Positions 1-36,861 of a DNA stretch of 36,861 bases are shown in pieces. Numbering within the stretch: position 1 is the first letter of the stretch; each line of letters opens with the position of its first letter. Below the pieces are notes generated by a model, which saw nothing but the letters and a program-made list of their open reading frames with translations, searched no databases and was not told where the DNA came from. The DNA is taken from positions 427,408 through 464,268 of the forward strand of contig NZ_JH165061.1 of assembly GCF_000227315.1 (NCBI RefSeq). Direction: 5' to 3'. The stretch comes from Peptoniphilus indolicus ATCC 29427. Lineage in GTDB: Bacteria > Bacillota > Clostridia > Tissierellales > Peptoniphilaceae. A program made the translations under genes and the position numbers.

Positions 1-1
1 T

Positions 2-1333
2 GAAAATTCTTTTTCACCTGTCGGCATGACAGATCCGGTTTCTTATTCAAATTATGATGAAGGTTCATTATTACATATAAGTAGAATGTATAAACCTGAA
101 AAGATAGTTTTGTTTTTCTCTAAAGAAATATATGAATTGCATAAAATAGATAATAGATATGTGCTTTCAATTGAGACTTTATATAAAAGTATGAATAAAA
201 ATGTTGAAATTGAGATTATAAAAGATGAATCTTTAGAAGAAGTTCAAATATTTGATAATTTTTATGAGATATTTAGAGAAACTTTAAATGATATACACTA
301 TAAAAATCCAAATGATGAGATTTTATTGAATATATCTTCAGGAACACCGGCAATGAAAAACGCTCTATTCGTGCTTAGTAAATTGGGAAACTACAAAATG
401 AAAGCCATACAAGTTGATACACCAACTAAAGCGGCTAATAGAAAATTTGAAGATAATGATTTTGACTTAGATGCAGTATTAGAAATTATAGCAGAAAAAT
501 CTAATGAAAATATAGTTAATAGAAGTAGAGAAGCTGCAAGTAATAACTTTAACTATGAAATTAAAAGAGAATTAATATTTTCACAGTTAGATAGTTATAA
601 TTATTCATCTGCACTTCAAATAGCAAGAACAATTGAAGAAATGTTATCTGAAAAAACAATGAACTTACTTAATGCAGCTTATTATAGATCAATTTTAAAT
701 ATAAAATCAATGGTAAGTTTTTTAAGAAAAGCTGATGAAGACTTTTTTAGAATTAAAGGGGATGGAGAAGACATACTTGAATATTTCCTATATTTGAAAA
801 CTCTAAAAAATAAAGAAATGTTTTTGGATTTAATAAGAGGAATTACTCCGCTAGTAACAGAGTTATTTATATTGATAATAGATAAAAATGCAGATATAAA
901 ACTTAAGAATTATTGGAAATACAATTATGGGAAAAAACATTATGTTTGGGATGAAGATAAATTAAATAGGGATGAAAAAGGAAGAGAGATAGTTAATGCT
1001 ATAAAAAGTAAATTCCCATATTTTACTTACAATAGTTTTATACAAAATGTTCATTTGATAGAGATAATAAAAAATGAAAGAATAATAGATAATCAAAAAA
1101 TACTGGATTTATCTTTAGAAATTAGAGATGTAGAAGGAAAGCTTAGAAATAGAGCAGCACATGAAATTATAAGAATAGATGATAGTCTAATAAAAAGAGA
1201 GTCAAAATTTGGTTCAGATGAAATATTGGATAAAATATTCGAACTAATGAAATTAAGTGGATTAGAAATAGGAAATAATCATTACGATTCTTATGATTTA
1301 ATGAACAAAAAAATAAAAAAGTCATTTAAATAG
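2..1333 (+). CDS. csm6: Csm6, CRISPR type III-A accessory ribonuclease (5' end outside window)
   Basis: Csm6 binds cyclic oligoadenylate made by Cas10 through a CARF domain and then cuts RNA non-specifically with its HEPN domain. The frame is open from base 2, and the residues before the first ATG (position 26) read ENSFSPVG, continuing into MTDP. This is the conserved CARF opening FSPVGxTDP, so the true start lies upstream of the window and ATG 26 is internal. The second CARF signature, NISSGTPAM, is at about residues 102-110 counted from ATG 26. The C-terminal HEPN R-x4-H motif is R374-N-R-A-A-H379. It is followed by cas6 with a 13-nt gap and is the first visible gene of the operon. Csm6 at the front, rather than the end, of the csm genes is a less usual order. 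Whether it responds to cA4 or cA6 cannot be read from the sequence. Confidence 0.93.
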   Translation, partial: ENSFSPVGMTDPVSYSNYDEGSLLHISRMYKPEKIVLFFSKEIYELHKIDNRYVLSIETLYKSMNKNVEIEIIKDESLEEVQIFDNFYEIFRETLNDIHYKNPNDEILLNISSGTPAMKNALFVLSKLGNYKMKAIQVDTPTKAANRKFEDNDFDLDAVLEIIAEKSNENIVNRSREAASNNFNYEIKRELIFSQLDSYNYSSALQIARTIEEMLSEKTMNLLNAAYYRSILNIKSMVSFLRKADEDFFRIKGDGEDILEYFLYLKTLKNKEMFLDLIRGITPLVTELFILIIDKNADIKLKNYWKYNYGKKHYVWDEDKLNRDEKGREIVNAIKSKFPYFTYNSFIQNVHLIEIIKNERIIDNQKILDLSLEIRDVEGKLRNRAAHEIIRIDDSLIKRESKFGSDEILDKIFELMKLSGLEIGNNHYDSYDLMNKKIKKSFK

Positions 1334-1346
1334 GAGGAAATGTATA

Positions 1347-2096
1347 TTGCTTAGTAAAATAGTTTTAAAGCTAGGGGAAAAAGCAAATGTATTAAACTAT
1401 AATTCAGGTTCATTGTTTCAAGGATTTTTGATGGAAAATTTAGATAGCGATGTTGCAAGCTATTTGCATACATTACCATATAATCCATACTCACAATATA
1501 TAAATAAAACAGAAGAAGGAGTGGAGTGGATAGTATCAGGAATAGATGAATTTGCATACAAAAATATAATTGAGAAAATAGAAAATATTGGAGAAATTAA
1601 TTTAGATAGTAAAAATCTATTGTTAACCGTAAAAGAAGTCAGAAAAGCTGTTGTAAAAAAAGAAGATTTTGTAAGTGAGATAATGTTTGGAAAAGAAAAT
1701 GAGAGGACTAAAAATTTAAAGGTAATTACACCAATTTCATTTAAAAGCCAAGGATATTATCAAAATATGCCGTCAGTTAAGCTAATATATCAAAATCTAT
1801 TAAATAAATTTGATAGTACTGGTAGCGATAAGCTCTATAGTGAAGAGTTGTTAAATGAACTTGTGAATAATAGTCATATAAGTAGATACCATATAATGAG
1901 CTCAAAGTATAGTTTAGAAGGAGTTAAGATAGCAAGTTTTAAAGGTAATTTAGATATTTCAACCAAAGGTTCAAAGGAATTAATAAACATATCAAATTTA
2001 TTGTTAAAATTTGCAGAATATAGCGGAATAGGTATTAAGACATCAATAGGAATGGGGGGAGTGACAGTTGGAAATAGGGAATACAACAGACGATAA
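1347..2096 (+). CDS. cas6: Cas6 crRNA-processing endoribonuclease
   Basis: Cas6 cuts the repeat of the pre-crRNA to leave an 8-nt 5' handle. The TTG start at 1347 is chosen because AGGAGG (1332-1337) lies 9 nt upstream and the only nearby ATG (1340) meets a stop after four codons. The 249-residue length is normal. Visible features are a motif near H41 (LHTLPYNPYSQ) like the LH...KP..S block of type III Cas6 proteins, ITPISFKSQG in the middle, and a C-terminal glycine-rich loop (GIGIKTSIGMGGV) typical of the RAMP fold. The gene overlaps cas10 by 29 nt, so the two are probably translationally coupled. Its substrate would be the 36-nt repeat of the array at 8909-9248. H41 as the catalytic histidine is inference. 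Confidence 0.9.
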   Translation: MLSKIVLKLGEKANVLNYNSGSLFQGFLMENLDSDVASYLHTLPYNPYSQYINKTEEGVEWIVSGIDEFAYKNIIEKIENIGEINLDSKNLLLTVKEVRKAVVKKEDFVSEIMFGKENERTKNLKVITPISFKSQGYYQNMPSVKLIYQNLLNKFDSTGSDKLYSEELLNELVNNSHISRYHIMSSKYSLEGVKIASFKGNLDISTKGSKELINISNLLLKFAEYSGIGIKTSIGMGGVTVGNREYNRR

Positions 2097-4422
2097 ATTA
2101 AAATTATTAATAGGTTCTATGCTACATGACATAGGAAAAGTTATTTATCGAACAAACGATATAAGGAAGCACTCTTTATTAGGTTTAGAATTTATAGAAA
2201 ATGAATGCAATATAAAAGACAAACAAATTTTAAATTGCATTCGTTTTCATCATGGAGAAGATTTTAAAGGAGCAAAATTAGAAAAAAATGATTTGGCGTA
2301 TATAACATATATCGCCGACAATATGTCAGCGGCAGCTGATAGAAGAAATATAGAAAATGGATATGGCTTTGATAAAGAATTGGCGCTAACCAGTGTTTTT
2401 AATATTTTAAATGGAAATAATAAACAAGGAAAGTATAAGGCACAATATTTAAATCATGATAAGGGAATAAATTTTCCGGAAGAAAAAGAAGTTGGGTATG
2501 ATTCAAATTATTATAAAGATATTAAATTAAATTTAATAGATAAACTAAAACAATTTGAGTTAAGTGAAGAATATATTGAATCATTACAAGAAATTTTAGA
2601 AGGATATTTAACATATGTGCCATCATCTACATCAGTATATCAGATAGGTGATATTTCATTATTTGACCATTTAAAATTGACAGCAGCATTTGCTTTATGT
2701 ATATATGATTATTTAAAAGATAAAAAAATTGATGATTTTACTGCACTAAAAAGTGATTCTAAAAAATACTATGAAGAGAAAATGTTTTATATGTGTAGTT
2801 TTGATCTGTCAGGAATTCAAAATTTTATATATACAGTAAATAGTAAAAACGCACTAAAAGGTCTTAGAACAAGATCGTTTTATTTAGAAATATTATTAGA
2901 AGATGTTATAGATACGCTTTTAAACAAACTTTCACTTAGTAGAGCGAATTTATTGTACTCAGGTGGAGGACATTGTTACTTACTTTTGCCAAATACAGAA
3001 AGAGTTAAGCAGATAGTAGAAGAAACAATTAAAGAAGTAAATGATTGGATAATTGATAAGTTTAAAACTGAACTATTTTTAGCGTATGGAGGAACTGCTT
3101 GCAGTAGTAGTGCATTTAATGCAGAAAATACAGAATCCTATACAGAAATATTTAGAAATATATCTCAAAAATTATCAAACAGCAAACTTCATAGATATGA
3201 CAAAGAACAATTAAAAAAATTAAATTTTACAGATAAAGTAGGAAATCAAAGAGAGTGTAAAATATGCCAATGTACAGATAATCTTATTGAATCAGACGAT
3301 GGAGATATGATTTGTACTAACTGTGATAATATCAATAAATTTTCAAACAAGATAATGGAAGCCGAATTTTTTTGTGTCGAAAATGCAGAAAAGAGTGCGG
3401 AAGTTGATTATTTAAATTTACCATTTAATCATATTTTAACAGCTATAAACAAAAAAAGACTTCAACAAAAATTAATATCAGATTCAGGATTGATAAGAGC
3501 ATATAGTAAAAATGATAGTTTTTCAGGCAAAAAAATGTCAACAAAACTGTGGGTTGGAGATTATGTGTACAATAAAGAATTAAATATATTGTCAAAAGAT
3601 AGCGAAGGGATAAATAGACTGGCAGTAATTAGAGCAGACGTAGATAATTTAGGGCAAGCATTTGTAAAAGGATTTGAAGCAAAATATGCATCACTTACAA
3701 GAAGTGCGACATTTTCAAGAAATATGTCATTATTCTTTAAGTACAACATAAATTATATATTGGAAAATCCCATATTTTCTATTAGAAATGTAAAACCAGA
3801 AAATAGAAAAGCAATGATAATATACTCTGGCGGAGATGACATATTTATAGTAGGTGCATGGAAAGATATTTTAGAATTTTCAATAGACATAAAAAACAGT
3901 CTAAAGAAGTTTACTATGAATTCACTGACTATATCAGCTGGGATAGGAATATATCCAGAAAAATATCCTATTAAGACAATGTCATTAAAAACAGGAGATT
4001 TAGAAGAAAATGCTAAAAATAATGTTTATTATGTAGACGGAGTAGAAAAAACAAAAAATTCTGTAAGCTTATTTGAAAGTGGACTAACTTTTTCATGGGA
4101 AGAATTTGAAGAAAAAGTTTTAGGAGAGAAATTTAAATTAATAGACAGATATTTAAGTTTAGTTGAGGAGAGAGGAAAAGCTTTTATATATAAAATAGTT
4201 CAGTTATTGAGAGGCGACTTGGAAAAAGAAAAATTAGACTTGGCAAGATTGGCCTATATATTAGGAAGATTGGAGCCAAGTAACAAAGAAAATTCTTTAT
4301 TGCACAGAGAATTTTCACAAAAAATTTATAGCTATTCAAAAAATAAAAAAGATAGAAAAGAATTAATAGCAGCTATTTATATATATGTATATTTAGAAAG
4401 GGACGTAAGAAATGATAAGTAA
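2068..4422 (+). CDS. cas10: Cas10/Csm1, large subunit of the type III-A effector
   Basis: Cas10 is the signature subunit of the Csm complex. Its HD domain cuts single-stranded DNA during transcription, and its Palm domain makes cyclic oligoadenylates after target RNA binding. The TTG start at 2068 follows a GGGGGAG stretch (about 7 nt), and no in-frame ATG is close. H20-D21 sits in LHDIGK, with IRFHHGED and IADNMSAA further on, which is the HD nuclease pattern. A zinc-binding region has C397-x2-C400 and C416-x2-C419. The GGDD motif is at 588-591 (YSGGDDIFIVG). The C-terminal part is helical. The length of 784 residues is usual. Both catalytic centres look intact, so DNase and signalling activity are both expected. 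The stop overlaps the csm2 start by 11 nt. Confidence 0.96.
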   Translation: MEIGNTTDDKLKLLIGSMLHDIGKVIYRTNDIRKHSLLGLEFIENECNIKDKQILNCIRFHHGEDFKGAKLEKNDLAYITYIADNMSAAADRRNIENGYGFDKELALTSVFNILNGNNKQGKYKAQYLNHDKGINFPEEKEVGYDSNYYKDIKLNLIDKLKQFELSEEYIESLQEILEGYLTYVPSSTSVYQIGDISLFDHLKLTAAFALCIYDYLKDKKIDDFTALKSDSKKYYEEKMFYMCSFDLSGIQNFIYTVNSKNALKGLRTRSFYLEILLEDVIDTLLNKLSLSRANLLYSGGGHCYLLLPNTERVKQIVEETIKEVNDWIIDKFKTELFLAYGGTACSSSAFNAENTESYTEIFRNISQKLSNSKLHRYDKEQLKKLNFTDKVGNQRECKICQCTDNLIESDDGDMICTNCDNINKFSNKIMEAEFFCVENAEKSAEVDYLNLPFNHILTAINKKRLQQKLISDSGLIRAYSKNDSFSGKKMSTKLWVGDYVYNKELNILSKDSEGINRLAVIRADVDNLGQAFVKGFEAKYASLTRSATFSRNMSLFFKYNINYILENPIFSIRNVKPENRKAMIIYSGGDDIFIVGAWKDILEFSIDIKNSLKKFTMNSLTISAGIGIYPEKYPIKTMSLKTGDLEENAKNNVYYVDGVEKTKNSVSLFESGLTFSWEEFEEKVLGEKFKLIDRYLSLVEERGKAFIYKIVQLLRGDLEKEKLDLARLAYILGRLEPSNKENSLLHREFSQKIYSYSKNKKDRKELIAAIYIYVYLERDVRNDK

Positions 4423-4777
4423 ATTAGGATACGTAGATGAAGCAGAAAAGATAATAAAAAATTTAAGTGAACGAAAACTCTTAAATACAAATCAAATACG
4501 TAAGATACTGAGCAAAGTTTCAGTTATATATGAAAAAGCAAAAAGAAAGACAGGGAATCTTACAGAACAAGAAAAAATGGACTTACAAGTATTAAGAGCA
4601 CACTTAATATATGATTCAGGAAGAGATGAGGGAGTTAGAAGATTTGTAAGTGAAGCAAAACTAGTAGAAAATATCAAAGAAATAGGAGATAGCCGAGAAA
4701 AATTATTAATATTTTGTGGATATATGGAAGCATTGGTAGCATATCATAAGTACTATTTAGCAAATAAGAGTAATTAA
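4412..4777 (+). CDS. csm2: Csm2, small helical subunit of the Csm complex
   Basis: Csm2 is the small all-helical subunit that lines the inner filament of the type III-A complex next to Csm3 and contacts the crRNA-target duplex. The protein has 121 residues and contains the family block LRAHLIYDSGR followed by a VRRFV stretch. The N-terminal half is lysine-rich and helical. The ATG overlaps the end of cas10 by 11 nt, so translation is probably coupled. Csm3 starts 14 nt after its stop. Confidence 0.9.
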   Translation: MISKLGYVDEAEKIIKNLSERKLLNTNQIRKILSKVSVIYEKAKRKTGNLTEQEKMDLQVLRAHLIYDSGRDEGVRRFVSEAKLVENIKEIGDSREKLLIFCGYMEALVAYHKYYLANKSN

Positions 4778-4791
4778 TAAAGGAGTATAAA

Positions 4792-5454
4792 ATGTACGGG
4801 AAAATAGAAATAACAGGAAAAATCAGATTAATAACAGGACTTCATATAGGAGGCTCAGTAGAATTCTCAGCAATAGGAGCAGTAGATTCACCAGTTATGA
4901 GAGATACACTCACAAATGACCCGTTTATACCGGGAAGTTCACTAAAAGGAAAACTTAGATATTTGTTACAAAGACAATATCAAAGAAATATTGATGTAAG
5001 TGGAAGACACGAAAATGATGAACCGGAAGTTTTAAGACTATTTGGCTCAACAAACACAAACGAAGAAAATAGAATTAGCAGATTATATTTTTCTGATGCT
5101 TTCATATCAAATAAAAAAGATTTAGAAAAAATAGGCATAGAATCTATAACAGAAGTTAAGTTTGAAAACTCAATAAACAGGTTCACAGCAGTAGCAAATC
5201 CAAGACAGATAGAGAGAGTTATAAGAGGCGCTGAATTTGATTTAGAAATAATCTACAACATACAAAACGAAGAAGAAATAGAAGAAGACTTTGAAATACT
5301 AAAAGAAGCATTTAAACTTTTAGAATTTGACTATCTAGGAGGGAGTGGATCAAGAGGATATGGAAGAGTAAAAATAGAAAATATAGAAATTAATATGGCA
5401 GTAGGTGATTATGAAAATATAGAAAAGCTTAGAGAAATTATGGGAGAAGTATGA
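4792..5454 (+). CDS. csm3: Csm3, RAMP backbone subunit and target-RNA nuclease
   Basis: Csm3 forms the multi-copy backbone of the Csm complex and cleaves target RNA at 6-nt intervals. AAGGAG lies just upstream of the ATG. The N-terminal block AVDSPVMRD places D32 at the position of the known catalytic aspartate of Staphylococcus epidermidis Csm3. PFIPGSSLKGKLR is the conserved RAMP loop, and the C-terminal glycine-rich loop reads GGSGSRGYGRVKI. The 220-residue length is typical. Its stop overlaps the csm4 start (ATGATGA). Nothing suggests loss of function. Confidence 0.95.
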   Translation: MYGKIEITGKIRLITGLHIGGSVEFSAIGAVDSPVMRDTLTNDPFIPGSSLKGKLRYLLQRQYQRNIDVSGRHENDEPEVLRLFGSTNTNEENRISRLYFSDAFISNKKDLEKIGIESITEVKFENSINRFTAVANPRQIERVIRGAEFDLEIIYNIQNEEEIEEDFEILKEAFKLLEFDYLGGSGSRGYGRVKIENIEINMAVGDYENIEKLREIMGEV

Positions 5455-6362
5455 TGAAGTACAAGATATATAAATTGTATTTCAAGACAGGGCTTAGAAT
5501 AGGAAATGGGAAAATAGATAGTAGTGTAGTAGAAATTCCGGCGGACATAATATTTTCAGCAATAATAAATGAAGCGGCTCAAGATGAAGAAAAAATAGAA
5601 ACTATACTAGAAGAATTTAAAAATAGAAAGTTAATTATAAGTAACGCATTTCCGTTTATAGGAGAAGAACTATTTTTACCTAAGCCACTTTTGAATATAT
5701 CAGACAATATAGGAGACTCAACAGAGAAAAAACTGTATAAAAAAATAAATCACATTCCACTAAGCTTATGGAATGAATATATAAAAGGAAAGTCAAACCC
5801 TAAGGAAATCGTAAAATTAAATAAAAAATTAGGGAAATCAGCACTGGATACCAAAATCTATAAAAAAGACGAAAATGAAATATATAACTTATCATACTAT
5901 AGATTTTACGAAGGAAACGGATTGTATTTTATCTTGGGCTATGAAGAAGACTATGAACTATTTGATGACATTCTCTATTCTTTGAGTTTTACAGGAATAG
6001 GAGGCAAAAAGACATCAGGATTAGGCAAATTTGAAATGGAAGAAGATGACATACCAGAAAATCTAAAAAATAAATTAAATAATGAAAAATCAAAAATGTT
6101 ACTCGCATCAAGCATGGCAAGAATAGAAGAACTTGAAACACTAGATCAAGAAGCAAAATATAAAATAATTAGGAGAGGTGGTTTTTCATACAGTCAAGAT
6201 ATAAGAGGAAGTAAAAAGCCGACATTTAAAAAACATACAATGTATTATTTCGATACAGGCTCTATATTTAATAATAAATTTGAAGGGGATATATTTGAAA
6301 TAGGAGAAAATGAATATCATAAAATTTATAGATATGGAGTACCTTTATGGATGGAGGTGTAA
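5451..6362 (+). CDS. csm4: Csm4, RAMP subunit at the crRNA 5' end
   Basis: Csm4 caps the 5' end of the crRNA and joins Cas10 to the Csm3 backbone. The protein has 303 residues. It carries the Csm4-type opening (YKLYFKTGLRIGNG), a central LSFTGIGGKKTSGLGKF glycine-rich segment and the C-terminal blocks YYFDTGSIF and YRYGVPLWMEV. Two adjacent ATG codons (5451 and 5454) overlap the csm3 stop, and either could be used. The stop is followed after 1 nt by the TTG start of csm5, whose ribosome binding site GGAGG (6353-6357) lies in the last codons of csm4. Confidence 0.92.
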   Translation: MMKYKIYKLYFKTGLRIGNGKIDSSVVEIPADIIFSAIINEAAQDEEKIETILEEFKNRKLIISNAFPFIGEELFLPKPLLNISDNIGDSTEKKLYKKINHIPLSLWNEYIKGKSNPKEIVKLNKKLGKSALDTKIYKKDENEIYNLSYYRFYEGNGLYFILGYEEDYELFDDILYSLSFTGIGGKKTSGLGKFEMEEDDIPENLKNKLNNEKSKMLLASSMARIEELETLDQEAKYKIIRRGGFSYSQDIRGSKKPTFKKHTMYYFDTGSIFNNKFEGDIFEIGENEYHKIYRYGVPLWMEV

Positions 6363-6363
6363 C

Positions 6364-7460
6364 TTGAAAAATTATATAGTAACATTAAAAACAAAAGGGC
6401 CGGTATTTATAGGAAGTGGAGAGACAAAGAATAAGAGCCAATATATATACGATATGAATAGATCGGAAGTACACGTAATAGATGAAAACAAATTTTTAAC
6501 TTGGCTAGTTAAAAAAGGACTACTATCAGAATACGAAAAAAATTTTTTATACACTAAAGATAATAAAGACTTATATGAATGGTTTAAGAGAGTTGCACCA
6601 ATGCAGAGAGTAGAAGATTTTTCAGCCTATAAATTAAGTGCGAAGTCTTTATCAAATTATGAAAAAAAGAGATTAAACGATATCCAAACATTTGTAAAAG
6701 ACGCTTATGGAATGCCTTATATACCGGGAAGCAGCTTAAAAGGAGCTATAAGAAATATATTATTTAGCTATAAAATGAAAAATACTCAGAATCGAACATT
6801 CCAAGAATATTTAAACTCAGAAGATAATAATAGAAATAGAATAAGACGATTAGAAAAAATGGCTAATAATATTGATAAAGCAGCATTTGAATTTGAGGTA
6901 GATGAAAAAATAAAGATAGCTATATGAAATATATATCCATTTCAGATAGTGAACCGATAGATATAGAAAATTTAATATTTGCAAGAAAAATTGACAGAAG
7001 AACAGATGGAAAAGAAAAATTACTACCAGTATACAGAGAAGCCATAAAACCAGAAGTAGAAATTAAATTTACATTAAATATTGATGAAAGATTTCCATAC
7101 AATATAGAAGATATAAAAGAAGCAATAAAAGAATTTGAATCTGTAGTTTACGAAAAATTCATAAGAAATTTTAAGATTTCAAAAAAAGAAGACTTAAAAA
7201 TATATATAGGAGGAGGTGTAGGTTATCAATCCAAAACTTCAGTCTATAACCTTATAAGAGATAAGAAAATTAGTACAAAAATAGTTAGTAGAATATTAGA
7301 CGATAAATTTAATTATAAAAAAAGAAATAACGATACAAAAAATATCCACGAAGACGACTGGAAAAAAGGAGTTTCTCCAAGAGTAATAAAACTAACAAAC
7401 TATAACAATCGAAAATTTGAAATGGGACTATGCAGTATAAAGTTTGAGGAGATAAAATAA
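6364..7460 (+). pseudogene. csm5: Csm5, RAMP subunit, split by a 1-nt frameshift
   Basis: Csm5 caps the 3' end of the crRNA in the Csm complex. The first frame starts at TTG 6364 (GGAGG at 6353-6357) with KNYIVTLKTKGPVFIGSGE, carries IPGSSLKGAIRN and stops at 6927. The second frame (6924-7460) begins MKYISISDSEP, then has the RAMP glycine loop (IYIGGGVGYQSKTSVYNL) and the family C-terminus KFEMGLCSIKFEE. Together they give one Csm5 of normal length, about 365 residues. The break is at the A6 run 6905-6910. One extra A would read VDEKNKDSYMKY straight through. As written, ATG 6924 overlaps the first stop as ATGA, so reinitiation could also give two half-proteins. Given the other A-run shifts in this window, an assembly error is the simplest explanation. 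Cas1 follows with no gap. Confidence 0.88.
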
Positions 7461-8450
7461 ATGATTTTATTAATAACAGAACAAGGAAGTAACGTTCGAA
7501 TAAATAACGACAGGATTGTAATGGAGACTGACGACTTAAAAAGAAGCGTACCTAAAGAATTGATAGAAAATGTAGCGGTATTTGGAAATGTACAACTTAG
7601 CACACAATTTATTCAACATTGTCTAAAAAGAAAGATAACAGTTTCATTTTATTCTAACACAGGAGAATACTTTGGTAAATTAGTAAATACATCGAGCGGA
7701 AATTTCAAACGGTTAAAACTCCAGATAGAAGCAATAGAAGACGAAGAATTTAGAAGAAAATTTGCAGAAAAAATAATTGAAAATAAAATTAATAACCAAT
7801 TAACACTACTTAGAAGGTTGAACCGAAGACGAAATATAGTAGATAAAGAAATAGAAGAAATAGGAATAATAAAGAGAAAAATTACACAAAAAGATAACGT
7901 GGACCAAATGTTGGGATACGAAGGAGCAATTTCAAGAATATATTTTAGAGCACTATCCAAAATATTGCCCGAAGAATTCAAATTTGACAAGAGAACAAGA
8001 CAGCCTCCAAGAGACCCGTTTAATTCAATGATAAGCTTGGGTTATACAATATTATTACACGAAATAATAGGCCAGATAGAAAGCGTAGGACTATCACCTT
8101 ATGGGGGAATAATACATGGACATAGATTAAATCATCCATCGTTGGGGAGTGATATGTTAGAGGAGTACAGAGCAATAATAGTAGACGCATTTGTAATGGA
8201 TTTAATAAACTCAGGTAGCACAAAAATAGAAGATTTTGAAATTACAAGAGAAGGAGTATTTTTAGAACCTAAATTTTTAAAAGAATTCTTAAAAAAATTT
8301 CAGGAAAAATTGGCATCAACACATAAATATATCGACGAAATAGAAACGCCAATAACATACAGAAAGACACTATACCATCAAACAACTAAATTAGTAAGAG
8401 CTATAGAAAATAAAAATATCGAAGAATATAACCCAATAAGAATAAGGTAG
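7461..8450 (+). CDS. cas1: Cas1 integrase of CRISPR spacer acquisition
   Basis: Cas1 with Cas2 integrates new spacers at the leader end of the array. The 329-residue protein has the N-terminal beta-sheet domain (opening MILLITEQGSNV) and the helical catalytic domain. The metal-binding residues are visible: E154 in MLGYEGA, H219 in GIIHGH, and D231/E234 in PSLGSDMLEEYR. The ATG follows the csm5 stop directly, with GAGGAG (7447-7452) in the last csm5 codons as ribosome binding site. Nothing appears truncated, so acquisition could be active despite the short array. Confidence 0.95.
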   Translation: MILLITEQGSNVRINNDRIVMETDDLKRSVPKELIENVAVFGNVQLSTQFIQHCLKRKITVSFYSNTGEYFGKLVNTSSGNFKRLKLQIEAIEDEEFRRKFAEKIIENKINNQLTLLRRLNRRRNIVDKEIEEIGIIKRKITQKDNVDQMLGYEGAISRIYFRALSKILPEEFKFDKRTRQPPRDPFNSMISLGYTILLHEIIGQIESVGLSPYGGIIHGHRLNHPSLGSDMLEEYRAIIVDAFVMDLINSGSTKIEDFEITREGVFLEPKFLKEFLKKFQEKLASTHKYIDEIETPITYRKTLYHQTTKLVRAIENKNIEEYNPIRIR

Positions 8451-8458
8451 GATGAATT

Positions 8459-8782
8459 ATGCAGAAAGACTTTCTTATAAAAGCAAAAGAAGATATTTTC
8501 TATGAAGAAAAACACCTAATTTTGATAATTTATGATATAGTAGATAACAAAAGAAGGAATAAATTTTTTAAACTATTATCAGGATATATGATATCGGTTC
8601 AAAAATCTTGTTTCGAATCACATTTAACAGAAAGTGAATTCGAAAAATTAGCTTACAGAATCCCATTCTATATAGATAAAGAAGAAGATAATGTACGCTG
8701 TTACAAATTATCAGCTCATGGGAAAGTTTATAACTTTGGAAGTGAAAAGAATGATGCCATAGAAGATATAGTTATATTTTGA
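8459..8782 (+). CDS. cas2: Cas2, structural partner of Cas1
   Basis: Cas2 forms the dimer at the centre of the Cas1-Cas2 integration complex. The ferredoxin-like fold begins at LILIIYDI, with the conserved Asp at the end of the first strand, followed by KRRNKFFKLLSGY and VQKSCFE. Compared with common Cas2 proteins (about 90 residues starting just before the first strand), this one has about 20 extra N-terminal residues. No later ATG, GTG or TTG precedes the first strand in frame, so the extension appears genuine. The gene is the last of the cas operon, 8 nt after cas1, and it directly precedes the leader. Confidence 0.93.
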   Translation: MQKDFLIKAKEDIFYEEKHLILIIYDIVDNKRRNKFFKLLSGYMISVQKSCFESHLTESEFEKLAYRIPFYIDKEEDNVRCYKLSAHGKVYNFGSEKNDAIEDIVIF

Positions 8783-8908
8783 CCGATGGCTTAAAATCAA
8801 GAGATAGGGCCTTAAATTAAAAAATTATTCAGATAAAATCTATAAAAACAACCCCTGTCCGCAAAGTCATTTTACAATCCAGCAAATTCAACATCTATAA
8901 AGGACAGG
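8783..8908 (+). promoter_or_regulatory. CRISPR leader
   Basis: This AT-rich 126-nt stretch separates cas2 from the first repeat. The degenerate repeat at the far end of the array supports this side being the leader. TATAAA at 8841-8846 is a possible -10 element, with no clear -35. A perfect 8-bp inverted repeat, CCCTGTCC (8853-8860) and GGACAGGG (8902-8909), encloses 41 nt, and its right arm touches repeat 1. CCCCTGTC (8852-8859) is also the reverse complement of GACAGGGG inside every repeat. Confidence 0.6.
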
Positions 8909-9248
8909 GAAAAAACAAAAAAATCCCCGACAGGGGACGGAAACATGAAATCCTTGGTATTACCAAATTTTTCAATAATGAAAAAACAAAAAAATCCCCG
9001 ACAGGGGACGGAAACTTTTCCTTAATAGAATATGAATGTTTAGAGTTAGAAGCTAAAACTGAAAAAACAAAAAAATCCCCGACAGGGGACGGAAACGTTA
9101 AATTTTCAGCTTTTATAAAGCCGATTTCTTCAATTCGAAAAAACAAAAAAATCCCCGACAGGGGACGGAAACTATTTTACCTGTATGTCCGCAAGCATAC
9201 GTGTCTTCAAATGAAAAAACAAAAAAATCCCCGACAGGGGATAGAAAC
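8909..9248 (+). CRISPR. CRISPR array, five 36-nt repeats and four spacers
   Basis: Repeats lie at 8909-8944, 8980-9015, 9061-9096, 9137-9172 and 9213-9248. Spacers are 35, 45, 40 and 40 nt. Each repeat has a GAAAAAAC start, a TCCCC-GACA-GGGGA hairpin and an ACGGAAAC end. Cutting at the base of the hairpin would leave the 8-nt handle ACGGAAAC, as in type III systems processed by Cas6. Repeats 1-4 are identical. The last repeat ends GATAGAAAC instead of GACGGAAAC (two changes), the usual sign of the leader-distal terminal repeat. The array lies directly behind cas1-cas2 and is transcribed in the same direction. Confidence 0.97.
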
Positions 9249-9293
9249 TATTATTAAGTTTTCATTTAAAGCCTATTTTATTCCATTTAGCAG

Positions 9294-9322
9294 AAGCTCT
9301 GAGTTTTACCTCAGTGCTTTTG
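9294..9322 (+). terminator. Possible terminator after the CRISPR array
   Basis: AAGCTCTGAG (9294-9303) and CTCAGTGCTT (9310-9319) form a 10-bp stem with one mismatch and a 6-nt loop, followed by only a short T stretch (TTTTG). It is placed to end the array transcript 46 nt after the last repeat, but the T-tract is weak. Confidence 0.4.
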
Positions 9323-9555
9323 TATGCGTTTGCTATTGTGTTTACCTATTTCGTCTGTTAAACTTATAGGTAAGAAGTTAAGGGAAAGGCTAAAAGCCTA
9401 ACCCTTTGAAAATTTTGAATAGTCCTGCAAGTGTTGTAAGTAGGTTAATAATTGCCGTTATTAACTCTAAATACTCAGCCTTGTGGGGTTTTTCTTTTTC
9501 TTATCCAATTTAACCACCCATTTTAAGTCAAGCGGGCTATAGGGGAAAAATAAAA
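9323..9555. other. Non-coding stretch with further hairpins between array and bceA
   Basis: No convincing intact gene is seen between the array and bceA (9249-9655). Besides the possible terminator, TTACCTAT (9342-9349) pairs with ATAGGTAA (9366-9373). AAGGG/AGGCT (9380-9391) pairs with AGCCT/CCCTT (9395-9406) as a two-part stem. A structured RNA is possible, but these may also be remnants of a degraded element. The broken - strand small-peptide frame is listed separately. Confidence 0.4.
9390..9508 (-). pseudogene. Possible broken small hydrophobic peptide gene
   Basis: On the - strand the frame between stops (9500 down to 9393) encodes EKEKPHKAEYLELI and continues into ITAIINLLTTLAGLFKIF, a lysine-rich head followed by one amphipathic or hydrophobic helix. 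It has no start codon in this frame. In the next frame TTG at 9508, preceded by TGGGTGG, reads MDKKKKN. A single base loss in the A-rich stretch would join the two into a peptide of about 38 residues. It resembles small membrane peptides in general terms, but I recognise no family. It could be a degraded or frameshifted gene, or chance. Confidence 0.25.
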
Positions 9556-9562
9556 TATGTAT

Positions 9563-9636
9563 CTTACAAAAATGTAAGGTCAAAGGAGAAAATGTAAGTT
9601 TTTTATAAAGGTACATTTTCTCTTTTTTTATATAAT
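9563..9636 (+). promoter_or_regulatory. Control region of the bceAB operon with inverted repeats and -10 box
   Basis: CTTACA-AAAA-TGTAAG (9563-9578) is a perfect inverted repeat, and a second TGTAAG (9593-9598) follows exactly 20 bp later, two helical turns, as expected for regulator boxes. GAGAAAATGTA (9586-9596) and TACATTTTCTC (9612-9622) form an 11-bp perfect stem that extends to 15 bp with one G-T pair, followed by T-rich sequence, so a terminator or attenuator is possible. TATAAT at 9631-9636 is a consensus -10 element. No -35-like hexamer is seen at the right distance, which suggests an activator-dependent promoter. Confidence 0.5.
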
Positions 9637-9655
9637 GTATTTATGAGGTGATGAT

Positions 9656-10411
9656 ATGGCATTTATAGAAGTTTCAAATTTAAAAAAGATATATAGTTCA
9701 AAATTTAGTTTAAAGACAGTTGAGGCGTTGAAGTCAGTCAACTTTGAGGTTGAAAAGGGTGAGTTTGTTGCGATAATGGGCGAGTCTGGAAGTGGTAAAT
9801 CGACTTTATTAAATATTCTTGCGCTTTTGGATAGGGCGACTGATGGCTCGGTTATGATTGATGGGCGTGATATTTCAAAAATTTCTGAGAGTGAGTCGGC
9901 GAAGTATCGTAGGACACATCTTGGGTTTGTGTTCCAAGATTATAATTTGTTAGATACGTTGACTATAAAGGAAAATATAGTGCTTCCTTTGGTGTTGTCT
10001 GAGGAAAAGCCAACAATTATGCAAAATAAATTGAGAAATGTCGCTGGCATTTTGGGGATTGAAGATTTACTTGATAAGTATCCTTATGAAGTGTCGGGTG
10101 GTCAGGCTCAAAGGGCGGCTATTGCAAGAAGTCTTATAACTTCTCCTGATTTGATATTGGCGGATGAACCGACCGGAGCTTTGGATTCTAATTCGTCGAA
10201 TACGCTTCTTGAATATTTTGATGAGATAAATAAATCTGGACAAACTATTTTAATGGTTACGCATTCTGTTAAGGCTGCTTCTTATGCGAGTAGGGTTTTG
10301 TTCATAAATGACGGCGAAATTTTCCATCAACTTTATAGAGCGAATAGACAACCTATGGAAATGTACCAAGATATTATGAACACTCTAACAAATTTAGGAG
10401 GTAAAAATTGA
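9656..10411 (+). CDS. BceA-type ABC transporter ATP-binding protein
   Basis: This ATPase would drive a BceAB-type transporter that protects against cell-wall-active peptide antibiotics or senses them. Residues 42-50 (GESGSGKST) are the Walker A motif, VSGGQ at 146-150 is the signature, and LILADEPTGALD at 166-177 is Walker B. The 251-residue length fits the MacB/BceA group. GAGGTG lies upstream of the ATG. The gene overlaps the permease start by 4 nt (TTGA), so one transporter is expected. No BceRS two-component genes are adjacent. The substrate is unknown. Confidence 0.9.
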   Translation: MAFIEVSNLKKIYSSKFSLKTVEALKSVNFEVEKGEFVAIMGESGSGKSTLLNILALLDRATDGSVMIDGRDISKISESESAKYRRTHLGFVFQDYNLLDTLTIKENIVLPLVLSEEKPTIMQNKLRNVAGILGIEDLLDKYPYEVSGGQAQRAAIARSLITSPDLILADEPTGALDSNSSNTLLEYFDEINKSGQTILMVTHSVKAASYASRVLFINDGEIFHQLYRANRQPMEMYQDIMNTLTNLGGKN

Positions 10412-12306
10412 ATCTTTATAGAAGACTGAGTTTAGAGGGAATAAGAAAGAATAAAAGTGTCTACGTTCCATATATTTTAGCTTTCAGTTTTTTGGTAATG
10501 AGTTTTTCAACGTTGGTATCTCTTGCGGTTATGGAGGGCTTGGCAAAAGAGTATGGTATGCAGCATGTTCAAACTCTTTTAGGTCTCGGAGCAATTGTAC
10601 TGTTTGTATTTTCCACACAGTTTTTATATTACTGTGATGGTTTTTTGATGGATAAGCGAAGTGATGAGTATGGGCTGTACGGTGTGCTTGGTTTAGACAA
10701 AAGCCAAATTATTAAAGTGGTTTGTTTAGATTCTCTATTAGTTTATGCAATGGGAATGGTTTTGGGGATATGTTTTTCGGTTTTGTTTTATAAATTGGAG
10801 ATAAGTCTTCTTTTAAAAACTATTCATGTGCAAGCTGAAACTGGTTTTTTACCTACTATGATTCCAATCGTAATTACTTTTTTGGTTTTTACCGGAATAG
10901 AAGTTTTAATATTATTTAGAAGAATATACAAAATAAAAAGACTTGGAAATTTAGAACTTATAAAGGCGAAGAGAATGCACAAAAAGTCTTCTCTAAAGAT
11001 TGGTGTGAGTGCTCTTTTAAGTGTCTGTTTAATCGGAGCGGGATATTATTTAGCGCTCAAGACTAAGAATCCTCTTGAATCGCTACAGATATTTTTCATT
11101 GCAACATTACTTGTTGTGCTTGGAACTTTTGTCGGGTTTGGAGCGGTTACTGAAGTTGTGATAGGATTTTTGAAGAAGAAAAAGAATTTTTATTACAAAC
11201 CTCAGAATTTTACTTCTCTGTCCGGGATAGTACACAGAATAAGACAAAATGCAAATGGCCTTGCGAGCATAACTATTATGAGTTGTGCCGCTATTGTACT
11301 GCTTGGTTCTGCTTTTTCAATTTACTGGTCAGGAGATAAAATTTTAAGAGGAATTTTCCCAAGAGATATAGTTTATTCTATAGAGCATAAAATATATTCT
11401 AAAGCTGAAATAGAGGAGATAAAATCTCAAATCAATGCTGGACTTTCAAAGGGAAGTTATAAGAAAAAAGATGACGAAAAAATAGAGTACAAAATGGAAA
11501 TGACTCAAATTGAAGGTAGCAACGTAAAGTTTGTAAAGACTTTTAATAGTGCGTCAACGGCATTGGTAGTTATTCAGACAAGTGATAAGAATTTAAAGTC
11601 TGATGAGGTAATTGCATATTCTAAGCACGATGTTGCAAATGAATTAAACATAGATGGAAATATTTATAAGGTTGTAGATAAGAGAAAAGAGTTTGCAAAT
11701 GAGAAAGCTATAAATCAAATGAGTATTTTGGGGAGCTTAGTTTTAGAGGTAAAAGATTTAAAGAATTTTAAATTAGGAGATGCGAGCTTGGTTGAGTTTG
11801 AAATGTTTAATGTTGACGGAGACCCAAGCTTAGCGATGAAAGATGTAAGGTCTAATTTGAAATATGATATACAAATTACCGGCTATACTGATGCTAAATC
11901 GGAATTTTTAGCTATATTTGGAGCTTTGATGTTTGTAGGAACTTTCTTGGGATTTGTGTTTATAGTTGGGACTGCGCTTATAATTTACTATAAACAACTT
12001 CAAGAAGGTTATGAGTCAAAACATAATTTCAACATAATGCGTAGGGTTGGAATGACAGAGGAAGAGATAAAAAAATCTATAAAATCACAGGTTTGGATGG
12101 TGTTTTTATTGCCGCCGAGCGTAGCTTTTATACACATATTTGTTGCGTTTTTCTTAATCAATGATTTGTTTTTGATAATTGGAATTACAAACACAGTTGA
12201 TAAGGCAACATCGTTTGGAATAATTTTTATCTTGTACTTGTGGATATATTTTGTTGTATACAAGATGACTTCAAAGGCATATTATAAAATAATTTCAGAA
12301 AAATAA
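10408..12306 (+). CDS. BceB-type ABC transporter permease
   Basis: This is the membrane subunit partnered with the preceding ATPase. The TTG start at 10408 follows AGGAGGT (10396-10402). At 632 residues it has the BceB layout: about seven membrane segments in the first half (roughly 19-42, 57-76, 104-127, 147-168, 199-217, 228-253 and 284-308), a large extracellular domain at about 310-515 and three more segments (about 520-545, 575-600 and 605-625). FtsX-like regions surround both membrane blocks. The big extracellular domain is the part that in BceB contacts peptide antibiotic-lipid complexes. The role here is inferred from architecture only. Confidence 0.88.
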   Translation: MNLYRRLSLEGIRKNKSVYVPYILAFSFLVMSFSTLVSLAVMEGLAKEYGMQHVQTLLGLGAIVLFVFSTQFLYYCDGFLMDKRSDEYGLYGVLGLDKSQIIKVVCLDSLLVYAMGMVLGICFSVLFYKLEISLLLKTIHVQAETGFLPTMIPIVITFLVFTGIEVLILFRRIYKIKRLGNLELIKAKRMHKKSSLKIGVSALLSVCLIGAGYYLALKTKNPLESLQIFFIATLLVVLGTFVGFGAVTEVVIGFLKKKKNFYYKPQNFTSLSGIVHRIRQNANGLASITIMSCAAIVLLGSAFSIYWSGDKILRGIFPRDIVYSIEHKIYSKAEIEEIKSQINAGLSKGSYKKKDDEKIEYKMEMTQIEGSNVKFVKTFNSASTALVVIQTSDKNLKSDEVIAYSKHDVANELNIDGNIYKVVDKRKEFANEKAINQMSILGSLVLEVKDLKNFKLGDASLVEFEMFNVDGDPSLAMKDVRSNLKYDIQITGYTDAKSEFLAIFGALMFVGTFLGFVFIVGTALIIYYKQLQEGYESKHNFNIMRRVGMTEEEIKKSIKSQVWMVFLLPPSVAFIHIFVAFFLINDLFLIIGITNTVDKATSFGIIFILYLWIYFVVYKMTSKAYYKIISEK

Positions 12307-12324
12307 ATAATCTGATAGAAATTT

Positions 12325-12354
12325 AGAGGTACTTGAAAGGGTATCTCTTTTTAT
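12325..12354 (+). terminator. Terminator of the bceAB operon
   Basis: AGAGGTAC (12325-12332) pairs with GTATCTCT (12341-12348), one G-U pair, with an 8-nt loop followed by a T-rich tail. It lies 19 nt after the permease stop, just before the XRE promoter. Confidence 0.65.
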
Positions 12355-12404
12355 TTGACAATAATAGTTGTCAAATATATAATTAATGACAATAATAGTT
12401 GTCA
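12354..12404 (+). promoter_or_regulatory. Consensus promoter with two palindromic operators for the XRE operon
   Basis: TTGACA (12355-12360) and TATAAT (12378-12383) are perfect consensus elements with a 17-bp spacer. TTTGACAA-TAATAG-TTGTCAAA (12354-12375) is a perfect 8-bp inverted repeat covering the -35 box. The same TGACAA-TAATAG-TTGTCA core recurs at 12387-12404, 31 bp (three turns) downstream, just past the -10. A dimeric regulator bound at both sites would block the polymerase. The adjacent XRE protein is the obvious candidate for autorepression. Confidence 0.8.
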
Positions 12405-12423
12405 AATGAAAGGGGAAATAGAT

Positions 12424-12636
12424 ATGCCTTTACTAAATAAGTTAAAAGAACTCCGCTCAGCAAAAGGATTAAATCAACAAGATTTGGGTTCTTTGGTCGG
12501 AGTTAGTAGGCAGACGATAAGTTTAATTGAAAGAGGAGATTATAATCCGTCGATAACGGTTTGTCTCAAATTGTCAAAAATTTTAGGTGTAAGTGTTGAA
12601 GAAATTTTTATTTATGAGGAGGAAATTGATGAATAG
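12424..12636 (+). CDS. XRE-family transcriptional regulator (Cro/C1 type, small)
   Basis: This 70-residue protein is almost entirely one helix-turn-helix domain (LNQQDLGSLVGVSRQTIS, then LIERGDYNPS), a form common in Firmicutes beside membrane-protein genes. The start at ATG 12424 is chosen because AGGGGA (12411-12416) lies upstream. The in-frame ATG 12406 and TTG 12355 fall inside the operators and promoter. It overlaps the CPBP gene by 8 nt. It probably binds the two palindromes in its own promoter and controls the two membrane-protein genes that follow. Confidence 0.9.
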   Translation: MPLLNKLKELRSAKGLNQQDLGSLVGVSRQTISLIERGDYNPSITVCLKLSKILGVSVEEIFIYEEEIDE

Positions 12637-13699
12637 AGACATTTTTGAAAATAAGCATTATCAAGATAAGGTTAAAAAACAGTTGAAAATATTTTTTGCA
12701 ATTGCATTTGGACTCAATTATCTGATGGGTTTGGGAATTTACTATGGCAAGAGCAATGGTGTAGATGTAAATATGTTTCCCGTCTTTCAAATGATGACTC
12801 CGGCTTTAGGAGTTATGGTTGCATTTATGTGGACAGATTGGGATAAAGTTCCAAAGTTTTCTTTTGTAATATATACGATAGTCAGTTTTGTGATGGGGGT
12901 TTTGAGTATAGCATCTTTATTTGTAAAGAATTTCCCTGTTAATAATGTCATGAATATTACCTTGATAGTAAGCACGATATTATTTTTAATTGGCATAAAA
13001 GTAGATAAGAAACAAAAGAGATATTTATTTAGCTTGAATAGAGGAAGTGTGAAGAAGGTAACTTTAATTGTGATTCTATTTTTATGTTTATATTTTTTGA
13101 GGATTGCTGTAGCTGTTATTCCAACTGAAGGCATTGATGTTTTCATATCATATTTCACGCTACAGAAATTAATTTTCGCTTTCATATTAGTTCCGAATTT
13201 CTTCTTGGTGTTCATACCTTTTTTAGGCGAAGAATATGGATGGAGATATTTTTTGCAGCCGATAATGCAAAAAAGATATGGAATGGTCAAGGGAATTTTA
13301 TTGCTTGGACTTATTTGGGGAGTGTGGCACTTACCACTTAATCTATTTTATTATTCAGCAGAAAACACAGGATTTTTGAGTTTAGTTAACCAAATAGGAG
13401 TTTGCCTTGCGTATAGTATAATGTTTGGGTTTGCATATGCGTATTCAAAATCTATTTGGGCTCCGGTAATGATGCACTATTTTAACAACAACTTGATTTT
13501 ATTTTTTGCAACTAATTTTGATTCAAGTGTGATTGAAAATCAAGTATACAGTTGGCAAATGGTAGCTATAAATATCGTATCAGTATTGTTAATTTATGGT
13601 GGTTTTATATTTAGCAAATACATCAGAAGAGAAGAATTTAGAATTGAGACACCACACGAAAGGTTAGAGGAGGATATTTTAAGTGAAGTCGAAGTTTAA
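12629..13699 (+). CDS. CPBP family intramembrane metalloprotease-like protein
   Basis: CPBP (Abi, type II CAAX protease-like) proteins in Gram-positive bacteria are often linked to bacteriocin self-immunity or peptide processing. The ATG at 12629 follows GAGGAGG (12616-12622). The longer in-frame version from 12593 lies inside the XRE gene. The 356-residue protein has several membrane segments and all three motifs of the family: E201-E202-Y-G-W-R206, W-H234 and H283-Y-F-N-N287. These would bind the catalytic metal, so activity is likely. It overlaps the next gene by 17 nt. The substrate is unknown. Confidence 0.88.
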   Translation: MNRDIFENKHYQDKVKKQLKIFFAIAFGLNYLMGLGIYYGKSNGVDVNMFPVFQMMTPALGVMVAFMWTDWDKVPKFSFVIYTIVSFVMGVLSIASLFVKNFPVNNVMNITLIVSTILFLIGIKVDKKQKRYLFSLNRGSVKKVTLIVILFLCLYFLRIAVAVIPTEGIDVFISYFTLQKLIFAFILVPNFFLVFIPFLGEEYGWRYFLQPIMQKRYGMVKGILLLGLIWGVWHLPLNLFYYSAENTGFLSLVNQIGVCLAYSIMFGFAYAYSKSIWAPVMMHYFNNNLILFFATNFDSSVIENQVYSWQMVAINIVSVLLIYGGFIFSKYIRREEFRIETPHERLEEDILSEVEV

Positions 13700-14420
13700 A
13701 AGTATTTTAATCTTAATAGGAATCGGATTTATCGGGGGCATTTTTGGTTTTATGTCTTCAAGGAACAGTTTGGGGTTATTAATTTATGATTTTATTATAG
13801 ATTTAGATAAAGCATTATATAAAAATGGATTTAATGCATTGGTAATTTCAATTCTGAGTCTAAGTGTAGCTGCTTGGATATTTTATTTTTTAGGAAAGGC
13901 GCAAGTAAAGAGGTCTCTTAAGAATGAAGAGGGATATGTAAAGGATTTTCTATTGGGTATTTCAATGGTAATTACTGCTTGTATAGCAATATTTGGAATT
14001 ATATTTTTTGCAAATTTTATGAGAAGTATTAGCGAAGACTATATAACTAATAAAATTTTCGGAATAGCTTTGGCAGTTTTTATAATAGGAGTTCTACAAA
14101 CATTAGTATTAAATCAATTAATTGTTGGATTTATAAAGACATACAATCCTGAAAAGTATGAAAATACACTCGATATAAAATTTGGGAAAAAATATATGGA
14201 TTCTTTGGACGAAAGAGAACAATTGGAAGCTTATAGAGCCGGTTTTAAAACTTATAAAGCGCTAACTTATATTATATTTTTCCTTGTTTTGATAACAGGT
14301 CTTGTGTCCATGGAAACAAATGCGAATGTAATACCTATGTTTTTATTTGGAATACTATTTGCTATAGGAATGATTATTTATATTTACAATGTAATAGATG
14401 GTGAAAAACATAAAAAATAG
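13683..14420 (+). CDS. DUF3169-like integral membrane protein
   Basis: This 245-residue protein with about six membrane segments is last in the XRE-CPBP operon. The GTG start at 13683 follows GAGGAGG (13667-13673). The segment KYMDSLDEREQLEAYRAGFK between the fourth and fifth membrane helices, and the general layout, match my memory of the DUF3169 family, which is often found beside small XRE regulators. The function is unknown. The context with a Bce-type transporter and a CPBP protein suggests a role in membrane or antibiotic-peptide stress. Confidence 0.7.
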   Translation: MKSKFKSILILIGIGFIGGIFGFMSSRNSLGLLIYDFIIDLDKALYKNGFNALVISILSLSVAAWIFYFLGKAQVKRSLKNEEGYVKDFLLGISMVITACIAIFGIIFFANFMRSISEDYITNKIFGIALAVFIIGVLQTLVLNQLIVGFIKTYNPEKYENTLDIKFGKKYMDSLDEREQLEAYRAGFKTYKALTYIIFFLVLITGLVSMETNANVIPMFLFGILFAIGMIIYIYNVIDGEKHKK

Positions 14421-14436
14421 AAGATGTGATTAGAAT

Positions 14437-14480
14437 AAACCCTGAGGTCCAAATTTGGACTAAAGGGTTTTACTATTTTT
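14437..14480 (+). terminator. Terminator of the XRE-CPBP-DUF3169 operon
   Basis: AAACCCT (14437-14443) pairs with AGGGTTT (14464-14470) around an inner perfect stem, GGTCCAAA/TTTGGAC, and a T-rich tail follows to 14480. It lies 16 nt after the stop. Confidence 0.75.
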
Positions 14481-14529
14481 GTAATGGTTTAGAAATTGAA
14501 AGAATAAACAATTAAAACGTGAATACATC

Positions 14530-14557
14530 TTTACTAATCGGATTAAAGTGTTATACT
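14530..14557 (+). promoter_or_regulatory. Probable promoter of the M20/DUF3100 operon
   Basis: TTTACT (14530-14535) and TATACT (14552-14557) lie 16 bp apart, 22 nt before the amidohydrolase start. AAAGGAGG at 14564-14571 is its ribosome binding site. Confidence 0.5.
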
Positions 14558-14578
14558 ACTTCGAAAGGAGGAATTAAG

Positions 14579-15766
14579 ATGGATAATTTAAAACTTGCAA
14601 GAGAAAATGAAAGTTATGCTGTCGAAGTTAGAAGAGAGTTGCATAAGATTCCCGAGCTTGAACTTGAGCTTCCAAAGACTGTAGAGTTTATAACCGGTAA
14701 ACTTAAAGAACTTGGTGTTGAATACAAGTTGCTTGTAAATGGAAATGCCATTGTGGCGACAGTTGAAGCGAATGATACAAATGGTCCTTGTATTGGAGTT
14801 AGAGCTGATATGGATGCTTTGCCAATTAAAGAGGAGACAGGACTTGAATTTTCATCAACTCACGAGGGAAAGATGCACGCTTGTGGACATGACGGACATT
14901 CGGCTATGGCGCTTACAACTCTTAAAATTTTGGCTGAGAACAGAGACTCTTTTAAAGGAAAAGTAAAATTTTTATTCCAACCGGGAGAGGAAATTCCGGG
15001 CGGTGCTAAACCTATGATTGACGAGGGGGCTCTTGAAGACCCGAAGGTAGATTATATTATTGGACTTCACGAAGGTGGACTTGTAAAGGGAATGGACAAG
15101 GGAGCTATTTATTTTAAAGAGGGTTCTATGATGGCCTCAATGGATAAATTTACTATAAAGGTGAAGGGTAAAGGCGGACATGGAGCAAATCCTCAAGATA
15201 CGATAGACCCGGTTGTAATTTCAGCTGAAATAATATTGGCGGTTCAAAAGATAGTATCTCGTGAGATAGCACCTACTTCATCTGCACTTATATCAATTTG
15301 TCAAATAAATGGTGGAAGCAGCCAAAATATTATACCTGACGAAGTAGTGCTTGTTGGAACGGCGAGAACTTTAAATGAAAAGGACAGAGATACTGTAGAG
15401 AGTAGATTAACAGCAATATGCAAAGGTGTTGCCAGAACTCATGGCGGAGATGCTGAAGTGGATTACAACAGAATGTATCCTGTACTTGTAAATGATCCTG
15501 AGGTTACTAAGTTAGTGAAGGGCGTAGCAACGGAACTATTCCCGGAAGATGTTAGAGAACTTGAAACTGCAAATATGGGAGGAGAAGATATGGCGTTTTT
15601 CTTACAAAAAGTACCGGGATGCTATTTTTTCATGTCGAATTTAAAAGAGGTTGATGGAAAGATATATCCTCATCACAATTCTAAGTTTGATGTCGATGAA
15701 TCTGAGTTTTACAAGGGAATTGCAATATTTTTAGATACAATTAGAAAATTAGGGGAGATTAAATGA
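14579..15766 (+). CDS. M20 family amidohydrolase (hippurate/N-acyl-amino-acid hydrolase type)
   Basis: Members of this M20D-type group remove acyl or amide groups from amino acids or small peptides using two metal ions. ATG 14579 is chosen over the in-frame GTG 14519 because AAAGGAGG (14564-14571) sits 7 nt upstream. The 395-residue protein has RADMDALPI (D77/D79), MHACGHDGH (H100, C102, H104), FQPGEE and the C-terminal YPHHNSKFD block, so the metal ligands are present. The stop overlaps the next gene by 4 nt. Two small membrane proteins in the same operon suggest uptake of the substrate followed by hydrolysis. A second, distinct M20 gene lies at 25117. Confidence 0.9.
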   Translation: MDNLKLARENESYAVEVRRELHKIPELELELPKTVEFITGKLKELGVEYKLLVNGNAIVATVEANDTNGPCIGVRADMDALPIKEETGLEFSSTHEGKMHACGHDGHSAMALTTLKILAENRDSFKGKVKFLFQPGEEIPGGAKPMIDEGALEDPKVDYIIGLHEGGLVKGMDKGAIYFKEGSMMASMDKFTIKVKGKGGHGANPQDTIDPVVISAEIILAVQKIVSREIAPTSSALISICQINGGSSQNIIPDEVVLVGTARTLNEKDRDTVESRLTAICKGVARTHGGDAEVDYNRMYPVLVNDPEVTKLVKGVATELFPEDVRELETANMGGEDMAFFLQKVPGCYFFMSNLKEVDGKIYPHHNSKFDVDESEFYKGIAIFLDTIRKLGEIK

Positions 15767-16533
15767 AAAATATAAAACTACATTTGATAGCTCTTGTGAT
15801 AGTAATTATTGCAGAGTTAATAGGAAAGCATTCATTCGACATAGGAATAGGTAAAATTGTACTGTTACCAATGCTGTTTGCATTGATTATAGGCGTACTT
15901 ACTACACCAAAATTTTTAAAAATTTCATCAGAAAAAGAAATGGTGGATGCGGGCTCTCTAATTGCATTCACACTAATGCTTTTGATGGCTAAGTATGGAA
16001 CTACTATAGGACCTACTATTTCAGTTATTGTAAAATCATCTCCAGCACTTATACTACAAGAATTTGGTAATTTGGGGACAGTATTGCTAGGGGTTCCTCT
16101 GGGAATAGCTTTAGGATTAAACAGAGAAGTTATAGGTGGAGCACACTCAATAGCAAGAGAGCCAAACATAGCTGTAGTTTCAGAAAAATATGGTTTGGAT
16201 TCAGAAGAAGGTCGAGGAGTTTTGGGAGTTTATATTGTGGGAACAGTTTTTGGAACTATTCTTATCGGACTTCTTGCAGGTATACTTGCAACTTCAACAC
16301 CACTTCACCCTTATGCACTTGCAATGGCAAGTGGAGTTGGAAGTGCGTCAATGATGACTGCTTCAGTTGGTACTCTTGTTGAGTTATATCCTGATATGGA
16401 ACAGATGATAACAGCTTTTGGAGCTTCGTCAAATTTACTTTCAGGACTTGATGGAGTGTATATGTCTGTATTTATAGCATTGCCTTTGGCAGAAAAGCTG
16501 TATGCAAAACTTAAAAGGGGGAATAACAAATGA
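15763..16533 (+). CDS. DUF3100 family integral membrane protein
   Basis: This 256-residue membrane protein has about seven to eight hydrophobic segments. The conserved-looking stretches include LLMAKYGTTIGP, LGTVLLGVPLGIALGLNREV, IGGAHSIAREP and MASGVGSASMMTA. I recognise it as DUF3100, a family often placed beside M20 amidohydrolases. The ATG overlaps the amidohydrolase stop by 4 nt, and its own end overlaps the following membrane gene by 4 nt. Tight coupling suggests that the two membrane proteins form one transporter for the amidohydrolase substrate. The transport role is inference. Confidence 0.75.
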   Translation: MKNIKLHLIALVIVIIAELIGKHSFDIGIGKIVLLPMLFALIIGVLTTPKFLKISSEKEMVDAGSLIAFTLMLLMAKYGTTIGPTISVIVKSSPALILQEFGNLGTVLLGVPLGIALGLNREVIGGAHSIAREPNIAVVSEKYGLDSEEGRGVLGVYIVGTVFGTILIGLLAGILATSTPLHPYALAMASGVGSASMMTASVGTLVELYPDMEQMITAFGASSNLLSGLDGVYMSVFIALPLAEKLYAKLKRGNNK

Positions 16534-16982
16534 AATTAAAACTTAAGGAAGCAATAATCGTCCTTTTAATTACAGGAGCTTTAACTGTTGTAGGTAATTT
16601 AGTGGGACTTGGAACCAGTCCAATGAAATCTATACCGGGAGTTTTGATATTAGTTTTATTCTCAATTATTGGAATTGGACTTGCAGAAATTATTCCGGTT
16701 AAAATTCCGGCAGTTGCATATATAGTTACAATAGCTACAATTTTTACAATACCCGGAGTTCCTTTTTCAGAAATTGTATCAGAACACACTGCAAATGTTG
16801 ACTTCTTATCTCTCTGTACACCAATACTTGCATACGCAGGTATCTACACAGGAAAAGATATAGACCAACTTAAAAAGACAGGACCGAAGATAATAGTTCT
16901 TGCAATAGTTGTAATGCTTGGAACATACTTGGGTTCAGCAATTATAGCACAAGGTATTTTAAAATTATTGGGACAAATTTAA
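16530..16982 (+). CDS. Small membrane protein, partner of the DUF3100 protein
   Basis: This 150-residue protein has about four to five membrane segments, rich in Ile, Val, Leu and Gly, with a short polar region around EIVSEHTANVD. I do not recognise a family. The ATG overlaps the DUF3100 stop by 4 nt (GGGGG just upstream), so equal production of both is likely. Together they look like the two halves of a small secondary transporter. It is the last gene of the operon, and a bidirectional terminator follows. Confidence 0.7.
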   Translation: MKLKLKEAIIVLLITGALTVVGNLVGLGTSPMKSIPGVLILVLFSIIGIGLAEIIPVKIPAVAYIVTIATIFTIPGVPFSEIVSEHTANVDFLSLCTPILAYAGIYTGKDIDQLKKTGPKIIVLAIVVMLGTYLGSAIIAQGILKLLGQI

Positions 16983-16990
16983 GTATAAAG

Positions 16991-17053
16991 ACACCCCTAT
17001 AACTGTTTCGTTACCTTTTGGTAAGGGAGTCAGTTTAGGGGTGTTAAATTTTT
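16991..17053. terminator. Bidirectional terminator between convergent operons
   Basis: ACACCCCTATAACTG (from 16991) pairs with CAGTTTAGGGGTGT (to 17044), with an inner hairpin GTTACC/GGTAAG. T-rich sequence follows on the + strand (to 17053), and the complement of AAAG/TATA sequence lies on the other side. It separates the + strand membrane-protein operon from the - strand redox operon. Confidence 0.8.
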
Positions 17054-17460
17054 TCTAAAATTTCTATTGATGTAAAGATTGCATTAGGACACACTTTTTC
17101 AAGCAGACCTTGATTTATAATTTTTTCAAGACCGTCTTTTGCGGAGATATCTTCTCCAAGTAAATCTCTACAAAGTATTGAATTATATTTTTCTTTAAAG
17201 AGCTTATTGAATTCATTTATCTTCGATTCCATTATTTGACGGTGGTCAGGTTTATCTGAGCCGTATTTTAATCCCAATACCATATATGCACCACACACAG
17301 CGCCGCAAGTTGTGCCTTGGAATTGTCCACTTTCAAAAGCTTCGGCAATTCTTTTTGCAGCGAGATGGTCTAGGTTAAATTCTTCGGCAAAGTAGCACAA
17401 GACACTTTGACTACAATTGTATCCGTTGGTTAAAAATTTCATAACTAATTCTCTATTCAT
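17044..17460 (-). CDS. C_GCAxxG_C_C family probable redox protein
   Basis: This 138-residue cysteine-rich protein has the family pattern C16...C22, then TTCGAVCGAYM (C52, C56), and later cysteines in SILCRDLLG and KVCPNA. Members are thought to be redox or metal-cofactor proteins and are often encoded beside Fe-S oxidoreductases. AGGAGA precedes the ATG. It is the last gene of the seven-gene - strand operon, 2 nt after the CCG-domain Fe-S protein, and probably works with it in electron transfer. The exact reaction is unknown. Confidence 0.85.
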   Translation of the reverse strand: MNRELVMKFLTNGYNCSQSVLCYFAEEFNLDHLAAKRIAEAFESGQFQGTTCGAVCGAYMVLGLKYGSDKPDHRQIMESKINEFNKLFKEKYNSILCRDLLGEDISAKDGLEKIINQGLLEKVCPNAIFTSIEILEKI

Positions 17461-17462
17461 AT

Positions 17463-18393
17463 TTATCTCCTGGAGTCTTTAAATTTAAAATACAGACTGT
17501 TTTTTAATGTATTTGATGACGGTTCTTCACATGCACCTAAAATTTCAGACAAAATATTTTTTATATTTGAAATTCCATATTTGTCAAAAGCGTGAGAGCA
17601 AGAAGAGCAGTAAGTGTATATACAACTTTTCTCTTTAGCTAAAATTTGTGACTTTATTTCATTTCCAATATCTTTATTTTTGGACAAAACTCCACCGCCC
17701 AAACCACAACAGTTTATATCAGAGAAAGAGTCTTGGTATGAATGTAAGAAAGGCTTTATATATTTAAAAATTTCTAAGTTGTACTTATCTGAACATGGAA
17801 AGAATATGTCAGCAGATTCCATAATAGTTGAGCCGATATTTTCTTGTTTTAAAAATTCATACACACTTATAACTTCAATTGATAGGTTATCTTTTAAAGT
17901 ATGGTAGCAATTTGGACATAGACATATTAATTTTTCAGTACTTTTTAATTTTAATAAATCATCAAGCCTTGAAGTTGGTGCAACTCCGTTTTCATAGAGC
18001 GGTTTTCTGCAACATTCAACTGAAAAATCTATGTCTTTATCCCTGCAGATGGATATTAATTTTTCACAAGTCTCAGGATAGTATTTAGGATAGTTACAAC
18101 CTAAAAATAAGAGAGTTTTACTTTTTTATCTGAGTTGTTGTTGAATATATAAGGGTCTTTTGAGAGAGTTATTAAAAATTTATTTTTTGATTTAGATTTA
18201 AATTTCTTTGTGATTTCAGCTCCCGACAAATCTTTAGGACAATAGTGCCTACACGAATCACACATAAAGCATTCATTTTTTAGGTCTTCTCTTGAAGTAT
18301 AATCTTTTAAATTTAAGTTGTACTTCTTTAAAAAACTACAATGTTTTGTACACAGATTACAGTTTATGCACTCTCTTTTAGTTTTTCAATCAT
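17463..18393 (-). pseudogene. CCG-domain (Fe-S) oxidoreductase (HdrB/GlpC-like), two frameshifts
   Basis: The gene would encode about 310 residues: two 4Fe-4S motifs (CINCNLCTKHC and CFMCDSCRHYCP), then two cysteine-rich CCG domains (CC...CPNC near the middle, and CCGLGGG with YTYCSSC at the end), the layout of GlpC/HdrD-type electron-transfer subunits. ATG 18393 lies 1 nt after the glycosyltransferase stop with AGGAGA upstream. Two single-base losses break the frame: in the A4 run of the coding strand (18379-18376) and the A6 run (18127-18122). Adding one A at each restores KLKRECINC and DKKSKTLLFLGCN. Only the last 133 codons (from 17864) remain as a clean frame. Because the rest is undamaged, an assembly error is more likely than decay. 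Confidence 0.82.
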
Positions 18394-18394
18394 T

Positions 18395-19045
18395 TTAATA
18401 TCTCCTGTAAATTTCGTCTATATCATGTGATTTTCGATATTTATATTGTAGTAATTGCATTTTTAGTACAGTCTTCCAAATTCCATTCTCTTCAAATCTT
18501 CTTGCAGAGGTGGTTATCGGAAGAGGAGAAAGATAGAATTTCTTTCCTAATTTTTTCAAATCCATTGACAGTTGGTAGTCTTCCATAAGAGGTATTGGAG
18601 CATATCTTCCAATTTTTTCAAACAAATCTCGTTTTATAAATATTCCCTGGTCCCCAAAAGCTATATTCCTAAATTTAACTCTTAGAGAGCTATTGAATGC
18701 GACCATTGACATTTGCCATTTTGGAGAGTCAAAGGCAAGGGTAAAGCACCCTACATCTGAGTTTGAATTTTCTATCTCCAAGATTGAATCCTCATGAATT
18801 TTAGAATCGGCGTGTAGAAACCAAAGGTAGTCGCCTTTAGAATATTTGACAGCCGAATTCATCTGATTGCTTCTATATTTAGACTCTTGTATTTTTGGAA
18901 AGTAGATTTTTTCATAAGTGTTATCAGTGCTGAATCCATCCGAAAAAATAACTTCAAAGTCACCTTTAAGTGTTTCTAGTTGTTTTTGAAACTCTTCAAT
19001 TTTTAAAGACTCATTATATGTTGGAATTATTATCGAAATCATCAT
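18395..19045 (-). CDS. Family 2 glycosyltransferase, TIGR04283 type
   Basis: This 216-residue GT-A enzyme opens with ISIIIPTYNE, has DGFSTDNT and a DxD-like FLHADSK, followed by FGDQGIFI and PLMEDYQLS. This compact form matches the TIGR04283 group (called rSAM/selenodomain-associated transferase 2 or arsenosugar glycosyltransferase). The start could be either of two adjacent ATGs. The second (19042) has better spacing from GAGG. The start overlaps the TVP38 gene by about 30 nt. A TIGR04282-type partner lies in the same operon (20355-21818). Donor and acceptor are unknown. Confidence 0.82.
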   Translation of the reverse strand: MMISIIIPTYNESLKIEEFQKQLETLKGDFEVIFSDGFSTDNTYEKIYFPKIQESKYRSNQMNSAVKYSKGDYLWFLHADSKIHEDSILEIENSNSDVGCFTLAFDSPKWQMSMVAFNSSLRVKFRNIAFGDQGIFIKRDLFEKIGRYAPIPLMEDYQLSMDLKKLGKKFYLSPLPITTSARRFEENGIWKTVLKMQLLQYKYRKSHDIDEIYRRY

Positions 19046-19688
19046 TACCTCTGTTTATATAAATTTTTGCAAAGACAGTAGAAACCAACACAAGCGCTAT
19101 TAACAAGAAAATTGAAACAATAAATTCACTGCTATTCGTGTTTAGTGATTTATCTCCGGTGTTTAAAAACACTAGCATACCTGGAATTATTCCCAAGATA
19201 GTTGTGATGATGTAGTTTAGATAGCTTATCTTTGTGAAACCCGCCACATAGTTTATCAAGTTGTAAGAAACTAAGGGGACTAATCTGAGAATGAAAAATA
19301 GATAAAAAAGAGATTTTTGCTCAGAGTGTAAGAGACGGTTTTTTAAATTGGGTTGTATTTTTGAAATTAGTTTTTCAAAGAAATCTTGTCCTAAAAATCT
19401 ACCGAGGTAAAACATAATTGTACTGTTTAAGGTACACCCAATCATTGTGTAGATAAATCCGTTCCAAATTCCAAATAAGATTCCTGCAACTAATACAAAA
19501 ATTGGAACTGGAAAAAAGAAGATAGGGAGTATTGTGTAGAGTAATATGTAAACAATTGGAGCTGAGTTTCCAAATTCATTCACCCAATTTCTCAGTGACT
19601 CAAACGAAGCTATCTTTATAATGAAAATTGAGCCTATTAGAATTAATAGGCTGATTATTATTTTAGTTAGATTTTTTAAGTTTTTCAT
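19014..19688 (-). CDS. TVP38/TMEM64 family membrane protein (second copy)
   Basis: This 224-residue membrane protein belongs to the DedA-like SNARE-associated superfamily. The core has FYLGRFLGQDFFEKLI, then RLVPLVSYNLINYVAG, the family's re-entrant motif, flanked by about five hydrophobic segments. It overlaps its paralogue upstream by 26 nt and the glycosyltransferase downstream by 32 nt. DedA-superfamily proteins are linked to lipid-carrier or phospholipid flipping. A role in moving a lipid-linked product of the two transferases across the membrane is plausible but is inference. Confidence 0.85.
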   Translation of the reverse strand: MKNLKNLTKIIISLLILIGSIFIIKIASFESLRNWVNEFGNSAPIVYILLYTILPIFFFPVPIFVLVAGILFGIWNGFIYTMIGCTLNSTIMFYLGRFLGQDFFEKLISKIQPNLKNRLLHSEQKSLFYLFFILRLVPLVSYNLINYVAGFTKISYLNYIITTILGIIPGMLVFLNTGDKSLNTNSSEFIVSIFLLIALVLVSTVFAKIYINRGNDDFDNNSNI

Positions 19689-20352
19689 TGTACATACTCT
19701 TCGCTACAAAAATTGCTATACTTATTGCAAATAATATTAAAAGTCCCGTCATCATTGTCTTAGCGCCACCGGTTAAAGTTCCACCAACATATGAGTAAAC
19801 TATAGTTGCCGGCAATTGACCTATGCCGGTTGCAATGAAGAAAGGCCAAAATTTCATAGATGTAAGTCCGGCTGCATAACTTACAATGTCAAAAGATACA
19901 AACGGAAGTAGTCTTGCAATTAAAATTACATACTTGTCATATCTTGCAAAGAAGTCATCAACTGATTTTAAAGCTGTTTTGGAAATTAGTTTTTCAACAA
20001 AATCGCGTCCTAAGATCTTTGCTATGTAGAAGCACATTGCAGCGCCTACCATCGCGGAACTCCAAGATAGAATTGCACCTTTGATCCAACCGAATATGGC
20101 TGCGTTTGAAAGTGTAATTAAAAAAGCGGGGATGGGACTTATGATAGATTGTAAAATCATAAGTAAGAAAGATACTGCAGCTGCGTATTTTCCATAGCCT
20201 CTTATATATTCTATTACTCCATCAACTCCCATTGTTGAAAGTATTTTGATTGCATCGTTAACTGATTGATTTACACTTGGTACAAGCAGGTATACTACTA
20301 AAAACAGTAGTAGTGTTAAAATTAAAAATATTTTAGGTGTATGTTTTTTCAT
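19663..20352 (-). CDS. TVP38/TMEM64 family membrane protein (first copy)
   Basis: This 229-residue paralogue of the following gene has the same core: FYIAKILGRDFVEKLI, then RLLPFVSFDIVSYAAG and GQLPATIVYSYVGG. There are about five membrane segments, beginning with a signal-anchor-like helix. It starts 2 nt after the fused transferase gene. Having two TVP38 copies side by side suggests a heterodimer or two related substrates. Confidence 0.85.
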   Translation of the reverse strand: MKKHTPKIFLILTLLLFLVVYLLVPSVNQSVNDAIKILSTMGVDGVIEYIRGYGKYAAAVSFLLMILQSIISPIPAFLITLSNAAIFGWIKGAILSWSSAMVGAAMCFYIAKILGRDFVEKLISKTALKSVDDFFARYDKYVILIARLLPFVSFDIVSYAAGLTSMKFWPFFIATGIGQLPATIVYSYVGGTLTGGAKTMMTGLLILFAISIAIFVAKSMYNEKLKKSN

Positions 20353-20354
20353 AT

Positions 20355-21818
20355 TTAAACCTCATAAAATCTTTTATGTAACATTTTCAAATAATCTTCG
20401 CTTAAAAATTTATTAATTTTTTCATAGGTATCTTGATTAGAAAGTATTCTTTCTGAAGCTTCGTATTCAACTTTTGCCATACTGCACCAAGTTATGCCGC
20501 GCAAGACATTAAAGGCAAAATATTTTTTTAGTTTTTGTCTATTTATTTTACGATACTTTTCATATTTATATATAAATTTTTCTATTTCAGAATCAGAAAG
20601 AATTTTATCTGTCTTCCAATTTGTAGTAGTGGGAACTAAGAAGTGAGCCAAATCCTGTTCAGCTTCACCGATTAGAGGTTTCTCCCAATCTATTATGTAA
20701 GAATTATTACCATTGATTATGAAATTTCTGTTGTTTAGTTCGGTGTTTATAATGCAAGGGTTTGAAATGTTATCTTTAATGCCAAGTTCTTTTACATAGT
20801 CAAAAAAATGCTCTATATATTTTCCAATTGAATTATTATAAATTTTAGAATTTTTATAAACTGAATACATTTCAAAACATTCTTCAAACATAGCCTTAAA
20901 AGGTTGTTCAACGCGAATTAAGTCTGTATCTTTAAATTCGAGGTTGTGTACTCTTGAAAGTAGATATGCAGCAATGGACATATCTGTGTCATAGTTGAGT
21001 GGACGACCTACTAAATAGTCCATAACTAAAAACCCCTTGCGAATGTAAGTTGAATTCTTTTTTAAGTAATGTGGCTTTGGAGTTACACCTGATGACTCAA
21101 GTGTTTTGAGGGCATTGTATTCGTATGTAATTTGCTCATCTCCAAGGTGCAGTTGACTTCCCAAGTTAATTCGACATACAAAATTTTTGTTAAATCTATA
21201 GTTTAAGTTATATTCTCCGCTTCCAAGAATCTCAACATCTTTTGTTTGTAGTTCTTCTTTTATTAAATCTATAATTTCATCAATATCTCTCACTGTATCA
21301 AGCCTTTCAATTGAAATATCAAGCGCAGTTGCTTTTTGTAAAGTTTTTTCAAAGACATCTGATTGGCTGTAGACTATGTTAGAAAATAAATCTAAAGGTT
21401 TTCTAAGTCCTATTAAACCATAGCCACCATCTTCTGCAGGTGCTATAACACAATCTGAATTATTTAGTCCTGAGAAGGCACTTTCAATTAATTTTAAAGT
21501 TATTCCTCTCAGGTCAGAACCCAAGAGGATAACTTGGTCATTTGAATTTAATTCAGCTTTTAAAGCGTTAAACATTCTATCCCCCAAATTTTCTCCTCTT
21601 TGAGGGATTTTTTCATAATCTATAAAGTTTAGGTTTTCGATATCTCCTGAAAAGTATACGACAAATTCATAACCTGATTTTTCAAGCACTTTTAAGTTAT
21701 CCTTTATTAAAAATACAGATAGTTCATATCTATCTTTTGCAGATAGAAAATTTTTCAGTCTTGATTTGCCATAATTGAGAGCAGGAGCTTTTGTAAAAAA
21801 AATAATTTTTCTCTTCAT
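20355..21818 (-). CDS. Fusion: TIGR04282-type (DUF2064) transferase and kinase-like domain
   Basis: Residues 1 to about 190 form a nucleotidyl/glycosyl-transferase-like DUF2064 domain: FTKAPALNYGKSRL, LLGSDLRG and IAPAEDGGYGLIGL. Residues from about 195 form an aminoglycoside/choline phosphotransferase-like domain: GSGEYNLNYRF, then VCRINLGSQ, and YIIDWEKPLIGEAEQDLAHF at the end. The catalytic loop reads N358-T-E360-L-N-N-R-N365 where HxDxxxxN is expected, so the catalytic Asp is Glu and the His is Asn. The metal-binding Asp (D377 in IDWE) is kept. At 487 residues the gene carries both units without a break. It lies between the rhodanese lipoprotein and the TVP38 genes. The acceptor is unknown, and the altered loop leaves kinase activity uncertain. 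Confidence 0.8.
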   Translation of the reverse strand: MKRKIIFFTKAPALNYGKSRLKNFLSAKDRYELSVFLIKDNLKVLEKSGYEFVVYFSGDIENLNFIDYEKIPQRGENLGDRMFNALKAELNSNDQVILLGSDLRGITLKLIESAFSGLNNSDCVIAPAEDGGYGLIGLRKPLDLFSNIVYSQSDVFEKTLQKATALDISIERLDTVRDIDEIIDLIKEELQTKDVEILGSGEYNLNYRFNKNFVCRINLGSQLHLGDEQITYEYNALKTLESSGVTPKPHYLKKNSTYIRKGFLVMDYLVGRPLNYDTDMSIAAYLLSRVHNLEFKDTDLIRVEQPFKAMFEECFEMYSVYKNSKIYNNSIGKYIEHFFDYVKELGIKDNISNPCIINTELNNRNFIINGNNSYIIDWEKPLIGEAEQDLAHFLVPTTTNWKTDKILSDSEIEKFIYKYEKYRKINRQKLKKYFAFNVLRGITWCSMAKVEYEASERILSNQDTYEKINKFLSEDYLKMLHKRFYEV

Positions 21819-21864
21819 AGTATAAAGTGTAGAGGTTATTTAAATTTTATACAAGAATTTAAAA

Positions 21865-22596
21865 TTATTTTTCAAGAGTAAATTCAAATTCTTTAGTTCC
21901 GTCAAGAGAGTTCTTAACGTCTTTGTATCCGTTCTTAACTAAAGTTTCAGCAGCAACTGTTGATTTATTTCCCGAATAACAATAAGTTACAACTCCCTTA
22001 TCCATTGGGATGTCTGCTAAAGCTGCTTCGATGCCATCAACAGGAATGTTTATAGCACCTTTTAAATGACCAGCTTCATAGTCTTTAGCATCTCTAACAT
22101 CAATGATAGTATTGCTACCATCATTTGCATCAGCGATAGCTTGAAGTTCAGAACCAAATATATTTTCTATTTGAGACATAGTAGTATATTCGAAATCTTT
22201 AACTCCTTGAGCATTGAATACATTTGTGTATCCGTTTGCAACTAGAATTTCAGCAGCCTTTAAGCTCTTTTTACCTGTGTTACAAACTGTAACAACATTT
22301 TTATCTTTGAAGTCTGCAATTCTATCAAGATTTTCTTCGAATGTTTCGATATCCATGTTGATAGCAAATTTAACGTGACCGGCATCATATTCTTCTTTAC
22401 TTCTCACATCGATAACAAGATAATTTTCTTTTTCTTTCTTATCTTCCATAATCTTGTCAAGTTCAGCGCCTTCCATAGTTTGAACTGTGGCAGTTTTTTC
22501 AGCAGCGTCTTCAGTTTTAGGTTGGTTTTTAGCACAACCAACAACGAATAGTGTAAGAGTTGCAATTATAGCAACTAATGATAAATACTTTTTCAA
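21865..22596 (-). CDS. Lipoprotein with two rhodanese domains
   Basis: This is a surface-anchored sulfurtransferase-like protein. TTG 22596 is chosen as the start because GGAGG (22608-22604) is 7 nt upstream. The ATG at 22602 would be only 1 nt from it. The signal peptide ends in the lipobox VVGC (Cys21). Two rhodanese domains follow, each with a candidate catalytic Cys: VTVCNTGKKS (Cys105) and VTYCYSGNKS (Cys206). The DVRSKEEYDAGH and DVRDAKDYEAGH blocks are typical. It is first in the - strand operon and would act outside the membrane, perhaps carrying persulfide or selenium-type groups. Its partners are the transferases and TVP38 proteins that follow. Confidence 0.88.
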   Translation of the reverse strand: MKKYLSLVAIIATLTLFVVGCAKNQPKTEDAAEKTATVQTMEGAELDKIMEDKKEKENYLVIDVRSKEEYDAGHVKFAINMDIETFEENLDRIADFKDKNVVTVCNTGKKSLKAAEILVANGYTNVFNAQGVKDFEYTTMSQIENIFGSELQAIADANDGSNTIIDVRDAKDYEAGHLKGAINIPVDGIEAALADIPMDKGVVTYCYSGNKSTVAAETLVKNGYKDVKNSLDGTKEFEFTLEK

Positions 22597-22656
22597 TGTC
22601 ATTCCTCCAAAATTAGGACAACATTTAAAAGTGCTTGATAATTAGAACTAACAAAT

Positions 22657-22665
22657 ATTATAGCA
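22657..22665 (-). promoter_or_regulatory. Extended -10 promoter of the rhodanese operon
   Basis: On the - strand the sequence reads TGCTATAAT, an extended -10 element, about 60 nt upstream of the rhodanese start. No clear -35 is seen. It is the only strong promoter-like site before the seven-gene operon. Confidence 0.55.
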
Positions 22666-22795
22666 CAATAAATTAAAAATTCCTCAAAACCACTCGGTTT
22701 ATATAAATTTTTATCAATATATTTTGAAAATAATAATAAAATTAAAAAATGAGACATAATGTTATCATAAATATTAAAAAATAAGTAATAAAAAT

Positions 22796-22832
22796 AGGTA
22801 ATATGAGAGATTAGATTTCTTTCATATTACCT
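22796..22832 (-). terminator. Terminator of the ATP-grasp gene
   Basis: AGGTAATATGA and TCATATTACCT form a perfect 11-bp stem with a 15-nt loop. Read on the - strand it is followed by ATTTTTATT. It lies 5 nt beyond the restored stop of the ATP-grasp gene (22838), which supports that stop as the true gene end. Confidence 0.8.
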
Positions 22833-22907
22833 ACTTTCTATTTAAACATTCTTTTTAATTTACTGCTTATTGCCCACTTAAAGAAAGTCCAGCCCGGTCC
22901 GATATCG

Positions 22908-24017
22908 TCACTTGCCCAAGTTGAGCTGACTTTTTTTGAATCTGTAATCTGAAATAATTTTGCCCCAAGTCATTTGACCTGTGCTCAAATATCTCTTGAT
23001 TGCAGGAATATCTTCGTATTTATATTTCCAGTGAGTTTCTGTATTTTTTCTGATTTGTGCACCGGATACTTTTTCTCCTAAAGAGTCCAAGAAGTACATC
23101 ATAGGTGAGTTGAAACCAAGTTGACAAAGCATTTCTGTGAAGTTTATAAATCTCACGTTTACTTCGACTAAGTATATTTTATTATTTCTTTCATCTCTTT
23201 TTAATTCAACTTCTGCGAAACCTTTGTAGTTTACACTTTTGAAAAGAGGCGAGCATAAATCGTATAACTCTGGAATGTACTCTTGCTTAGCGTAAGTACT
23301 TGCTCCGAAATTTATTGGCCACTGTCTGATTTTTGATGTAGTTAAAAATGCCTTTACTTCGTTATCTTGCATATACATATCAAATGAATAACAATTGCTT
23401 TCAGGGCCTTTAACTATACGTTGTACAAATACATCTTGATTATCCTTTTTACAAATTTCCATTTTTTCTCGAAGTTCTGCCTCTGAATTTATAAAGAACA
23501 TTTTTTCTCTGTATAAATTTACAAAAGGCATTGAATCACGAGGTTTTAAAACACAAGGATATCCAAGCTCTTCAGTTGCTCTTGCGTATAGATTAGGGTC
23601 GTCCATTGGAATTATCTCCGGAGTTGGAATATTTAATGGCTCAGTATATTTTAAAAGGCTTTCTTTGTCCATTAACTCTGTGAGTAGACCCTTTTGGTCA
23701 TTTGGCCATAGATAATATTCTTTAAGCGCATCAAAGTTGTTTTCCATGAATTCGACATATAAGTCGGCTGTGGGGAATAGAACTGGCTTAGCGCTTTGCT
23801 TTTTTGAGTAATCTATTAAAAATTCAACAAGATTTTTTTCATCATTTTTGTAGTGAGGAGCAATAAGTCTTTCGTTTACATATTTAGAAACACCATAGTG
23901 TGATGGTTCGTAGTCTACGGTAGTAACTTGAACTCCATTTCGACCTAAATTTCTAACAACAGCAAGACCTATGTAATAATTGGTTCCTAAAACTACTGCT
24001 TTGTGTTTATATTTCAT
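22908..24017 (-). CDS. ATP-grasp carboxylate-amine ligase-like protein (C-terminus frameshifted)
   Basis: This is a single-gene ATP-grasp enzyme. The N-terminus is a nucleotide-fold domain (VLGTNYYIGLAVVRNLGR), followed by YPCVLKPRDSM (ATP-binding lysine), FVQRIVKGPESNCYSF and AEVELKRD...YLVEVNVRF (metal-binding Glu/Asn). The ligated substrates are unknown. The class includes carbamoyl-phosphate-like and peptide-bond-forming ligases. The written frame stops at 22908, but reading the A7 run (22937-22931, coding strand) as A6 continues the protein as FKKVSSTWASDD, GPGWTFFKW and KLKRMFK to a TAG at 22838. That gives about 392 residues, ending next to the terminator. GGAGGTG precedes the ATG. Confidence 0.82.
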   Translation of the reverse strand: MKYKHKAVVLGTNYYIGLAVVRNLGRNGVQVTTVDYEPSHYGVSKYVNERLIAPHYKNDEKNLVEFLIDYSKKQSAKPVLFPTADLYVEFMENNFDALKEYYLWPNDQKGLLTELMDKESLLKYTEPLNIPTPEIIPMDDPNLYARATEELGYPCVLKPRDSMPFVNLYREKMFFINSEAELREKMEICKKDNQDVFVQRIVKGPESNCYSFDMYMQDNEVKAFLTTSKIRQWPINFGASTYAKQEYIPELYDLCSPLFKSVNYKGFAEVELKRDERNNKIYLVEVNVRFINFTEMLCQLGFNSPMMYFLDSLGEKVSGAQIRKNTETHWKYKYEDIPAIKRYLSTGQMTWGKIISDYRFKKSQLNLGK

Positions 24018-24043
24018 AAGACACCTCCAGTTAATTAATGATA

Positions 24044-24052
24044 ATTATACCA
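24044..24052 (-). promoter_or_regulatory. Extended -10 promoter of the ATP-grasp gene
   Basis: On the - strand the sequence reads TGGTATAAT, an extended -10 box, 27 nt before the gene start. No good -35 is visible. The divergent tpx gene must use a separate promoter, which I could not place firmly. Confidence 0.5.
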
Positions 24053-24125
24053 TATTTATTTTAAATATTATGAGTGTATGAAGTATAAAATGGATATAAA
24101 TATAAAAAATAAGGAGGAATTGAAA

Positions 24126-24629
24126 TTGAATATAAAATTTAACGGACAACCATTGACATTAGTTGGAAAAGAAATAAAAGTCGGAGATAAGGCACCGGAA
24201 TTTAAATCTGTAAATCCTGACCTTTCTGAATTTAACTCGGAAGATTTAAAGGGAAAGATTGTAGTTTATTCAGTTGCACCATCTATTGATACAGGAGTTT
24301 GTGCAATTCAAGCGAGAACATTTAACGAAAAGGCAACTCAACTTTCAGATGATGTTGTAATTTATACTGTAACAGTTGACCTTCCATTTGCACAAGGTAG
24401 ATTCTGTGCTGCTGAAGGAATTGAAAATGCTAAAATTATTTCTGATTATAAAGATCGTGAGTTTGGAGAAAAATATGGTTTCTTGATTGATGAGTTAAAA
24501 CTTCTATCAAGAGGTGTTGTTGTAGTTGATAGAGAAGGCGTTGTAAAATATGTTGAGTATGTTGAAGAAGTTACTAATGAAGTAAACTTTGACGGAGCAT
24601 TAAAAGCAGTAGAAGAGTTAAACTCATAA
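24126..24629 (+). CDS. tpx: Thiol peroxidase Tpx
   Basis: Tpx is a thioredoxin-dependent peroxiredoxin that reduces hydrogen peroxide and alkyl hydroperoxides. TTG 24126 is the likely start: AAGGAGG (24111-24117) lies 8 nt upstream, and the protein then begins MNIKFNGQPLTLVG with the normal length of 167 residues. The in-frame ATG at 24078 would add 16 unrelated residues. The peroxidatic Cys is C59 in SIDTGVC, and the resolving Cys is C94 in GRFCAAEG. The stop overlaps the rlmH start (TAATG). Confidence 0.93.
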   Translation: MNIKFNGQPLTLVGKEIKVGDKAPEFKSVNPDLSEFNSEDLKGKIVVYSVAPSIDTGVCAIQARTFNEKATQLSDDVVIYTVTVDLPFAQGRFCAAEGIENAKIISDYKDREFGEKYGFLIDELKLLSRGVVVVDREGVVKYVEYVEEVTNEVNFDGALKAVEELNS

Positions 24630-25105
24630 TGAATATAAATATCTTAGCTGTCGGAAAAGTTAAGGAAAAATATATATTGATGGGAATAGAGGAGTTTGCC
24701 AAAAGGCTGACTCCTCATTGTAATATTAAAATTATAGAAGTTCCTGACGAACCGGCTCCGGAAAAATTATCAGAGAGTGAAGAACAGAGAGTTAAGCAAA
24801 AAGAGGGAGAGAAGCTTTTAAAGTACGTATCAAACTCGGATTATACCATAGCTTTGGATTTAAAGGGAAAGACTTTAACTTCAGAAGAATTTGCAGAAAA
24901 AATTTCAGATATAACAATGGAAGCGTCGACAATTAATTTTATAATAGGTGGTTCGTTGGGATTGGCACCGGAAGTTTTAAATGCTTGTAAATATAAGTTG
25001 TCTTTTTCTAAGATGACATTTCCACACCAACTTATGAGATTGATTTTAATAGAGCAAATATACAGAGGTTTTAGAATTATAAACGGATATCCATACCACA
25101 AATAA
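24629..25105 (+). CDS. rlmH: 23S rRNA (pseudouridine1915-N3)-methyltransferase RlmH
   Basis: RlmH methylates pseudouridine 1915 in helix 69 of 23S rRNA. The 158-residue SPOUT protein has all family marks: opening INILAVGKVKEKY, FIIGGSLGL (about 104-112), FPHQLMR (131-137), EQIYRG (142-147) and the C-terminal YHK. Its ATG overlaps the tpx stop by 1 nt, and the M20 gene follows after 11 nt. Confidence 0.97.
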   Translation: MNINILAVGKVKEKYILMGIEEFAKRLTPHCNIKIIEVPDEPAPEKLSESEEQRVKQKEGEKLLKYVSNSDYTIALDLKGKTLTSEEFAEKISDITMEASTINFIIGGSLGLAPEVLNACKYKLSFSKMTFPHQLMRLILIEQIYRGFRIINGYPYHK

Positions 25106-25116
25106 AAGGAGAGAGT

Positions 25117-26298
25117 ATGAATTTTGAATTAATTAAAGATGAAATTGCAGAGAGATTGCCTGAATTTATTTTAATTAGACGAAAAATTCATATGAACCCT
25201 GAAACAGGAATGGAAGAGTTTAAAACCACTGATTTAATTATAAAAACTCTCGAGAGTTTTGGAGTTTATGAGATAGAAAAAATTGGCGAGACTGGTGTTG
25301 TTGCAATTATAAGGGGCAATGGCGAAAAATGTGTTGCAATAAGGGCGGACATAGATGCATTACATATTGAAGAGAAGACAAATCTTGAATATGCTTCTAA
25401 ATTAGATGGCATTATGCACGCATGTGGACACGATATTCACACAATATCTCTACTTGGAAGTGCATATATATTAAATAGACATAGAGATGAAATAAAAGGC
25501 ATTGTGAAACTTATATTTCAACCGGCCGAAGAGAAGGGAATAGGAGCAAAGTATATGATTGAAAATGGTGCTTTGGAAAATCCCAAGCCTGTTGCGATAT
25601 TTGGACTTCACACTTGGCCTGATGTAGAAGCTGGTAAGATATTTCACAGACATGGAAAGATGGGGGCAGCTTCGGATAGATTTGAAATAAAGATAATTGG
25701 AAAAGGCGGGCATGCAGCACACCCTGAAAAGACAGTGGACCCAATAGTAATTGCAGGAAATGTAATAGTTATGATACAAAACATTGTATCTCGTGAATTA
25801 TCCCCATTGGATTCAGCGGTTGTGAGTTTCGCGGCAATAAATGGTGGGAATGTATCGAATAAAATACCGTCAGAAGTTGAACTCAAGGGTTCGATAAGAA
25901 CTCTTTCAGAAGATACCAGAGAGTATGTTCATAGGAGAATTGAAGAAGTTGTAGAAAATGTATCCAAGTCCATGAGAGGAAGTTCTGAAGTGAAAATACA
26001 CAAAGGAGTTCCGGTTTCGTATAACGACAGAAATGTTTCTGTGCTTATTGAGAGAGCTTGCAGAGAAGTTTTAGGAGATGAAAATTATATAGAAAATCCT
26101 GAACCGTCTATGGGCTCGGAAGATTTTGCATATTATTCTGATTACGTTTCATCAGCTATGTATAGGCTAGGAGTTGGCTTTAAGGATAGAGAAAACGCAC
26201 CGCTACATTCAGATAAATTTATGGCAGATGAAGAAGCTATACCAACCGGTATTTTGAGTATGGTGGCAGTGGCTGAGAAACTATTAAATGAATTATAG
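25117..26298 (+). CDS. M20 family amidohydrolase (second copy)
   Basis: This is a 393-residue M20D-type metal-dependent amidohydrolase. Metal and active-site blocks are RADIDALHI, MHACGHDIH (H101, C103, H105), FQPAEE and HSDKF at the end, with the dimerisation (lid) domain around IIGKGGHAAHPEKTVDP. It is similar in layout to the gene at 14579 but has its own context, without transporter genes, behind rlmH. AAAGGAGAG precedes the ATG. Likely substrates are N-acyl or N-carbamoyl amino acids or small peptides, which cannot be told from the sequence. Confidence 0.9.
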   Translation: MNFELIKDEIAERLPEFILIRRKIHMNPETGMEEFKTTDLIIKTLESFGVYEIEKIGETGVVAIIRGNGEKCVAIRADIDALHIEEKTNLEYASKLDGIMHACGHDIHTISLLGSAYILNRHRDEIKGIVKLIFQPAEEKGIGAKYMIENGALENPKPVAIFGLHTWPDVEAGKIFHRHGKMGAASDRFEIKIIGKGGHAAHPEKTVDPIVIAGNVIVMIQNIVSRELSPLDSAVVSFAAINGGNVSNKIPSEVELKGSIRTLSEDTREYVHRRIEEVVENVSKSMRGSSEVKIHKGVPVSYNDRNVSVLIERACREVLGDENYIENPEPSMGSEDFAYYSDYVSSAMYRLGVGFKDRENAPLHSDKFMADEEAIPTGILSMVAVAEKLLNEL

Positions 26299-26311
26299 AT
26301 AGAGGTTTTTA

Positions 26312-26788
26312 TTGAAAAAGTTTTTAAAAAATATAACGCTGTATTTTTTACTGATCCTTATGTTATTTACTGTAGGTTGTCAGAATACAGAAAATGTCGA
26401 AAATAATGAAAGTAAAACTAATGCAACAAGTAGCGCCACAAAAGACAGTAAGGAAAGACTTCTGTTAGAAGACGAAAGTTATTACAGTAAAGATGATGTG
26501 GTGGAGTATGTACATCAATATGGGAAGTTGCCAAAGAATTATATAACCAAGAAAGAAGCTAAAGAAATCAATTGGTCTGTTGAGGACAGTAGAGGTTTTG
26601 TAATAGGCGGGGATAGATTTGGAAATAGAGAAGAAAAACTTCCGAAAGTAAAAGGCAAAAAATATTATGAAGCTGATATTTCTGAAGGCTATTCTCACAA
26701 TAGAGGTGCGATGAGAATTATATATTCTGACGACGGATTTATATACTACACTGACGACCACTATGAAACTTTTGAGAGACTTTATTGA
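26312..26788 (+). CDS. Barnase-type ribonuclease with lipoprotein-like signal
   Basis: This is a guanyl-preferring ribonuclease of the barnase (N1/T1) family. The TTG start at 26312 follows AGAGG. The N-terminus is a signal peptide ending in TVGC (Cys23), which looks like a lipobox although -3 is Thr. The nuclease domain begins near residue 60: YGKLPKNYITKKEAK, GGDRFGNREEKLP, then E120 (YEADI), R131 and R135 (HNRGAMRI) and H150 (DDHYETF), matching the barnase catalytic set E73, R83, R87 and H102. Its inhibitor gene follows 12 nt later. If lipidated it would be anchored outside rather than released. Confidence 0.88.
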   Translation: MKKFLKNITLYFLLILMLFTVGCQNTENVENNESKTNATSSATKDSKERLLLEDESYYSKDDVVEYVHQYGKLPKNYITKKEAKEINWSVEDSRGFVIGGDRFGNREEKLPKVKGKKYYEADISEGYSHNRGAMRIIYSDDGFIYYTDDHYETFERLY

Positions 26789-26800
26789 GCAGGAGATTTT

Positions 26801-27064
26801 ATGAAGAAATATATAGTAGATGGCAATGAGTTTGCAACACGAGAGTCAGCATATAATCACTTAACTAAAGTATTTGGATTTTCTGACTCATTTGGAAACA
26901 ACTTAGATGCTCTTTGGGATGAACTTACGGATTTAGAAGATGTTGTAATCGAGATAAAAAATGCTAGAGAAATTCCAAGGGCACTTGAAGAATATGGATT
27001 AAAAATTTTAGATGTATTTGGCGATTTATATGATGAGGGAATAGAAGTAAAAATTTATTGGTAA
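26801..27064 (+). CDS. Barstar family ribonuclease inhibitor
   Basis: This 87-residue acidic protein begins KKYIVDGNEFATRESAY and has FGNNLDALWDELTD, the helix that blocks the barnase active site, ending in VKIYW. Barstar binds the cognate ribonuclease inside the producing cell. It is encoded directly after the barnase-type gene, with AGGAGAT upstream of the ATG, so it is the immunity partner. Confidence 0.93.
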   Translation: MKKYIVDGNEFATRESAYNHLTKVFGFSDSFGNNLDALWDELTDLEDVVIEIKNAREIPRALEEYGLKILDVFGDLYDEGIEVKIYW

Positions 27065-27090
27065 GGCACGTAAAAGTGTCTTATTTTATT
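27063..27090 (+). terminator. Terminator after the barstar gene
   Basis: AAGGCAC (27063-27069) pairs with GTGTCTT (27076-27082), one G-U pair, with a 6-nt loop followed by ATTTTATT. The stem begins inside the stop codon. Confidence 0.7.
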
Positions 27091-27188
27091 GCGTAAATAT
27101 AATTTTAATAAAAATTTATTGTAAAAATAATAAAAGGCAAAATTTTTAGTAGAAAAAGACAATAAATTGATAATTTAATCTAAACATC

Positions 27189-27217
27189 TTGACAATGGTT
27201 AAAGGTTATTGTAAATT
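27189..27217 (+). promoter_or_regulatory. Promoter of guaB
   Basis: TTGACA (27189-27194) and TAAATT (27212-27217) are 17 bp apart, 27 nt before the guaB ATG. No purine riboswitch or PurR-like box is evident in the short leader. Nothing else is seen in the AT-rich stretch from 27091 to 27188. Confidence 0.7.
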
Positions 27218-27225
27218 TGAGTTGA

Positions 27226-28695
<1,470 letters not shown>

Positions 28696-28696
28696 A

Positions 28697-28791
28697 CTGG
28701 AAGCATATCTAGGGAGCCGAGCCGTAGGCTAAGGACCTAGCGATATGGATATCGTAAGATATTACACCTAAGGGATAAAAGCCCAGGAGGG
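28697..28791 (+). ncRNA. ykkC-family riboswitch, probably the PRPP type
   Basis: The aptamer shows TCTAGGG near its 5' end (from 28708), GGACCTAG (about 28733-28740) pairing back to it, and the hallmark 3' block ACACCTAAGGGATAAAAGCC and CAGGAGG (to 28790). This is the conserved end of ykkC-type RNAs. Family members sense guanidine, ppGpp, PRPP or (d)ADP. Lying directly before purE-purM-purN-purD-purH, the PRPP class (subtype 2b) is most likely, and it turns genes on when PRPP is plentiful. The subtype assignment rests on context. Confidence 0.85.
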
Positions 28792-28827
28792 GAGGTTCAA
28801 CCTTCTCTTCTTGGGCTTTATTTTTTA
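28778..28827 (+). terminator. Expression-platform terminator of the riboswitch
   Basis: AAAGCCCA (28778-28785) and TGGGCTTT (28812-28819) form the base of a long stem that includes GGAGGGGAGG pairing with CCTTCTCTTC, a short loop and then ATTTTTT. The left arm is the conserved 3' part of the aptamer, so ligand binding and terminator formation exclude each other, an ON-type switch. Confidence 0.85.
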
Positions 28828-28850
28828 GGATTAGAGAAAAGAGGTATATA

Positions 28851-29300
28851 ATGAAAGTATCAGTTATAATGGGAAGCTCATCAGACCAAAAGATTGCAGA
28901 TAAAGTTGTTGAAAAGTTAAATTATTTTGGCATAGAGCATGAAGTTAGAGTGATTTCAGCACACAGAGCACACAATGTATTGGTAGATTATGTTAGAAAT
29001 TCAGAAGCAAGTGTATTTATAGCAATTGCGGGAAAAGCTGCGCACTTAGCAGGAGTTATAGCAGGTCTTTCTATAAAACCTGTAATAGGTATTCCGGTTA
29101 AGAGTTCCACAATGGACGGTTTAGACTCTTTGCTTTCAACTGTTCAAATGCCTAAAGGAGTGCCGGTTGCGACAGTTGCAATAGATGGTGGAGAAAATGC
29201 GGCAATTTTGGCAGTTCAAATGCTTGCTATTTGTGATGATAGTTTAAAAGAAAAGCTTGAAGAGTTTAAAACTGAACAAGAGAAGGAGTCTGTAAAATAA
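28851..29300 (+). CDS. purE: 5-(carboxyamino)imidazole ribonucleotide mutase PurE
   Basis: PurE converts N5-CAIR to CAIR in purine synthesis (class I). Family blocks are MGSSSD at 7-12, ISAHRAH at 35-41, GKAAHLAGVIAG at 61-72 and GLDSLLSTVQMPKGVPVATV near 90-109. SAHR is followed by AH rather than the usual TP or MP. The length of 149 is slightly short, at the C-terminus. AGAGG precedes the ATG. No purK is seen in the window. The stop overlaps the purM start by 1 nt. Confidence 0.93.
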   Translation: MKVSVIMGSSSDQKIADKVVEKLNYFGIEHEVRVISAHRAHNVLVDYVRNSEASVFIAIAGKAAHLAGVIAGLSIKPVIGIPVKSSTMDGLDSLLSTVQMPKGVPVATVAIDGGENAAILAVQMLAICDDSLKEKLEEFKTEQEKESVK

Positions 29301-30307
29301 TGAAGTATAGTGATGCAGGTGTGGATGTAGAGAGAGGCTATGAAGAAGTTTCTCTAATCAAAAAAATGTGTGAAAAAACTTACAGCAAGGATGTATTATC
29401 AGGTGTTGGTGGATTTGGAGCTATGTTCAACTTAGACATTACAAAGTATAAAAATCCCGTCTTAGTAAGTGGCTCTGATGGAGTTGGTACAAAACTTTTA
29501 ATTGCACAAAAAGCCGATGTGCACAATTCTTGCGGTATAGACCTTGTTGCAATGTGTGTAAATGACGTTATATGCCAAGGTGCAAAGCCGTTATTTTTCT
29601 TAGACTATATTGCAACCGGTAGACTTGAGCCTACTAAAATGGCAAATATAGTTGAGGGAATTGCCAAAGGCTGTGAAATTTCTGATTGCTCTCTAATTGG
29701 TGGAGAGACTGCGGAAATGCCAGATATGTACGGCGAAGAAGACTATGATTTGGCAGGCTTTGTAGTTGGAGTTGTAGATAGAGAAAAAATAGTTGATGGG
29801 AAAAATATAAAAGACGGAGATTTGGTAATTGCTCTTGAATCTTCAGGGGTACATTCAAATGGTTTTTCGTTGGTTAGAAAAATAGTGTTTGAAAAAGCGG
29901 GATTAGACATTGAAGACGAATTGTATGAAGGTATATCTGTAAAAAAGGCATTATTGGAACCAACGAGAATATATGTAAGAGATGTTTTGGATTTAATTGA
30001 AAAGGTTGAAGTAAAAGCCATTGCCAACATAACTGGTGGTGGGCTTTATGAAAACATACCACGAGCTTTAAATGGACATGGTGCAGAAATTGACTTAACA
30101 GAGTATAAAATGCCGGCTCTATTTGAAAAGTTACAAGAGCTGGGAGATGTGGCAACAGAAGATATGCTAAGTGCTTTTAACTGTGGAATAGGTATGGTTT
30201 TGGTGATTGATAGAGAAGATGAACAAAAGGTAATAGAACATTTTAAGGATTACAGAGCTTTTAAAATAGGTGAGATAAGAGGTACTGAACTTGAAATCAA
30301 ATTCTAA
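29300..30307 (+). CDS. purM: Phosphoribosylformylglycinamidine cyclo-ligase PurM (AIR synthetase)
   Basis: PurM closes the imidazole ring, converting FGAM to AIR with ATP. The 335-residue protein has SGSDGVGTKL, CVNDVICQGA, LIGGETAEMPDMY and the C-terminal ITGGGLYENIPR block, all typical. The ATG overlaps the purE stop (TAATG). The 3' end overlaps purN by 17 nt. Confidence 0.96.
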   Translation: MKYSDAGVDVERGYEEVSLIKKMCEKTYSKDVLSGVGGFGAMFNLDITKYKNPVLVSGSDGVGTKLLIAQKADVHNSCGIDLVAMCVNDVICQGAKPLFFLDYIATGRLEPTKMANIVEGIAKGCEISDCSLIGGETAEMPDMYGEEDYDLAGFVVGVVDREKIVDGKNIKDGDLVIALESSGVHSNGFSLVRKIVFEKAGLDIEDELYEGISVKKALLEPTRIYVRDVLDLIEKVEVKAIANITGGGLYENIPRALNGHGAEIDLTEYKMPALFEKLQELGDVATEDMLSAFNCGIGMVLVIDREDEQKVIEHFKDYRAFKIGEIRGTELEIKF

Positions 30308-30845
30308 ACTTGCAGTTTTTATATCTGGAAGAGGGTCTAATTATTTAGCGGTAAAGAATGCTATTGAAAGTGGAAAAATAGATGCTGAAATATCGATAGT
30401 AATTTCAAATTGTATGGCGGAAGGTCTACAATTTGCAGATAAAAAATTAGTTTCAAATAATTTTGATGAAATTTTGAGTGTATTAAAATCTGAAGAGATA
30501 GATTATATACTTCTTCTCGGATATTTAAAGATACTTCCTAAGAAAATTATAGAGGCGTATCCGAATAGAATTATAAATATTCATCCGTCCTTAATTCCTT
30601 CGTTTTGTGGTAAGGGAATGCACGGGAAAAGAGTTCATCAAGCAGTTTTGGATAGAGGGTGCAAAGTTACCGGAGTCACCACTCATTTTGTAAATGAAGA
30701 GGCTGATGCAGGACCTATAATTTTACAAGAGAGTGTAAAGGTAGAAGAAGATGATACGGCTCAAAGTTTGGCTGAGAGAGTTTTGAAAGTTGAACACAGA
30801 TTGATTGTAGAAACAGTCCAAAAAGTTTTGGAGGAAACTAAATGA
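30291..30845 (+). CDS. purN: Phosphoribosylglycinamide formyltransferase PurN
   Basis: PurN transfers the formyl group from 10-formyl-THF to GAR. TTG 30291 starts the gene within the end of purM. AGAGG lies about 8 nt upstream. Key residues are N96 and H98 (INIHPSLIPSF) and D139 (EEADAGPI), matching the catalytic Asn-His-Asp set. FISGRGSNYLA is the phosphate-binding loop. The length is 184 residues. The stop overlaps the purD start (ATGA). Confidence 0.95.
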   Translation: MKSNSKLAVFISGRGSNYLAVKNAIESGKIDAEISIVISNCMAEGLQFADKKLVSNNFDEILSVLKSEEIDYILLLGYLKILPKKIIEAYPNRIINIHPSLIPSFCGKGMHGKRVHQAVLDRGCKVTGVTTHFVNEEADAGPIILQESVKVEEDDTAQSLAERVLKVEHRLIVETVQKVLEETK

Positions 30846-32071
30846 AGGTACTTGTAGTTGGAAATGGCGGAAGAGAATACAGCATATTAAAGAAGTTATC
30901 GGAAGATGGCGTTGAACTTTTTGCAGCTAAGGGAAACGGTGGAACAAGTGTATTTGCTAAAAATATAGACATAGAGCCGGAAGATGTAGAGTCATTGGTA
31001 AATTTTGCAAAGGAAAATAGAATTGATTTGACTATTGTTGGCCCGGAAAATCCATTGTGTCTTGGAATAGCAGACAGATTTGAAGAAGAGGGTTTAAAAA
31101 TTTTTGGGGTTAAGAAAAACGGAGCAAAATTTGAAGCGAGCAAGGACTTTACCAAAGAATTTTTAGTAAGACATGATATTCCAACTGCAAAATATGCAAC
31201 TTTTTTTGAATATGAAAAGGCAGTTGAGTACTTAAGCGAAATAAACTATCCAATAGTGATAAAAGCTGACGGACTTTGTCTTGGCAAGGGAGTTACAATA
31301 GCTCAAAACATGGAAGAAGCAAAAGCTGCACTAAGAGATGTATTTGTCGAAGAGAAGATGAACTCGGATAGAGTTGTAATTGAAGAGTTTTTAGACGGAA
31401 ATGAAATATCGGCAATATGTATGGTATCTCACAACAAGATTTATCCTTTTGAATATGCAAGAGATTATAAAAAAATAGGTGATGGCAACAAAGGGCCAAA
31501 CACCGGGGGAGTTGGAAATATAATTCCCGTGGAGGATATGTCGGATGATTTAAAAGTTCAAATACAAAAAATATTAGATGAGATTTCTTTAGGGCTGGAA
31601 AAAGATAATTTTAATTACACTGGAATACTTTTTGTAGGATTTATGGTGGTTGATAAACCTTATGTATTGGAATTCAATGTACGATTTGGAGACCCTGAAA
31701 CAGAAGTTATAATGGAGAAACTTGATTCAAGTTTAATTCAATTGGCAGAAAAGGCAATTGAAGGAACGCTGACTCAAGAAGATTTTAAATACAATGATGA
31801 CTACTATACTGGTGTGATGATGGTTTCAGGCGGATATCCTGGAAGCTATGCAAAGGGGTATGAAATAAGTGGCATAGAAGATGTAATTAACTCAACGGTA
31901 GTGCACGCCGGAACATCTTTTGAAAATGGAAAGTTCTATACATCAGGTGGTCGCGTTTTGATGGTAATTGGAAGAGGAAAGAATAGAGCAGAAGCGACAA
32001 AGATGGCGTATGAAGACGTTGAGAAAATAAAATTTAAAGATGCTTATTACAGAAGGGACGTGGGGATTTGA
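30842..32071 (+). CDS. purD: Phosphoribosylamine-glycine ligase PurD
   Basis: PurD joins glycine to phosphoribosylamine to give GAR. The 409-residue ATP-grasp enzyme opens VLVVGNGGREYSI and has TIVGPENPLCLGIAD, ADGLCLGKGV, a GPNTGGVGN block and EFNVRFGDPETE. It overlaps purN by 4 nt, and purH by 4 nt (TTGA), a strictly coupled operon. Confidence 0.97.
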   Translation: MKVLVVGNGGREYSILKKLSEDGVELFAAKGNGGTSVFAKNIDIEPEDVESLVNFAKENRIDLTIVGPENPLCLGIADRFEEEGLKIFGVKKNGAKFEASKDFTKEFLVRHDIPTAKYATFFEYEKAVEYLSEINYPIVIKADGLCLGKGVTIAQNMEEAKAALRDVFVEEKMNSDRVVIEEFLDGNEISAICMVSHNKIYPFEYARDYKKIGDGNKGPNTGGVGNIIPVEDMSDDLKVQIQKILDEISLGLEKDNFNYTGILFVGFMVVDKPYVLEFNVRFGDPETEVIMEKLDSSLIQLAEKAIEGTLTQEDFKYNDDYYTGVMMVSGGYPGSYAKGYEISGIEDVINSTVVHAGTSFENGKFYTSGGRVLMVIGRGKNRAEATKMAYEDVEKIKFKDAYYRRDVGI

Positions 32072-33537
32072 GAGCTTTGATATCAGTTTTTGACAAGACT
32101 GGAATAAAAGAATTTGCACGAGAACTTGAAAAGAGAAATTGGGAGATAGTATCCACTGGTGGAACTTACAATTTGTTAAAAGAGAGTGGCATAAAAGTTA
32201 TGACTGTCGAAGAGGTAACGGGACAGAGAGAAATTTTGGATGGCAGAGTTAAGACACTTCACCCGAAGATACACGGAGCAATATTAAATATAAGAGAGAA
32301 CACAGAACACCAATCTACTATATTAGAAGAGGGAATTATATCAATTGATATGGTAGTGAACACTCTATATCCTTTTGAAGATACAATAACAAAGACAGAT
32401 AACTTAGACGAGATTATAGAGATGATAGACATAGGCGGGCCGTCTATGATAAGAGCAGCTGCAAAAAATTATAGAGATGTACTAATTGTTACAGACCCTT
32501 GTGATTACCAAGATGTGTTGGATAATTTAGATTCTATTTCAGAAGATTACAGAAAGCAAATGGCAATTAAAGCTTTTGAAACTACAGCTAGATATGACAG
32601 AGCTATTTCAGATTATCTAAGTGGCGAAAACTTTAGTTTAAATTGCAAGCTGAAAGAAAATTTGAGATACGGAGAAAATCCTCATCAAAAGGCGGCATAT
32701 TATGTGGGAGAAGAAGTTGCAGAGGTTAAAATACTTCACGGCAAACAACTTTCATATAATAATTTGAACGATATTTATGCAGCTGTAAAAGTTGTAAAAG
32801 ATTTTAAAGAGCCAACGGCTGTTGCAATAAAGCACACCAATCCTTGCGGTATAGGAACAGGTGAAAATTTAAAAGAAGCATATTTAAAAACGTATGAATG
32901 TGATACGGAATCAATATTTGGCGGAATAGTTGCGTTGAATAGAGAAGTTGATTTAGACGTTGCAGAGGAACTTTCAAAGATATTTTTGGAAGTTATAATC
33001 GCTCCGAAGTTTTCCAAAGAAGCTTTTGAAATACTTAGCGTAAAGAAAAATATAAGATTGGTTGAGATTTCAAACTTGATGGATTTTGAAGTTGGAAGAC
33101 AGTTTAAACAAACTTTGAACGGAGTAATAGTACAAGATTTAGACGAAGTAGAATTTGAAAAGTTTGAAGTTGTGAGCAGGAGAAAGCCAACAGAAAAAGA
33201 ACTTAAAGATTTAGAATTTGCATTTAAAGCTGTTAAACATGTTGCTTCAAATGGAGTAGTTTTGGCAAAAGACGGTTCAACTTATGCAATAGGACAAGGA
33301 CAGACTAAGAGAGCTTGGGCAGTTGAAGAAGTTATTCACAGAACGAGAAGTTTGGATGGAGTAGTTTTGGCATCAGACGGCTTCTTTTTTGCCGATACAG
33401 TGGAACTTTTAAAAGACCATGGAATAAAAGCTGCCATCTCTCCTGGAGGTTCTATAAGAGATAGAGAAGTTATAGAAGCCGCGAATGAAGCAGATATAAC
33501 GCTCATATTTACGAGAACAAGACATTTTAGACACTAA
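32068..33537 (+). CDS. purH: Bifunctional AICAR formyltransferase/IMP cyclohydrolase PurH
   Basis: PurH performs the last two steps to IMP. TTG 32068 overlaps the purD stop, with GTGGGGA just before it. The N-terminal MGS-like cyclohydrolase domain has LISVFDKTGI and DGRVKTLHPKIHGAIL, and the formyltransferase domain has K255-H256-T-N-P-C-G. The end reads SIRDREVIEAANE and TRTRHFRH, as in intact PurH. The length of 489 is near normal. It is the last gene of the operon. The stop codon forms part of a palindrome. Confidence 0.97.
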   Translation: MRALISVFDKTGIKEFARELEKRNWEIVSTGGTYNLLKESGIKVMTVEEVTGQREILDGRVKTLHPKIHGAILNIRENTEHQSTILEEGIISIDMVVNTLYPFEDTITKTDNLDEIIEMIDIGGPSMIRAAAKNYRDVLIVTDPCDYQDVLDNLDSISEDYRKQMAIKAFETTARYDRAISDYLSGENFSLNCKLKENLRYGENPHQKAAYYVGEEVAEVKILHGKQLSYNNLNDIYAAVKVVKDFKEPTAVAIKHTNPCGIGTGENLKEAYLKTYECDTESIFGGIVALNREVDLDVAEELSKIFLEVIIAPKFSKEAFEILSVKKNIRLVEISNLMDFEVGRQFKQTLNGVIVQDLDEVEFEKFEVVSRRKPTEKELKDLEFAFKAVKHVASNGVVLAKDGSTYAIGQGQTKRAWAVEEVIHRTRSLDGVVLASDGFFFADTVELLKDHGIKAAISPGGSIRDREVIEAANEADITLIFTRTRHFRH

Positions 33538-33556
33538 TGCTCCACGTGGAGCATTA
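33535..33556. repeat. Perfect 22-bp palindrome at the purH stop
   Basis: The sequence TAATGCTCCAC followed by GTGGAGCATTA is perfectly self-complementary, centred on CACGTG, and includes the purH TAA. As RNA it would form a strong hairpin directly before the terminator. It may protect the mRNA 3' end or help termination, or bind a dimeric protein. Confidence 0.75.
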
Positions 33557-33597
33557 AAAACTCTCTTTACTATTTGTTTAGCAAAGAGAGTTTTTTT
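33556..33597. terminator. Terminator of the pur operon (bidirectional)
   Basis: AAAAACTCTCTTT (33556-33568) and AAAGAGAGTTTTT (33583-33595) form a 13-bp stem with a 14-nt loop, followed by more T. The A-run on the other side makes it work for the convergent - strand ABC operon too. Confidence 0.85.
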
Positions 33598-33607
33598 AGA
33601 GATATTT

Positions 33608-34318
33608 TTAATTGGAATCATCATTGTATTTATAGATTACAAGAGAAACAAGGATGAATGATACTATATAGAACACAATTCCACGAGATAATTGAAGCTC
33701 CCAGAATATGAAATCTATAAACTTTGTGTAAGCATCTACATAATTATAAAAGATGTTATGAGCTACAAAAAAGCCTATAGTTTTCCATCTGAATAGGAAT
33801 ACAAGTACTGCTAATATGTTGAATACTCCCACCATAAAAAACAGAAATGAAAAGATCTTAGGCATTATTTCGTAAAAGGGAAACTTATTGCCAAGTACTT
33901 CAATACTATCAATGGTTTGCTGAAATGCAAATCTCATTATTTGAGTATATATAATTGCAAGAAGAGCAAATATTATTATTGAAATTGTAAAAAATATTAT
34001 ATTTGAAATTATAAAATTTTTACGAGTTGTGCCAAGACGTAAGCTGAATTTAAGATCTACAAAAAAAGCATTGAAGCATTTTGTGACCAAAACAGCTGAT
34101 GAAGCAAATGCTATTGCAGTAAGGTATACAGCTAAGATCGCAAACGGGGTAGATACGTTATAATCAGGGTCGCTTGATATTAAAGTGGGATCTGAGTTAG
34201 CTGCAAACCCAAAAATTAGCATAAATGTAACAATCGCAACAGCTGCAATATTTGTTGTTATTAAACTCTTTAAAAAGGTTATAGACTGAAATTTAAATAT
34301 ATTTTTTATAGTATTCAT
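33608..34318 (-). CDS. ABC transporter permease (ABC-2 like)
   Basis: This 236-residue protein has about six membrane segments, including VAIVTFMLIFGFAA, FAILAVYLTAIAFASSAVLV and FFTISIIIFALLAI. A short cytoplasmic segment, RLGTTRKNF, is typical of ABC-2 permeases. It lies 1 nt after the ATPase gene, whose end carries GGAGG as ribosome binding site. With the GntR regulator and ATPase it forms a YtrAB-like unit that responds to cell-envelope stress in related operons. The substrate is unknown. Confidence 0.8.
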   Translation of the reverse strand: MNTIKNIFKFQSITFLKSLITTNIAAVAIVTFMLIFGFAANSDPTLISSDPDYNVSTPFAILAVYLTAIAFASSAVLVTKCFNAFFVDLKFSLRLGTTRKNFIISNIIFFTISIIIFALLAIIYTQIMRFAFQQTIDSIEVLGNKFPFYEIMPKIFSFLFFMVGVFNILAVLVFLFRWKTIGFFVAHNIFYNYVDAYTKFIDFIFWELQLSRGIVFYIVSFILVSLVIYKYNDDSN

Positions 34319-34319
34319 T

Positions 34320-35189
34320 TTAAGCCTCCTTATTTGTCAAATGGATAAATAATTTTTGCAGAGAGAGATTTGTGATTTCAGCACCTGCATTTTTTAGACG
34401 TGCTCTTTCATCAAAATTCAATTCATCATATATCGAAACAATTGAAACTGCTCCAATACTATCTTCTGAAATTATATTTTTATTGTTTAGAATTCTCAAA
34501 ATTTCACCCTTAGAGCCTGTTATTGAAAGAGCTTTTGATTGGATGTTTGAAATATCTTCATTTAATAAAATTTCACTATTTTCTAAAATTATTACCTCTT
34601 CAAAAATATTTTCAGCCTCATCTATAATATGAGTGGAGATAATTGAAGTTCTTTCGCTAGTTTCAGAAAGTTTCATAATTTGTTGGTAAAATTTATATCT
34701 GTTGTTGGCGTCTAAACCAACAGACGGTTCATCATACAGTGTATATTGAGCACCTGAGGCCAAACCAATTATTAAGCTCAAAAGATTTCTGTTGCCTTTT
34801 GAAAGTTTTTTTATAGATAATTTGGGATTTAATTTAAATTCTTTTAGGAGTTCGTCTTTATAATCTTCATCCCAATTCGGAAGCATATTTGAAGCAAATT
34901 TTAAAATTGTATTTACTTTTTCACCTTTCATTGAGTCAGGAACCATAAATTCACTGATAAAGAGAATTCTATCAGTAGAAGATTGATTTTCTTTTACAAT
35001 TTCTTCATCGAGTTTAACTTCGCCTGTGTATGAAACGATTTGGTTTGAAAGTATTTTTAATAAAGTTGTTTTACCTACACCATTTCTTCCAAGAAGACCG
35101 TATATTTTTCCGGGCTCTATTTCAAAATTTAAATTGTTTAAAACTATGTTAGAACCATATTTTTTATTTAGGTTAGATACAGTTATCAT
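34320..35189 (-). CDS. ABC transporter ATP-binding protein (YtrB-like)
   Basis: This 289-residue ATPase has Walker A GRNGVGKT (34-41), signature LSKGN (129-133) in place of LSGGQ, Walker B YTLYDEPSVGLD (149-160) and the switch STH. The LSKGN signature is usual for the YtrB/EcsA-type group found with GntR regulators. ATG 35189 follows the regulator's stop directly, with AGAAGGGA upstream. It pairs with the permease downstream. Confidence 0.88.
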   Translation of the reverse strand: MITVSNLNKKYGSNIVLNNLNFEIEPGKIYGLLGRNGVGKTTLLKILSNQIVSYTGEVKLDEEIVKENQSSTDRILFISEFMVPDSMKGEKVNTILKFASNMLPNWDEDYKDELLKEFKLNPKLSIKKLSKGNRNLLSLIIGLASGAQYTLYDEPSVGLDANNRYKFYQQIMKLSETSERTSIISTHIIDEAENIFEEVIILENSEILLNEDISNIQSKALSITGSKGEILRILNNKNIISEDSIGAVSIVSIYDELNFDERARLKNAGAEITNLSLQKLFIHLTNKEA

Positions 35190-35558
35190 TTATTTCCCTT
35201 CTTTCTGTCTTTTTTCTATCTCTAAGGCAAGTTGCGCCGGAGTGATATTTATTCTTTTAAGTTCTTTTATGATTTGAGGAATGTGCGTATTAAAAAATTC
35301 CTCTTGTCGTTTATTTAATATTATTTCTTTAGCATTTTCGCTCACGTACATTCCCATTCCCCTTTTTTTATAAATTATTCCTTCATCAACTAAAATATTG
35401 AGTCCCTTTCGTGCAGTCGCTGGATTTATTTCATATATTTTTTGAAATTCGTTTGTAGAAGGTGTCTGTTCATCGGGGAGTAAAAGACCATCTAAAATTT
35501 GATTTTCTATAAATTCAGCAACTTGTTGAAAAATGGGTTTATCTTGTGTAAATTCCAT
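35190..35558 (-). CDS. GntR family regulator, YtrA type
   Basis: This 122-residue repressor has an N-terminal winged helix (KPIFQQVAEFIENQ, PSTNEFQKIYEINPATARKG and GIIYKKRGMGMYV) and the short C-terminal helical tail of the YtrA subfamily. ATG 35558 has GGAGG (35569-35565) at 6 nt. A longer in-frame start at 35588 lies within the leader. The first gene of the operon, it most likely represses itself and the ABC genes through the inverted repeat in its promoter. Confidence 0.9.
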   Translation of the reverse strand: MEFTQDKPIFQQVAEFIENQILDGLLLPDEQTPSTNEFQKIYEINPATARKGLNILVDEGIIYKKRGMGMYVSENAKEIILNKRQEEFFNTHIPQIIKELKRINITPAQLALEIEKRQKEGK

Positions 35559-35584
35559 ATAATCCCTCCAAGTAAATTGGTTAA

Positions 35585-35633
35585 TCACTTAACTAACTAA
35601 GTGAATAATATCATCTAGTTTTTAATATGTCAA
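35585..35633 (-). promoter_or_regulatory. Promoter and operator of the gntR-ABC operon
   Basis: On the - strand TTGACA (35633-35628) and TATTAT (35610-35605) are 17 bp apart. Immediately downstream lies a perfect inverted repeat, TCACTTA-6 nt-TAAGTGA (35585-35604), over the expected transcription start. This is the position for a YtrA-type repressor site. Confidence 0.8.
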
Positions 35634-35763
35634 CAAAAATTTTAAAACTAGTATTTAATTGAGAATTTAAAGATAAAAAGACAATTCGCAATAGATAATC
35701 ATAATAAAGATATTAAAATAATTTTGAACAAATAAAAAGCCTAAAAAATTTTCAGACTTTTAA

Positions 35764-35817
35764 TTGTAAAAAATATACACTGATGATATACTCAAACTAA
35801 ATTGGTAATACCAATTT
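35764..35817 (+). promoter_or_regulatory. Promoter and palindromic site of the permease gene
   Basis: TTGTAA (35764-35769) and TATACT (35787-35792) are 17 bp apart. AAATTGGTA-A-TACCAATTT (35799-35817) is a perfect 9-bp inverted repeat placed just after the transcription start, and so looks like an operator. AAAGGAG precedes the ATG at 35845. Confidence 0.7.
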
Positions 35818-35844
35818 TAAAATGTTTATGAAAGGAGTTTTAAG

Positions 35845-36861
35845 ATGAGAGATTTAAATCAGGCTGAAAGTTCTGCTATTGATATGGATTTTGAAAGTTC
35901 TGCGGTTCCACAAAAAGAAAGAAAAAGTTTTTGGAGTATAACTATTGTGTGGTTAGGATTTGTATTTGTTATAACAAGTATGATGACAGGAGGAGGCTTG
36001 GCTGCGGGTCTTTCTTTCAAAGAAATTTTAATCTCTATTACAATTGGAAATATATTTTTAAGTATTATAGCTATTGCTGTAGCTAATATGTCAAGCAGAA
36101 CAGGTTTAAGTTTTGCTTTGATAACACGTTATACTTTTGGAAATAAGGGATCCAAAATAGCGACACTTTTTGTTCCCATAGTAAACATAGGATGGTACAC
36201 AATTCAGGCGGCAACTTATGGGAATTTTATAGCAAGTGTTCTAAACATAGAAGGAATCGGAGAATTTTTAATTTTATTTTTAAGTGCGATAATTATGGGA
36301 ATCTTCGCTTTTTCAGGGATTAGAGCAATTACAATATTGGGATATGTAGCTATTCCTGCCATTATTTTTTTATCGATAGGGACTGCTATTAAGGCAGGAA
36401 GTTTAGCAGGATGGGAATACGTAATCACTTGGATTCCAAATGAAAATATATCTTTGGTAAATGGAGTAACTATAGTAATAGGAACGTGGATATTATCTAC
36501 AGCTACGTGTATAGCGGATACGATGAGGTTTGCAAGGAATAGCAAACAAGCTATGATTAGTGCTGCAGTTGGATTATTAGGAGGAAACAGTCTTTTAATT
36601 TTGTGTGGAGCAATTGCGGGAATAGCAATGAATGAAAGTGATTTAACGTCAGTACTTCTTAAGTTAGGCTTAGTTATTCCAAGTTTAATTTTAATGACTA
36701 CAAACATTTTTACAACAAATGCGGCAAATTTATATTCATCATCATTAAACTTAGCTAATAGTTTTAGGACGGATAGAAGAAAAATAATAGCTATAGTTTT
36801 ATTAGTTTCAGGATTATTATGTTTGACAAAGCCATATAATATAGCTATGCTATTTAAATTT
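35845..36861 (+). CDS. CodB-like cytosine/purine permease (NCS1 family), 3' end outside window
   Basis: The frame runs open for 339 codons to the window edge. The N-terminus is hydrophilic (MRDLNQAESS), then membrane helices start at SFWSITIVWLGFVFVITSMM. Typical NCS1 blocks are SSRTGLSFALITRYTFGNKGS, NIGWYTIQAATYGN, and GTWILSTATCIADTMRFARN. The family carries cytosine, allantoin or purines with protons or sodium. The N-terminal layout is most like cytosine permease CodB. AAAGGAG sits upstream of the ATG. A palindrome in its leader suggests separate regulation. A purine or pyrimidine substrate near the pur operon would fit, but the partner enzyme, if any, is outside the window. Confidence 0.85.
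   Translation, partial: MRDLNQAESSAIDMDFESSAVPQKERKSFWSITIVWLGFVFVITSMMTGGGLAAGLSFKEILISITIGNIFLSIIAIAVANMSSRTGLSFALITRYTFGNKGSKIATLFVPIVNIGWYTIQAATYGNFIASVLNIEGIGEFLILFLSAIIMGIFAFSGIRAITILGYVAIPAIIFLSIGTAIKAGSLAGWEYVITWIPNENISLVNGVTIVIGTWILSTATCIADTMRFARNSKQAMISAAVGLLGGNSLLILCGAIAGIAMNESDLTSVLLKLGLVIPSLILMTTNIFTTNAANLYSSSLNLANSFRTDRRKIIAIVLLVSGLLCLTKPYNIAMLFKF

Follow-up and report, generated by a model that had tools for sequence, protein, structure and literature searches.

A widespread operon of Peptoniphilus indolicus with a putative role in activating an unusual sugar, read as the back end of a pathway with two alternative front ends

The operon on the minus strand between about 22596 and 17044 of a 36,861-nucleotide stretch of Peptoniphilus indolicus ATCC 29427 (GCF_000227315.1, contig NZ_JH165061.1; the whole stretch is called the window here) seems, judging from its sequence relatives, to belong to a widespread pathway that activates an unusual sugar and attaches it to something. 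Our preferred reading, to which we assign a probability of about 0.42, is that the operon supplies the common last steps of a pathway which activates a sugar and transfers it as a glycosyl group, and that either of two front ends can feed this back end. It builds on gene content, conservation and co-occurrence across genomes, the alternation of the two front ends and the predicted folds of a kinase and a nucleoside hydrolase. The operon and its flanks comprise the following features:

21865 to 22596, minus strand: double-rhodanese lipoprotein (RHOD; PF00581, 5.5e-35, two stretches)
20355 to 21818, minus strand: fusion of an N-terminal nucleotidyltransferase-like DUF2064/TIGR04282 domain with a C-terminal APH-type kinase, 487 aa (TIGR04282, PF09837, PF01636)
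20355 to 21257, minus strand: kinase half of the fusion (alignment A1 and structure model)
19663 to 20352, minus strand: TVP38/VTT membrane protein b (PF09335, 99.2 bits)
19014 to 19688, minus strand: TVP38/VTT membrane protein a (PF09335, 90.5 bits)
18395 to 19045, minus strand: GT2-family glycosyltransferase TIGR04283 (212.5 bits, cut-off 182)
17463 to 18395 (outer limits approximate), minus strand: CCG / 4Fe-4S protein, frame broken in the assembly (tblastn and CCG domain)
17044 to 17460, minus strand: C_GCAxxG_C_C redox protein (TIGR01909, 63.1 bits, cut-off 47.4; PF09719, 100.4 bits)
22657 to 22665, minus strand: candidate extended -10 promoter TGcTATAAT, 5' of the operon (by eye)
22795 to 22833, minus strand: terminator-like hairpin upstream of the operon (inverted repeat listed on the plus strand)
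16985 to 17043, minus strand: possible terminator 3' of the last gene, with an 8-bp stem and a long loop (by eye)

The original prediction of one operon with all seven families is borne out by their position on one strand in a single tight cluster (gaps and overlaps of 46, 2, -26 and -32 bp; 2 bp ahead of the last gene) and by profile scores over the cut-offs, including those of Pfam for the rhodanese, VTT and CCG domains. Its predicted end at 22596 agrees with a TTG start that has GGAGG 7 nt upstream and appears to fit this ribosome-binding site better than the ATG at 22602 given in the list of open reading frames. The candidate -10 element is absent from the list of a promoter scan whose count equals that of shuffled sequences. 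The upstream hairpin, followed on the minus-strand reading by TTTTTATTA, sits between the operon and an ATP-grasp gene, while the possible downstream terminator lies outside the reach of the repeat scan because its loop is too long. Pfam and NCBIfam profiles run on the operon proteins detected no radical SAM protein, just as predicted, and profile searches of the same proteins revealed neither an arsenic-specific gene product nor a TIGR04169 AhpD-like protein. The first gene does encode the expected double rhodanese lipoprotein, in whose translation a lipobox (VVGC) and a pair of CxxGxxS loops can be read; against NF045521 (rhoda_near_glyco) it scores 89.6 bits, below the cut-off of 145. A profile made from 74 TVP proteins of host-family loci matches E. 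coli YdjX with 142 bits and YdjZ with 235 bits, and by sequence the two TVP38 proteins are YdjX/YdjZ-like. A role of these proteins as UndP flippases was rejected on their UptA model scores (NF052604; 34.7 bits for a and 42.7 for b, cut-off 250) and is argued against for COG0398 DedA proteins in the excerpted text of PMC10127716. The TIGR04283 glycosyltransferase matches several solved GT2 enzymes weakly, and we draw no conclusion on its acceptor from them. For the predicted CCG oxidoreductase, the domain holds (22.1 bits against 20.6 on the fragment 17463 to 17864, the only part that appears as a listed open reading frame) but not the intact gene, since a Peptoniphilus asaccharolyticus relative matches in two frames (18385 to 18104 and 18164 to 17469; tblastn).

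Two transferase-like proteins had also been predicted, and both family assignments stand (212.5 and 143.3 bits), but the TIGR04282 protein is a fusion whose kinase half had been missed. It exceeds the TIGR04282 cut-off of 134 bits and matches PF09837 with 77 bits and PF01636 with 35 bits (cut-off 23.2 for PF01636); the best solved relative of its N-terminal half is 3cgx (1.7e-16). The C-terminal approximately 300 residues are an APH-type kinase by family and modelled fold (pLDDT 93.5; Z 22.5 and rmsd 2.9 over 275 to 3dxp), with Z of 19 to 22 to small-molecule kinases including N-acetylhexosamine 1-kinase. MTR kinase is the relative expected for a kinase of a 5-modified ribose, and its absence among the 50 structural matches listed argues neither for nor against such a substrate. 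The catalytic motif of APH-type kinases, HxDxxxxN, is missing from the kinase half and replaced by N-T-E-x-N-x-x-N-F, followed by IDWEK, with N-x-E in place of HxD in all 19 aligned sequences. N171, T172, E173, N175, N178, F179, D190, W191, E192 and K193 are invariant in 19/19 sequences of alignment A1, which were picked from 40 TIGR04283 loci ahead of any scan for NTE or DWEK, so that these motif counts are unbiased. Without the canonical HxD, kinase activity is not assured.

The neighbourhood is conserved and not unique to the strain, and the families do co-occur elsewhere, contrary to the outcome that had been named as speaking against a common pathway. We surveyed 130 genomes of the host family including the source genome (G000) and found the operon in 42, 41 of them over the TIGR04283 cut-off plus one (G069) at 170.6 bits (cut-off 182). 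Loci were collected for 40 of these 42 (G069 was left out, and the window served for G000); with one best label per open reading frame, and the fusion counted if either half was found, all seven families occur in 20 loci and at least five in 37. This recurrence in other genomes rules out a strain-specific cluster or chance grouping. Several lineages show a rearranged order of the genes and lack some of them. G064, G069 and G087 are 76–84% complete, so that some absences may be gaps. We also inspected kinase loci, the best 80 of 358 relatives and from five phyla, found by the NTE and DWEK patterns, so that motif counts on these loci are biased. Other GT2 enzymes and rhodaneses, too, are picked up by the TIGR04283 (GT83) and MST profiles, for which reason strict thresholds were used. 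Under these, TIGR04282 (GT82) is present in 66 of the 80 loci, GT83 in 65, TVP in 61, a nucleoside hydrolase in 37, an importer in 32 and ArsS in 17; one locus (L145) has no labelled kinase reading frame. Fused reading frames join GT82 to the kinase in 32 cases and GT82 to GT83 in 6, which ties the three enzymes together.

The partner genes of the source genome, an importer and a nucleoside hydrolase, lie outside the window, about 332 kb from the operon. At this second site (G000:C1:782115-787079), a substrate-binding protein, two permeases, an ATPase (permeases and ATPase assigned by eye) and the hydrolase stand in a row. The substrate-binding protein is of the YnjB type (NF008633, 443.5 bits, cut-off 203); among solved structures it has weak matches only, the best to maltose-binding proteins (E 0.0058), from which we draw no conclusion on the substrate. 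The hydrolase model has a TM of about 0.8 to nucleoside hydrolases, and the protein has profile matches to solved ones; the Pfam nucleoside hydrolase score of 86.4 (against 34.2) was obtained on a relative only. In its subfamily a Trp stands where the His of the HD motif aligns. A supposed loss of the Asn that binds the 5'-OH was dropped, as the source-genome protein has Asn there.

Within the host family, the importer occurs in 13 of the 42 operon genomes versus 0 of the 88 others. ArsS (TIGR04167) passes its cut-off in 29 of the 130 genomes, all of them with TIGR04283 (one falls short of the TIGR04283 cut-off of 182, at 170.6 bits), and 13 of the 40 collected stretches contain an ArsS-family gene; this supports the link to ArsS-type arsenosugar neighbourhoods that had been predicted. 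The source genome (95% complete) lacks ArsS, its best match reaching 39.1 bits (cut-off 300); that weak match, in L208 among genes that look molybdopterin-like by eye, was rejected as a candidate ArsS. The importer is found in 11 of 13 operon genomes without ArsS compared to 2 of 29 with it (p 1e-6, Fisher, phylogeny ignored); two operon genomes have both (G020 and G032) and two neither (G036 and G037). By this pattern, ArsS and the importer with its nucleoside hydrolase read as two alternative front ends to the operon. The kinase is present in 13/13 importer genomes versus 14/29 other operon genomes (p 0.001, phylogeny ignored), the 14 comprising 12 with ArsS only and 2 with neither front end. 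Such a kinase is missing from 15 of the 29 ArsS genomes, so that the chemistry of the two branches may differ. In a sample of 398 genomes of the phylum, ArsS (11 genomes) and importer (30 genomes) never occur together. Among genomes that have GT83 together with the respective front-end gene (source genome excluded), the two are about 4 kb or less apart for ArsS in 9 of 10 and for the importer in 5 of 6. In the same sample, TIGR04283 finds no match in 23 of the 30 importer genomes, and 11 of the 28 genomes with TIGR04283 lack both front ends. At locus L213, in a genome without TIGR04283, importer, kinase and hydrolase stand together. On the GT83 tree the importer changes 9 times; only four supported independent pairs are available, and in these importer and ArsS are opposite in a mean of 3.2 of the 4 and never go the same way (p 0.125–0.5, underpowered).

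We infer each catalytic step as well as the substrate, product and acceptor of the proposed pathway. The YnjBCD-type ABC importer, whose genes lie at the second site, would take up a nucleoside-like compound, and the adjoining nucleoside hydrolase would release its sugar. The kinase domain would phosphorylate this sugar and the fused CofC-like DUF2064 domain would make the NDP-activated form, on the model of FKP and HldE, bifunctional salvage enzymes that phosphorylate and NDP-activate sugars. The TIGR04283 enzyme would then pass the sugar to an acceptor, perhaps a lipid. The TVP38 pair may move the lipid or the product, and the handling of a thiol, sulfane or related soft-element group may fall to the rhodanese lipoprotein together with the CCG and C_GCAxxG_C_C proteins. 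In place of the importer front end, relatives would have ArsM and ArsS as the source of an adenosylated arsenic compound. A bolder version, which we think decidedly unlikely, is that bacteria without ArsS import, by YnjBCD, an arsenic-, sulfur- or selenium-bearing 5'-deoxyadenosyl nucleoside that ArsS-bearing neighbours release, that the base is cut off and that the fusion activates the modified pentose for transfer to a membrane lipid. This would amount to arsenosugar biosynthesis in a variant based on cross-feeding, with E. coli ydjXYZ-ynjABCDE serving the same class of compound.

The operon might instead serve an arsenosugar (lipid) pathway proper, with the importer taking up arsenical nucleosides or arsenosugars of other organisms and the back end working as in ArsS genomes, which is unlikely. 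Besides TIGR04283 in every host-family ArsS genome, it draws on NCBIfam, where both TIGR04282 and TIGR04283 are called "arsenosugar biosynthesis glycosyltransferase", and on ArsM-like genes above 140 bits in 26/29 ArsS genomes versus 10/101 others. Moreover, Synechococcus elongatus alone of 14 control genomes passes both TIGR04283 and ArsS cut-offs, and cyanobacteria make oxo-arsenosugars according to the excerpted text of PMC12159101. However, the source genome lacks ArsM (best NF008823 match 43.3 bits against 263) as well as ArsS, only 6 of the 130 host-family genomes pass the curated ArsM cut-off, a related importer exists in E. coli, and the operon carries nothing specific to arsenic. Just as unlikely appears a route to a thio- or selenosugar in which the rhodanese, the heterodisulfide-reductase-like CCG protein and the C_GCAxxG_C_C protein deliver the sulfane sulfur or the selenium. 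The CxxGxxS loops of the rhodanese are of the sulfurtransferase type, and RHOD is found in 38 and an MST-type rhodanese in 22 of the best 80 kinase loci. selD passes its cut-off in the source genome, but it does so in 86 of the 130 host-family genomes, too many for selenium machinery to discriminate. Against this route also stands the E. coli relative YnjE, described in the excerpted text of PMC10215317 as poorly active with thiosulfate or 3-mercaptopyruvate.

It is very unlikely that stress, membrane and Fe-S genes with separate tasks merely share one cassette, as the rearranged order and missing genes of several lineages might suggest, given the gene fusions and the presence and absence pattern over the 130 genomes. 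Least probable of all is a choline-type decoration, with a LicA-like kinase, a DUF2064 domain that yields CDP-choline or another CDP-alcohol of this kind and a transferase that decorates a surface glycan: by fold the kinase resembles choline kinases and LicA (Z about 19–21), but aminoglycoside, homoserine and hexosamine kinases score equally well, and neighbouring nucleoside hydrolase and ArsS genes are hard to reconcile with it.

Returning to the back end with two front ends, the conserved set and its links to ArsS-type arsenosugar genes make the originally suggested "make and move a sugar" a fair guess. A sulfur, selenium or arsenic atom in the product, also suggested originally, is not supported, and the source genome has neither ArsS nor ArsM. 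That no described pathway has exactly this set agrees with our search of open-licence papers, although NCBIfam already names both transferase families and a rhodanese family, rhoda_near_glyco. Among open-licence papers we found no account of arsenosugar assembly after ArsS. The survey names kinase, nucleotidyltransferase, nucleoside hydrolase and importer as companions of the arsenosugar transferases, links this problem to the role of E. coli YnjE, whose substrate is called unclear in PMC10215317, and of ydjXYZ-ynjABCDE, and suggests nucleoside-like compounds as a substrate class for the latter.

Among known systems, FKP and HldE likewise combine kinase and nucleotidyltransferase in one chain, but their families differ, and the kinase motif is altered in the fusion. 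The DUF2064 domain resembles the CofC/FbiD guanylyltransferase (PF01983, 43.7 bits against 22) and remains under the F420 CofC equivalog (TIGR03552, 45.1 against 105). ArsS-type arsenosugar sets (ArsS, TIGR04169 AhpD-like, TIGR04282, TIGR04283 and ArsM) share both transferase families with the operon, whereas the source genome has the kinase fusion, importer and nucleoside hydrolase instead of ArsS and ArsM. The hosts of the present operon are anaerobes. Against the preferred reading, COG0398 DedA proteins are read as aerobic in the excerpted text of PMC10127716. The FNR-activated genes ydjXYZ-ynjABCD and ynjE of E. coli K-12 (b1750-b1757) have the TVP38 pair, YnjBCD importer and rhodanese in common with the source-genome system but no kinase, TIGR04283 or nucleoside hydrolase, TIGR04283 being absent from the whole genome, so that the importer may serve something else. 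YdjY does not match the CCG profile, nor YnjA the AhpD profile, and YnjA has no match in any of the best 80 of 358 kinase loci. Four Facklamia loci (L132, L135, L137 and L188), by contrast, match 7 of the 8 E. coli proteins and carry these homologues beside the kinase fusion, GT83 and a nucleoside hydrolase.

Seven tightly packed genes on the minus strand, running from about 22596 to 17044, make up the operon.

Features of the operon and its borders
22833-22795, minus strand: terminator-like hairpin at the end of the ATP-grasp gene upstream of the operon
22665-22657, minus strand: candidate extended -10 box upstream of the operon
Gene 1, minus strand: double-rhodanese lipoprotein
Gene 2, minus strand: 487-aa fusion of a DUF2064/TIGR04282 domain (N-terminal) to an APH-type kinase (C-terminal)
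Genes 3 and 4, minus strand: VTT (TVP38) membrane proteins
Gene 5, minus strand: TIGR04283 glycosyltransferase
Gene 6, minus strand: CCG Fe-S protein, frame broken in the assembly
Gene 7, minus strand: C_GCAxxG_C_C protein
Beyond the operon end at 17044, minus strand: long-loop hairpin

The -10 box, read by eye, and the long-loop hairpin suggest a single transcription unit. The gene list of the original prediction was sound in what it observed but needs two corrections, the overlooked kinase domain and the broken CCG frame. The CCG gene is split over two reading frames in this assembly; the P. asaccharolyticus relative is encoded by a single intact 307-aa ORF. Both breakpoints fall within or close to A homopolymers, and by eye the ATP-grasp gene (22830-24017, minus strand; ORF 22908-24017) likewise seems to shift frame at an A run near its 3' end. 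A sequencing error is therefore the likely cause, and the two genes together suggest homopolymer errors in this assembly. On the plus strand at 15763-16982 lie a DUF3100 membrane protein (324.7 bits) and then a small protein without a Pfam match, adjoined by what looks by eye like an amidohydrolase gene. Genes at the window's left end (26-9146) resemble, again by eye, a type III CRISPR system, with genes similar to Cas1 and Cas2 and a stretch that carries repeats.

The kinase half of gene 2 is modelled confidently (pLDDT 93.5), and its top structural relative is a putative aminoglycoside phosphotransferase (Z 22.5), followed by homoserine kinase (Z 21.5), a choline/ethanolamine kinase family protein (Z 20.9) and, lower-ranking, N-acetylhexosamine 1-kinase (Z 19.4). 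At the position of HxDxxxxN, the catalytic motif of APH-type kinases, all 19 aligned relatives have N-T-E-x-N-x-x-N, and the IDWEK site is retained in this alignment. The domain also occurs as a stand-alone protein. Among the 80 kinase loci described below, 32 ORFs fuse DUF2064 to the kinase and 6 fuse it to TIGR04283, a combination also found in family genomes G062 and G089.

Of the 130 family genomes, 41 have a TIGR04283 match above the cut-off, and G069 has one at 170.6 bits. We fetched 40 of the 42 family loci: all seven families lie within the fetched stretch at 20 (at 13 as one same-strand run) and at least five at 37, so the gene order is not unique to this strain. Recurrent neighbours, each identified from one representative, are the arsenosugar radical SAM protein ArsS (TIGR04167, 407.5 bits), a TIGR04169 AhpD-like protein (160.9 bits), a nucleoside hydrolase (PF01156, 86.4 bits), a YnjB-type ABC importer (NF008633, 455.8 bits) and a second rhodanese. 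The original prediction, that the operon could make and move a sulfur-, selenium- or arsenic-bearing lipid or sugar, is supported in part.

Among these neighbours, ArsS and the importer are the two proposed front ends. ArsS, whose co-occurrence with the operon had been proposed as a check, is over cut-off in 29/130 family genomes, every one of them an operon genome (that is, carrying TIGR04283). With a score threshold set in this analysis (above 140 bits), ArsM-like genes occur in 26/29 ArsS genomes versus 10/101 others; only 6/130 pass the curated ArsM cut-off. The importer is over cut-off in 13/130, again all operon genomes, and is present in 11/13 ArsS-less versus 2/29 ArsS-bearing operon genomes (Fisher p 1.3e-6); G020 and G032 have both front ends, G036 and G037 neither. 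We searched for the kinase in the family sample and found it in 27/130 genomes, all with the operon (importer 13/13, ArsS only 12/27, neither 2/2). Both states occur inside single genera (g3, g5, g13 and g30). On a TIGR04283 tree of 41 genomes, the minimum number of state changes is 7 for ArsS and 9 for the importer. Supported branches leave only 4 independent pairs; on average 3.2 of these show the two shifting in opposite directions and none shows them shifting in the same direction, a result that cannot reach significance with so few pairs. One in-frame TGA, consistent with selenocysteine, interrupts ArsS in 15 of the 29 over-cut-off genomes (including G016, G020, G032, G051-G053, G083-G085, G101, G104 and G105), and a single TGA also lies inside many ArsM-like matches.

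A sample of 398 phylum genomes was searched for TIGR04283, ArsS and the importer. Of these genomes, 28 carry TIGR04283 (E up to 1e-40), 11 carry ArsS (10 of them alongside TIGR04283) and 30 carry the importer (7 of them alongside TIGR04283). No genome of this sample has both ArsS and importer (p 0.03 among the 28), and 11/28 have neither. The importer is mostly found without TIGR04283 but enriched with it (7/28 versus 23/370, p 0.003). TIGR04283 lies within about 4 kb of ArsS in 9/10 genomes having both, and of the importer in 5/6, own genome excluded.

Scanning a collection in which each of 84,980 species is represented by a single genome gave 358 kinase relatives, of which we examined the best 80 (71 Bacillota, 4 Actinomycetota, 3 Campylobacterota, 1 Bacteroidota, 1 Spirochaetota). 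With strict thresholds applied, the regions flanking these 80 contain DUF2064 at 66, TIGR04283 at 65, TVP38 at 61, CCG and double rhodanese at 38 each, nucleoside hydrolase at 37, importer at 32, C_GCAxxG_C_C at 23, second rhodanese at 22, ArsS at 17 and AhpD-like at 9. Importer and hydrolase are associated (both 23, one only 14 and 9, neither 34; p 2e-4), and importer and ArsS avoid each other (both 1, L137; one only 31 and 16, neither 32; p 0.0015). At L213, importer, kinase and hydrolase are adjacent in a genome without a TIGR04283 match. Six Gemella loci (L123, L124, L126-L129) are a minimal variant of the operon: besides the kinase fusion, the fetched stretch has only a single short TVP38 protein and two to three rhodaneses, and it lacks TIGR04283. 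Ten of the 80 loci (L125, L130, L132, L133, L135, L137, L149, L155, L159, L188) carry an abruptly ending protein of about 157 aa which looks, by eye, similar to selenoprotein B-like proteins of glycine/betaine reductase.

The window's genome has neither ArsS (best match 39.1 bits) nor ArsM (43.3 bits) and by these tests is no arsenosugar producer of known type; selD is present (348.7 bits). Its importer binding protein (G000:C1:782289-783485) stands in a row with two permeases and an ATPase (all three by eye) and a nucleoside hydrolase, and the same arrangement is seen in its congener P. asaccharolyticus. The hydrolase model (pLDDT 89.5) reaches TM ~0.8 against solved nucleoside hydrolases, and profile comparison agrees.

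We propose that a substrate would enter by import or be supplied via ArsS, lose its base to the putative nucleoside hydrolase, be phosphorylated by the predicted kinase domain, and then undergo nucleotidylation, glycosyl transfer and a membrane step. Such a sequence of steps agrees with the enzyme classes, with the observed fusions and with the front-end alternation. Since 15/29 ArsS genomes lack the kinase, the ArsS branch would have another kinase or omit phosphorylation.

E. coli K-12 b1750-b1757 encodes ydjX (DedA), ydjY (4Fe-4S), ydjZ (DedA), ynjA (AhpD-like), ynjBCD (ABC importer) and ynjE (rhodanese). In passages of PMC3688515, FNR directly activates ydjXYZ-ynjABCD and ynjE, and the ydjXYZ-ynjABCD products are given as predicted proteins; a passage of PMC10215317 describes the physiological substrate of YnjE as unclear. 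The profiles used in this analysis match YdjX (142 bits), YdjZ (235), YnjB (262) and YnjE (262), whereas YdjY and YnjA give no match. Conversely, the E. coli proteins match at 62 (YdjX), 8 (YdjY), 62 (YdjZ), 32 (YnjB), 31 (YnjC), 42 (YnjD) and 26 (YnjE) of the 80 kinase loci, and YnjA at none. As YdjX and YdjZ match identical loci and YnjC and YnjD resemble many ABC proteins, the informative matches are those to YdjY, YnjB and YnjE. Seven of the eight proteins are matched at each of four Facklamia loci (L132, L135, L137, L188), beside the kinase fusion, TIGR04283 and nucleoside hydrolase. Compared with the ArsS-type arsenosugar gene set, the window's genome has importer and nucleoside hydrolase where ArsS would stand, and we class the operon as a novel variation on that set.
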